64,000 nt of DNA from Siphonodentalium dalli (lineage: Eukaryota > Mollusca > Scaphopoda > Gadilida > Siphonodentaliidae). Shown here piece by piece: positions 1 through 64,000 of the stretch (position 1 is the first letter of the stretch; each line of letters begins with the position of its first letter). Under the pieces are notes generated by a model. That model was not told the DNA's origin, ran no database searches, and saw only the letters and a list, made by a program, of their open reading frames with translations. The position numbers were made by a program, and so were the translations under genes. The stretch spans positions 28,398,987-28,462,986 of the forward strand of contig CP136063.1 of the NCBI GenBank assembly GCA_032622095.1, read 5' to 3'.

Positions 1-2
1 GT

Positions 3-725
3 GTGCAAAGGTCGACATGGGATTTGAGTCAGCCGCCTCCAAATTATGGTTGGCCTGATCAGAAGCAAATGGGTGGCAATGCGGCAACAATACAGCATAA
101 TCCTCAAGTTGGTTATCAACTTGGAGGTCCCCATCCACAACCGGTCGTACAACTTCCGGTGGGACAACAACCGGTAAGTCAGCAGCCAGTCATGCAACAA
201 CCGGTGATGCCGCAGGTAAGTCAACAGCCAATCATACAACAACAGGTAAGTCAACAGCCAGTCATGCAACAACATGGAAATCAGCAACAGGTAATACCAC
301 AACAGGTAATTCAGCAACCGGCATATCAACAACCGGTAAATCCACAAACGGCATACCAGCAACCGGCATATCAACAACCGATAAATCCACAACCGGCATA
401 CCAGCAACCGGCATATCAACAACTGGTAAATCCACAGCCGGCATATCAACAGCCGGCTAATCAGCAACAGGTAAATAGACAACCGGCTAATCAGCAACAG
501 GTAAATAAACAACCGGCTAATCAGCAACAGGTAAATAGACAACCGGCTAATCAGCAACAGGTAAATAGACAACCGGCTAATCAGCAACAGCAATATCAGC
601 AACAGGTAAATCAACCAGCAAATCAGCAACATGTTTATCAGCAACAGGCTGCATATCAGCAACAGGCTTATCAAAATCAACCTCAGGGCCAACCTGGTTA
701 CCAGGAAAACCCCCGGACCAAATAG
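3..725 (+). CDS. gag: Gln/Pro/Asn-rich N-terminal part of Gag (5' end outside window)
   Basis: This is a low-complexity reading frame dominated by Q, P, N, V and Y, with repeats of the type PANQQQVN and PAYQQP. It is open to the left edge, so the true start is not visible. The Q-rich frame ends at 725. An adjacent frame carries on with a G/Q/H/R-rich stretch toward the conserved Gag domain at 809, so one small frame change separates the two halves. Known: many retrotransposon Gags have disordered N-termini. Inferred: this is the N-terminal disordered region of the same Gag and not a separate gene. A host Q-rich protein is less likely given the position directly upstream of a retrotransposon capsid domain. 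Confidence 0.65.
   Translation: MQRSTWDLSQPPPNYGWPDQKQMGGNAATIQHNPQVGYQLGGPHPQPVVQLPVGQQPVSQQPVMQQPVMPQVSQQPIIQQQVSQQPVMQQHGNQQQVIPQQVIQQPAYQQPVNPQTAYQQPAYQQPINPQPAYQQPAYQQLVNPQPAYQQPANQQQVNRQPANQQQVNKQPANQQQVNRQPANQQQVNRQPANQQQQYQQQVNQPANQQHVYQQQAAYQQQAYQNQPQGQPGYQENPRTK
453..592 (+). repeat. 30-bp in-frame minisatellite in the Q-rich Gag region
   Basis: About five copies of a 30-base unit begin with ccggctaatcag at 453, 483, 513, 543 and 573. They encode the decapeptide pattern PANQQQVNRQ. The period is a multiple of three, so copy-number change keeps the frame. Confidence 0.85.
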
Positions 726-808
726 GCAAGATCATGGTCAACATCACGGGCAATATGGTCGAGATAGGCGTTTAGCACAAATGCCGAAAGGTTTTTTTTT
801 ATGATGGT

Positions 809-1816
809 GTGGAAGCTTGGCAACCATTTAAATTGAAGTTTGTCAATTATGTTGAATCCCAGCAGTGGGGACCCGAGGAGACCAGGCATGCATTATGTTG
901 GTGTCTCCGAGGAAAAGCAAGTGAATATTTCACGTTGCTTACAGAAAGGAATCCGGAAATGACGTCTGATCAGTTATTGATCGGACTTGAAAATCGTTTT
1001 TGGTTTCATGACCTGCCGGAAACCACACAGTTGAGGTTTCAACAGACGAAGCAAATTCCAGGTCAATCCTTGGAAGAATGGGCTGAGAATGTGCTGTCCT
1101 TGGCTACTAGGGCATTTCGGGATTGTCCTCCCGAATTTACTTTTCGACAGGCTGTTTTACGGTTTTGTCAAGGGTGCTCGGATACCAGAGCAGCCGAGTT
1201 GGTGTCCATGGAAACTCCGCAAACAATGGAGCAGGCCATAAACCGGATAAGATGGCATCAGCATAATTATGCTGCCGTCCATGGTTCAAAAACCCCTCGT
1301 GGCCATGTTCGCCAGCTATCGGCAGATAGCTCAGACGAGGAAAATGTACGAGTGGTGAGACCACAATCTCGTGGCAGGCCTAACCGTTTTCAAGGGAAAA
1401 CACCAGACACGTCAGGTTCTGAGGATAACTCAAACCCGGGGTCGAAGGGAGGTTATTCCAGATATCGGAATACAGGTGAGTTTTCTTTGTGGAAATCTCG
1501 TACTCTGGCTCTGGAGACCAGTGTGGAGAGTTTGCACAGGAAAATGGAAAGTATAGTTAACACTTTAGCTAAGTGGGCACCTGGTACTGACAAATGGAGG
1601 GATAAATCACCTCAGGCCCCAAATAAAGAATCTGGGGCACCTTCAAGGTCAAGGTCACCTTCACCTCAATCGAAACCTCAGTGTTATTCCTGCCGAGGTT
1701 ACGGACATTACCAAAGAGACTGCCCATCCAGGAACCCAGCGAACCGTGCAAATAAAGACGCGCATGTGAGGTTTTCAGAAAGTTTAAATGGGACAGGGGC
1801 AGATCAAGAGGTCTGA
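809..1816 (+). CDS. gag: Retrotransposon Gag: capsid-like domain and CCHC zinc knuckle
   Basis: The 335-residue frame begins at EAWQPFKLKF, which resembles the start of the retrotransposon Gag (capsid) family. It continues through W-rich helices (LRFQQTKQIPGQSLEEWAE) and an arginine/serine-rich stretch. It ends with a zinc knuckle at about residues 290-303, CYSCRGYGHYQRDC, a perfect C-x2-C-x4-H-x4-C. Gag forms the particle and binds the element RNA. The ATG at 809 need not be the real start, because the upstream Q-rich frame joins with one frame change. The stop TGA at 1814 overlaps an ATG at 1817 in the same frame. Domain identity is clear; the precise N-terminus is not. Confidence 0.85.
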   Translation: MEAWQPFKLKFVNYVESQQWGPEETRHALCWCLRGKASEYFTLLTERNPEMTSDQLLIGLENRFWFHDLPETTQLRFQQTKQIPGQSLEEWAENVLSLATRAFRDCPPEFTFRQAVLRFCQGCSDTRAAELVSMETPQTMEQAINRIRWHQHNYAAVHGSKTPRGHVRQLSADSSDEENVRVVRPQSRGRPNRFQGKTPDTSGSEDNSNPGSKGGYSRYRNTGEFSLWKSRTLALETSVESLHRKMESIVNTLAKWAPGTDKWRDKSPQAPNKESGAPSRSRSPSPQSKPQCYSCRGYGHYQRDCPSRNPANRANKDAHVRFSESLNGTGADQEV

Positions 1817-2459
1817 ATGTGCCCCCAGGGAGTACACATGACCTCAACAGTAAAATGGATATTGGCAATGGTGACGAAATAACTATACAAAGGGTTAAAT
1901 CATTTTCGGCTATCGAAATACCCTTACAGATTGCCGGTACCCATACCAACGCTGTTGTTGATACTGCGGCAGATTCAACTATCATTTCCGATAGGTTATT
2001 CCAGTTATTGGAAGTTAAACCGCTGTTTATAAAATCAATGAAGTTTAATACTGCTGCTCGGGACAAACACACATGTTTGGAAGTCTTGTGGGTCCTGTAG
2101 AAATTAAAGTGGGTGATTTAATCTGTATGGAAAATGTTTACGTGGCTCCAATTGAGGATCACATGTTGATGGGCATGGATTTTCTTAGAAAATATGATGC
2201 CCAAATTACAGCAAATACTGGTGCGATCTCATTAGGTGAATGTCGGTTACCTACCATTCAATCTGAAGAGAAAAGAGCTAGCGTCGCCAGAGTTTGTGTG
2301 GCTCAGTATACAGTGTTACCTCCTTTATCGGTTGTACGGTTGGAGTGTGACGTTGATCCACTAATTACAGATTTTATGATTGAGTCAAATCATGAATATC
2401 TTGAGTTGGTGATACCCACGGTGCATTGTGGTTTAGATAACCCAACAATGTTTTGTTAA
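1817..2459 (+). pseudogene. Retroviral-type aspartic protease region, frameshifted
   Basis: Two overlapping frames (1819-2100 and 2073-2459) together cover a pepsin-like retroelement protease. The active-site motif reads DTAAD (about 1962-1976), where the family has D-T/S-G-A, so the glycine is replaced by alanine. The later motif MGMDFLRKYDAQI corresponds to the conserved ILG-x-D-F segment. The frame changes near 2075-2100. The protease would cut Gag-Pol; the DTAA substitution and the frameshift both suggest loss of function. It lies between Gag and RT, as expected for Ty3/gypsy. Confidence 0.8.
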
Positions 2460-3727
2460 TGCTAGTGAAAGTGAAGTGCATATTAATAAAAAACGATTGT
2501 ATTGGGGAAGCTCAAGAAATTATACAGATATGCCAGCGAGATGACAGATCATTTGAGGGTCAACACAGGTTATCTGATGAGTTGACACTAACTGACATTA
2601 CACCGGTCATAGATACGAGTGGTCAAGAAGACAAGACAGAGGAAATTGATCCTGTTCATGTGAACAAGCTGGAATGCAGCGATGAAATAACAGAGGATAT
2701 CTCTGATTGTTTCGATATGAACATGAGTGAAGTACCAGAACTTCCTGCACATGTCCAAGAGTTATATGAACGCTCGTCTAAAAATATACCCGAAGAAGAA
2801 GCTGTGTTTTTTGCACACTTGTTACTTAAGTATCAGGATGTGTTTGCTAAAGACGAGTTTGATTTGGGTAATTTTAAAGAGATAGAGCATAGCATTCCTC
2901 TTGTTGAGGGAGCGCGTCCCATTAAACAACCAATGAGGTGCACTCCAGCTTGTTTCATTGACCAAGAAGAGGCACATTTGAAAAAACTACTGGAAGCTAA
3001 GGTCATTCAACCATCTATTTCTGAATGGGCGTCGGCTCCGGTGTTAGTCAAAAAACGTGACTCTACAATGAAGTGGTGTATAGATTATCGCCGGGTCAAT
3101 GCTGTTACTAGGAAAGAAGTCTATCCATTACCAAGAATCGATGATTGTCTAGACACCTTAGCAGGCAATTTATGGTTTGGTAAGGCTGATTGTATTTCGG
3201 CGTACCATCAGGTCTCAGTTAGGGAAGACCGCCCGAAGACAGCGTTCGTCAGTAGATACGGGACTTTTGAATACCTTAAAATGCCATTTGGTTTATTTGG
3301 GTCACCGTTTACCTGGTGTCGAGTCATAAATTTAGTACTCCAAGGCCTAAACTGGGACATCTGTTTGGGATACATAGACGACCTGGTTCTGATGGGCGAG
3401 TCGTTATTTACTCACCGTCAAAACATAGCCAAGGTTCTCGCTAGGCTTCAAAAGTACCATCTCAAATTGAAGCCTAGTAAGTGTGCATTTTACCAGAAAG
3501 AAATTTAATTTCTGGGGAGGAACGTAAGTGGAACTGGCATTACCATGTTAGACTCTTCCATAGAAACTGTGAAAAATTGGCCAGAACCAACTTGTACTCG
3601 AGAAGTCGAGAGTTTCTGTGGACTGGTGAATTACCACCGGAGTTTTATCAAGGGGTATGCCGAGTTGGCGAGACCATTATATGATGTTACTGGAAAAAAG
3701 AGCAACAGTTGGCTTTTGACCAGTTAA
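2453..3727 (+). pseudogene. pol: Ty3/gypsy reverse transcriptase, interrupted by a stop
   Basis: RT motifs occur in order: WASAPVLVKKRD, WCIDYRRVNAVT, YPLPRIDDCLDTLAG, KADCISAYHQV, KTAFVSRYGTFEYLKMPFGL, the catalytic YIDD at about 3372-3383, and the thumb region LKLKPSKCAFYQKEI. An in-frame TAA at 3506 interrupts the frame, after which the same frame continues with FLGR and, to about 3700, the connection segment ending ELARPLYDVTG. The frame then shifts to that of the RNase H. The polymerase copies the element RNA to cDNA. Its catalytic aspartates are intact, but the stop should prevent a full-length product. Confidence 0.92.
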
Positions 3728-4137
3728 AACAGGCGCTAACAACTCCACCTGTCTTGGCATTACCGAATCTAACGGATCCACTGATTGTCGACACTGACGC
3801 TAGTGGATTCGCAATTGGTGGCGAGATGTTGCAAGTTCAAAATGGCGAAGAGAGAGTGATTGCATATGGTAGTTTTGTGTTGTCACCGCAACAGAAACGT
3901 TATTGTGCCACTAGACGCGAGTTACTCGCAGTGGTGAGATTTACCAGACAATTTCGTCATTATTTGCTTGGTCGAAAGTTTATATTGAGAACTGACCATA
4001 GCAGCCTCCGATGGATTATGAACTTCAAAGAGCCACAAGGTCAAATAGCACGGTGGTTGGAAGAGCTGAGTTCATACGATATGGTCATACAACATCGTAA
4101 AGGCTCACTTCACGTATATGCCGATGCACTCTCATGA
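3700..4137 (+). pseudogene. pol: RNase H domain of Ty3/gypsy pol
   Basis: This frame contains the usual gypsy RNase H landmarks: VDTDASGFAIG (catalytic D), IAYGSFVLSPQQKRYCATRRELLAVV (catalytic E), LRTDHSSLRWI (catalytic D), and the terminal ADALS. RNase H removes the RNA strand during reverse transcription. It is in a different frame from the RT, and a TGA at 4135 stops it exactly at the usual RNase H/integrase junction, after which the same frame continues into the integrase. Confidence 0.9.
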
Positions 4138-6036
4138 ATACCTGTGAGTGATGTGTGTGAAGAATATTTTCCCGGATGTGACCTAACAGGTCTTCCTTGT
4201 GGCGGGTGCAGATATTGCACTAGAGTTCACCAAAGCCGGGCCAAATTTGAAAATGATGTTGATGATGTCATTCCGTTGACGAAAGGTTTCATCACATTTG
4301 ATTCGGATGATGAACCAGCTGAGGTGAGGCAGGTGATAAACCCTGGTATCTCTGAAGAAGTATGGTTACCATGGAAACTGGGAGAAACGTGGGAAAACCC
4401 ACCAGAATTCTCCGGGTCCATTTGCCCGGTTACTGGCTGGACACATTCCCAATTGGATCTCAAATATACCCCAGATAGATTACCTGATCTGAGGGTGAGA
4501 ACAGTGAACCAGACTGATCAGCCGTTTCTGGCTGACATATGTAGTCGTGAGGAACTAGCCGAGGTTCAGAGGAAAGATGCTGACATTACTCCAATTATTG
4601 GCTGGTTAGAAACAGGAAGGGAACCTGGTGAGGGTGAACTCTTTATGTGTAGTGAGGCCACCAAATATATGTGGATAAACCGGGCCAGGTTTCTCTTGAA
4701 AGACAATCTTCTACACAAAGTAAGGGGGCTAAGCCAAGTCGTGGTTATACCTGCAAAATATGCTACAGAAGTTTTGACCTTAGCATATGGCATTCCCGCT
4801 TCGGGACATCAGGGAATTGCTCGAACAAGGGAGCGTGTGCGCCAAAGTTACTATTGGTATGGGGTTTCTGATGATATTAAAACTTTTGTGGCATCCTGTC
4901 CCCAGTGCAATCAAGGTAAGAAGGCTACCAGACATGCTAAATGGGAACAGGTGACATACCATGCAGGAGCCCCCATGGAAAGGGTTCACATTGATTTTCT
5001 TGGTCCTTTAGCATTGAGTGAAAAAGGGAACAAATATATCTGTGTAATGACATGCCAATTCACGAAATGGGTTGAGTTTATTCCTTTAGAAGATCAGACC
5101 ACAGAAACAGCTGCAGTTACTGCAGTGAATGAGTTTTTCTCGCGATTCGGCTGTCCGTTACAGATTTTCTCCGACCAAGGAGCGTGCTTTGTTTCAAAAC
5201 TATTCACCGCTATGTGTGAAGCACTCAAAATACATACAGCACGTACAACCGCGTATCGACCCTCGTCTAACGGTGCCGCGGAACGCCAGAATCGTACGTT
5301 AATGAATGCGGTAAGATGCTATGTAGATACAAACCAGAAAAACTGGGACAGGCATTTACCACAATTAGCAGGTGCGATCAGATCTTCCGTGCATCGGCTT
5401 ACTGGTTTTACGCCTAATAGAATGATGCTGGGTCGCGAGGTGAATCACCCTTCTGATCTCGTATTCAACTTTCAGCCTAAAGTTGCAGAATTTGAGAATG
5501 TTGCTGAGTACGTGTAAGATTTGGTAAGAGTGTCAAAACAATGTCACGAAATTGCACGATCAAATTTAAAACTGCAGACTGAAAAAATGAAACGTGATTA
5601 TGATGTCAGGATCAACAAATACACATATAAATTAGGTGATTTAGTGTATTTGCTTGATACGGCAACGAAAAAGGGTAAAACCAGAAAATTGTCACCTTTT
5701 TGGAAAGGTCCAGCCATCATTAGTGAGGTGTATACTCCCTACTTATTCAAAGTTTTGTTCAAAAATGCGATTATGGTCGTAAACCATGACCGATTAAAGA
5801 AATGTCATGATCGAACACTTCCTCCATGGTTGGATAAATGCATTGCTAAATTCCGGGAAACTGGAGAGGTGGCCATTGAAAAGAAAACAGGAAAATTTTG
5901 TCTATGTCAACAAAAGTATGGTGGCAAATTTATGCTTCAATGTGATTTCTGTGATGAATGGTATCATGGTGAATGTGTTAGCATCACCCAGGAGGAAGCA
6001 GATAGCATTCACAATTATAGATGCCCAAAATGTTAG
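4138..6036 (+). pseudogene. pol: Integrase with HHCC finger, DDE core, GPY-type module and C-terminal PHD finger
   Basis: The N-terminal zinc module is visible as GHQGIARTRERV...CPQCNQG. The catalytic core follows as HIDFLGPL (D), FSDQGACFVS (D) and RPSSNGAAERQNRT (E). A TAA at 5515 interrupts the frame, which then continues in phase with the helical segment, LGDLVYLLDT and the GPA-containing module (KLSPFWKGPAIISEVY). The last 60 residues carry CLCQQKYGGKFMLQCDFCDEW...H...C...YRCPKC, a Cys4-His-Cys3 PHD-finger pattern. Integrase inserts the cDNA; a PHD finger could direct it to modified histone tails, much as chromodomains do in other gypsy lineages. The stop at 6034-6036 ends pol 38 bases before the next ORF. 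Confidence 0.88.
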
Positions 6037-6074
6037 TGGCATCAAATTTAGTCTAGCTTTGTTTTCCAGATACC

Positions 6075-6869
6075 ATGAGTGATTCCAACGACAGCATATT
6101 GCTACGATCAGAACCAGGTTCTCCAGCTCCGGAAATACCAATAAAAGATGGTCGGTTATCGACCTCATCCAACCAGAGGATAGAGAAGACAGGGGAGGAC
6201 AGTATGTCTGTGGATATCAACGACTTGCCTGCAGATGATAAGTACACCAGTGGAAGTTTCAATCCTTTCGGGATTGATTCAGTATTTTCGGATGTATTTG
6301 GGACATTGCCAGAAATTTGTCCATCCGATACTCCAATGGTGGTTATCAATCCATTGGAATCTCAACCAGAAAGAGCTGAGCCTAGTCAGGGTAAAAATGT
6401 GTCCTGCAGTACAAGTACAGGTATCGAGTCAAACTCGGTCACCTTACCGTTACCATCCAATCGTGTTTCCGAGCAGTCTCTAATCTACGATCCCAGAAAG
6501 TGCCCAGTGAAAGGGTGCGATCAAGAAGTTAAAGGGAAGCAGAAAGAACACGTGTACTCCAACCATTTGAGGCCTTGTTGGTGGCCCTTGGAACAAAACT
6601 ATGGACCACCACCCAAGATCTTTAGAGTCGAGATCAGAAAGGATCTCAAGAAATTTGCGAGAATCCTATGTCCAACCAGCGACTCGCCAGACACTCGGGA
6701 TGAGCAGTTACTGCTCCGACAACTGAGACGACTCCTGAACTCAGAATGGGATGGTCAGGCGATACCGTCTCCTATGGTGGTGAGCGCAGGAACCATGGAA
6801 ACGATTCGGGTCATGGGAAAAGATTTCCATGAGGACGAACCTGAAGGCGGATATCGCCTCTCGCCATAA
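6075..6869 (+). CDS. Extra retrotransposon ORF, N-terminal part: acidic/serine-rich region and C2H2-like module
   Basis: This ATG-started 264-residue frame follows pol directly. The first 150 residues are Ser/Pro/Glu-rich and look disordered. Around residues 135-165 a possible zinc module CPVKGCDQEVKGKQKEHVYSNH has C-x4-C-x12-H-x3-H spacing. Hydrophilic sequence rich in R and L follows (RKDLKKFARILCPT, LLRQLRRLLN). I do not recognise the protein as a whole. The frame stops at TAA 6867 but is open again immediately afterwards and continues in phase into the TatD domain, so both parts were probably one protein of about 740 residues. No comparable ORF is standard for Ty3/gypsy, and it is not env-like: there is no signal peptide or membrane segment. 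Confidence 0.6.
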   Translation: MSDSNDSILLRSEPGSPAPEIPIKDGRLSTSSNQRIEKTGEDSMSVDINDLPADDKYTSGSFNPFGIDSVFSDVFGTLPEICPSDTPMVVINPLESQPERAEPSQGKNVSCSTSTGIESNSVTLPLPSNRVSEQSLIYDPRKCPVKGCDQEVKGKQKEHVYSNHLRPCWWPLEQNYGPPPKIFRVEIRKDLKKFARILCPTSDSPDTRDEQLLLRQLRRLLNSEWDGQAIPSPMVVSAGTMETIRVMGKDFHEDEPEGGYRLSP

Positions 6870-8300
6870 ATTAATGGGAACGCCTGTCTGGTTCATTGGA
6901 GGGTGCTGGTAGCAGTTTTAAACAAACTGACCAGAGAACAGAAATTATCATTTGCCAAGTCAACCAGCCCACTCTGGAAAATAGACCTAATGAGAGGAAG
7001 ACTGGCAAGAAAATATCTGCCCAGCGCCGACATAAAGGAAGCGAGAAAATGCATCAAGGCAGGGATGTTTCCAGAGGAGGCTCCAGATGAACTCGCAGCT
7101 GCTCTCATCATTGAGGATGCCTACAAGGGTGAGAAGTCTAGGGGTAGGCATCTTAGGGTTTCATCTAGAGATGCTAGACCTCAATCTGGGTTATCCAGAG
7201 ACAGGCATCATGATTCGGATAGGGATTCAAGGCGACATTACGAATCATCGAAAGATATAAAGTCTCGCCGCGAAGTGTATAAGGGTGGTAAGCGTCACCG
7301 TGATATTTCCTCAAAGAGAGAGGCAAATAAGAAAGTCAAAATCAATACGATGGTTTACGAACATAGTGGCAAGGCAAATAGTTCAGCGTCAAGTGCCACT
7401 ATAGCTACTGGTAGCTCCGGGGTGAAGCCTAAGATGACCAGAGAATCGCAGGGGCCACCACTAGTTACTGGGGTGGATTCCCATTTCCACCGGGATAGAA
7501 TGTGTAAGAACTTCAATAAAGATCCACACACCACCACCGAGGAGCTATTGAAAACGGTTACCGTTTCGGTGAACTATCCCGTCCAGGTGAGAGGAGGGGT
7601 AGAAGTGTATTGCGACCCAGACACCTACCCAGCAATTGGAGATTTGATCGCCAATCCCCATTGGAAAGTCGCTGTGGGATGCCATCCCAAGAAATACAAC
7701 CAACTTAAATCGATCGAGAAGATGACGGCGTTTAAGACGCTCATCCATCACCCTGCAGTTATTGCAGTTGGCGAGATTGGATTGGATAGGTCTCTGAAGA
7801 TGACCACAACAGAAATGGTGGAACAAGATGACATTTTCCGCGAATTGCTGAGGGCGGCAAGGACGACAGCTAAGCCATTTATCCTCCATATTAGGGGACC
7901 CGTAGATGACCCTTTGAGTCATGATGTTAGTTTCACTGCGCTTGAGACAGTGAGAAGCCAAACGTTTGAGGACCAGAGTTTACATTATCACTGTTTCCAG
8001 GGGTCCAAGCGCACGGTACATGCCTGGACGCATTCTCGACCAAATAACTTCTTTGGTTTCACTGGGGCATGCGCAACGTTCAGTGACATACAGAAAGAGG
8101 GTGTCAGAGCAGTGCGAACTGACAGGTTGCTCTTGGAGTCAGATGCTCCACATTTCGGGACACCAGGAAGGATGAACACCACACCCGCGGTTATCGGCGA
8201 GGTGGCGGTAGAGATTGGGAAGATAATAGGGATGGACCCCAAAGAGGTTCTGAGAATAACAGCCGTTAATGCTCGGGTGCTTTATGGAGTTATGGTTTAA
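6870..8300 (+). CDS. TatD-family metal-dependent DNase domain encoded by the retrotransposon
   Basis: The C-terminal 270 residues (from about 7470) match the TatD/TATDN family in order: VDSHFHRD (HxH metal ligands), VAVGCHPKKY, VAVGEIGLD (metal-binding Glu), PFILHIRGP (His), HYHCFQGS (His), and LLLESDAPHF (Asp). All ligands of the two-metal site appear present. The preceding 200 residues are basic and Ser/Arg-rich. TatD enzymes are Mg-dependent 3'-5' DNases of the amidohydrolase fold. There is no ATG near the N-terminal end of this frame; it is in phase with the upstream frame across the TAA at 6867. Its position between pol and the polypurine tract makes it part of the retroelement. Function in the element is unknown. 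Confidence 0.85.
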   Translation: MNGNACLVHWRVLVAVLNKLTREQKLSFAKSTSPLWKIDLMRGRLARKYLPSADIKEARKCIKAGMFPEEAPDELAAALIIEDAYKGEKSRGRHLRVSSRDARPQSGLSRDRHHDSDRDSRRHYESSKDIKSRREVYKGGKRHRDISSKREANKKVKINTMVYEHSGKANSSASSATIATGSSGVKPKMTRESQGPPLVTGVDSHFHRDRMCKNFNKDPHTTTEELLKTVTVSVNYPVQVRGGVEVYCDPDTYPAIGDLIANPHWKVAVGCHPKKYNQLKSIEKMTAFKTLIHHPAVIAVGEIGLDRSLKMTTTEMVEQDDIFRELLRAARTTAKPFILHIRGPVDDPLSHDVSFTALETVRSQTFEDQSLHYHCFQGSKRTVHAWTHSRPNNFFGFTGACATFSDIQKEGVRAVRTDRLLLESDAPHFGTPGRMNTTPAVIGEVAVEIGKIIGMDPKEVLRITAVNARVLYGVMV

Positions 8301-8307
8301 AATTGGC

Positions 8308-8549
8308 TTAGTATTTTCAAATATTCCCAGCATCAAAGATTACCGTTGAATGCATAATGAGCACCGTTTAGTATTTTCAAAAACATTCTGAGCATCAAAG
8401 ATTACCGTTGAATGCATAATGAGTACCGTTTAGTATTTTCAAAAACATTCTGAGCATCAAAGATTACCGTTGAATGCATAATGAGTACCGTTTAGTATTT
8501 TCAAAATATTCCGAGCATCAAAGATTACCGTTGAATGCATAATGATTAC
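8308..8549 (+). repeat. 61-bp tandem repeat in the 3' untranslated region of the retrotransposon
   Basis: Four copies of a unit containing gtattttcaa, gagcatcaaagattaccg and ttgaatgcataatga occur with spacing 60-62. They lie just after the TatD stop codon. Confidence 0.9.
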
Positions 8550-8996
8550 CGTTGAATGATACTGGTGATCTCAAAAGTAGATGTAACCCCGAGCATCAAT
8601 GGAAGATTACTGTTTTATGGCTCATGTATTAAGTATTTCCAACCGAGCCTCAAAGATCAGCGTAGAGTGGTGAAGTTAACTACCTTGTTAGTCTAAATTG
8701 GCACTTGTGTGGAAATAGATCTATTTCTAAAACAAATTATCGTTTTTCACATACCGTAGGCTATCTACGATGGCTCTTGATCTTAAATTTTCAAAAATTA
8801 TCTAAAGTGGCATCAGTGATATCATCCTCATCTCACCAAAACAATCAGCAATGGTACACCAACCTGGTCTGGTATTTTAATTTTTATTACTTATGTAAAT
8901 TCATACGTAAAGTCAGTTATTGCCTCCAAGTATTGTAAACCAGCTAGGTATGGTCCAAATTATTTTTATTTCTGTGGATTGGAAGTGTAAATTTTT
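8550..8996 (+). other. Non-coding 3' region of the retrotransposon
   Basis: AT-rich sequence follows the tandem array up to the polypurine tract. Short ORFs here show no recognisable protein. Confidence 0.6.
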
Positions 8997-9010
8997 AAAG
9001 AGGGGAATAG
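8997..9010 (+). promoter_or_regulatory. Polypurine tract (plus-strand primer site)
   Basis: AAAGAGGGGAATAG is almost purely purine and abuts a TG dinucleotide that begins the LTR-like segment, as expected for the RNase H-resistant primer of plus-strand synthesis. Confidence 0.65.
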
Positions 9011-9324
9011 TGTTGTGAAATTACAATAAACATTAGAATCCGACGCCACCTATCGGCAGTATTCATCTGGCTGGAAGCACCAGTCTGGTGTATTTGTTAT
9101 TGGTAAACAGCGACGCCTAACGGAGCCCGGGAAATGGAGGAACCAGTTTCCGGGAGTTGAGAGGTCAGACTAAAGCTTCGACCAAACCAAACAACTTGTG
9201 AATTATTCTTGACACAAACAAATCTTCATTCATCGTCTTATTTCGTCAACCATATCTGGTAAGTATAATATCCTTTGCTTTATTATATATTGTTCTTGTA
9301 TGTAATAACCGTATTTTTACATCA
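9011..9324 (+). repeat. Probable 3' LTR (314 bp)
   Basis: The segment starts TGTTGTGA after the polypurine tract and ends ATCA. An AATAAA-like signal lies at 9025-9031. Immediately after it, sequence resumes that matches the paralogous block at 55177 (ccaatgatagacattttc). In that block the flank reads atgtac, so GTAC next to 9325 could be the target duplication. The 5' LTR is not in the window, so LTR identity cannot be checked by comparison. Confidence 0.55.
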
Positions 9325-9476
9325 GTACCACCAATGATAGACATTTTCTGATTTAAAATGCAAAAACCTGTTTATTATTGTTGATGATGCCAGTGAACAT
9401 GTTGCAAAGAACAAGTATGTATCTTTTTGGAGTACTTTTCGGAACACATGTACCCCCCCCCCCCGAGTCCAAACGC

Positions 9477-9737
9477 CTAAATGATTTCCTGTTTCACATC
9501 GATATCCATAGCACTGTCCCAAACAACGACTGGTATACAAACCTGGTATCCATGACAACTGTTTATACCTGGATCATTACAACGCGTGTTGCTAACTTTA
9601 GTTATAATTGTATCAGATTCCACTTTGTATTTCACCATGCTACGATTGTCATATATATCATTACCGACTTCATTTCGGTTGAAATCTATTACGTACAACA
9701 ATAGCAGTCTACTGGATTGTGCAATGATACCAAGCAC
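9477..9737 (-). pseudogene. Remnant of the 3' end of the uncharacterised block gene
   Basis: On the minus strand this reads ...EVGNDIYDNRSM...VSNTRCNDPGINSCHGYQV...DIDVKQEII and stop. It matches the last 60 residues of the large minus-strand frame at 26039-30139. The upstream 1.3 kb of that frame is missing here. A poly-C run at 9453-9462 lies just downstream. I see no way for this fragment to be an independent gene. Confidence 0.6.
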
Positions 9738-9791
9738 GAAAGGCCTCCAGACTTACACATGCATTAAATGTTCGTTTTATAAGTCATCACA

Positions 9792-9962
<171 letters not shown>

Positions 9963-10179
9963 TTAAAACTATCCAAGATGACTTCAGGTGAATAATATGT
10001 TACATGTGCCCCAGATGATAAGACATTTTCTGGTTTAAAATGCAAAAACGTCACTGGAAACGTTTAATAGAAACTTATTTGTTATTGTTGATGATGCTTG
10101 TGAACATGTTGCAAAGAACAAGTATGTATCTTTTTGGAGTACTTTTCGGAACACATGTACCCCCCCGAGTCCAAACGCC

Positions 10180-10440
10180 TAAACGATTTCCTGTTTCACA
10201 TCGATATCCATAGCACTGTCCCAAAACAACGACTGGTGTACAAACCTGGTATCCATGACAACTGTTTATACCTGGATCATTACAGCGTGTGTTGCTAACT
10301 TTAGGTATAATTGTATCAGATTCCACTTTGTATTTCTCCATGCTACGATTGTCATATATATCATTAGAGACTTCATTTCGGTTGAAATCTATTACGTACA
10401 ACAATAGCAGTCTACTGGATTGGGCGATGATACCAAGCAC
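10180..10440 (-). pseudogene. Second copy of the block-gene 3' remnant
   Basis: This is the same C-terminal reading as 9477-9737, with EVSNDIYDNRSM, SNTRCNDPGINSCHGYQV and then a one-base insertion in the VVV region (CCCAAAACAACG against CCCAAACAACG) that shifts the frame. It is a tandem partial duplicate. Confidence 0.55.
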
Positions 10441-11280
10441 GAAAGGTCTCTAGACTTACAAATGTATTAAATGTTCGTTTTATAAGTCATGTCTCCATTC
10501 TTTTGGATCATATCTAATATATATTTTGGGACTTCTGTTTGTTTGTCTGTCTGTTAGCTATGATCGGGAAAACTCCCTTTGATACCAGGGGTAATTTTTT
10601 CCAGGGGGTGTTTTAGACGGTCAAATCGTGACCCAACCTGACCTTGACCTTCAAAATGGTCAATTCAATGACAAATTGGGTAAAACGGGACGGATGTCGA
10701 CGAGTACTTTTGTTGGGTACTTCTGTCCGGGGAGTGTTTTGGACGGGTCAAATCGTGACCCTGACCTTCATTTTATGTGGAGTTGCCTTGTGTTTAAATG
10801 ATAGGTATATTATTGCAACTGCCCCGTGTGGATGTAATTGGTCAACTGTTTGTACATGTATATGTTGCACGAAAATGGTCAACAGTTATATTTGTTCTGT
10901 TCAATATTTTGGTATGAGGTTTCAAAACAATTTTGTCTTTTGGCGTAAGGGGCTGTTTCCAAAAAATTTGTGTTTGCTAGACAGGACAGAATCATTTGGT
11001 AAATACACAGAACGACACGATGTGTAAATGGGTTTGTCGATACGGCACGAGTGCTGTCGCGGAAGGATAGAACGAGATGCGAACGTCATGTACGTCATTT
11101 TACGTCAACGAGATGCGCATGGAACGTACGTTCCATACGGATTTGTAAATATGAAACGGCAATAACACCCTACTGCTAGGAACAAGCGTGTAATAAATCC
11201 CAATACTCCTTGAATTTTTTTTTAAGTTGCGAACAAATTTGGAATGTTTCCTGTCTGTTGGGGAAAATGACCTCCTGCTT
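10441..11280. other. Non-coding tract duplicated at 56281-57157
   Basis: It contains T/G-rich simple sequence (tttgtttgtctgtctgtt), a pair of similar segments carrying gacgggtcaaatcgtgaccc, and a palindromic acgtacgt-rich part near 11084-11135. It carries no convincing gene. The copy in the third block has small indels only. Confidence 0.6.
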
Positions 11281-11475
11281 GTGTTACAGTGGTTGTTCCT
11301 CTGTCTGGCGGCAGAACCTCAATAGATACATCGATGTTACAGTGGTTGTTCCTCTGTTTGGCGACAGAACCTCCCTAGATACATCGGTGTTACAGTGGTT
11401 GTTCCTCTGTCTGGCGGCAGAACCTCCCTAGATACATCGGTGTTACAGTGGTTGTTCCTGTTTGGCGGAAGATCC
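11281..11475. repeat. Minisatellite, about 55-bp unit, four copies
   Basis: The unit contains gttacagtggttgttcctctgtctggcggcagaacctccc and agatacatcg. Four copies occur here, and only two in the paralogous position at 57158-57250. Confidence 0.85.
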
Positions 11476-11618
11476 TCCCTAGGTGCCACTGGGGTTATCA
11501 TCCTATGAGCTCTGCCCAAACTCTATGTGCGGAACCATCCAATCATAGCGCAGCACTAATTTATGAAGAATCGTCATCGGAATCTAAGATTTTTTCCAAT
11601 TCTCCTCCAAAGAACAAA

Positions 11619-12722
11619 TTAAATGTCACAAACTCCCTTTGGAGAGATGTATGTGGGCTCATCTCCGGTGTGGATTCTTGTATGTGTCGCCAAAGTGCGC
11701 GATTCACAAAATGATTTCCCGCATATATCACAACCATAAGGCTTATCTCCGGTGTGGATTCTCTTATGTGTCACTAAGTTACTCGATTGATTAAATAATT
11801 TCCCGCATATATCACAATCGTAAGGTTTATCTCCGGTGTGTATTCTCTTATGTTTCAACAAGGTGCCCGATTCTTTAAATGATTTCCCACATATGTCACA
11901 ATGGTAAGGCTTATCTCCAGTGTGGATTCTCTTATGTGTCGCCAAGTTGCTCGGTGCATTAAATGATTTCCCGCATATATCACAATGGTGAGGCTTATCT
12001 CCGGTGTGTATTCTCTTATGTGTCACCAAGACACTCGATGTATTAAATGATTTCCAGCATATATCGCAATGGTAAGGTTTATCTCCGGTGTGTATTCTCT
12101 TATGTGTCACCAAGTAGCTCGATCGATTAAATGATTTCCCGCATATATCACACCCGTAAAGCTTATCGCCAGTGTGTATTCTCTTATGTGTCACTAAGTT
12201 ACTCGATTGATTAAATAATTTCCCGCATATATCACAATCGTAAGGTTTATCTCCGGTGTGTATTCTCTTATGTTTCAACAAGCTGCCCGATTCTTTAAAT
12301 GATTTCCCACATATGTCACAATGGTAAGGCGTATCTCCAGTGTGGATTCTCTTACCGGTATGTGTCGCCAAGTTGATCGATGCATTAAATGATTTCCCGC
12401 ATATATCACAATGGTGAGGCTTATCTCCGGTGTGTATTCTCTTATGTGTCACCAAGACACTCGATGTATTAAATGATTTCCAGCATATATCGCAATGGTA
12501 AGGTTTATCTCCGGTGTGTATTCTCTTATGTGTCACCAAGTCGCTCGATCGATTAAATGATTTCCCGCATATATCACACCAGTAAAGCTTATCGCCAGTG
12601 TGTATTCTCTTATGTCTCAGCAAGTTGCCAGATTGGGTGAACGATTTCCCACAGACGTCACAATGATGCCGTTTATTCCCGGTTGAGGCGGTCTCATTAA
12701 CATTCTGGTTAGAATCTCCCAT
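11619..12722 (-). CDS. C2H2 zinc-finger protein, 12 fingers
   Basis: A single-exon frame of 367 residues starts MGDSNQNVNETA. It consists of twelve Cys2-His2 fingers of the form CDICGKSF...LxxHKRIH. The linkers are TGDKP or TGDKL where most families have TGEKP. Fingers 2-6 and 7-11 are near copies, so a five-finger block was duplicated. Finger 4 has two extra residues before its second histidine (THTGKRIH) and may not fold normally. I chose the ATG at 12722 because a TATA box lies 52 bases upstream, inside the longer open frame, and because the same start is used in the two paralogs. Such proteins usually bind DNA in the nucleus. No KRAB, SCAN or BTB domain is visible. Confidence 0.88.
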   Translation of the reverse strand: MGDSNQNVNETASTGNKRHHCDVCGKSFTQSGNLLRHKRIHTGDKLYWCDICGKSFNRSSDLVTHKRIHTGDKPYHCDICWKSFNTSSVLVTHKRIHTGDKPHHCDICGKSFNASINLATHTGKRIHTGDTPYHCDICGKSFKESGSLLKHKRIHTGDKPYDCDICGKLFNQSSNLVTHKRIHTGDKLYGCDICGKSFNRSSYLVTHKRIHTGDKPYHCDICWKSFNTSSVLVTHKRIHTGDKPHHCDICGKSFNAPSNLATHKRIHTGDKPYHCDICGKSFKESGTLLKHKRIHTGDKPYDCDICGKLFNQSSNLVTHKRIHTGDKPYGCDICGKSFCESRTLATHTRIHTGDEPTYISPKGVCDI

Positions 12723-12772
12723 CGTGTGCCGGGAATTGTGACAGTCAGCTGTATATCTCTTGGAGCGGCAGG

Positions 12773-12782
12773 CTATATAAAG
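12773..12782 (-). promoter_or_regulatory. TATA box of the 12-finger gene
   Basis: On minus, CTTTATATAG lies about 52 bases upstream of the start codon. Equivalent TATATATAG boxes precede the paralogous genes at 31184 and 58141 at similar spacing. Confidence 0.6.
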
Positions 12783-13653
12783 CGAGAATCTGATCCAATT
12801 ATAATGGAATTCCACAGTGTAACTGTAAATTATTTAGTTCGTGATGCGGAGGGATCACTTATCAATCTACCGATTTTCAAGTCGAACAAAGGACGATCGA
12901 AATACCGTATTTATGTTGAATTACCATGCGTCGCATAATGTGGTTTTGTTTAGTAGAACGGTTCACAAAACGATAGATGTCTACACAGCTTACAATGTAA
13001 TGTACATTAGTGTTAAAAACCGGTCGGAATAGCGTCACAAACTCGACAGTAATTTCGTCGTATAACTCTTCCCATGATATATGCCACATACTTTTATTAA
13101 GTTGCAGTCTATTTAGATATTGACGCTGTGTGTTATTATGGATTAACCCTTATACAGAACAAACACTCACTTGACTAAGACACAAGCCCAGTAAACGGTG
13201 GTTTACCAGGCTTTACTATGTGCCAGTTAAGGTAAAGGTATTGGTTACACACAACTAATTCAATAGAGTTATGCTTCCTGACATTGTGTAGGGAAACTAG
13301 AATCAGATAAAAATCATTCCATGGCCACTGATTGGTGCATTATGTTGACAATATAAATACATAAATAAATAATAGAATTAAGCTGCTGTACAAAAAAATG
13401 CATGGTGTTTGGGGGCCTGCTGAATATTGTGTCCATTTGACCACAAGTAGAAATTTGTGGTAGTGTGTTTTTTATAGCTGTGAATTTACTGCGAACCTTC
13501 GGTAGTCAGGGAAGCGGTGAAATTTGAATAGGAAAAAATACCGAAACCTGTCCGTTTCATGGTATGAATTTATCAGACTTGAGACCCACTTCATGCTCAG
13601 TATGAGGTTTTGGTGAAAATAGGTCCAGTTTCAGCACAAATGATACAAACGTT
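12783..13653. other. Shared upstream flank of the zinc-finger gene and of the ISL2EU element
   Basis: This is duplicated at 58150-58575 plus 61668-62641. It contains the unoccupied sites for two insertions seen in the other block: cccagTAAacgg at about 13191-13198, and gccagTTAAggt with TTAA at 13227-13230. No coding potential is recognised. Confidence 0.7.
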
Positions 13654-13734
13654 AGCGCATATCGGTAAATGGGTTATCTACCGTGACGTACTTCGCGAAA
13701 TAACTTCCGGTTGGTATATTACGAACCAGGAAGT

Positions 13735-14341
13735 ATGGCGTCAGAAATCGAAAACACAAAGAAAGCGAATGATATTATGGATAAAAACGACGACTTTGCA
13801 ACGATGAAGAAGTTATTTAAAAGGAATAGGACTTCCAATATTCGGAAATAAATCGGAATTGATTTTGAAAGGATAATTGGAGCGAAATTGTTGGATTTGG
13901 ATCGTGTTTCTAAACAGAAAAAGACAGAAGACGAAAATGACCTACGACGGGTTAGCGATCGTTTGTTGACGCCTCTTGGTGAGAATCTACCGGACCCTGG
14001 TGTACTGGTTAATGGCTGGGAATTCGACTGCAAAACTGTTTCCGTGATTACACAAAAGGAACTGTACATTTATCTAGTTTTGAATCGTCAACGGACCTTT
14101 GATTACCAGGAATTAAAAGCCAAAAAAGAGCTGCGAGCAAAAGTGTTCTACAATGATGGGCATGTGCAGAATGTGGCATTTCACCCGGTCTCTGAGAACT
14201 GTACCCACTGTTTCATAAAGTGTGATTTTCTGCCATCAATTCCAACAAAAAATGCAAAGAAAAACCAGCTTACAAGAGCTGGGTCTGCCTGTCAAAATAT
14301 ACTGGACAAGTTAGTTCAGCTTGCTGTAACTGTGTTGCTGG
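13735..14341 (+). pseudogene. SWIM/YqaJ nuclease gene, exon A
   Basis: The reading starts MASEIENTKKANDIMDKNDD and runs to a consensus donor, GTAAGT, at 14342. An in-frame TAA at 13849 splits it; the second copy at 62723 has the same stop at the same place. The second half (LGENLPDPGVLVNGWEFDCK...VSENCTHCFIKCDFLPS) resembles the region before the SWIM finger in invertebrate SWIM-YqaJ proteins. By family, the product would be a DNA-cutting accessory protein of the transposon. Its intron contains the 14785-17606 MITE. Confidence 0.6.
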
Positions 14342-14784
14342 GTAAGTTTAAATTACTCTCATATTAAGTTCAATAGTACATTTTTTAAATTAATAATTTA
14401 TCAGGTTGCAAGTGTTTACCGTTGCAGTGTCTGTATAATTCTAATGTACAGGTTGTTTATATGTACATGTATTCACCTTTAAGCGATGTCGCCAAAATAA
14501 ATACAAGGCCATGTACTGGTACTCATAGTTTTATCATTGACATAAACAAGAAAAAATACATTCATCATTTTATATTCAAACCATTTGATGACCGAATAAT
14601 AATCATTGATGAGTAGTTACTTCATCCCATGCATTCATTTGTTGGGATGTTCAGACAATACCGGTAAGCTGTTTTTTTTAACTTAGAGTATCATGTCTGT
14701 ACATTCCTACAAATGAATGAATGAGATTCCATAGAAACATTTCAAGGGCGTTTGTATGCATGTTGTCTGCGTATATTATATTAA
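14342..14784 (+). other. Intron sequence of the YqaJ gene
   Basis: AT-rich sequence between the donor at 14342 and the MITE. It is nearly identical to 63331-63775 in the second copy. No other feature is seen; 17607-17813 is the rest of this intron. Confidence 0.6.
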
Positions 14785-15148
14785 AGGTGGATTATCTCTT
14801 TGTAAAAATGTATTATACAGTTACCGGGGTATAAAATATTAGATTTGAATCGAAGACTCATGTTCGGAAATGCTTCTATCGATTAATATTAATTTTATTT
14901 CGAATACTTTTTGGTCTAAAAAGGCGTGTTTGTTCAGCTAACGAACAATAGTGGTTACTGTTAACCAAGACCAGAAATTATATTGTGCAATTTTGTCACA
15001 AATAAACGTTAATTATACTCATTATCGCTTATATCTGTGGAACAAAACAATACAAACCAATCAATCTGTGACATTTGACATTCGTTGCGTAGCCGTAGGA
15101 ACAGCTCAGTGCTCTATATCGCAATACGGTCTCATCCGAATGGCTGGT

Positions 15149-15245
15149 ACTCACACTTCCATAAACTAGCCACACTTCCATAAACACTTCCATAAACACT
15201 TCCATAAACTAGCCACACTTCCATAAACACTTCCATAAACTAGCC
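15149..15245 (+). repeat. Short tandem repeat at the 5' end of the non-LTR element
   Basis: Repeated cacttccataaa with or without ctagcca, about seven copies. It may have arisen at the truncation point of the retrotransposon. Confidence 0.8.
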
Positions 15246-17306
15246 ACAACATCGCCTAGTGAAAACATTGACAAAGACTATATTCAGTTTGTGCAAAGGG
15301 AAACAAATATCATCCAACAGCTGTGTTCGACTAGTGACCAATTTATACCTATAACAGATGAGGAAGTCATCAAAGCTATTAAGATGTTGAATCGTGGCAA
15401 AGCTCTAGACCCATACTCTATTGCTGCTGAACACTTCTTCCATGGCGGAAACGAGCTCATATCTTTTGTTCGTGTTATATTGAATCGTTTATTCATGGAC
15501 CAGTGCTTTCCTGGATGTTTAAAACTAGGAACACTAAATCCGATTTTCAAAAATAAAGGAGACAGCAAAATTTCTTCAAACTATCGTGGTATTACAATCA
15601 CCCCCGTCCTATGCCGCACCGTTGAAGCTGTGCTGAAGAATCGAATAAACCCAATGATTTTACTCAAACAGAACCCACTACAGCGAGGGTTTACGTGCAA
15701 CTCATCACCAATGAACTGTGCACTAATTGTTGAAGAATGGTGCAGAAACAATCGAGATACAAAACGTCCGTCCTATATTGCATTCTTAGATGCGAAATCT
15801 GCATTCGATGTGGTTATTCATGACAACCTACTGAAAAAGTTATATCATCTAGGAGTGGAAGGTTGTGAATGGCAGATGCTAAAGAATATATATGACAGTC
15901 CTAAGACAGCTGTAAAATGGCAGAATCAACTATCAAACACATACATTAACACCCAAGGAGTACGCCAAGGAGGTGTATTGAGTGCCGACCTATATAAAGT
16001 CTATATCAACAATCTACTTGACAGACTTGCTTCGTCAGAATATGCGACTGTTATCGGGGACGTCAATGTAACATCACCTACCTGTGCAGATGACGTCACT
16101 CTAATGAGTAATGACCCAGTCGTGCTGCAGAGACTCATCAACATTTGCTTCGACTACAGCAGAATGGAAGGATATTTACTCCAACAGAAGAAAAGTGTGA
16201 TTTTGAAAGTCAAAACCGGAAAGTCCCATGTTGATGATGAATTTGAGTGGAACATCGACAATGTTAACATGCCAGTGGTAAACAGCACACCACACATGGG
16301 AATCACACGTACCACATGTAACCAGGCTAACTCATCAGTTGAGGAAAACATCAAGAGAGCAACTCGAGCAACATATAGCCTTATGGGAGCCGGCTTACAT
16401 GGTGAGAACGGGGTCGACCCTGTCACATCATTTGCATTATTTCGAACATTCATCTTACCCTTATACACATATGGACTAGAACTCTCTCTACCATCTGGGA
16501 GGATTCTTGATCAACTGGAGAAGCACCATAGGCGGATTTCTAGACAAATACTTTCTCTACCGTGTAATGCGGCTAATGTCTCAGTATATATACTATCTGG
16601 TCTCTTACCCTTGCAAGCCGTCATCCACAAAAGAGCAATGGGTCTATTTGGAAATATATCACGCCTAGCTGTGGACTCTTGTGAACATCAACTTGCCATG
16701 AGGCAACTTTCATTCAAACCATCTACCAGTAACAGTTGGTTTATTGCTGTGCAACAAATTTTTGCTACATACAACCTCCCAGATCCATTAGAAATACTTC
16801 AACATCCTATGAGTAAAATGGAAATGAAGAATATGATCAACAAAGCAGTCAACACATACTGGAAAGAGCAAATCACAAGCAGTAGAGACTACACTCACAT
16901 CCCAGTAAAAACTAAAATAGCCACTGGCACGTATATCTTGCAAACTAATCGAGTGAAGTTTAATAAGGCCGAAGTTGATCCTACCTGTCAACTCTGCAAG
17001 CAACATCCAGAGACTTTAGAACATTTCATACTGCAGTGTGACCACCTGAATTATGTGCGTAAAAGAGTGATGCCACACATTACTCAACTGATCCAGGATG
17101 CCAGTAAGTCTCATCCCGAGATTCTACAGCACAGCCTGCTCCATATTGTGATTGATGCGAATGCAGCCATTAATAATGGTACCACACCAGCTAAAGAGAT
17201 CGGTCTACTCCAATTCCATTCACGCAGACTATGCTACAACCTACACACAGAAAGATATAATAGTCTAAAATTGATAACCAAGTCGTTGGGTGACACCCAT
17301 GGATGA
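15213..17306 (+). CDS. Non-LTR retrotransposon ORF2 fragment: reverse transcriptase and C-terminal zinc knuckle
   Basis: The frame is open from a stop at 15210 and has no convincing start, because the 5' part was lost. RT motifs are clear: KALDPYSIAAEHF, LGTLNPIFKNKGD, NYRGITITPVLCRTVEAVL, LQRGFT, FLDAKSAFDVV, VRQGGVLSADLY and the catalytic block PTCADDVTLM, which has C-A-D-D where the family usually has F/Y-A-D-D. The two metal-binding aspartates are kept. Near the end, CQLCKQHPETLEHFILQC gives a C-x2-C-x9-H-x4-C finger. The layout fits the CR1/jockey group, though the clade is not settled. The frame is intact for almost 700 codons, so the insertion is young. Confidence 0.85.
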   Translation, partial: PHFHKHFHKLATTSPSENIDKDYIQFVQRETNIIQQLCSTSDQFIPITDEEVIKAIKMLNRGKALDPYSIAAEHFFHGGNELISFVRVILNRLFMDQCFPGCLKLGTLNPIFKNKGDSKISSNYRGITITPVLCRTVEAVLKNRINPMILLKQNPLQRGFTCNSSPMNCALIVEEWCRNNRDTKRPSYIAFLDAKSAFDVVIHDNLLKKLYHLGVEGCEWQMLKNIYDSPKTAVKWQNQLSNTYINTQGVRQGGVLSADLYKVYINNLLDRLASSEYATVIGDVNVTSPTCADDVTLMSNDPVVLQRLINICFDYSRMEGYLLQQKKSVILKVKTGKSHVDDEFEWNIDNVNMPVVNSTPHMGITRTTCNQANSSVEENIKRATRATYSLMGAGLHGENGVDPVTSFALFRTFILPLYTYGLELSLPSGRILDQLEKHHRRISRQILSLPCNAANVSVYILSGLLPLQAVIHKRAMGLFGNISRLAVDSCEHQLAMRQLSFKPSTSNSWFIAVQQIFATYNLPDPLEILQHPMSKMEMKNMINKAVNTYWKEQITSSRDYTHIPVKTKIATGTYILQTNRVKFNKAEVDPTCQLCKQHPETLEHFILQCDHLNYVRKRVMPHITQLIQDASKSHPEILQHSLLHIVIDANAAINNGTTPAKEIGLLQFHSRRLCYNLHTERYNSLKLITKSLGDTHG

Positions 17307-18302
17307 TCTTATTTTATTACTGATATTTTAACAGAAGTTTTAACCTGTACATAGATACGTACTAAAAACTGTGAATAATACTGAAAGGGTGTGCCTTTAA
17401 AGGCAGAAAGTCAAGAAACAGGTAAACAGGTAAACAGGTAATGGTCTGTTCTAAAAATAGTAACATAAATGGGCCCGATTTAATATTCGAAATAAAATCA
17501 ATATTAATTGATAGAAGCTTTTCCGGACATAGGTGTTCAGTTCATATCTATTATTTTATATCCACGCAACTATTTAAAATTTGTTATTTAAAGAGATAAT
17601 CCATCTTTAACGTCTCTACATGTATAAAATAATAATAGAATATTCTATCTTTAATTTTTGGAAAGACAAAATATATTGGGAGCAGAGGGGAAGGTGGGGG
17701 TTAGAACATAATATTCATTTGTAATTTGGATAAAGTTTTTATCTGGAAATAAAGTCTCTTTCTGAAATGGAAATCTCAATACATTGAAAGTGGATTTATT
17801 ATTTAATTTGCAGATATTGTTGTGATATACATATGTACATGCCGTTGTTTTTTTTTAACAAAAATTACTTTTATTGAGGAACGCTGAATGCTGTAACCAT
17901 GTTGCAGCATTACTCTTCGCATTGGTCGATTTGAGTGAGACACGGTCAACAGGAAAATTAGCTCCCACATCAGCAGCCTGCTCATGGATAAAACCAAGGA
18001 AGAGAAGTCTATCCCCTCAAAAAGCCCAAAATATTTTCAAGAAGTTAAAAAAAACCGACAACTGTGTCATAATCCAAAGAGTCAGCAGAAGAGATTGCTA
18101 TTCAAAATATGCGAAAGGAAAATTTCCGACAAAAGCTTATTTCCTTTAATTCAAAGGCGGCATGGCTGCGAAATTTCAAAATGTCCGGGAATGATACTGA
18201 ATGTTCGAAAACTTCAGATATGTTGTTAACAGAACAGCATCATGTACTTTTTTCCTATGCAGATCATATTGATCTGAGGAGTTCCGACTGTGTCATTACG
18301 TT

Positions 18303-18416
18303 CAAGAATTACTTGGATTCTTTAACATTGACAGCTGATGACTGAATTACATGGATTCTTTAACATTGACAGCTGATGACTGAATTACATGGATTCTTCA
18401 ACATTGACAGCTAATG
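18303..18416 (+). repeat. About 40-bp tandem repeat inside the YqaJ exon
   Basis: Three copies of ttggattctttaacattgac plus agctgatgactgaattaca. Confidence 0.85.
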
Positions 18417-18455
18417 ACTGCACTAAAATAGCAACATGTGGTCAGTCATCCAACA

Positions 18456-18552
18456 AAATTTGACATCATGTGCGTAAAGGTAGATTAACGTCATCATGTG
18501 TGTAAAGGTAGATTAACGTCATCATGTGCGTAAAGGTAGATTAACGTCATCA
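18456..18552 (+). repeat. 28-bp tandem repeat at the start of the YqaJ domain
   Basis: Three copies of tcatgtgcgtaaaggtag followed by attaacg. The last copy encodes RKGRLTSS, the beginning of the nuclease domain, so the repeat is an expansion of coding sequence that is not a multiple of three. Confidence 0.85.
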
Positions 18553-19070
18553 ACATTCGGTCAAATATCAAGGAGATTGTCGACCACTGAACCTGATAAT
18601 CTTGTCAAGTATCTGCTCGGTTATGTTCCCGAGTATACAGGCAATGCCATAGAACATGGCCTGATATATGAAGGTGCAGCCAGGGACTGTTATGTTTTGG
18701 TATCCAGAGATACCCATCCACCACTGTTAGTTGAGGAGTGTGGGGTTTGTAATAAGTCCTAAACTCCCTTATCTTGGATCCAGTCCTGATGGGTTAGTTG
18801 GATGCGCTCATTGTGAACATAAAAAAGGGTTGTTAGAAATCAAATGCCCTTATGCATTCAGAGACGTTATGCCTCAAGAGGCTTCAAAAACATCATCATT
18901 TTGTTGTAATTTGGTAAACAACAAGCCAACATTGAAAAAGAACATATATACTATTACCAAATTCAGGGTCAATTGGCAATTGCAGACAGAAAGTGGTGTG
19001 ATTTTGTTGTATGGACGTTCAAAGGCATATCAAACTTTGGCCAAATACGTCCACTTAATCAAGTAGCATA

Positions 19071-19594
19071 GTTGCCCGATTCAGTGAATTTCCGTTAAAT
19101 TTGCATTAAGTGTCAATCATCATGAAAAACAAAGTTATAAAGATCTATAAATATAGATATATTTGAGAATAACTGTAAACACACAGCAGTAGTAACTCAC
19201 TCTCTGTCCCTCTCCTTCCATCTCTTCTGCCTCAACTTAATGTTATTAACTTGTTATTTTCATTCCCCCCCCCACCTGCTCTCTTTAATTCAGCCTCTTG
19301 CCATACGCTCCTTCTACATACTATTCTGCATACCTTTCTTTAACGAGGAGATAACTTCAAATAAGCGGTGACCCGCTTGTTGTTAGATCCTCTTCACCCT
19401 CCTTTTTTCTAACCTGTCATTTAATTTAACTCATATTGTTCAATGTCTTGTTTCATGTATACATGTATTAATTGAGGGTAGAATAAATATTGTTTACACC
19501 AAAGGAATATCAATTGAAAGGATAAATTATTTTGGGAAGATGTTTTGGTCAAACTTAGGATGTTTTGTGTAGAGGGGTTGTTGCCTGAATTATT
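19071..19594. other. No gene seen between YqaJ and the next MITE
   Basis: AT-rich sequence with a pyrimidine-rich tract at about 19200-19300. Nothing recognisable on either strand. Confidence 0.5.
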
Positions 19595-19598
19595 TTAA

Positions 19599-20118
19599 AG
19601 GTGGATTATCTCTTTGTAAAAATGTATTATACAGTTACCGGGGTATAAAATATTAGATTTGAATCGAAGACTCATGTTCGGAAATGCTTCTATCGATTAA
19701 TATTAATTTTATTTCGAATACTTTTTGGTCTAAAAAGGCGTGTTTGTTCAGCTAACGAACAATAGTGGTTACTGTTAACCAAGACCAGAAATTTTATTGT
19801 ACAATTTTGTCACAAATAAATGTTAATTACACTAATTATCGCTTATATATGTAGAACAAAACAATACAAACAATCAATCTGGGACATTTTACTTTTGGTG
19901 CGTAGCCATAGGAACAGTCCAGTGCTCTATATCGCAATATGGTATCATCCGAATGGTCTGTTCTAAAAATAGCAACATCAACGGTCCCGATTTAATATTC
20001 AAAATAAAATCAATATTAATTGATAGAAGCTTTTCTGGACAGGGGTCTTCAGTTCATATCTATTATTTTACACCCACGCAACTATTTAAAATTTGTTATT
20101 TAAAGAGATAATCCATCT
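19599..20118 (+). mobile_element. TTAA-flanked MITE (family A), uninterrupted 520-bp copy
   Basis: The terminal inverted repeats AGGTGGATTATCTCTTT / AAAGAGATAATCCATCT are flanked by TTAA at 19595-19598 and 20119-20122. This is the reference copy for the family in this window. It has no coding capacity. Confidence 0.9.
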
Positions 20119-20293
20119 TTAACCACAGCATAATTGTGGGTAATTTTTCAGGATTTAGTCAGAAAAAAGGCTTGTTGCCATTCATCGGAAAGCTCTCGAT
20201 GCATGACAATAAGCCATATATCCAACTAAATCAAGAAAAATTACCCATAATTATGCTGTGGTTAAGTGGTCAATTACTTTGGGCATTACTGTA
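20119..20293. repeat. Hairpin MITE (family B), left end truncated
   Basis: TTAACCACAGCATAATTGTG...GGTTAAG forms a near-perfect stem. The right end has the outer arm gggcattactg seen in the complete copies at 38061, 38883, 41031 and 49549; the left outer arm is missing. Confidence 0.75.
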
Positions 20294-20537
20294 TTTGCAT
20301 AGTACAAATATATGCTTGTTATTTGTTTTTTCCATTTGCCAATTTAATGTGTATATTCTTGCCATTGTTTTCAATAATAAACATCATGACAAAGCAGTAA
20401 TCAACAATGTAATAAAACCTTGCACCATATACTATTATTGTATTACAGTACATAAATTACATGTACATGGACTCTGTCATTTTACCCGTTATAAAAAGTT
20501 TCATAACATGGAGATATAAACAAATGTGTTCACTAAA

Positions 20538-21925
20538 TCAGTATATTAATGGTGGTTGTAAATTGCCCAGTGCAGCACATATATAAAATATCTTGGACAC
20601 TTTGCAAGACATTGATATTGGAATTACGCCTTGTAATATGCGAAAGTTCTTGATTCTTTCCATAGCCCTTTCAATATTTATTCTGAGATTGGCTATTCTA
20701 CGCGTGGTTTCAGTTTCTCTCCTTGTGTATTGCATATTTGTTTTTTCTTGGGTGGTATAATCAGATGCAACCCACGAGGAACCAGCTGGTCATTAATCTG
20801 AAATCCTTTGTCAACCATCAGAGCATCTCCAGGATCACACATATTTATTATCCCCGACTCTTGTGTTATTTGCTTGTCACTGATATTTCCTCCCCACAGA
20901 TCAGAGACAAAGGAAATTACACCCGTAGGGCTTAATCCTACCATAACTTTGCATGTCATGTGACTTTTATAGTCCGAATATAACAGAGTCTTCTTCACAA
21001 GGGATGTCGGGGTTTCAGTAAATGCCTCTATACAATCCAATATGACAAGAGTGTTATATTAGGATAGTTGTCTTTGAATGCTTGGGACATATTTTCCCTA
21101 ACTACCTCCTTTGGCGACCAATCTATCAAGAAATTTAGTTGGTCATGCATGCGATCAATCCACTTGTTGAAGATAACACTAGCAGTTGACTGTGCTACTA
21201 GTATTTCAAATCGGTTAGCCACATCTTTAGTTAATAGTCCGAGGCGTAGTCTCACGAGTGTTAACAAAAACTCATCGACTTGTCTCACTTTTGATGGCCT
21301 GCCGTTCTTGTTCTCTGTGTCACAAGAAACTTCTTTAACTTCATCAAAAACTGAATTAAATGTTGATTTGTCCGGAAGTCCTGTATAAAACATCATGTCA
21401 CTGTCGGATAAATCTTCAATAGTCAACTGGGGGAGTTCGGTTTGAATTCCTATTTCTGCTGTGCTTTTAGTTTTAAGACAATTGTCACAGCTGAAATTTG
21501 AAGTCTGACAGGATAGTGTTCTTACTTCACAGTTGTAAAGTACACATTGCGATTCTTGATGTCTATATTTGGGTATGTTAGATCTATCCACTGGACCACA
21601 ATAGTCATGCATTCGTACAGAGGTGTCCAATTCGCCGTCTTCTGCATGTGTTGTCAGGCTAATATTGTTGAAATCTTCAACTTGATCTGACTCTGAGTCC
21701 GAGTCTAACTTTGAGCTGTCCAAATCCATTTTACCGTCTCCACTTCCTTGGCCATATTTTTAAGTAGTGAATGTTGTATGAGGGAAAATGGAAGGCAAAT
21801 CGTGTTCTTCGCACTTTCCATTCACTCCAAAGAAATGTTCGGAACAAACTCTGGAGTTGCGTCCGACCGAAAAATCTTTCCTGCTGACTCGAAATTTCCA
21901 AATACTTTCCCTTACCAAAAACTGC
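20538..21925 (-). pseudogene. THAP (C-terminal half) and DDE_4 transposase of the ISL2EU-like element
   Basis: Read on minus. From 21925 comes the second half of a THAP finger (KDFSVGRNSRVCSEHFFG, with C-x2-H). Then from 21729 comes an acidic region with MMFYTGLPDKSTFNSVF and a helix-turn-helix region (FLLTLVRLRLGLLTKDVANRF). The catalytic DDE_4 part follows: LVILDCIEAF (D), ALMVDKGF (D) and RINIERAMERIKNFRIL (E). It ends NLQPPLIY and stop, the usual end of this family. Frameshifts near 21055 and 20740 separate the parts. The transposase would cut the element ends. It is converging with the YqaJ gene. Confidence 0.75.
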
Positions 21926-24049
21926 TAAACCTTAAACCACATTAGATCTAAGCGGATTTCTAATCTGATTGCCAACGTAGAACTAATGTTGTAATTTAAC
22001 TGTCAAAAGTGAGATGGGCGGAGCTTAAAAACTAACAAATTGCACATGTGGTCAGGTTAGCGGATATGCACAGTAGTTATACGTTGGAAAATTCCCAACC
22101 AAATTTCTAATGTAAAGCATATGTAAGAGCTATAAAATTGCCCATATGCTTTATGTTAGCAAATTAGCAGGTTAGTTCTATGTTAGTAAATTCCACATGA
22201 GGAATGTATAAAAATGCACATGTGCAGGCAGGTTATCAATTTAACTCTAAAGTAATTATACATACCGGTACGTCCAGCTGGGTAACAATTTGTAAAAAAA
22301 ATAAATAATAATAATAAAGCACAAAAAATATATCATACGGTATTGCTTTTAAAAACTATATAAATACATAAAATATACATCACATACACTGGAATGTTCA
22401 TGTTAACTGCTCTTCAAAGAATATTCCAAATAACTGTAAAAATCACTTCGATGAAACAATGAAAACTGCCATAAATTGTTTATTTCCTACAATTCATTCA
22501 TTTTGTAAATAGATTCGCACATTTGTTCTGTCTAATTACTAACTAGAATCAATAAACAATAGCAGAATTTAGTTTATTTGATGTGATGGTCCGTCATTAT
22601 TTATTCTAGAAATATGATTGATAATAATTGAAAATAAAAATTTAAATCAACTTTAATATACATGTAGTCTACCTGGTTGATAAATTAGATATTAGAACCT
22701 GCAGTAAAGGCACACAAGAGACCACATGCCCTTAAAACTTGCCATGGTGTGCGAATGAGATATGAAAACTGACAAACGATTCTATATATTATACATGAAT
22801 GAATAACTGAATAATTATAAATTAACCCTTAATTTCAATGTAAAAAACATTAATACTATCATTATGAAATGTTTAAGGTTCAATTTTGGAAAGGAAATTG
22901 ACAAAAGTCACGATTTTCTCGTGTCTTAAATTCTTAACTGTCGATATGTTTAAATGCATGCAGTCACTTACCCTGCCATGAAAAAGGCCAACGAGGTTTT
23001 AATTCACAAAACAAGAACTTATCCTATCAGTCCCACAGAAAACAAGCAGATTTAACTTGGGAATTGTAAACTCCAAGTGAATTGAACAGAATACTAGGTT
23101 TCATGGAACCTTATCAGGGCCATAAATCCTTTAGCATAGGATAAAACACAGATGTGAAAGTCATTAAATGGTCCATAGATGGGGGATTTGTGTCAAGAAA
23201 GCATTGGCTGGATAACTAAATCTCTAATCTCTAACCTGCTCTAACTTAGTTTAAGTAAGATTTTTTTGGACACACAACATGATGCAATCGTCGCACCGAA
23301 GAGCATGCTGGAGTAGTCGAACTTCGCTACCGCACTTGCGACAACGGAACATCTTTGTGGTTATGTCAGATAAAAATCGCACTGCTTATATGCTGTATGT
23401 GGTCGGCGTATGGAAGTTATTATCTATCACACGTTCTGAAGCCATCTCACAATCTGAAATGTGACGTGTGATTAGTCGACTGGTTACTGTGAAAACAACC
23501 TGCTTCTATTGTTTTGATAGGATAAGAATGGGGACAATAACGGCTAAGGGTTTCCCAAACTCCAGAGATAGTGAGATGAACTCAGAGAATAAGAGAAACT
23601 TTAATATCAATAATATGAAAACAGTTCATTTTTGTTATTTATGAATTCGCTGGTTCGTCGTTCAAACCAACTAGTGTGATATACCGGCTATTATCTTTAC
23701 TAACAAACGTGCCTAAAGTAATCTAAATGTCGAAATTGATGGACATAACTCTGAAATATATCATAATATGAACTTAAAAAATTAATATATCAATATATAT
23801 TAACTTATTTACAACTTTAATACAAATGTAATACCCGGGCCAACTCGCCCCAAAAACTGCCTGGGGCGAGTGGGCCCTGGCGCGAGTGGGCCCAGATCCG
23901 GGCAGACTGGGAGAAATCTATACCAAGTATCAATACTAAACTGTGCTAATGTGAGCAATGAGGTTAGAAATATTTTGCACACTAGATCTAATATGCTGCT
24001 AATGTAGCAGGGATGATTAACATACGAAACTAACATAATTCTAAGCTGT
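21926..24049. other. Probable intron of the THAP/DDE_4 gene; nothing else seen
   Basis: AT-rich non-coding sequence between the two THAP half-exons. Simple repeats (aataataataataa near 22306) and no recognisable protein on either strand. A one-finger or RNA gene cannot be excluded. Confidence 0.45.
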
Positions 24050-24201
24050 TCCAACCTGTTTCTATCCAAATCACATTGCAGTTTCCATACGGGTTGACGT
24101 GATTTATTATCAGGAAATTGGTGTAATTTTACCGTCCGGTTATCAATCACCTTCCCCGTATAACCGTGACACTCCGTAACGCAACAATACAACTTTCTCA
24201 T
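24050..24201 (-). pseudogene. N-terminal half of a THAP zinc finger (first exon)
   Basis: From the ATG at 24201 the minus strand reads MRKLYCCVTEC, then VKLHQFPDNKSRQPVWK. This is the first half of a THAP domain: C-x4-C (or C-x3-C using the preceding Cys), the FP pair and the tryptophan. The C-x2-H half is at 21750-21925. The ATG is about 160 bases inside the right end of the element, as expected for its first exon. The donor site is not clear, and both exons contain a W-K pair, so the exact join is unresolved. Confidence 0.55.
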
Positions 24202-24479
24202 GATCAAATTGGTTGTTTCTTGAATAAATTAATAAATACTTCGATGAAAATAAATGCGTTCTGATTAGTAAACAAAGAGAGGTACCAACCGGAAGTAATT
24301 AACCAGACATTTACGCACAAGAGAGTACCAGGAATCAGGAGGCGATAACTCATTTACCGATAGGCGCTATATATATAAATAAATATAGAATATCTGGGAG
24401 TTTGGACAAGGAAACACAAATAAATAGTGAATTAAATAAATGGTAATATAAAATGCTAATTGAAGACAGAGATATCGAG

Positions 24480-25320
24480 AATAAATACTGGGTAGCGGTC
24501 TTAAATTCATATTTATTATTTTATACCCACGCAACTGTTCAAATCTGTTATTTAAAGAGATATTCCATCTATAAAGAGATAATCCAAATTTAAATGTGTA
24601 TTATCTCATTGTAAACGTATTATATAGTTAACAGGGTATAACATATTAAATTGTGGAATAAAACATTATAACCAATCAATCTGGGGCATTGGACGTTTGG
24701 TGCGTAGCCATAGGAACAGCATAACACTCTCTGTCGCTATGCGGTATCAACCGAATGGTCTGTTCTAACAATAGACAAATAAATGGACCCAATAAAATAT
24801 TTGAAATAAAATCAATATTAAACGTGGATTATCTCTTTGTAAACATGTTTTATGTAGTTACCGGGGTATAAAATATTAGACCTGAATCGAAGACTCCTGT
24901 CCAGAAATGCTTCTATCAATTAATATTAATTGTATTTCGAATATTTTCTAGTTTAAAAGGTCTGGTTGTTTAGCTAACGAACAAGAGACCAGAACTTTTA
25001 TTGTACAATTTTGTCACAAATAAACGTTAATGGGACATTTGACTTTCGGTAAGTAGCCATAGGAAGAGCCCAGTGGTCTATATCGCAATATGGTATCATC
25101 CGAATGGTCTCTTCTAAAATAGACACATAAACGGGCCCGATTTAATATTCGAAATAAAATCAATATTAATTGACAGAAGCTTTTCCAGACAGGGGTCTTC
25201 AGTTCATATTTATTATTTTATACCCAAGCAACTATTTAAAATTTGTTTTTAAAAGAGATAATCCATCTTTAATTGATAGAAGCCTTTCCTGACAAGGGTT
25301 TTCAGTTCAATATTTATTAT
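24480..25320. repeat. Nested family A MITE fragments
   Basis: Three generations are visible: a 3' fragment (24480-24580), an older degenerate copy from about 24594 that is interrupted at TTAA 24818, and the younger copy inside it. The older copy resumes at 25273 with ttgatagaagcc. Confidence 0.75.
24822..25268 (+). mobile_element. Family A MITE inserted in an older copy of itself
   Basis: The termini ACGTGGATTATCTCTTT and AGAGATAATCCATCT are flanked by TTAA (24818-24821 and 25269-25272), interrupting the consensus string aatattaattgatag of the older copy. Confidence 0.85.
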
Positions 25321-25365
25321 CATATTGGTGGATATATTTCGAATTGCGAATGAATAGAAACACTC

Positions 25366-25494
25366 CTTGCCTTGTTCAGCAGAATATCCACTTAAACGAG
25401 TTTTCCAACTTCGACAATGTTATCTCACCTCAAAGTTGAAAGACTCGTTTAAATGGATATTCTGCTGATTTAACAAGGTAGTGAGTGTTTCTAT
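25366..25494. repeat. Foldback of about 130 bp
   Basis: The arms gaaacactccttgcc...cagcagaatatcca and their reverse complement surround a short loop. The paralogous place (54740-54800) has only the left arm, so one arm was gained or lost after duplication. Confidence 0.8.
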
Positions 25495-26038
25495 CACATC
25501 CGAAAGTAAAAAACTACGCGATAATGCCGTTTATCCGACCATAATCTGCGTGATGTGTAAGAAATTCAACAGTACCACTGGTTGGGGCGTCACCTATAAT
25601 TGTATATCCTTCTATTTATTCTTTAGTATATATATTTAAAATATTTTTCTACAAATTCCCCGTGTATAAATCATGTTGCGAAAGAGATAATCCCTCTTTT
25701 AAAAAGTCACTTCACATAGTATATTTCTACCGTGGGACATACACGATAAGCATAATACACAATTATTTCCTAAGAGAAATATTTGGCGCCAAGCCAATGA
25801 CCACCAAGAAATCGCTTGTTTTTAAAACTATTCCTAAGAATTTGATGACTTTAGGTGAATAATGTTACATGTACCCCAAATGATTTTCTGATTTAAAATG
25901 CAAAAACATCCCTGGAAATGTTTCATAGAAACCTATTTTTTATTGTTGATGATGCTAGTGAACATGTTGAAAAGAAGAATAAAGTATGTATCTTTTGGAA
26001 GTACTTTTCGGAACACATGTATCCCCGAGTCCAAACGC
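25495..26038. other. Non-coding flank shared with 54830-55312
   Basis: AT-rich sequence collinear with the third block (for example ttaaaaagtcacttcacatag). No gene is seen. Confidence 0.6.
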
Positions 26039-29000
26039 CTAAACGGGTTCCTGTTTCACATCGATATCCAGAGCATTGTCCCAAACAACGACTGGTGAAC
26101 AAACCTGGTCTCCGTGACAACTGTTTATACTAGACCCGATGGCACTAGAAATGTATTTCATCATTTCTAGTGCCGCACGGCTCCCTATACCCTGTGTAGA
26201 ACTATCTATTTCACAACATTTTTCATCTAAACAATGAATGCTAGCCTTATTACCTCACCAAAAATTTTCTGTCGGTACTCCCCGCCACAAGTTGACGCCA
26301 AAAGTTCCCACAATCGGCGCACCTAAATGCTTCTATCAGACATTTGTCATTTGTCACAATACAAATAAGCATGGACCTCCATCTTGTTGTCATCGAGGTC
26401 GGCAGTACCGCAGTAAATACATTTCAGACTAAAGTACTGGATAATAAATATTTTCGCATGGGTGGCGGGTTACGATTTTCGTACGCAGAGGTGTTTATTA
26501 AAGAGACGTTCTATTTCATTTCTGCAATTAAAGCATATCTCGCAATATCTCAGCTATTGTTCTCCGTCTTCCACCACAGCTCAGCGGTGTTGCTCATTTG
26601 TTCTCACCATTTGTAACTAACTGCATACTATTGTCTGATACTTGTAATTATGTCGGTAGGCGTACGCTATTGGTATGTATACACGGGTATTTTGTGTGAA
26701 CAATAATATTATTTGTTGAATGTTTCTGTTGTTGTTTAGTTGTAGCTGACACTTATTGGTTGGCTGCTACTTAGATCAAACAATCGTTGGCAGTCCTTGA
26801 GTCAGGTTGTTTTGCACATTCATGTCTTCTTCCAGTTGTCACATGTTTAACGGAAATATTTGAGTGGTTTCATCATAATAGGAGATAAACTGACATCTGT
26901 TATGACCACTGATCGAAAATATGCGTTAGGCATACCTTATGGGTATACAGGTGTATAGGCCGATACACTGTGACTGGGATATTAATGTAATTATATGGCA
27001 ATCTGGGCCCGAGCACTATGATATCAGGCTATCACATCTTTATATTAATTATAACGCGCCTTATAATTAGATAGGCCTACCCCAATTCATCTCCGGAAAC
27101 GTTTCGTCTTATAATGTACATGTTAACGTTTACCGTAGGCTATTTGTGCTGGAGGGTTCAGCTGAGTACGTTTTCATATTTTTGCACCTTGCGACAAGGA
27201 ACCAGTAATTCCAACAAGAGTCATTGAGCGCGCAAATAAACCAATACATATGAATGACCCATTAACCATGACATACAATGTAAATAAAATATCCTATCCT
27301 ATCCTATCCTGTCAGGTGTGTTGATTAATAATTCCTGCAATGGGTCACTATATTTAGCAATCAATGATGTCCTATTGTCCATATTTACAAATATGTTTAG
27401 TTGACATAAAATTACATGACCTCAACCAGAACTATAAAATAGAAGCAACATAACACATGACAAAACATGTGCCTAAATAAAAGTCGCAATGTCGTAGTTT
27501 TAATGCACGGAATATAGGACGCGAAGGGTGTAATAACCACAGAACGGCACAGCATCTTCTTCTATCCTTCCGCCACAGCAGTTGCAAGAGTCGTTTCGAC
27601 AAACCCATTTGCAGATAGGCCTACTTTCGTTATGTGTACATGTACAACTGTTAAATTCGCCTCCAATATCGGTTGATAATGGGATAGGAGAAATTAATAT
27701 CCCAAAATGTCATGGCGTAAGTCGTCAGTGCGGTAGGCCATTAACAATATTTATTATTCAATCCCTCTGTCCATGCATAGGACTACCAATGAATTTGGCA
27801 ATATATTTGGGGATATTGCCTGCACCGTATGACAATTGGCCAAGCCGAGTAATAATATTGTCATTTACCTAGCACTTCGGGAAATGAGCAACTTTGTGTA
27901 CGGACATTTGTAATAAATCATATATGCAGAATTGCACTGGGTGTGCCAACAAGGGATCAAAGTGTGAAATGTTCACTGCGAAATTGCCAAAGCTGCACAT
28001 CATATCAGTTGCACAGTAGAACTTATCGACATTGAAATCAGCAGTAATCATGATGACATTTTTTCACAGAGTAGGCTATTCCGATCGTGGTTACGATCTA
28101 GACTATTTAGTAATATCTTACAACGTATGCAAAATATAAGTTTAAAGACTTAATAACAGGATATATTCACCGATGGAATCAAGATTCAATGTAAATGTAA
28201 CATTGGGTATACAGTATAAGCGGTCGGGATTATTCTATTCTCAACCTATCATCTGTTCAGCGATATCACACTTCGGCTATAAATGAGTAATGATTGTATC
28301 AGGTTATCCAGTAGTTTGACCTTGTTTTGTTCAGACTTCCCCGCATCGTCACATGATCGTGTGAAGGTCATCAAATCAACAACATGGCAGATGGAAGTCG
28401 TGTTTTGTGATGTTGACAAATGACAAATGTCTGATAGAAGCATTTAGGTGCGCCGATTGTGGGAACTTTTGGCGTCAACTTGTGGCGGGGAGTACCGACA
28501 GAAAATATATGGTGAGGTAATAAGGCTAGCATTCATTGTTTAGATGAAAAATGTTGTGAAATAGATAGTTTTACACAGGGTATAGGGAGCCGTTAGCCGC
28601 CCTAATGGGCAGTTTGAGCTGATCATTAGGGCGGCGTAGTGTCTAGTTTATACCTGGATCATTACAACGCGTGTTGCTAACTTTAGTTAGAATGGTATCA
28701 GATTTCCCTTTGTATTTTAAGACGCAACGAGTGTCATGTGTATCATTGCCGACTTCAATTCGGTTAACTGTCGCATCAATATTCTGGTTTGTCTGCTGTT
28801 TATACTGTGCACCAGATTCCTCACTTTCATGCTCAATTTTTATCTTCGTTCCAGAATAGGTCGAACCCGAATTGTGTGTACCGCGACTAGGAATGTTTTG
28901 TGTATCGGCCCACTCACTTGATTCACACCCATTCAGGTGTTCTTCGGGTGCATCGTCGGTGACGTCATGAATGTCAGCTAATAAACCACCATCGAGGTAC

Positions 29001-30139
29001 ACAGTTTCCGGCTTCATATCAACATCATCACACTGAGCTGTGTCTGTGATAAATACGACAGCAGAGTCACGTGGTATAACTGTGTCGTTGTTTGTTGTGA
29101 ATTCTTCAGCAGCATCCTGTGGTATAAGCATTCCCGTCTGTTTAGTTTCGAATATTCCTGTCACGGGCTGAGAAACATCAAGTGAATGCACCTTGGCATT
29201 AGGGGAGAACAGCAAGTTCAACATTGTGTGAGTTGAATTAAGACGTGATGCCAGGTTTAAATGTGCTGTGCCCACACCACGCTCAGGTCCAAAGAAAAAC
29301 TCAAGATACATGTATGTCCACGCGGGTTGGGATGTATTATGAAAGTCATTGACTAACTTTCTTTCTAAACTGCTCGTATAGCGAGCGACTGGAAACATGT
29401 GTATGTGATGTTTAAGATGTAGACCCCACTCACTGATACTGACTGATCCGTGTCCACAGATGCCACAGAAGATTAGGCCAGAGCCAGTCTCCACGTTAAC
29501 ACCGAACATCGGGCGAATCAGATCGGTCCAACGGCACACATCGAGAAGGGGACGCATTCGCGGGGGCAGCATAGTCTCTCTGGTTAAACTTCCTGGTAAT
29601 TCGACAGGATATTTGGCATCAAGAGCAAAAAATATCGTTCTGCGTTTTCCGCGAATTGATAATAACCTTTCAAGTTTGTGTCCAGGCAATACAGAATCCA
29701 GCTTCATGTTGGTGAAGAAAAACGAGAGTGTGTGTGCAGGTGTCTGCTTTCTTGTGGAATACATATCACAAAATATATGATTTTTGAGTTTAGCTGACAT
29801 TTTTGCAGATCCAGATGGCCAGTTCCCATGAGAAAGACTGTGGTCAATACTTAGACAATGCATATTATTTGTTATGGTGCAGAGAAAATAACTTGGTCCG
29901 CTGATATCGAATATCACACAGTGGTTGAGAGTGGAGCGGGCATGACTGTTATCAAACACGTGCTTTAACATTGTAGTGGGCACCTCTCCGTGAACTAAAT
30001 CAAGGCCAGATATGGGGATAAATGTATCACATTGACCACAGAATAGAACCTGAATGTCACCTGAAAGCCCGTCAGAACAGTGGTCGCTATCCTTCGTTTG
30101 CCAAAAATGGAGAATGAGGTCTACCAGGGAGGATTGAAC
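26039..30139 (-). pseudogene. Uncharacterised block gene, 525-codon frame split by a transposon
   Basis: The minus-strand frame is open from 30139, where an acceptor-like ctag/GTTCAA and an in-frame TAG precede it, so the start is probably in an unseen exon or at the ATG at 29983. It runs to 28647, and after the 26130-28646 insertion continues to the stop at 26039-26041. With the insertion and one target copy removed it is exactly in phase. I do not recognise the protein. Visible parts are a CxxC pair (FCGQCDTF), a C2H2-like module FCGICGHGSVSISEWGLHLKHHIH, an acidic middle and a tail with KIKIEHESEE and DIDVKQEP, motifs common next to fingers in transcription-factor genes. It lies just downstream of the 9-finger gene. 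Function unknown. Confidence 0.6.
26130..28646. mobile_element. 2.5 kb DNA transposon with ~225-bp inverted ends and TTTATA target duplication
   Basis: The ends CTAGAC... are inverted repeats over about 225 bp (26130-26355 and 28421-28646), flanked by TTTATA at 26124-26129 and 28647-28652. The paralogs at 9560, 10262 and 55398 show the empty site ctgTTTATAcctgg. Each end has a subterminal hairpin of different sequence: GGCACTAGAAATG with its complement on the left, GCCGCCCTAATG with its complement on the right. No transposase is recognised inside, so it is probably non-autonomous. A 6-bp duplication fits Polinton or Dada elements but the termini do not decide. Confidence 0.85.
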
Positions 30140-30244
30140 CTAGCCGCATAATGCGCATTTCACATTAATGAAATACATGGTACCCATCATCTTACAAAGT
30201 CTACACATCAGTTATCCAAGATGATTGATCATTGAAAAGATATA

Positions 30245-30313
30245 TCCATCTCCTGTGTGGATTCTTTTATGTGTCTCCAAATTGCTCGATTGACAAAATG
30301 ATTTTCCACAACG
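30245..30313 (-). pseudogene. Degenerate finger after the stop of the 9-finger gene
   Basis: Directly after the stop at 30314 the minus strand reads [22 protein letters not shown], a finger that has lost its first residues. The gene formerly extended further. Confidence 0.7.
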
Positions 30314-31126
30314 TTAAGGCTTATCTCCGGTGTGGATTCTCTTATGTATCACCAAGTCACTCGATGTATTGAATGATTTCCCGCATATGTCACAATGGTA
30401 AGGTTTATCTCCGGTGTGGATTCTCTTATGTTTCACCAAGTGGTTCGATTGATTAAATGATTTCCCGCATATATCACAACGGTAAGGCTTATCTCCGGTG
30501 TGGATTCTCTTATGTATCACCAAGTCACTCGATGTTTTAAATGATTTCCCGCATATATCGCAATGGTGAGGCTTATCTCCCGTGTGTATTCTCTTATGTG
30601 TCACCAAGTGGCTCGATTGATTAAATGATTTCCCGCATATATCACAACGATGAGGCTTATCTCCTGTGTGTATTCTCTTATGTGTCACCAAGTTGCTCGA
30701 TCGAGAAAATGATTTCCCACATATATCGCAATGGTGAGACTTATCTCCGGTGTGGATTCTCGTGTGTGTCACAAAGTCACTCGATGTATTGAATGATTTC
30801 CTGCATATGTCACAATGGTAAGGCTTATCTCCGGTGTGTATTCTCTTATGTCCCTCCAGGTGACTCGACCGATTAAATGATTTCCCGCATATATCGCAAT
30901 GGTAAGGTTTCTCTCCGGCGTGGATTCTCTTATGTCTCTCCAGGTGAGTCGACCGATTAAATAATTTCCCGCATATATCACACCAGTAAGGCTTATCTCC
31001 GGTGTGGATTCTCTTATGTCTCGCCAAGCTGCAAGATTGGGTATACGATTTCCCGCAAACGTCACAATGATGCCGTCTATTCCCTGCGTAGGCGGTCTCG
31101 TGAACATTCAGGTTAGAATCTCCCAT
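30314..31126 (-). CDS. C2H2 zinc-finger protein, 9 fingers
   Basis: A single-exon frame of 270 residues from MGDSNLNVHETAYAG, with nine C2H2 fingers (CDICGKSF...HKRIH) and TGDKP linkers, except one AGEKP after finger 2. The last linker ends in a stop, and a broken tenth finger follows, so the C-terminus is truncated relative to an ancestor. The start is set by conservation with the genes at 12722 and 58091 and by the TATA box about 60 bases upstream. A nuclear DNA-binding role is inferred from the family; the target is unknown. Confidence 0.87.
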   Translation of the reverse strand: MGDSNLNVHETAYAGNRRHHCDVCGKSYTQSCSLARHKRIHTGDKPYWCDICGKLFNRSTHLERHKRIHAGEKPYHCDICGKSFNRSSHLEGHKRIHTGDKPYHCDICRKSFNTSSDFVTHTRIHTGDKSHHCDICGKSFSRSSNLVTHKRIHTGDKPHRCDICGKSFNQSSHLVTHKRIHTGDKPHHCDICGKSFKTSSDLVIHKRIHTGDKPYRCDICGKSFNQSNHLVKHKRIHTGDKPYHCDICGKSFNTSSDLVIHKRIHTGDKP

Positions 31127-31183
31127 CGCGTGCCGGGAATTGTTAGTCAACTGTGGGCCTATAATATCTCTTGAAGCAGCAGG

Positions 31184-31192
31184 CTATATATA
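31184..31192 (-). promoter_or_regulatory. TATA box of the 9-finger gene
   Basis: A TATATATAG-type box on minus about 60 bases upstream of the ATG, at the same position as in the paralogs. Confidence 0.6.
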
Positions 31193-31568
31193 GCGAGAAT
31201 CTGATCTGATGAAATTCCACAGTGTAACTGTAAATTATTTAGTTCGTGATACGGAAGGATCACGTATCAATCTACCGATTTTCAAGTCGAACAAAGGACG
31301 ATGGAAATACCGTATTTATGTTGAATTACCATGCCTCGCATTATGTGGTTTTGTTTAGTAGAACGGTTCACAAAACGATATATGTCTACACAGCTTACAA
31401 TGCCATGCACATTAGTGTTAAAGACCGGCCGGAATAGCGTCACAAACCCGACAGTAATTTCGTCGTATAACTCTTCCCCCACATGACACCATCTTTTATT
31501 AAGTTGCAGATATTTAGAAACCGACGCTGTTTGTTATTATGGATTAACCCTTATATATAGACAGAACA
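31193..31568. other. Upstream flank of the 9-finger gene
   Basis: Collinear with 12783-13165 and 58150-58545; no gene is seen. Confidence 0.6.
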
Positions 31569-31960
31569 TAACGCGAATCTTAATCCAGAATCTTTTATCG
31601 AACTCGTTGTGAATGGCGCAAGGATATATTTCGCGAGAGCGAAATATAACTTTGCGCCGTCCGCAACGAGTTCGATAAAAGATTCGTTATTATGATGCAA
31701 GTTGTGTTCTGTATTTATTCTGCACCGTTCAGTCAGATAAGTTCAATCCATGAATGTCATATCCACTGTTACTATATCCACCTTTATTGTGATTTAAGTC
31801 TGACAAATAGCCAGTAATTATGGGGGATCACCGGATGCGGATGATCGACGTAATGTACGACATCCTTCTCGGCTCGAATTCCACTAGAGATATACACTAT
31901 GTATCCAATGGCTGGGATTCCGTTGAATACATGTACCTCACGTCAATGGGCGTGGAATAG
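31569..31960. mobile_element. About 390-bp insertion containing a hairpin
   Basis: In the paralogs cagaaca joins directly to aacactcac; here about 390 bp intervene. At 31588-31685 it has a long stem: gaatcttttatcgaactcg with its complement, enclosing gcgaaatata arms. Boundaries are good to a few bases; the family is unknown. Confidence 0.65.
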
Positions 31961-32702
31961 AAAACAAACACTAACTGACTAAGGCACAAACCCAGTAAAC
32001 GATGTGCCAGTTAAAGGTGGATTATCTCTTTGTAAACATGTTTTATATAGTTACCGGGGTATAAAATATTAGATTTGAATCGAAGACTCCTGTCCGGAAA
32101 TGCTTATATCGATTACTATTAATTTTATTTCGAATATTTTCTGGTCTAAAAAGGTGTATTTGTTCAGCTAACGAACAATAGTGTTTACCAGAAGAGACCA
32201 GAAATTTTATTGTACAATTTTGTCACAAATAAACGTTAGTTATACTTATTTTCGCTTATATATGTGGAACACAACAATACAAACAATCAATCTGGGACAT
32301 TTGACTTTCGAAACAGCCCAGTGCTCTATATCGCAATATGGTATCATCCGAATGGTCTGTTCTAAAATAGACACATAAACGGTTCCGATTTAATATTCGA
32401 TATAAAATCAATATTAAATGATAGAAGCTTTTTCGGACAGGGGTCTTCTGTTCATATCTAATATTTTATACCCACGCAACTATTTTAAAATTGTTATTTA
32501 AAGTCCAGCTGAATAATACAATTAATTTAGCTCCAAAGATATCTAAATATGTCTTAACTTATGCTAAATAAGGTTTATAACATGTATCCTGTCCATATTA
32601 TTCGCATTTTTACCAAAAACTATTATTTCCAGCCTTTTGAAGAAAACGGCTTTTTTGTTTACAATATTCATTTTTGAATCGGCTGTTTCCGTCGCGACTC
32701 GG

Positions 32703-32721
32703 GACATGACGTCACGGAGGG
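32703..32721 (+). promoter_or_regulatory. CRE-containing motif, left copy
   Basis: GACATGACGTCACGGAGGG contains a perfect cAMP-response palindrome TGACGTCA. It is 67 bases upstream of the transposase ATG and about 200 bases from the element end. The same 19 bases occur reversed at the other end. Confidence 0.65.
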
Positions 32722-32787
32722 TACCGTACCAAGGCGGAAGTGATTTTATGCGCCGTTTTTGAAATCGCTTTTTTGTTTTGAACAAAA

Positions 32788-35700
32788 ATGACTCGTCGCT
32801 GTGTGGCTGCAAACTGTGACCATACAGTTAATCATTTGTTTAAATGGCCCAAGAATGAGGCTATTCGTCAGCAGTGGACGGCGTTTGTCCGGAGCAAGAG
32901 GGTTTGGAACGGGCCATCAGATTATAGCTACTTGTGCTCGAAGCATTTTCAAGAAGATTCGTTCACCAATATTTTTAAATTCAAGCTGGGGCATACAAAA
33001 GTGTGAGTCACAATGTCAAACATATTTTACTCGTACATGAATAACAATTTACTCTACCAATAAATCACCCATTTATGGTCCTTGTGGGTTCAGGGCAGGG
33101 GTGCGTGGGGTAACACAGCACACTAGTCACTAGTAGCCCTAAATGGGTCATGACTCATGTGGATTTAGCCTTTCAGGCGATGTGGGCATCTGGCTTAATT
33201 GTTCTACTCAAGTGTAAATGCACAAATCGGCACCTTGACAACAAACCGTCACTGTACATAGCTATGACAATATTAGGCTTCAATTCCAAGGCTATCAATT
33301 AAGAAGCTGTCTAAATATAAGTGACTGTTCTACGTTAGAGGTAAACATCGATTCGAAAAGTAAAGAGAACCTGAACATGAAATGGAATGAAAATCATTAG
33401 AATAGAACTAGTACTAGTAGTAGGTCTACTCACCAGATTGAACTTTTCGAATAATTAAAATCCAATACGAATCACCCATGTAATGCATTTATGAAAGCAT
33501 GTCAAATGAAATCAGCCGAAAAATTCCATGTGTGTGTTTATACACCAAGAGTACCGCACTGCAGCCTGTAGTGTACCGTACGTGAGAACTGAGTCGATCA
33601 TGTCACAAATTTTAGAAAATATTTCCATCCACAAAATATAAATTCCTTGTATTCCAATCAAATAGTTCAGAGAAATCCTTTACGACAGTTCGAACCACAT
33701 CCATAACTACGAATTTACATGACTACATCAGTCATTGAGCAATAACCGAGCATAACAAACTGATATTTGAACTGTGAACACAAACAAATTTGTAGCATGT
33801 GGTGTGACCTACATTTGAGCTAACGTCATGCGCGTATACATATCCATACACGGCAACGATGCGTCTACTAAAGTTGATGATGAGACCCATACAATCGTAA
33901 AATATCGATCAAATATAGAATTATGTTAGCTTTTAATATGTATTCAGCACACTGTCTGAGTATTATTTAAAAAAAAGAACAGCAATTGCGAGGGACTATT
34001 TTGTTATTGCGAATGTAATATGCGTAAAAATCGTTCGATTTGTGATCAAAGCAATACGTACTACGTCGGTCATATGCATAGGACCGCCCACATTTCGACC
34101 GCCGAATGTGCTAGATATATCCTTTATAGGCCTATATAATTGATGCATTGCGGACATTGTGTGATGCCGGGTCTAGATACATTTAAAAAAAATAAACATA
34201 ACACATACTCAAAATAATATATCTATTTAGATATGTGCCTTTTGGGTTTTTTTTATATTTGTTCAGAGTCTGTTAAAAACAAGTTTTCTACATGATAATC
34301 TAAAGGCCATGATAATATTCAGGTCCAGTAGGCTACAGTTTAGAAATTCTTGATAGCATAACGTGTATCTTTCACACCACCCTTCCACCAGTGGTCATAA
34401 ATTCACAATGAGAATTTTGGTGTCCAAAGCCAGTTGAACAATTTAAACATAAAGAAAAGATCATTTGAAGCATACTAGTAATGAAATATAGGTCAACATA
34501 TGACCGCCTCTGCAGCTTTCTACCCACTATGTGCATGACTGAATCTCAATTAAAAACATAATTGTATAATTCATCATGGAGTCTACAACGATATGAAATC
34601 AGTATGTTTCTGCATGCCAGCTCACATAGCATAAATGGTTAAAAAAATAGTGTGTCTAACCATGTCTAACATGGACATTTCCAGGGCTGTTTTGATACCT
34701 GTTACAGGTATGGGCGCCCAAACTTGAAAACCCCAAATGACCCTAAATACCCTATAGTGGACAGTATTGAGTCAACCTGAATTTTCAAGGCAATTCAACA
34801 ATATGCGATGTAATTAAAAAAAACTGCATTTGCAATACAGCCTTTATAAATTTGCATGTTGAATTTTTAAATCAGAAATTAATATTATGTCATATTTATG
34901 ATATATTATGCATCTGTATCTATTGGTTCGGTGCAGAAGCTGTATTTTAAAGTTATATTGGGATACCGGTTACGGGTACATATCATCTGCTGGAAACGGG
35001 TGTCTCCAAATAATCTCTGCCATTCTCTTGATTCTTCCCTGGTGTCTAAATCTACCCCCCCCCCCGAAATGTTTGACACAGCATGGGTTGAAAATAATAC
35101 GCCACATGTTGGCTGCATGAACTGTTCGAATTTCAAATTTACATCCACCTCCCAATGAAATACAAGAAATGCTAGTTTGTTTGTTGCTTCCAATAATGAA
35201 CGCAATAATAAATTGCATCAGTGTAATAGTGTATCTGTTTTCATTGTATGAAATATTATCAGAAACAGAATTGCACACCAGAAGCCAGTTCCAGACAGCG
35301 GGTTCGGGCTCTTTTCACAACTGTTCAAAGTACCCGAATAGATCGCTGATTGGTTTCTATTTTTATATAACTGCGCGAGCCACGACTGTGATTGGCTTAC
35401 TCCGTAAAAGAATGCGGAAGAAAGAAACGACGCACGTGTTGACTGAAAATTAAGGGGGGTTGGTTACAAACTATTATGATGCCTTTCTCATGGCCACATT
35501 GACAGCGAATAAAACTGATTTCTTCAGACTTTCAAAGTTCTACCCTATTATCATGATTATGATGTATAGAAATTTGAAGAAAACAAATATCCAAAGCCCA
35601 ACTTCCAATTTATGTAATTTTTATATTGCTAAAATTTAGAAAATGTATATTGTATCTCGCTATAATATACGACCATATGGAGTTATTGGTTAGAGTTGAC

Positions 35701-38700
35701 TGAATCTTGGTTACAAATATTTTATGGCGGGTTATTATCAGCGACGTGACGACGGCGTGGGGTGTTATATAATTTTTTTAACTTTTGGTCTGAAATAATC
35801 GTCATTAAAAACATTTCAACCTTAGCTCTGGGGTGTAAGGTTGTAAATTTCCAACAATTGGAATTGATGAGGTACCAGTTGGAAACATCTAAATTATTGG
35901 CAAACTGAACTGCTCTCCTGAGGCATATTATTAAGTTGCCTCATATTGATCACAGTAATTTGACTGTGATTAATATAATTTGATTGGCAACAATTTCAAA
36001 TTTTCAAACCAGTAATTGTTGGGAATTGAGACACAATTGTTGATTTTTGGACCAACAGCAGCCTATCTTGCTACTTTTGGTCTGAAATGGTTCAGAAGGG
36101 AGGGATCCATATGGTCCACGCAGATGGTCTGTTTAAGATGCAGTTGTAAATTTCAAGCTCCACCCCCCCCCCCCCCCCCCCAATGGAGACCATCAAGCCA
36201 CATCCAAGAGCTCACATAAATTTATGTGAAGACCACACCTCCTTTCATAAACAATTATTACACCTGGATGTACCAGAACACACATGTAATTATATGACTG
36301 GTGTATGCATTTCACTAAATCCAAGTCTTATAAAATGGAGGTTGGAAATGAATATTAACTTCAGTGCAGTCATTCTCCCAACATAGTATGCTGCCACGGT
36401 GGTTAGACATGGAACAATTAAAACTGAATATTCATGGTGCTAGTATTGACTGTCAGAAATGTTATGCCACATTATAAACATCATTCTTAATTGTCTATTA
36501 TGTGTGGATTTGTGGGTCTATATGGGACATACAATTTATAACAAACCTAAAAATTATTTTATGATGGTTGAATAAATGTGCTAACATTCCACCATAAGTT
36601 TTATACTGGATGTGAAAAACAATAACAAGTAAATAGTTTATGAGTCTTCATTTTATTCAAGCAAAACATTTCATAATGAACACATTTCATAAGACTATCA
36701 TTTTATGGCATAGCATGAAGACCTGTATTTGGTATTAATTGTAGCTGCAGCAGATAATTTATTTGATACTGTAGACCAATTAATAATAGCAAAACATTCT
36801 GACCAAATATTACAATCCATACATTTTGTTTTCATTCTACATAGTTTATATCTCAAAGATGATGCAGTGCCCACAAAACAGATGGAGCCTACAACTCCTA
36901 CATGTACTCAACACCCACAACTAACACCAAAGCGTGTGACAAAAGCAAGGAACTTGTCAATCCAGCGACAGAGGAAACAATTGGTGACAGAGATGTTATC
37001 TCCAAAAATCAGTTGTCAAAATGTTTCTCCTGGTGAGATTTTCTTCACTTTATAAATGGAATATAAAATATATTCAACATTAATCCTTTCATGATGATAG
37101 CTGCACTGGTGCAGAATTAAAGATCATGTGCCAGTGCATTCTCTTATATATGCGAGTCTCCCATAGGGAGCCTCACATATATAAGAAAACTGGCTTACAA
37201 GGGTAAGATCAATATTGTTAGGGCCATGTATTCTCTTATATATGCGATACTCCTCATGGGAGACTTGCATATTTAAAAGAATGCATTGGCACAGGGTTTT
37301 CGCAAAAAATTCAAAATGCAGACAGATAGAAGTCTCAGTTCTGAAATAATAACCAGCACGACGATTGATCGGAAAATAGATTCATAAATGTTTTAGGAAA
37401 CATGTCAGGCATCTGATACATGAAATTATGCATTGGGTTCTTGCTGCAGTGTAACTTTCACTCCAATTTGTTTTACAAAAAAAATAGCTATCATTTCACT
37501 GGCAGATCAAATCCTTTCATTACTTCCTACATGTATATAATATGAGAAAATATTGAGGTGCAGTCAGCGAGCAGATTAATCCATGTGTTGCAATTTCATT
37601 TGAAGCATTAACACTACAGTCATTTCTGATAACATTAAATAAGCTAAGAAAACAAAATTAAGACCAGCCCCTATCATTTTAGTAATGAAATCACCAGAGC
37701 TGATGGTAGATCTCCCTGAGGTGGGAATGGAGCTGGAGGTCAACACAACCCTGGACAAAGAGACACAGTGTGTTGTCAAGACAGCAAGCAGAGGTTGGTG
37801 TTCTGCTTAGAAATTCAGAAAACTTGCATGGTATGGTTAAGCATCTACTAATGATGAGATTTAAAGCGATTCAAGGCACTCGCAGTGGGTACATCTGCAC
37901 AAAACATGAAAGTCTACAATGTTAACACATACCAGTATCCATTAAGAATAATGGAGATTATTGGTAGTTTATCAATAAAATAGTTCGCGCATTGAAATCA
38001 TTATTATATATAAACAGAACTGGTAGTGATTTGTCAACAAACATCGCTAATCATGTAGTACAGTAATGCTCTAATTAATCGTCTCCTTAACCACAGCAGA
38101 ATTATGGCTAAACGTTTGGTGGCTTGTTGCCATTCATCGGAAAGCTCTCGTTGAGAGCTTTCCGATAAATGTCAACAAACCATATTTCTGACTAAATCCT
38201 GAAAAGTTACTCATAATTATGCTGTAGTTAATGAGTCGATTAATTAGAGCATTACTGTACATTAAACATTGTTATCTTATTGAACCAATTGCACTTTTAT
38301 CTGTAATTCCACTGTAACAGTGATATTTACATTAATGATGGGAGCTGCGCATATGGGAAGCCAAATTGACATTTAATAAATAATTGAGCTTAAGCGCAAT
38401 AAGGAATTCCTTATTGCGCTTAATAAGGGAAGATCTAATTGCGCTTATATAAAGCGCAATAAGGAAATTCCTTATTGCGCTTAAGCGCAATAAGATCTTC
38501 CCTTATTGCGCTTATGCGCAATAAGTGATTCCTTATTGCGCTTAAGCTCAATTACTTATTAAATGTCAATTTGGCTTCCTATATGCACAGGTGCTGCATT
38601 AAAGATCCTGTGCCAATGCAGTGATAATGTAAAGTTTCAGGGATATTTGTACCCATGTTATCCAGATTTGCACTGTAGAATAGAGTATATGAACAAACTG

Positions 38701-41700
38701 TTTTCATTGTGAAACTCAGTGTACAGTTCAATGCATTTTTTAGATTGTTTATTCTTACTTTATGCAAATGGAGCGGGATGACTTTAAAACAAAGTGATTG
38801 GGCCATCCAATCTTTTGTCAGAAAATAATGAGGATGCGAATTGGGAATTTTGGGGGTCAGAAATTGCGCATAAACTTTACTACAGTAATGCTCTAATTAA
38901 TTGACCCCTTAACCACAGCAGAATTAAGGGTAACTTTTCAGTATTTAGTCGGAAATATGGCTTGTCATTCACCAGAAAGCTCTCCCAGAGAGCTTTCCAA
39001 TGAATGGCAACAAGCCATAATTCCGACTAATTCCTGAACAGTTACACATAATCCTGCTGTGGTTAAGGGGTTGATTAATTAGAGCATTACTGTATTTAAT
39101 TTTGGAAAGAAAACCAAATATTTATACTGCATAATACCATCTGTACTACTGTTAAAACAGTTCAAATAATAAGTTGCAAGAATTCCATGATAAATAGTCA
39201 CTATCGCATTGGGTGCCATAATTATAGGTGTACAGGTTAAAGTGCAGACACTAAAGAAAGCGAGAAGGAGGGTGGTAGTTGTAAGGAAGCTAGTGAAGAT
39301 GAGAGATGTTCAGAAGAAAAGTCGGGGGACTCAAGTCAACAGAAGAAAGAGGAAGAGAGATTCAACTGGGGTGGATATGAGCAAGGTTTATGTGAGGGTG
39401 ATCAGAGCTCAGATGAAGCAGAAACCGTAAACCGCTCGGACCCAGATTATACGCCAGATCTTAGCACATTTGATGGATCAAAATTTGATGAGATGAGGTA
39501 ATGTGTACTCTCGAGGTTTGAAGTATTGTTCTAGATCTATGATATATGAATATGAAAAATAAACATCTGTGTTGAGACACTTTTATCATTGCTTACCGGA
39601 AAATATATTTAACTGGTATTAAAGTTGTCAAAAGTTAATCAAAACACACTTAGAAAATTATTAATTTCAACTGATTCTGTTGAATAGTCTGCTGAAATCT
39701 TACACCTTACCAAACACATGTTATACTTTCTTTGAAGCCAGATTACAAATTTGAATGTGACATACTTCCGGGGAATCTGTTACATGGTTGCAGATGATTG
39801 ATTCATATATCCATGAAAAAAATTCTTAAACCAGTGTAAATAAAATTGCAGCAATTTTCTTTTATGTAGAAAATTTGTAATCTTGATTTGTTTTACAGAG
39901 AAGAAAATGTGGATGCAATCCATGAGACGAAATACATAGTGTTCCATTCAGCTCTACTAAAGCTATTCCAATTGTGCACGTTATGTCAGAGTAAAAACAG
40001 AATGTTGCACAGGCTGAATGGAACTCTGTTACATGTACAAACCACATGTACTGGCTGCCTCAACACAAAGGAATGGTTCAGCCAGCCTCCACCGGTGAAA
40101 CGTGTTGTGATAGGCAATATACTGTTGAGTGCCCTCATTCTATTCACAGGGAGCATACCCTCAAAGGTTTTCAGACTGCTTAAGTAAGAATTTAAAACAT
40201 TTTGTGTGCTAACTATGGTCAGAAATAATATTGTATGAAATTCTTTATCTCTAGTTTGAACTAAACATTAAGAGTTATTCAGTCAGAACATCAACCAAAT
40301 GTAACTGTTTAGTGAAATAAACTTCAAGAAATCATTATAATAAGTAAAACTTGAAAGTGCCTCCAGCACTGACTGAATACTTACATGAATACTCTTAGTT
40401 TGTACAATTTGTACAATGAAAAATGTTCAGAATGCACAATACAACTGTATTTACTGATATAGTAATGATATCCAAATGATGGCCGACCTGTATCTTTGTT
40501 CCAATATATTATCAACACCTCAAAAAAAGTTAGTTCCCGCCTCATACATGTATAACACCCGATCACTCTATCGTTGCTTAATGAATTGAGAACATGGGAA
40601 ATGTAGAATATTGTGGGATTTGAATATCCGATTGTTTTCTAACTTTCTTCTGGATGCTGTTTAATTGGCAAATTAGCCATTTAAAAAAATCACACTTTCA
40701 ACTTTGACGCGGACTCTCAACAGAATTTCGTGTTGATGGGTTAACTGGGTGATGAATATTTGCTAAGTGTCACCGGACTGATTACTGGGTAAGATTTTAT
40801 TGAACTGAATCAGTTGTCACTCAGTTAGAATGTTGGGGTACAATTTTGAACACCTCCCTATATCTGGTTTACTGCATGCACAAAGGGATATATGGCACAC
40901 CAGGCAGAGTTATCGATTCATTGAAGACAAACAAACCAATAATGCAGGTCGATCAAAGAATTAAATGGAGTGTTAGAAGTTGAAAGTGTGATTTTTGAAA
41001 ATGGCAAATGCATTCAATATGATCTCAATACAGTAATGCCCTAAGTAATCGACCTCTTAACCAAAGCAGAATTATGGGTAACTTTTCAGGATTTAGTCGG
41101 AAATATGGCCTGTTGCAATTCATAGGAAAGCTCTCACCGAGAGCTTTCCGATGAATGGCAACAAGCCATAGAGTTTTCCTATGAATGGCAATAAGCCATA
41201 TTTCTGACTAAATCCTGAAAAGCTACCCATAATTCTGCTTTGGTTAAGAGGTCGATTATTTAGGGCATTACTGTATGTTAAAATCCGATGAATAAAGTAC
41301 TACTTTTTGTGAGGTGTTTAACAATGTTATTATCCAACAGTTTCATGCATATCAAGTGTCATAGCATCAGAACATTCTTTTACCACCAACGAAAGTACCT
41401 TCACACTTCAATTGATGGAGTGTTCAGTGATGATATAAAAGCAGCGAGAGGATCATTGGTCGGAAAGAGAGCTTACCTTGCCGGAGATGCTCGCTGCGAT
41501 TCGATGGGGCATTCGGCGAAATTTTCGACATACACTATTCTAGATGCAGAGGAAAACAAAATAATTACCTCTGTGCTAGTGCAGGTGATTTCATATCCAG
41601 GTTGATCATCAGAGACGGACTTGCCGATCGGGAGACCGGGTAAATTCCCGATGGGCCGTCGGCCAGAAAAATTATGATTCCATGTGATTTTCTATCAAGC

Positions 41701-44700
41701 GACAATCCGAGGTTTTTTTATGGTTTGGTGGGGGGGGGGTATATATGGTTGGGCCTCAAATGAAACCGACGTGGGCCGCCACATGTGTTGTCTAAGCAGC
41801 CTAATTGGCTTATCGTAATTTTGTCATTAAATAAACTGTCACGTAACACCACGTAAAGACCCCGTAAATCTAAAAAATTTAGCGGTAACTCCCAAAACAT
41901 TTCTCGCAATATGATCTCAATACAGTAATGCCCTAAGTAATCGACCTCTTATTGACATTGGTTGAGGCCAGTCTAGATTCTAGGATTAGCGATTTTCTTG
42001 TATAGTTTTCAAAATTTTCTCACCCCGGGCTGAACCATGGAACACTCCCACTCTTGGTGCCTCAGCAACTGCCCTTGGTAGATGGGCTGGTATTATATTC
42101 ATTTCCCGGGCATTTTTTTGTCCAGTCCGCCTCTGTTGATCATAATATTGTGTTAAAAAATAATAATATTGTACACGAGCCACAATGGAGAATTTATCAA
42201 ATCTAAAAAATAGTAAATCAGCTCAAATTATCTAGTGACTTATCGGTTTTCACATATTACCATAAATATTGGTTAGAAAAAAAAAAAGAACTAACAAGCC
42301 ATTTGAACCTATTTCCAAGTCTGTTATCTCCAACTGCCTTTGTTAGTTTCGGGCAAAAAATTGCCAACTGTTGGAACATTTAGACCTGAATAGACCAACA
42401 GCTGGTCGCTCACTCACTCTAAATTATATATATATAATCAATGTGCATGTTCATTCATTCATATGGTGAAATAAACAATAATAACTAAAACTTAATGGTG
42501 AAATAAACAATAATAACTAAAACTTAACGTCACTAAAATTTATATAAATGCAATAAAGGAACATATAAAATTAATTTCTGGAATTTTCATATATGTACAT
42601 ACTAGTAATAGTCCAGTGCATTTATGAGAAAAAATGCCAAACCCGGAACTAATTGCAACAGAATTTTTTTTTGCTGGAGTAAGTACATGAACCCTCCATA
42701 AACAACATACTAAAAATCGGCAAAAATCGGAAAAAGGGAAATTGGTGAATTTCGTGAAATAAATTTGGGAAAATTTGGTCAAATCATCATTTTATGGATT
42801 TTCATGAATGTTTATAAAAACAATCAAATTCACAAATCCTACAAATAGGATATGTATTGTGTCGTCCTCAGTTTCCTGAACCCAGTACTGAAAACCAGTC
42901 CCAGATTCATTACGTATTTTTCGAGTTGTGTGCCTTCAAAAATGCAAGTTAACCTGATTTTGGCCCATTTTCGGGGCCTCACTTTCGAAGAATGAGCCAA
43001 AATGCCTTATTTATGATTAATTATTAAAAAAAACTAGAGCAAACTGAAGGGATTTCTCACTGTTTTAGTAGTTTCCTCACTAGATTAAACACAAAATATG
43101 ATTAATATGTGCATCTATAATTAAGAAGACGATTATATTCTCAAACAAAATGTGTGTTCCATTGTATGGACTTAGCCAATTTTGCCTCTGACACTGAATG
43201 TGTGTGATGAAATGCAATATTTGAGGTAATGTAACTCAATAATTTAATACCCATATGCCATGCGTTTCTTATAACCTTTTAAGTATGTTGGATTGAACAA
43301 ATTGTAAAGGTATTAACAGGACATTATTTAAGAAAATCAACTTATGGCCCTTTGAATACTTAGTCTTAGCTTGTTTCCAAAGATGCCAGTTTGAGGCATT
43401 TTTGTCCATTCTAAAAGGATTTGGGCCATAAAAACAAAAAACAATGGGTGTTTTAATGTGTAAAATTATTTGAACTTTCCTCCCACAACACTTAAGTGAT
43501 AAAAAATTAGCCTTACATTGGTTATGCCATAGTATGTCACTAGATTTCTTTCATTTTTCAGGAAAATGACTCCAAATTTTAACGTTGGTATAGGGGTAGG
43601 AAAAATCACAAAATGCAATCTTATCACCAAATTACAGCCATTTCAGACACAATGTTGTTTTCTTCCAGTTTGTGTACATTCCTGTTGCATTATAAAACTG
43701 CTTAATACGTTATCGGACGTTGATTTAGAATTTTATGGTTATGTTGTATAAAAACAATCTCAAAATGCCAATTTGACATTTCACTGCCAAATTATGACAA
43801 CAAATATTATAGCTCTGTCAATAAACATAAACAGAGGAAATATGAAATTATGCATGAAAGAACAATGTAAGCAGAAGCTGTTAATATAAAGTTTTATACT
43901 TCAAGATGCATAATTTTTAAGTTTTTGTTGATATGCTTTCCCCTACCCCATTGTTCTGCCGTTCAAATTTGGAGTAAGTTTCCATAATGATGAGTGAAAT
44001 CCAGTGACATTCATTGGTATAACCATTGAAATGCTATTTTCTCAACAAAAACATTATTTAAGAGGACAGATCACATAATTTTACACAATAAACTTTCGTT
44101 AATTATTCTGAATATGCCTAAAATCCTTTTAAAATTGACAAAAACGCCCCACAATAGCATTTTCGGAAAAGAGGCTAGACTAAGAGTTCATAGGACCATA
44201 ATTTTATTTTCTTCACCAATGTATTTGGAAATTACTTCACAATTTCTTCAATCTAGTATTCTCAAAATGTTATGAGAAAAGCAGAGCATATGGATATTAA
44301 TTTATTGAGTTACATGACCTCAAATATGGCATTTCATCACACAAGTTCTGTGTCAAGGCAAATTTGGCCATACAATGGAACACACATTTTGTTTGAGAAT
44401 ATTTTATTCTCCTTATTCATAGATGCACATATTAATCATATTTTGTGTTTAATCTAGTGAGGAAATTACTAAAACAGTGAACAAGTCATTAATTTGGCAC
44501 TAGTTTTTCAAATAATTAACCACATAATACGGCATTTGGCTCATTCTGCGAAATTAAGGCTCCAAAATCAGGTAAACTCGCGTTTTTGAAAGCACACAAC
44601 TCGAAAAATACTTAAGGAATCTGGGAATGGTTTACATTTCTGGATTCAGGAAAATGTGGTCGACAAAATAGGCATGATATTTGTAGGACTTGTAAATTTG

Positions 44701-47700
44701 AATGTTTTATATACATTCATGAAAATCCATATATTGATGATTTGACCAAATTTTCCCAATTTTTTTTCCACGAAATTCACTAATTTCCCTTTTTTCGATT
44801 TTTGCCGATTTTTAGTATGTTGTTTACGGAGGGTATATGTACCAATTCCAGCAAAAAAAATTATGTTGCAATTAGTTCTGGGTAAAACCATAAATGCACT
44901 GGACTATAATGTTACCAATGATAATCTCTGTATTCAAACACAAAATCGATCAAGATACTGAATTTGGAATTGTATTGAATGATTTTTATAGCAAATAATT
45001 TAAAATTTCACCATATATAAATGTTCATTATTTCAAGAAGTGAAAGTCTGCAAATAACACCCAATTTCAAAGGTAATCACAATTACAGAGTAATGAAGTT
45101 CAGAACTCCAACAGGATGGAACTAGAAGGGCTAAAACGATCTGTAAGTCAACTGAAAGATGTGAATATTGCAGCCTTTATTTCTGACGCCCACAGGCAGG
45201 TTGCCAAATGGACACGGGAGAGTTGGAAGGTGCCGCATTTTTTCGACTGTTGGCATGTTGTAAAGGGTTAGTTACATATACAGACAAAACATACTACATC
45301 TGTAGTGTAAGTTTGCATCAATGTCACTTTTAAAGTACATGTATGTGAATATAATATAGTTTGTCGAACAGGAATACAATTTTTAAATTAAAGGTACTCA
45401 ATCCGATTAAGCACCCTTAAATTACTATTTCTTTGGCTTCAGGGGTAAAAAATATTTGATTCAAGTCGAGGAACCCATCAAACAATGCTCAGAGTTATCA
45501 GATATTGATTTTTTTAATTTCTAATTTTCTCGAGATGTGTAGTAATAACTGCCCCATAATTCGACTCGAATCAAATATTTCGGATTATTAAAGTACCTTT
45601 AACACATGCATGCATGTGTATGGTCTTATTAAATTGAAATATAGGCATCAATATCATGAACACATGTCATGCTTCTAATGAATTTGGTATGCAAAAGTTG
45701 ATAATTGCTTTCCTGACAATGCACTTCATGTTTGTGACTGCAAATTGATTTTTGTTTGACCAGAATAAAAATAAAATGCAGCTGGAATACAAAATATATT
45801 ACCCCGCCCCACATTTAGCAATAGTTTTACAGGGAATGCAGTTATTTTGTTTGTGTATTGACAATGTCTGATCTCTGGGATACCGACACTGAAGGGGTCA
45901 CTCTCACTAAAAAAAAGTGCCGAAGTGTACATAGGGTTTGAAAATGTGCTGACACTGTTACTTAAACTATGTTTCTGAAAGTCTGGTGCCCATTATCAGT
46001 TTATATTCAGTTCATTTTAATGTTCATTGGAACATAAAGAAATTATTCTCCAACACAAATCATGGCAGATATGAAAACTAAACATCATTTAGAACATTTC
46101 AAAACCTGTAGACCTTCGAGCACATTTTTAAAACCTGACCCTACAGCACTGTTTTTTTTTTGTGAGAGTGATCCCTTCAGCGATACTGACAGCATGTACA
46201 TATCGATAAAAAGTCAAATGCACATCTTATGAAATCTATATTTTCCAGTTATAATATTTATCCTAGAATTGTGCATTGTAGTTGAAAAATATAGCTTAAA
46301 CACCATCACCCTGCCTGGAATTCAATTCTTACTACATGTAGTGTTTGCAATATTTCTAATTATTTTCTTGTCTTTATGAGGACTTGTTAAGAAGCTCACA
46401 AAATTGGCAAAAAGGAAGGACATGGATATCATCAAAGAATGGATAAAAGGAATCAAGTCACATATTTATTGGTGTGTTGCCACCAGTGTGCCAGGAGACA
46501 CTGAAACAGTTAAGAAGAAATATTTAACAAGTGTTGAGCATATTCAAAATGATCACAGGAACTGTGCACATGCCCCATATAGGAAACAAAAGAAATGGCT
46601 AAAAAAAGGTGAGCTAAATTATATAAACCATTCTTAGAATAGATACCAGAATAGATACCAGTGCAAATCATGAAGCAATTTTTCAAAATCAGATAACGTT
46701 TCGTGTAACAAACATTGACTATGACCTGACAAGACAATTAACACAATCATATCACCTTACTGCGAGTGGTAAAAAGTTTGAAAAGCACCATTTTTTCAGA
46801 CTGAATTAATGAATCATAGTCTCCAATTTGGCGAAGTTTTTTATTTACCATGAAAAAGATATATGACTACTATAAGCTATTATAATTCTTATCTGTATTA
46901 ATTAGTTCATTAATATCCAAATCTTGTCAATTATGAATGGGGGTAAAATTGCAACAGGAGCATTTCCAATAAATATAATGTATGTGAATAAAAATGGGAA
47001 TGTTTCTTGTAGCTGACAATGCACCCAGGATAGATGACTGAAAAGTCTAAAAACTTGCAAGATTTTTTCTGATTTCACCATGTCGTTTTCTTTTGTGGTT
47101 TGCAGGAAGAAAGGCAGCTGAGCAGCTCAATGAATTGATGACAAAAACATCAGTGATCAACCAAATAAAGAAAATGTCTCCATATGCCCAAACATATGGT
47201 GTTGAAAGCTTTCACAGTCTAGTGAACCAATTCATGCCAAAAATGTTCCAATTTTCATATTTGGGAATGAAAAGCAGGTACACATAATTAAATACTGTGC
47301 AGACTATCCTGATTTCAGCAATGTATGTAACTCAGAAAAGAGCATAAAATAATCCAAGCACTCAAAGGCTATTTATGCAAAACTATGGTTTCAATTTGTT
47401 GAAGCAAGAATTTACGCAACAATCTATGAATGCATTTAAAGGTACTCAATCCGTAAAGAGGGTCCCCATCTCAACAGATTCCAACAACAACAATCCGATC
47501 AGAGGGTCCTATATTACTATTTCTTTGGCTTTGTGGGTAAAAAATATTTGATTCGAGTCGAGGAACCCATCAAACAAAGCTCAGAGTTATTAGATATTGA
47601 TTTTTGAAATTTGTTATGTTCTCGAGATGGGTACTAATAACTGCCGTAATCTGCTCTGGATGTGTACTCCAAATCTATTCAAACAGACAAGGATGGATAA

Positions 47701-49302
47701 CTCTAAAATCAAGTGGTAATTTTAACGCAATTTTGACTGAGTTCTGGGCCAGATAGTATCCCGATAATGAAAAATAATAGATTTCTAAAATCGATATCTA
47801 ACAAATCTGAGCTTTGATGGGTGACTTCCTCGACTCGAATCAAATATTTTTGACCCCCGAAGCCATTGAAATAGTAATTGAGAGGAGTTTTATCGGATTG
47901 AGTCCCTTTAAAGGTGGATTTGAAATTAAACTGAAAAATAAATACATGTAGTATTATGTATCCTAAAGTAGATCATTGGAAATTTCAAAGGATGAACTCA
48001 TTGAAAATTGTATTAGGATATACATGTACCATATGACCAAGATACCAGACCAGAATGTACTAATTAATCACATATTTTTGCACATCTCCAACAATATGTG
48101 CTTTGACTGAACATTTGAATTGCAATTAAAATTTGTTGTTCAACAGACATTTCTTCAGGCCTACTTCTTTAAAGAGACTCAATGCCTTCAAAGTGGGGAC
48201 TCAATGCCTTCAAAGTAGGTCCATGCGAAATAAGATAAAAGTCTGCAAACACGCCATCATCAAATATAAAAAAATTAATTTATTGTATTATTATTTTCAT
48301 TGTTAATAAATCTGAGATCTTAGTGAGAATTTGCATGACAAAACCATTGTTATGTAAACATTTTACTGTTACAGTAGAATTACTGATAAAATCACTGCTA
48401 AAAAGTAAATTGTAACCAAGGAGACACTAAAATTGATCAATTGACAAAAAGGTCAAAGCATTGAAAAGTATTCTGAAAAGCGTATTCAGATTAAAATATT
48501 TAATCACTGTAACAGTTTTCAAATTCAAATACATATAATTATGTTATTGGAAGAACTATTAATGAATGTATGAACAAATTTTATCTATTTCTTTATGCTC
48601 TTGTCAGGAGTGATATTTTACAGACTTATATTCTGCACATTCACCCAATGAGAGTGACTTCGGTCCCTTTAAGAGCACCACAGGTCCCCAGAACAAAAAA
48701 TTGCCCCCCAATCAAACTTAAACCTATAACATAAAAGTTTTATTGGGGGGGGGGGGGGTAAAAAAAAATTCTGGAGACCTGTGAAGAGACTGTATATTTC
48801 AGGAACCAGTTAGCTGTGCTGCACCACAATGAAAATTGTAAGAGAAGTCAAGCAATGACATCAGCAGGGAATCTAAGGTGGTCAATTGTCCACAGAAAAT
48901 ATAAAGATGAGCCAACGTTGCGAAAAGTTATGTCATTACCCACATTTGGTGAGTTGAATTCGCAATCTGTCCATTCATTACATGAATATATCTGAAAATG
49001 TGTCATAAAACTCATATAATGAGTCATATATATGTTTCAGTGAAAAAATACAATATGATAAATAGCGTGTCCTGATTATTCATAGGATTAGAAAAAATAT
49101 TACATCGCTACTGACTGTTATTTCAGATTATGTTGAAAAATGCCTGAAAGCGGTGATGAAATCCATCAACAACAAACCAAAGAAACTCGCTCTAGCAGTA
49201 CCACCACATCTGTGTAGTAACAGAGAAAGAATTCCATTGGAAACCCTAATTTCAAAGCACAGGACAAGATTCAGGAAGAAGCCTGTCAAAACAAGCAGAT
49301 AG
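32788..49302 (+). CDS. THAP-domain transposase (Kolobok-like), 11 exons, 730 residues
   Basis: Exons: 32788-33002, 36845-37032, 37683-37793, 39248-39497, 39899-40183, 41341-41584, 45089-45266, 46381-46608, 47106-47277, 48803-48948, 49127-49302. Every junction has AG/GT and phases agree; the total of 2193 nt gives an open frame. Residues 1-70 form a THAP finger (CVAANC, WPKN, YLCSKHF). An acidic region follows (SDPDYTP), then a zinc-ribbon-like part (CTLC and CTGC) with WFSQPPPVKR and GNILLSALILFTGSIPSK. Candidate catalytic residues are D399 (AGDARCDSMGHSAK), D464 (SDAHRQVAKW) and E600 (GVESFHSLVNQF). The protein should bind and cut the element ends in the nucleus. Exon 11 ends in basic sequence. 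The basic frame at 39209-39430 is a shadow of acidic exon 4. Confidence 0.88.
33003..36844 (+). other. Transposase intron 1
   Basis: No gene is seen. It contains C-runs at 35055-35065 and 36163-36181 and several AT-rich tracts; short ORFs here have no recognisable content. Confidence 0.6.
37118..37300. repeat. Imperfect hairpins with tcttatatatgcgag / catatataaga
   Basis: Two adjacent stems with similar arms; related sequence recurs at 53195-53270. The flank gtgccagtgcattc also recurs near 38600. This is in intron 2. Confidence 0.6.
38061..38257. repeat. Hairpin MITE (family B), complete
   Basis: CAGTAATGCTCTAATTAATC...GATTAATTAGAGCATTACTG flanked by TA, with an inner stem TTAACCACAGC and ggaaagctctc at the turn. 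TA flanks suggest a Tc1/mariner-type element. Confidence 0.85.
38346..38589. repeat. Multi-palindromic cruciform element
   Basis: The outer arms (GGAAGCCAAATTGACATTTA and complement) enclose repeated palindromes built from AAGCGCAATAAGG and CCTTATTGCGCTT, including AAGGAATTCCTT centres. At least four nested stems fit. It is in intron 3. Confidence 0.9.
38883..39092. repeat. Hairpin MITE (family B)
   Basis: The same termini as 38061 with TA flanks; the inner sequence diverges by point changes. Just upstream of exon 4. Confidence 0.85.
41031..41273. repeat. Hairpin MITE (family B) with internal duplication
   Basis: CAGTAATGCCCTAAGTAATC...GGGCATTACTG. The right arm has an extra copy of the atgaatggcaa(c/t)aagccata segment. 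Its left end with 15 bases of flank is repeated at 41907-41951. Confidence 0.85.
42611..44904. repeat. 2.3 kb foldback element
   Basis: GTCCAGTGCATTTATG at the left is matched by its complement at the right, with TA flanks. The two arms of about 1.1 kb keep the same features in mirror order: gctggagt/tggtacat, aaaatcggcaaaaatcg, ttggtcaaatcatcaatt, tcgagttgtgtgc, actagattaaacacaaaata. They turn near 43770. It lies in intron 6, and the arms differ by scattered mutations. Confidence 0.85.
45392..45598. repeat. TTAA-flanked foldback (family C)
   Basis: AGGTACTCAATCCG at the left, aagtacct at the right, between TTAA sites; internal arms ttgattcaagtcgag and ctcgaatcaaat. Confidence 0.75.
45886..46187. 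repeat. Foldback (family D)
   Basis: ccgacactgaaggggtcactctcac...gtgagagtgatcccttcagcgatactg, with inner arms gaaaatgtgctg / gagcacatttt. Confidence 0.8.
47440..47907. repeat. TTAA-flanked foldback (family C), longer copy
   Basis: AGGTACTCAATCCG...CGGATTGAGTCCCT between TTAA at 47436-47439 and 47908-47911; long inner arms around gattcgagtcgagg. Confidence 0.8.
48668..48783. repeat. Short foldback
   Basis: cacaggtccccagaac...ctggagacctgtg with a C-run and G-run as part of the stem, immediately upstream of transposase exon 10. Confidence 0.75.
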
Positions 49303-50115
49303 ATAGCTTCATAATTTAAAAAAATGGACATAATGTCATGTTTTGTCAGAAGAAGCATTATGAAGTGGCCCCAATAGTATTCCATAGCTATGGTGTCCTG
49401 TTTCCGCCAAATACTTTTTTTCGCTTCCTTCGGTTTCTTCATGGCGAAATAATCTCAATTATTTTGGATCCTTTGCCATGAAGGAACCAAAGGAGGTGAA
49501 AAAAATCAAAAGATAGAAGCCAGAAATCAACTAACGAAAGGGAAAATACAGTAATGCCCAAAGTAAGTGACCACTTAACCACAGCAGAATTATGGGTAAT
49601 TTTTCAGGATTTAGTCAGAAATATGGCTCGTCGAGTGCTTTCCAATAAATGACAACAAGCCATATTTCCAACTAAATCCCGAAAAATTACCCATAATTCT
49701 GCTGTGGTTAAGTGGTCACTTACTTTGAGCATTACTGTACATGATTCTATTTCGCTTGCTTCATTTGGTTTTGTCACTTTCAGCGGTTCCTTCGAATGCT
49801 TCACAAAGTATCCGAAGCAAGTGTAGGAACTTCCGAAAACCAATAATCGAGAACCAAGAAATACTTTTGTCTTGGTTGTTGTTGTTGGGTTTCGACTGTT
49901 CCTTCACTTGCTTCGGATACTTCGCAAATCACTTTAAGGAACTGCTGAAAGTGAAAAAAACAACAAAATGTCGCCACGAAGAAACCAAAGAAAGCAAAAA
50001 AATACAAAATGAGGCAAGTGAAATGTGTTTCTGCTTTCATCGTTTTTTTTCGCTTGCTTCATTTGATTTTTTTGCTTCCTTCAGTTCCTTAGTGGCTTTA
50101 CAAACAAAATGACAT
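49303..50115. other. Interval between the two convergent genes
   Basis: It holds the family B hairpin at 49549-49737 and low-complexity sequence with repeated gcttccttcg / cgaagcaag patterns. No gene and no clear polyadenylation pair identified. Confidence 0.55.
49549..49737. repeat. Hairpin MITE (family B)
   Basis: CAGTAATGCCCAAAGTAAGTGACC...GGTCACTTACTTTGAGCATTACTG with TA flanks. Confidence 0.85.
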
Positions 50116-53100
50116 TCACTCAAGCACAGGAAGGCGGAATCCTCGGTAGTTGTCATCATCTTCTGGAAAGTGTGCACGAATACATGAAACAGCACAAGCA
50201 GGAAGGTTCACACGGTGATACTTAGCACAGTATCCCCAACCCCACCGCTGTAACTGACGATAAGCTGTGTGTCGGTATCTAGCAGGTTGGGGACCCTGGA
50301 AGGCTCTCTTCCCATACTGCTGGCGAAATGAAAGCCAGGCAACTTGTAGCACAAATCTATCCAGGCATAGGCTCTTAAATCCTGGACAGTTGGTAATACA
50401 ATTGTATTGAGCATCGTCAAGGTGATTCGCTTCTTCAATCTTTGATTTAATTTCCTCTATTTCCCAGCAACAGAGGCATTCTGGGGCTGTCTGGAGTACC
50501 TGACAATGTGAACAAGTACACCTGGAATAAAAAGAAAACTACTAGTCCAGTGCATTTATGAGAAAAAATGCCAAACCCGAACTAATTGTCACAGAATATT
50601 TGTTTGCTGGATAAGTAAAAATAATAAAGCGTCCAGTGTAGTGTCCGGAAATATTTTCCTGACCCCCCCCCCCCAAAATAATTAATATAATCTGCGAATT
50701 ATCTTCTGTTCTGGAAACATGAAAGTGAGGTCCACAAAATAGACATGACCAGCCCTGGGAATTATATATATTATATTGCCTAGGTAAAACAGAAATAGAA
50801 CCTCTTTAGCCAAAATGACTTCCTTAAATCACTATTTACATATATTGTCCTAAAATTGTTTCCATGGCACTGGGCCATTAACTAGCTACCCATAAGGGCA
50901 CTAGTTTTGGAGATGCTTTGTGGAATGTATATATATGATGAGTTGTGTCCTGGAAATGTTCTCCAAAATAACCAAGCATTTCAGGTTATTATTGAATCAT
51001 ATTGATTTGAGATGGCAATATTATTGCAAAATAGCCTAGGTAAAATCTGTTTTGCCAAGGCTGATCTCTTTCACCTAGGCAAAAATATTGCCTAGGCAAA
51101 TTTTCCTTAATTCCCAGGGCTGCATGAAATTGGAGGACTTCTGAAATTTGAATTGTTTGAATACATCCCTGAAATTCCATAAATTGATGATTTGACCAAT
51201 TTCCTTTTTCCATTTTTTTTTATTTTTAGCATGTTTATGGAGGGTTTTAGAGCAAAAAAATTTGTTGTAATTATTTCTAGGTAAAACCATAATTGTTCTG
51301 GACTATACTGTCTAGTCAGGGCTGTTACTAGCCTACTAGGATCATCAGTCACCTTAATGTGACAAAAATAACAACTGATTGATGTTTATTTTGTTAACAC
51401 AATCCAAATGCTTAAACTTGTTTAATAGTTTAATCGACTGTACTCACACAACATCAATTTAACTTTAACTCAATAACACTACTAAAGTATATTCATAAGA
51501 GCCATTTTATGTTATTTTTTCTGGTAAAATATCAGTCTCAAATGTTTGATATATACACACATATCTATACTTCTAAAAATAGTAACATTTGTTGAACCAT
51601 ACTCTGTTACTATTAAGGGGATACTGTCCACTAAATCCAGCCATTTATGAGACCATCTCATTTTATGTTCTGCAGAATATAATAACAAATGAATTTGAGC
51701 TATAAATAAGTGCAAAATACACTCATTTATTTTATGAAAGATGCAAACAACATGGTAATTATAATGAAATTGAATTAGCGACTGGAGCCAAAAAATTCAT
51801 TTTGATTATAATTACCATGTTGTTTTACATCGTTCATAGAACAAACGAGTGCATTTTTCACTAATCCATGGCTCAAATTCATTCATTTGTTGCATATATT
51901 CAATTGAGTATAATAGGAGATGGTCTCATAAATGACCGGATTTAGTGTACAATACACCTACTACAATGAGTGAATTTAAAAAAAAAATCTACTCAACTAG
52001 TATGTGTTTCTGTTGATCAATAACTATCAGAATGAGTTTATTATATTTTAGTGCATTGATCTACAATTCTACATGCATGTCGTCCAAAATATAAATCTAA
52101 TTAAATGCTCGAATCTTGCGAGCATGACTTCAATACTGTAATTTGTTTTAGTTCAAGTTTTATATTATTATGCATGTACCAGTACCAGTATTGTTGTTTT
52201 GTAAGAATGTGGTTTCAGATAGATGAGATAGGATTCAAGTTTACTTGTATTCTGTATAATTATGATCCATCATCATCACAAAAGCAATATTAGGGTCGGC
52301 AGATATTTTTATGGTTGGTCGGAAACAAGTATTTTTTGTTTGACTCAACTGATGGAAGAATCTATTTAGTGAAGAGTTAATATTATTGTCACTAACGCTG
52401 AAGGGGCCACTCTCACCAAAAATAGTGCTCAAGGGTACACAGGATTTTAAAATGTGCTGAAGGATACAATCAGTCTCTAACAGAATATCATGGCAGATAT
52501 GAAAACTAAATGCCATTTAGAACGACATTTCAAACCCTGTGTACGCTTCAGCACATTTTCAAATCCTGTGTACCCTTCAACACTTTTTTCGGTGAGAGTG
52601 ACCTCTTCAGCATCACTAACCATATATTACTTGTTATAAAATAAACTGGTACCTTACAAAAGAGTTGGGCTACTTTTTTCTGACATGAAATACCAGAATG
52701 GAAATTCCAATATGCTTTTGTGTTAAATTTATAATACATTACCGGTACTAGTCAGTCCTTCCCAGGAGACGGGAGTGATTGCACTCGCATCCGTACGCAC
52801 TGATAATTTTTAAATCACGGGTGCTAAATTTTGCACGCGTCCGTCATCTCAAAATAATAATGGAGACTATAATTGTGGGTTCAATAGTGAACTATTTGAA
52901 GGTTTATTTAGATCTTTACCATCTCAGTTCAACGATGGCATATTAAAGTGTAACTAAACATAGGTCTATTCCACAATGACTTTTTGTTTTAGAAAAACCC
53001 AACTTATATTATAGTATGGATGCAATATTACACCCGTCTTCTGAATTACGGGAGAAAATAAATGCTCTCGCTGTGTTTTCCTCGTGGGAAGGACTGCTAG

Positions 53101-54370
53101 TACATTCTTTGCGGATTATAAATGGCACAGGGTCTACAAGGCTTATTTTTACCCTTTCATGACTGGAGCTTACTGAAATTTTGTGAAAAACCCTGTACCA
53201 ATGCTTTCTGTTATATATGTCAGTCTCTCATAGGGGGTCAGGGAGACTCGCATATATACTAGTTTAAAGCGAATCAAATGCTGAATCAATTCAGTCAACA
53301 CTGAAAATTGAAAAGTTTCGCGAGAATCATTTTGAGAATCGATTCGGTGATTCCCATCGGATCTTATGGATTTGTGAGTATTCAATAATGAGATATGTGT
53401 GCAGTTTAACCTGTCCACAACTTCCAAGGGTTATTTTGATCAACAGTTTTTGGCAATAATCTGGATACAATTGGTTTCTGTATAGCCTATAGACAAATAT
53501 TGCTATACAGAAACAATTTGTATGCCAAAATAAATTCAAAAAACAAATTAAAATTTTAATTTTAATTTTTTTCAAAATATTTAATTTTCTTTTTATATCT
53601 GTTTATATCAGCATAAAATATGATGGTAAGCAGTTACGGACATGGGTCAGTGGGTTTATCAGAAACATCATTTCATGGTTAATTTCTTTTTAGGCCTGAT
53701 AAATTTTTACAATTAAAATATTTTTTATAATTTTTTTCAAGAATTACCACTTGACCTACTTTTGAAAAAAATAAAGTAAATAAATTCAATAAGATCAACA
53801 ATTCAACATGGAATAAGTACTAAGCAGCTGTAAATTGTAATGCGAAATATAATACTGAATATATATATATATATTATATACATACATATAGTAATAATTT
53901 TACTATATACCACTTCATGTTACACCAAGAAATATTTGAACTCTTGAATCTGTAGTGTAACTTTTGCTCTGACAGCCTCTGGTAATTTGCAATGAATTTG
54001 ACAGGAAACACCATGTCAATGAACGATTCTTTCGAAATTGGTCATATTTAATATTATGTATTGATACTTATAAAATATGCAGTGATAAAATAAATTCATA
54101 GTCAGTATTATATTTCGTAGAACTGTACAGCACTAGTTAGTTTAAATTTGCGAAAACGAAAAAATGGCGTTTTCAAATTGTTGACAAACTAACAACAGAC
54201 TAAAATAATCACCATTCTGCAATCAAAGCAGGGTCCATGCGACGAATTACTGCCGGATCGTCGGACACTGGTCTCTCTCCGATTTCTGGAGGATCATTTT
54301 CTTCTGGTTCAAAAGAGGCTAGATCGAAATCGTCTTCAAGTTCAACGCGAATATTATCAGATTCTGCCAT
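50116..54370 (-). CDS. P2X7 C-terminal (ballast, zinc-binding) domain protein, 2 exons, 187 residues
   Basis: Exon 1 is 54370-54213 and exon 2 is 50521-50116, joined AG/GT in phase 2 to a 564-nt frame. Residues 1-50 are very acidic (ELEDDFDLASFEPEEND). From W53 the cysteine-rich domain starts: C54-x-C56-x2-C59, C68-x-CC71, C94-x3-C98, C105. It is followed by RHTAYRQLQRWGWG, then LPACAVSCIRAHFPE, the characteristic end of the P2X7 C-terminal family (YRQF..W, R.V.PSC.V..IR..FP). In vertebrate P2X7 this domain is cytoplasmic and coordinates zinc; here no channel segments exist. The gene converges on the transposase and starts near the right end of the element. The longer ATG at 54436 lies inside the CRE motif and is unlikely to be used. 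Function in the transposon is unknown. Confidence 0.85.
50545..51303. repeat. Second copy of the GTCCAGTGCATTTATG foldback family
   Basis: The same termini as 42611-44904 with TA flanks and related inner sequences (gaccaatttcctttttcc, aaaaccataa), but shorter. It begins 24 bases upstream of the ballast gene's exon 2. Confidence 0.75.
51618..51948. repeat. Foldback (family E)
   Basis: gatactgtccactaaatcc...ggatttagtgtac, with arms gagaccatct/agatggtctc and caacatggtaattataat with its complement at the centre. Confidence 0.8.
52388..52620. repeat. Foldback (family D), second copy
   Basis: gtcactaacgctgaagggg...cctcttcagcatcac, related to 45886-46187. Confidence 0.8.
52621..54212 (-). other. 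Distal part of the ballast-gene intron
   Basis: AT-rich, no gene. Contains a hairpin-like remnant at 53195-53270 and an AT microsatellite near 53860. Confidence 0.6.
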
Positions 54371-54420
54371 TTTCCGCAGCACGTTGTCAGTGACGCAAAG
54401 CAGAACTGTGCATTTGTGTT

Positions 54421-54439
54421 CCCTCCGTGACGTCATGTC
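54421..54439 (-). promoter_or_regulatory. CRE-containing motif, right copy
   Basis: The reverse complement reads GACATGACGTCACGGAGGG, identical to 32703-32721, 51 bases upstream of the ballast-gene ATG and 195 from the right end. Confidence 0.65.
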
Positions 54440-55312
54440 ACGTGCTCATCCAGTAGCCATGTGCGCGCAGTGCAAAATGAAAACAAATCTTCGGCGGCTG
54501 TTTTGTTCCCAAGATATAAAAAATAATTGCGGTATATTTTGACGGGATTTTTTGGCGGATTTGTGTTAAGGGGACTTAGATACACACGGGATGATATATC
54601 AATACTCAAATTAGGTTACAGTTCAGCTGGACTTTAAAGAGATAATCCATCCTCCATTGATAGAAGACTTTCCTGACAAGGGTTTTCAGTTCATATTTAT
54701 TATCACATTGATCGATATATTTCGAATTGCGAATGAATAGAAACACGCCTTGCCTTGTTCAGCAGAATATCCGTTTAAAAGAGTTTTCCAACTTCGACAA
54801 TGTTATCTCACCTCAAAATATACGCGTTTACAGAACCACAATCGGCGTGATGTGTAAGAAATTCAACGCTGCCACGTGTTGGGGTGTCACCTATAATTGT
54901 CTATCCTTCTATTTTATTCTTTAGTATATATTTTAAAAATATTTTTCTGCAAGTTCCCGGTGTATAAATCATGTTGCGTAAGAGATAATCCTTCTTTTAA
55001 AAAGTCACTTCACATAGTATATTTCTACCATGGGACATACACGATAAGCATAATACACGACAATTTTTTCCTAAGAGATATATTTGTTGCCAACCCAATG
55101 ACCACCAAAAAATCGCTTGTTTTAAAAACTATTCCTAAGAATTTAATTTAGGTGAATAATATGTTATGTACCCCCAATGATAGACATTTTCTTATTTAAA
55201 ATGCAAAAACCTGTTTATTATTGTTGATGATGCCAGTGAACATGTTGCAAAGAACAAGTATGTATCTTTTTGGAGTACTTTTCGGAACACATGTACCCCC
55301 GAGTCCAAACGC

Positions 55313-55579
55313 CTAAATGATTTCCTGTTTCACATCGATGTCCATAGCACTGTCCCAAACAACGACTGGTGTACAAGCCTGGTATCCATGGCAACTGTTT
55401 ATACCTGGATCATTACAACGCGTGTTGCTACCGGTAACTTTAGTTATAATTGTATCAGATTCCACTTTGTATTTCACCATGCTACGATTGTCATATATAT
55501 CATTACCGACTTCATTTCGGCTGAAATCTATTACGTACAATAATAGGAGTCTACTGGATAGTGCAATGATACCAAGCAC
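55313..55579 (-). pseudogene. Block-gene 3' remnant
   Basis: Near-identical to 9477-9737, with an extra six bases (accggt) that add two residues before SNTRCNDPGIN. Ends DIDVKQEII and stop. Confidence 0.6.
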
Positions 55580-55608
55580 GAAAGGTCTCTAGACTTACAC
55601 ATGCATTA

Positions 55609-55803
<195 letters not shown>

Positions 55804-56019
55804 TTAAAACTATTCCAAGATGACTTTAGGTGAATAATATGTTACATGTGCCCCAGATGATAGTCATTTTCTGGTTTAAAATGCAAAAACATCACTGGAA
55901 ACGTTTAATAGAAACTTATTTTTTATTGTTGATGATGCTAGTGAACATGTTGCAAAGAACAAGTATGTATCTTTTTGGGGTACTTTTCGGAACACATGTA
56001 CCCCCGAGTCCAAACGCCT

Positions 56020-56280
56020 AAACGATTTCCTGTTTCACATCGATATCCATAGCACTGTCCCAAACAACGACTGGCATACAAACCTGGTATCCATGATAAC
56101 TGTTTATACCTGGATCATTACAACGTGTGTTGCTAACTTTAGTTATAATTGTATCAGATTCCACTTTTTATTTCACTATGCTACGATTGTCATATATATC
56201 ATTACAGACTTCATTTCGGTTGAAATCTATTACGTACAACAATAGCAGTCTACTGGATTGGGCGATGATACCAAGCACGA
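56020..56280 (-). pseudogene. Second block-gene 3' remnant
   Basis: Collinear with 10180-10440; the C-terminal reading is present with substitutions. Confidence 0.55.
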
Positions 56281-57157
56281 AAGGTCTCTAGACTTACAAA
56301 TGTATTAAATGTTCGTTTTATAAGTCATGTCTCCATTCCTTTGGATCATATCTAATATATATTTTGGGACTACTGTCTGTTTGTTTGTCTGTCTGTTAAC
56401 TATGGCCTGGAAAACTGCCCGACGGATTTTGACGAAATTTGATACCAGGGGTAATTTTTTCCAGGGGGTGTTTTAGACGGGTCAAATCGTGACCCGACCT
56501 GACCTTGACCTTCAAAAGGGTCAATTCAATGACAAATTGGGTAAAACGGGACGGATTTCGACGAGTACTTTTGTTGGGTACTTCTGTCCGGGGAGTGTTT
56601 TGGACGGGTCAAATCGTGACCCTGACCTTCATTTTGTTTATGTGGAGTTGCCTTGTGTTTAAATGATATGTATCTTATTGCAACTGCCCCGTGTGGATGT
56701 AATTGGTAAACTGTTTGTACATGTATATGTTGCACGAAAATTGTCAACAGTTATATTTGTTCTGTTCAATATTTTGGTATAAGGTTTCAAAACAATTTTG
56801 TCTTTTGGCGTAAGGGGCCGTTTCCAAAAAAAATTGTGTTTGCTAGACAGGACAGAATCATTTGGTAAATACACAGAACGACACGATGTGTAAATGGGTT
56901 TGTCGATACGACACGAGTGCTGTCGCGGAAGGATAGAACGAGATGCGAACGTCATGTACGTCATTTTACGTCATTTTACGTCAAAGAGATGCCTATGGAA
57001 CGTACGTTCCATACGGATTTGTAAATATGGAACGGCAATAACACCCTACTTCTAGGAACAAGCGTGTAATAAATCCCAATAATCCTTGAATTTTTTTTTA
57101 AGTTGCGAACATATTTGGAATGTTTCCTGTCCGTTGGGGAAAATGACCTCCTGATTG
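56281..57157. other. Non-coding tract, copy of 10441-11280
   Basis: Same T/G-rich and gacgggtcaaatcgtgaccc segments; no gene. Confidence 0.6.
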
Positions 57158-57250
57158 TGTTACAGTGATTGTTCCTCTGTCTGGCGGCAGAACCTCCCTA
57201 GATACATCGGTGTTACAGTGGTTGTTCCTGTTTGGCGGCAGATCCTCCCT
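57158..57250. repeat. Minisatellite, two copies
   Basis: The 55-bp unit of 11281-11475, with only two copies here. Confidence 0.8.
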
Positions 57251-57413
57251 AGGTGCCACTGGGGTTATCATCCTATGAGCTCTGCCCAAACTCTATGTGC
57301 GGAACCACCCAATCATAGCGCAGCGCTAATTTACGAAGAATCGTCATTCTGCCCTCATTTTCTGCTCGTCATCGGAATCTAAGATTTTTTCCAATTCTCC
57401 TCCGAAGAACAAA

Positions 57414-58091
57414 TTAAATGTCACAAACTCCTTTTGGAGAGATGTATGTGGGCTCATCTCCGGTGTGGATTCTTGTATGTGTCGCCAAAGTGCGCGATTC
57501 ACAAAATGATTTCCCGCATATATCACAACCGTAAGGCTTATCTCCCGTGTGGATTCTCTTATGTGTCACTAAGTTACTCGATTGATTAAATGATTTCCCG
57601 CATATATCACAATCGTAAGGTTTATCTCCGGTGTGTATTCTCTTATGTTTCAACAAGCTGCCCGATTCTTTAAATGATTTCCTACATATGTCACAATGGT
57701 AAGGCTTATCTCCAGTGTGGATTCTCTTATGTTTCAACAAGCTGCCCGATTCTTTAAATGGTTTCCCGCATATGTCACAATGGTAAGGCTTATCTCCAGT
57801 GTGGATTCTCTTGTGTGTCACCAAGTGGCTCGATTGATTGAATGATTTCCCGCATATATCACAATGGTGAGGCTTATCTCCGGTGTGTATTCTCTTATGT
57901 ATCACCAAGTCGCTCGATCGATTAAATGATTCCCCGCATATATCACACCAGTAAAGCTTATCACCGGTGTGTATTCTCTTATGTCTCAGCAAGTTGCCAG
58001 ATTGGGTGAACGATTTCCCACAGACGTCACAATGATGCCGTTTATTGCCTGTGTAGGCGGTCTCATTAACATTAAGGTTAGAATCTCCCAT
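57414..58091 (-). CDS. C2H2 zinc-finger protein, 7 fingers
   Basis: A single-exon 225-residue frame from MGDSNLNVNETAYTG with seven C2H2 fingers and TGDKP/TGDKL linkers, ending THTRIHTGDEPTYISPKGVCDI exactly as the 12-finger gene does. Fingers 4 and 5 are near-identical neighbours (FKESGSLLKH), showing single-finger duplication. Finger 2 has E for K in CGESF. Compared with the 12-finger paralog, one five-finger block is absent. DNA binding is inferred from the family; the binding array clearly differs between paralogs. Confidence 0.87.
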   Translation of the reverse strand: MGDSNLNVNETAYTGNKRHHCDVCGKSFTQSGNLLRHKRIHTGDKLYWCDICGESFNRSSDLVIHKRIHTGDKPHHCDICGKSFNQSSHLVTHKRIHTGDKPYHCDICGKPFKESGSLLKHKRIHTGDKPYHCDICRKSFKESGSLLKHKRIHTGDKPYDCDICGKSFNQSSNLVTHKRIHTGDKPYGCDICGKSFCESRTLATHTRIHTGDEPTYISPKGVCDI

Positions 58092-58138
58092 CGTGTGCGG
58101 GATTTGTCAGTCAGCTGTATATCTCTTGAAGCGACAGT

Positions 58139-58149
58139 CTATATATAGC
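58139..58149 (-). promoter_or_regulatory. TATA box of the 7-finger gene
   Basis: CTATATATAGA on minus, about 50 bases upstream of the ATG, conserved in the paralogs. Confidence 0.6.
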
Positions 58150-58575
58150 GATAATCTGATCCAATTATAATGGAATTCCACAGTGTAACTGTAAATTATT
58201 TAGTTCGTGATTCGGTAGGATCACGTATCAATCTACCGATTTTTAAGTCGAACAAAGGACGATCGAAATACCGTATTATACCGTATTTATGTTGAATTAC
58301 CATGTGTCGCATAATGTGGTTTTGTTTAGTAGAATGGTTCACAAAACGATAGATGTCTACACAGCTTACAATGTAATGTAGATTAGTGTTAAAGACCGGC
58401 CGGAATAGCGTCACAAACTCGACAGTAATTTCGTCGTATAACTCTTCCCATGATATATGCCACATACTCTTATTAAGTTGCAGACTATTTAGAAACCGAC
58501 GCTGTGTGTTATTATGGATTAACCCATATACGGTACAGAACAAACACTCACTTGACTAAGACACAAGCCCAGTAA
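58150..58575. other. Upstream flank of the 7-finger gene
   Basis: Collinear with 12790-13195. A tandem duplication of ataccgtatt occurs near 58270. No gene is seen. Confidence 0.6.
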
Positions 58576-59449
58576 TAGTCCAGCAGAACTGGGGTCCAAC
58601 CCAAAATTCTCTGTTAAAGTTTTTTTCTCAGTTGATAATGTATCACGGGGGTGTCTTTATTGATATTCCGGTTGATGTGGATGTGTAACCATTGGGGAAC
58701 TTTTTTTTATTCAAGATGGCCGCTGAATAGCTAAAAGTCTTAAATAGTGTGTATAACTTGACCATGTCAGCGGCAATTCCGAATCAATAACAGCATATAT
58801 GACAGCAGAAATACGATACGGTGTATGTATTATGACATGTTTTGACAAATGACATAAACTGGACAACATCGACAATTAAATACTCAAGATGGCTGCCAAA
58901 ATGGCCGCTATCATTGCTCGAATCGTATATGTTGTAAGACTATCAAGACAGTGCTTCCAACATATAACATTTTCGCTTTATTTTGTAACAACATGTCATT
59001 AGGACAGAAACAAAGGAATTATAAAGACATATGTAAATCAGCATTGGTGTATTGAAGAAATAATGTATCTAGAATATTCAGTGTATGTCATCAGATCTTC
59101 CTCGTCATGTCGATTTGTCAGCTCCTCCATACACCGACTGTTCCCCTCTCACGAATAGAACGCCGTGTGTGCACATTGAACCCACACACACACAGCCACA
59201 ACGTTCTGTCATGCAAGGGACATTTGAAGCGCAACAATATCTAATGAGTTTTAGTATAGTCTCAGGAGCTAGTGGTTTCTCAGTTGGGACAACGGTTGGG
59301 ACGGGTGATCCGTTCTCTCTCGACAAGCCGTAATCAGTTGGATTTAGATAATCAGGTGTGTCACCAAGCGCATGTCTCCATACACATACTTGTAAGTGAG
59401 CGCGTTTAATATGTTTCCATTAAAGCATCGTCGGTTGGATGTACGGCAT

Positions 59450-60731
59450 TCAGTTTTGGCGCTTCCGTCGAGCATCTGTGGTTGATTGGCAATTTGGTTG
59501 TCCATAGCAATCCAAAATAAATGGTTTAGCCGCATCTACAACTCTGGCTTTTGAAACGGATGGCACAACAATATATGTTAGATTCTGACTTTCAACTTTG
59601 AGAATCTTAAGGGCAGTACATTTGCCTATGCCATATAGAGCCGCGACAGTGCCACATCCTGCGAGTCCATGCATTGCTAAAAGGTCACGAGCGATATTCA
59701 TTTGAGCTTTCATTGATGTTTATTGTGTTCCGTCCTTTTGCCGGTGCTACCACCAGTATATGGCCGGATAAATCACCGTGATAAAGGAGATAGAGTAGCA
59801 TTACAACTAAGTTGGTGTCATCTGCCACAACTAACGATGTTTGGGCTGCTACTCTCGCAACCTGCTGAACAATAAGAGTATCTCCTTCATGGGTCGATCT
59901 GAGATCACGCCTATTGATGCATATGCCCTTATTAATCTCTATAGGAATGGGATCCTTTCCCGTTACTACGAGTCGTTTTTTTTGTATTGGCAAAACATTC
60001 CTCATGGTGCACCTGGAGATAATTAACATTCGTGTCAATAAGCTGTGCTCTGTTGTCGCTCATTTTCAGGATAACTTTTCGTGGGTAAAACCTCGTGTTT
60101 TGCTTGACGTGAAGACTCTGCTACCCCTTTATATCGGGCTTATGCTGAGTTTATTATACCTATCCAATATCAAGTATACATCTGTTTTCTATGTCAGTGT
60201 TGCAAGTATATAAGCCGAAATTTATCAAGGAAATCTTGCACTACCCCAAGCGATGGCCATCGTACTGTCCATAATATTGCACAGCCGTCTAGGAAGATGG
60301 CATGGATGGCACCGCCCTTTGGTATGTCGGATATGATGTCAACATGCAGCGCATTCTTCGGGTTTGATTTAAATTTACTTCCTTCACATGTCCGTTAGAC
60401 TCAACCATTGAAGGTGGATAGGGCGATAGCTCATACGAAAGAATGTCATCAATACCCAAGGATTTAACCCCATTGCCCTCGCTTAAATCACTTCTGTGTC
60501 AAAAATGTGTACATTGCCAATATTTATATGCCTACTAGCTGTTGTAATTGTTTTCATGCTCCGGCTTATTGTATTATGGAAACTGGACGGCCAACTTTTT
60601 TCGAAATTTATTGTCTGTTCTCGTCCAAGTTCCACGGCCTTATCTACATTGACGGAGGAATGGGTAGTCACTTGTCCGGGCTCCACATTAGCGATCCCTT
60701 GTGGATGCTGCTCCGGATCAAGTGGGTCCAT
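59450..60731 (-). pseudogene. Relic FEN/XPG-like (PIN-fold) nuclease gene of a widespread uncharacterised invertebrate family
   Basis: Minus-strand pieces in several frames follow the order of a family common in fish and invertebrate genomes: VELGREQTINFEKSWPSSFHN with NIGNVHIFDTEVI (60731-60483), SYELSPYPPSM and DGCAILWTVRWPSLGVVQDF (about 60450-60225), RLVVTGKDPIPIEINKG, RRDLRSTHEGDTLIVQQVA and SLVVADDTNLV (60038-59685), and LLAMHGLAGCGTVAALYGIGKCTALKIL (59713-59450). The ADD acidic pair and the GIGK helix-turn-helix resemble FEN1-type nucleases. The GCD motif of the family reads GCG here. Frameshifts separate the parts, so it is non-functional. Nuclease assignment is from motif resemblance. 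Confidence 0.6.
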
Positions 60732-61667
60732 GCACAGTTCCAGCTTATGTTTTAGTGAATCTCGATCAGCCTTGTCAACCTTTATTCCAGAACTTGATAC
60801 TTCTTTATATCATGCCTGAGTGCATTCGCCTCCCTTCTCTCGCATACAATCCAAATCGTATATCAGGCAATTCCATGTATTCAAACTGTATCCCCATGTG
60901 CGAACACTCCCTGGTTTCAGCGTGAGGGTTCATGACCATATCGCATGAAGGTGGTCTCAATCGCCATGTTACTCCAAATGGCATTATACTGCCACTGCTG
61001 TGGTGCATAGTGTGCTGACCCTTCAGGAATGGCTTCTGAACATCACCCGGTAGTAATTCCATTGACCACAGGTATTATCGTGCATATCTGGCATAATGCG
61101 TGTATCCAGCTGCGAAGAAAAGAGGAATTAACCTCAATGGTGTCTAGATGGAGCGCCACACCGGCATTTCCAGTGCACTTTTCGTTGCTATTGCAACCTT
61201 CTTTGTAACGAAATTTGATTAAGCATTCAGACAAACTTGACCTATTTTTGTTCTACATGCACACGTGACGCGTATCGTATTGAGAGTCATGTTTCGAAAG
61301 TGTACATCTTCGTAACATGAAAATGTTGATTATATGACAGCCATTTTGGCCGCCATTTTGCACAATCCTGTAACAGTAAGATGTTAACATTTTGTTGTGA
61401 TCCGGTGTGAACATATGTACATAAACCAACGTTTTAACGTGATTTCCAACTTCTGCTACTGAATAAAACATGATCGCACCCATATGGCCATATGTCGTTT
61501 TGGGTAGGTTGTTGCAATCTTGAATATTTAATTTTCCCCAAGTGTAACAAGAGCACATCAACCGGAAAATAGTTGCCGTGATACTACTAATGAATTATCC
61601 GCCGAGAAAAAAACTTTAACAGAGAATTTTGGGTTAGGGCAAAATTCGGTACTTGGCTGCTAGACTA
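60732..61667. other. Remainder of the TAA-flanked element
   Basis: A minus-strand frame at 61062-60805 has no family that I recognise. The right inverted end is at 61602-61667. Confidence 0.45.
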
Positions 61668-61706
61668 TAAACGGTGGTTTACCAGGCTTTACTCTGTGCC
61701 AGTTAA

Positions 61707-62231
61707 AGATGGATTATCTCTTTAAATAACAATTTTTAAATACTTGCGTGGGTATAAAATAATAGATATGAACTGAAGACCTATGTCCGGAAAAGCTTCT
61801 ATCAATTAATATTGATTTTATTTCGAATATAAAATCGGGCCCATTTATGTTACTATTTTTAGAACCGACCATTCGGATGAGACCTTATTGCGATATAGAG
61901 CACCGGGCTGTTCCCACGGCTACGCAACGAATGTCAAATGTCACAGATTGGTTGTTTGTATTGTTTTGTTCCAACGATATAAGCGAAAACGAGTATAATT
62001 AACATCTATTTGTGACAAAATTGCACAATATAATTTCTGGTCTCTGTTAACAGTACCCAACATACCATTGTTCGTTAGCTGAACAAACACACCTTTTTAA
62101 ACCAGAAAATATTCGAAATACAATTAATATTAATCGATAGAAACATTTCCGGACAGGAGTCGTCGATTCAAATCTAATATTTTATACCCCGGTAACTATA
62201 TAATACATGTTTACAAAGAGATAATCCACCT
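61707..62231 (-). mobile_element. Family A MITE, 525 bp, inverted relative to the others
   Basis: AGATGGATTATCTCTTT...AAAGAGATAATCCACCT between TTAA at 61703-61706 and 62232-62235. The same TTAA is empty in block 1 (13227-13230). Internally it is the reverse complement of the other copies. Confidence 0.9.
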
Positions 62232-62722
62232 TTAAGGTAAAGGTATAGGTTACACACAACTAATTCAATAGAGTTATGCTTCCTGAAATTGTGTAGGGAA
62301 ACTAGAATCAGATAAAAATCATTCCATGGCCACTGATTGATGCATTATGTTGACAATATAAATACATAAATAAATAATAAAATTAAGCTGCTGTACAAAA
62401 AATGCATGCTGAATATTGTGTCTATTTGACCCCAAGTAGAACTTTGTGGTAGTGTGTTTTTATAGCTGTGAATTTACTGCGAACCTTCGGTAGTCAGGGA
62501 AGCGGTGAAATTTGAATGGGAAAAAATACCGAAACCTGTCCGTTTCATGGTATGAATTTATCAGGCTTGAGACCCACTTCATGCTCAGTAAGAGGTTTTG
62601 GTGCAAATAGGTCCAGTTTCAGCACAAATGATACATACGTTAGCGCATATCGGTAAATGAGTTATCTACCGTGACGTACTTCGCGAAATAACTTCCGGTT
62701 GGTATATTACGAACCAGGAAGT

Positions 62723-63330
62723 ATGGCGTCAGAAATCGAAAACACAAAGAAAGCGAATGATATTATGGATAAAAACGACGACTTTGCAACGATGAAGAAG
62801 TTATTTAAAAGGAATAGGACTTCCAATATTCGGAAATAAATCGGAATTGATTTTGAAAGGATAATTGGAGCGAAATTGTTGGATTTGGATCGTGTTTCTA
62901 AACAGAAAAAGACAGAAGACGAAAATGACCTACGACGGGTTAGCGATCGTTTGTTGACGCCTCTTGGTGAGAATCTACCGGACCCTGGTGTACTGGTTAA
63001 TGGCTGGGAATTCGACTGCAAAACTGTTTCCGTGATTACACAAAAGGAACTGTACATTTATCTAGTTTTGAATCGTCAACGGACCTTTGATTACCGGGAA
63101 TTAAAAGCCAAAAAAAAAACTGCGAGCAAAAGTGTTCTACAATGATGGGCATGTGCAGAATGTGACATTTCACCCGGTCTCTGAGAACTGTACCCACTGT
63201 TTCATTAAGTGTGATTGTCTGCCATCAATTCCAACAAAAAATGCAAAGAAAACCCAGCTTACAAGAGCTGGGTCTGCCTGTCAAAATATACTGGACAAGT
63301 TAGTTCAGCTTGCTGTAACTGTGTTGCTGG
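62723..63330 (+). pseudogene. SWIM/YqaJ nuclease gene exon A, second copy
   Basis: Starts MASEIENTKKANDIM. It has the same in-frame TAA (62837) as the first copy, plus one extra A in an A-run at 63110-63119 that shifts the frame. Donor GTAAGT at 63331. Confidence 0.6.
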
Positions 63331-63946
63331 GTAAGTTTACATTACTCTCATATTAAGTTCAATAGTACATTTTTTAAATTAATAATTTATCAGGTTGCAA
63401 GTGTTTACCGTTGCAGTGTCTGTATAATTCTAATTTACAGGTTGTTTATATGTACATGTATTCACCTTTAAGCGATGTCGCCAAAATAAATACAAGGCCA
63501 TGTACTGGTACTCATAGTTTTGTCATTGACATAAACAAGAAAAAATACATTCACCATTTTATATTCAAACCATTTGATGACTGAATAATAATCATTGATG
63601 AGTAGTTACTTCATCCCATGCATTCATTTGTTGGGATGTTCAGACAATACCGGTAAGCTGTTTTTTTTTAACTTAGAATATCATGTCTGTACATTCCTAC
63701 AAATGAATGAATGAGATTCCATAGACAAATTTCAAGGGTGTTTTGTATGCATGTTGTCTGCGTATATTATATTAACGTCTCTACATGTATAAAATAGTAA
63801 TAGAATATTCCATCTTTAATTTTTGGAAAGACAAAATATATTGGGAGCAGAGGGGAAGGTGGGGTTTAGAACATAATATTCATTTGTAATTTTGATAAAG
63901 TTTTTATCTCAATACATTGAAAGTGGATTTATTATTTAATTTGCAG
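63331..63946 (+). other. Intron of the second YqaJ copy
   Basis: Collinear with 14342-14780 plus 17611-17813. The site of the family A MITE is empty, with one TTAA at 63772-63775. Confidence 0.65.
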
Positions 63947-64000
63947 ATATTGTTGTGATATACATATGTACATGCCGTTGTTTTTTTTTAACAAAATTTA
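63947..64000 (+). pseudogene. Start of YqaJ exon B, second copy (cut by window edge)
   Basis: After ttgcag the sequence matches 17814 onward, including the T-run that precedes the SWIM half-motif. Confidence 0.55.

Follow-up and report, generated by a model that had tools for sequence, protein, structure and literature searches.

A 22-kb TTAA transposon with two convergent genes, a THAP transposase and a KolX-like ballast protein

Why should one stretch of DNA between two TTAA sites hold both a THAP transposase and, on the opposite strand, a gene for the ballast domain of the P2X7 receptor? The question is raised by a 64-kb window (C3:28398987-28462986; "the window" is this whole stretch) of a 2.227-Gb genome in nine large contigs. 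That KolX and P2X7 are linked is not new. Kolobok elements of the Kol0 lineage are known to encode KolX, which matches the P2X7 ballast, and P2X7 has been stated to have arisen by fusion with KolX; Kol0 hosts include vertebrates, annelids, cnidarians, and sponges (PMC9587614, Kojima & Bao 2022). We interpret the locus, with a probability of about 0.9, as an autonomous-type, recently mobile Kolobok-superfamily DNA transposon that works like a Kol0 element and carries a convergent KolX gene, the lineage label being taken from KolX.

The limits of the element are defined by the following features.

32498-32501, no strand: left TTAA target-site duplication (end match; uninterrupted target in paralogues)
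32502-32513, plus: left 12-bp terminal inverted repeat AGTCCAGCTGAA, 5'-RR (exact end match)
54622-54633, minus: right 12-bp terminal inverted repeat (exact end match)
54634-54637, no strand: right TTAA target-site duplication (end match; joined-flank alignment)

The 16-mer TTAAAGTCCAGCTGAA is present without mismatch at 32498-32513 on the plus strand and at 54622-54637 on the minus strand, so that the exact inverted ends, the TTAA flanks, and the limits 32502-54633 proposed in the first-pass annotation are all recovered to the base, with 22,132 bp between the duplications. The termini are AG...CT, which fits the pattern 5'-RR ... YY-3', and past 12 bp the two ends have diverged, except that GACATGACGTCACGGAGGG, some 200 bp in, is again an exact inverted match. 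When the flanks are joined at a single TTAA, their alignment with 24818-25434 runs through the junction, 556 of 672 columns being identical, and the uninterrupted 23-mer target GTTATTTAAAGAGATAATCCATC is found again in the window at 17583, 20095, and 61730 (minus strand), with one change at 24547 and two changes at 25245. As the joined flanks align through the junction and the uninterrupted target is present elsewhere in the window, the insertion is shown directly: the 22-kb element entered a TTAA close to where an older dispersed repeat ends. Across the genome, TTAAAGTCCAGCTGAA occurs 128 times, against a single occurrence of the reversed control, and among 100 occurrences listed there are four inverted pairs no more than 40 kb apart, two of about 22 kb and the others of 2.0 and 2.8 kb.

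The host repeat is about 500 bp long (32011-32497 plus 54638-54655), with copies at 14781, 19595, 24818, and 61708. Its own ends, read by eye, look like TTAA-flanked inverted repeats GGTGGATTATCTCTTT, and it is possibly itself Kolobok- or piggyBac-like.

The first of the two genes lies on the plus strand and could be assembled as 11 exons with GT/AG limits, spread over 16.5 kb and giving a 730-amino-acid frame with no stop.

32788-33002, plus: transposase exon 1, THAP domain, PF05485 (Pfam, gene model)
36845-37032, plus: exon 2, AVPT box (gene model)
37683-37793, plus: exon 3 (gene model; acceptor and donor choice least certain)
39248-39497, plus: exon 4 (gene model; acceptor 39248 taken since 39236 gives a stop)
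39899-40183, plus: exon 5 (gene model, alignment of homologues)
41341-41584, plus: exon 6, first catalytic Asp region, GDARCDSMGHS (gene model, alignment)
45089-45266, plus: exon 7, second Asp, ISDAHR, and DxxH, DCWH (gene model, alignment)
46381-46608, plus: exon 8, H2CH zinc-finger residues (gene model, alignment)
47106-47277, plus: exon 9, catalytic Glu, GVESFHS (gene model, alignment)
48803-48948, plus: exon 10 (gene model, alignment)
49127-49302, plus: exon 11 with stop (gene model)

This gene had been described as an intact 11-exon transposase. The description is firm for exons 1 and 5 to 11, which align with homologues; for the linker encoded by exons 2 to 4 the word "intact" is softer, because the acceptors were picked partly to keep the frame open in a region that is poorly conserved. 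The protein is 38% identical to a fish homologue across 99% of its length and contains a THAP domain (PF05485, E=1e-11), the residues of which are nearly invariant in 10 aligned transposase proteins, one of which has no such part. In the same alignment D464, D484-H487, H544/H549/C552/H554, and E600 are invariant, as are D399 and D403, either of which could be the first catalytic Asp. Homologues, in the 120 of 155 matches listed, come from fishes, a hemichordate, a nemertean, a priapulid, lancelets, echinoderms, molluscs, ticks, and a sponge.

Two long transposase frames about 31% identical to that of the window were also seen, at C7:27299817-27301307 (no stop) and C8:189806479-189808038 (one stop); these belong to a Kolobok lineage of this genome that lacks the introns seen here. 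Within the element, several short inverted-repeat elements of one family, together with a palindromic block of about 2.3 kb, lie at 38045-41280, 42600-44912, and 49533-49740, and may explain part of the 22-kb size.

The second gene runs on the minus strand, toward the first.

54213-54370, minus: KolX-like exon 1, ATG at 54370 (gene model; same exon in the second copy)
50116-50521, minus: KolX-like exon 2, ballast domain, PF20478 P2RX7_C, with seven predicted zinc cysteines (Pfam, alignment, structure model)

Here, too, the earlier description of a two-exon ballast gene on the opposite strand is borne out: 54370-54213 joined to 50521-50116 encodes 187 amino acids, in which P2RX7_C (PF20478, E=2e-15) is the sole Pfam domain found, and a P2X channel domain is absent. 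From sequence and a structure model, the protein is predicted to possess the seven zinc-coordinating cysteines and the ballast fold of P2RX7_C, where the zinc ligands of P2X7 were identified through alignment with P2X7 and the seven conserved cysteines of published papers, not from coordinates. The model used was built from 119 sequences (pLDDT 83), one from 18 sequences being poor (pLDDT 57). Among the matches listed by Foldseek and VIA-align, no fold worth naming besides P2X7 was found for it, and a scan of viral contigs with KolX gave one matching stretch and returned no locus.

Whether the ballast gene belongs to the element can be judged from other copies. A second full copy exists 185 Mb away at C3:213958678-213980923, between flanks of its own and with a TTAA at either end; identity of the two is 99.54% across 20,830 aligned bases, and 2,726 columns of the alignment are gaps. 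All 134 residues of the ballast exon are identical in the second copy, as are 50 of 53 in exon 1; exons 4 and 6 of the second-copy transposase carry indels. The two copies differ by few changes, at 0.68% and 0.71% in coding sequence versus 0.43% elsewhere, such that the coding parts are not the more conserved.

The genome-wide search that had been recommended, for ballast copies beside transposases, gave at least 151 matches to the ballast exon, with 150 of 375 candidates scored. The 150 matches listed include the window pair (2), 10 at 63-79% identity, 25 stop-free ones at 44-50%, and 91 interrupted by stops at 38-43%, many of which share a stop pattern; 43 of the 150 have no stop. They correspond to 144 loci, of which 9 lie no more than 30 kb from a listed transposase match (61 scored matches being listed on the transposase side), whereas random placement gives a mean of 0.12 and a maximum of 2. 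In all nine, the two copies included, the genes are on opposite strands and convergent, and all nine fall within the 53 loci of at least 44% ballast identity. The same layout was read directly from the DNA at a tenth locus, C6:67.77 Mb. Among the matches listed, the other 135 ballast loci have no partner and 24 of 33 transposase clusters have no KolX, and in the stretches examined around three diverged loci (C3:210, C9:200, and C8:5.9 Mb) no convincing full pair of terminal inverted repeats encloses both genes.

The proposal of the first-pass annotation that the ballast domain is a second gene of the element, mobilized by it, is thus supported. Its wider suggestion, of a route by which such an exon reached the receptor gene, had already been published for KolX of the Kol0 lineage (PMC9587614). 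The annotation had held that the gene would be a chance passenger if other copies never contained it; the second full copy does contain it, and nine loci are convergent. A host gene trapped by chance between two transposon ends could find some encouragement in the length of the element, as 22 kb is unusual next to the 6.8-13.9 kb of ten full-length Xenopus elements (PMC6004289) and an element of such length could have swallowed host DNA. The second copy, the convergence of every paired locus, and the at least 151 domain matches in the genome make such trapping scarcely credible, and we conclude that the ballast gene is no passenger.

It might otherwise be supposed that the ballast gene is part of another transposon, lying within the Kolobok element or next to it, given that many short repeats are nested in the introns and spacers and that some ballast copies lie in TTAA elements with no transposase match. 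The right end of the element itself, however, is about 270 bp from the start of KolX exon 1, and a CRE-like motif is common to both ends. This position, the second copy, and the nine convergent pairs lead us to reject the passenger and the nested element alike, the latter being distinctly improbable. The transposase-less elements, moreover, are bounded by TTAA ends of their own and have the appearance of deletion derivatives. The two that were read from the decayed group are TTAA elements 4,182 and 7,048 bp long whose ends are AGTCGACGTCGCGAAA and AGTCGCCGTCGCGAAG; both contain a KolX fossil and no transposase match, and they appear to be non-autonomous derivatives of another KolX family. Decayed KolX copies were observed at dozens of genomic places, many with a common stop pattern, as of a fossil amplified by hitch-hiking.

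These decayed copies bear on what KolX does. An accessory or regulatory role in transposition is favoured here, and there is a real chance, if one somewhat short of even, that KolX is a regulator or silencing antagonist and not a component of the transposition reaction. Such a role could be accommodated by a small zinc protein whose model matched no fold other than the P2X7 ballast among the matches listed, and elements without a transposase match were amplified while their KolX decayed, so that an intact KolX in cis was not needed for movement. The same data, however, equally fit a reaction component supplied in trans.

The motif shared by the two ends is located as follows.

32703-32721, plus: subterminal GACATGACGTCACGGAGGG containing the CRE-like TGACGTCA; counted with the TTAA, the core is 209 nt inside the left end, and the transposase ATG follows 81 nt downstream
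54421-54439, minus: subterminal GACATGACGTCACGGAGGG; counted with the TTAA, the core is 202 nt inside the right end, and the KolX ATG follows 65 nt downstream

In the second copy TGACGTCA occurs at identical offsets, and it lies about 200 nt inside seven of eight end copies examined, the eighth having no such motif. Both decayed elements carry TGACGTCA 188 nt inside the right end and TGACGTAC at 198 in the left ends. In three diverged KolX genes, the three with a first exon located, TGACGTCA stands 47, 44, and 35 nt before the KolX start; it is absent from the 3.4-kb loci around ballast exons, in which the first exon was not located. Overall the 64-kb window contains it 4 times, and 20 occurrences were counted in 357,596 bases examined, the places above included. 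We read TGACGTCA as a CRE-like promoter element, and it is possible that it is a transposase-binding site instead. Tentatively, and with the balance of our judgment slightly against it, it could be speculated that a two-gene convergent unit has been conserved across families with different inverted repeats, each gene with its CRE-like promoter TGACGTCA 188-209 nt inside the ends and 35-65 nt before the KolX start, and that a transposition-specific surface of KolX, made up of C105, W115, R145, W148, R156, C166, and others, was lost after capture, P2X7 therefore keeping only the zinc scaffold.

The element combines a 4-bp TTAA duplication, 5'-RR ... YY-3' ends (the rule for Kolobok termini; PMC9587614), DDE, C/DxxH, and H2CH residues, and a THAP domain, by which it belongs to the Kolobok superfamily; its second protein, KolX with the ballast fold, is the mark of the Kol0 lineage. 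It shares with Kol0 (Kolobok-1_XT) the TTAA site, the 5'-RR/YY-3' ends, a DDE transposase, and a KolX with the P2X7 ballast fold (PMC9587614) but differs in having the transposase in 11 exons over 16.5 kb within a 22-kb element. Xenopus XKol elements similarly have AG termini, TTAA, and a transposase with THAP, DDE, and H2CH; they are shorter, their tabulated coding coordinates look to us like single uninterrupted frames, and a second gene is not discussed in the available text (PMC6004289). An arrangement of a transposase on one strand and a small-protein gene downstream on the complementary strand is also known from KolobokP (PMC9587614), which we reject here: a repeat search of 32000-55200 found no long terminal direct repeats (about 450 or 660 bp) at both ends, and Pfam gave no His-Me finger nuclease match in the two proteins scanned. 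Assignment to piggyBac is not supported, as the transposase homologues are THAP-type and the termini are AG...CT.

Both proteins have relatives in distant hosts. In Corythoichthys intestinalis the best homologues of the two are numbered consecutively (LOC130927604 and LOC130927605). Homologues of both are on contig(s) of 13,990,091 bp in Ptychodera flava and of 27,379,721 bp in Tubulanus polymorphus, where the gene numbers are not consecutive; for the latter two hosts this suggests that the pair shares a contig and does not imply adjacency. Between Corythoichthys and Ptychodera the identity is 67% for KolX and 61% for the transposase, a close match given how distant the hosts are, and horizontal transfer is a possible explanation.

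The P2X7 ballast (PDB 9e3o, 6u9v) differs from the window protein, which has no P2X channel domain, and human and rat P2X7 do not share 18 of 40 near-invariant KolX positions (of these 18, the start Met is outside the aligned P2X7 stretch and E73 is opposite a gap). C105, W115, R145, W148, R156, and C166, among others, are near-invariant in about 120 KolX homologues and absent from P2X7. A capture in the reverse direction, in which a transposon took a host ballast domain, for instance from P2X7, might be suggested by stand-alone ballast genes, which a survey found to be widely present (Rump et al. 2020, PMC7016195); we consider it very improbable, as KolX-type proteins occur in cnidarians and hemichordates, ballast domains outside vertebrates are not joined to a P2X according to the same survey, and KolX keeps the 18 positions absent in human and rat P2X7. 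The survey notes two linked markers as ancestral synteny and one tick protein with a domain printed as TAHP, and its main text, as available, contains no word beginning with "transpos". Besides PMC9587614, a literature search for KolX or Kolobok with P2X7 found only PMC9319628, the available text of which names Kolobok and P2X7 once each. In a ballast tree of 55 sequences (window KolX, three mammalian P2X7, 16 labelled homologues, and every third unlabelled one, after a length cut), window KolX groups with other non-P2X7 sequences (support 0.63); the tree is uninformative on P2X7 origin because its only P2X7 chains are three mammalian ones on one long branch.

It can be hypothesized, for the Kol0-like element preferred here, that the transposase would bind the element ends through its THAP domain and cut and paste the element into TTAA, with the CRE-like motif about 200 bp inside each end forming part of each gene's promoter. 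KolX, as an accessory zinc protein, would assist or regulate transposition and would be passed on as part of the transposon unit, and the C terminus of vertebrate P2X7 would be a captured KolX domain, as has been proposed (PMC9587614).

The window holds further features outside the element. Retrotransposon-type frames on the plus strand at 776-8300 comprise a PNMA-like gag with zinc knuckle, a reverse transcriptase, an integrase, and a PHD finger, with a TatD DNase frame directly after; no LTR pair around them was found in 1-12000. A second THAP-like element at 18731-24228 has HTH_Tnp_4 and DDE_Tnp_4 frames on the minus strand (21759-20696), a THAP-looking frame at 24228-23809 (by eye only), and a YqaJ-like frame on the plus strand at 18731, just below the Pfam cut-off; we take it to resemble ISL2EU-type elements. 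Three tandem similar C2H2 zinc-finger frames, seen by eye, form a gene cluster around the element on the minus strand at 11619-12833, 30314-31183, and 57414-58106. Rfam and tRNA scans of the 64-kb window found nothing.

In conclusion, what is new here is a young, intron-rich, well-preserved Kolobok element with both genes, of a kind already published (PMC9587614). Possibly new are the intron-rich member as such, the placement of TGACGTCA some 200 bp in from the ends and shortly before KolX in diverged families, the amplified transposase-less elements that keep a decayed KolX, and the conserved KolX residues that P2X7 lacks. P2X7 is a drug target. The function of its ballast domain is unsettled, and a role of KolX in transposition can be assayed and compared with the role of the captured domain in the receptor. 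A young two-gene element in a nine-contig assembly, together with many diverged relatives, makes the published link from KolX to P2X7 testable, and the list of residues that separate KolX from P2X7 and the common subterminal motif provide concrete starting points.
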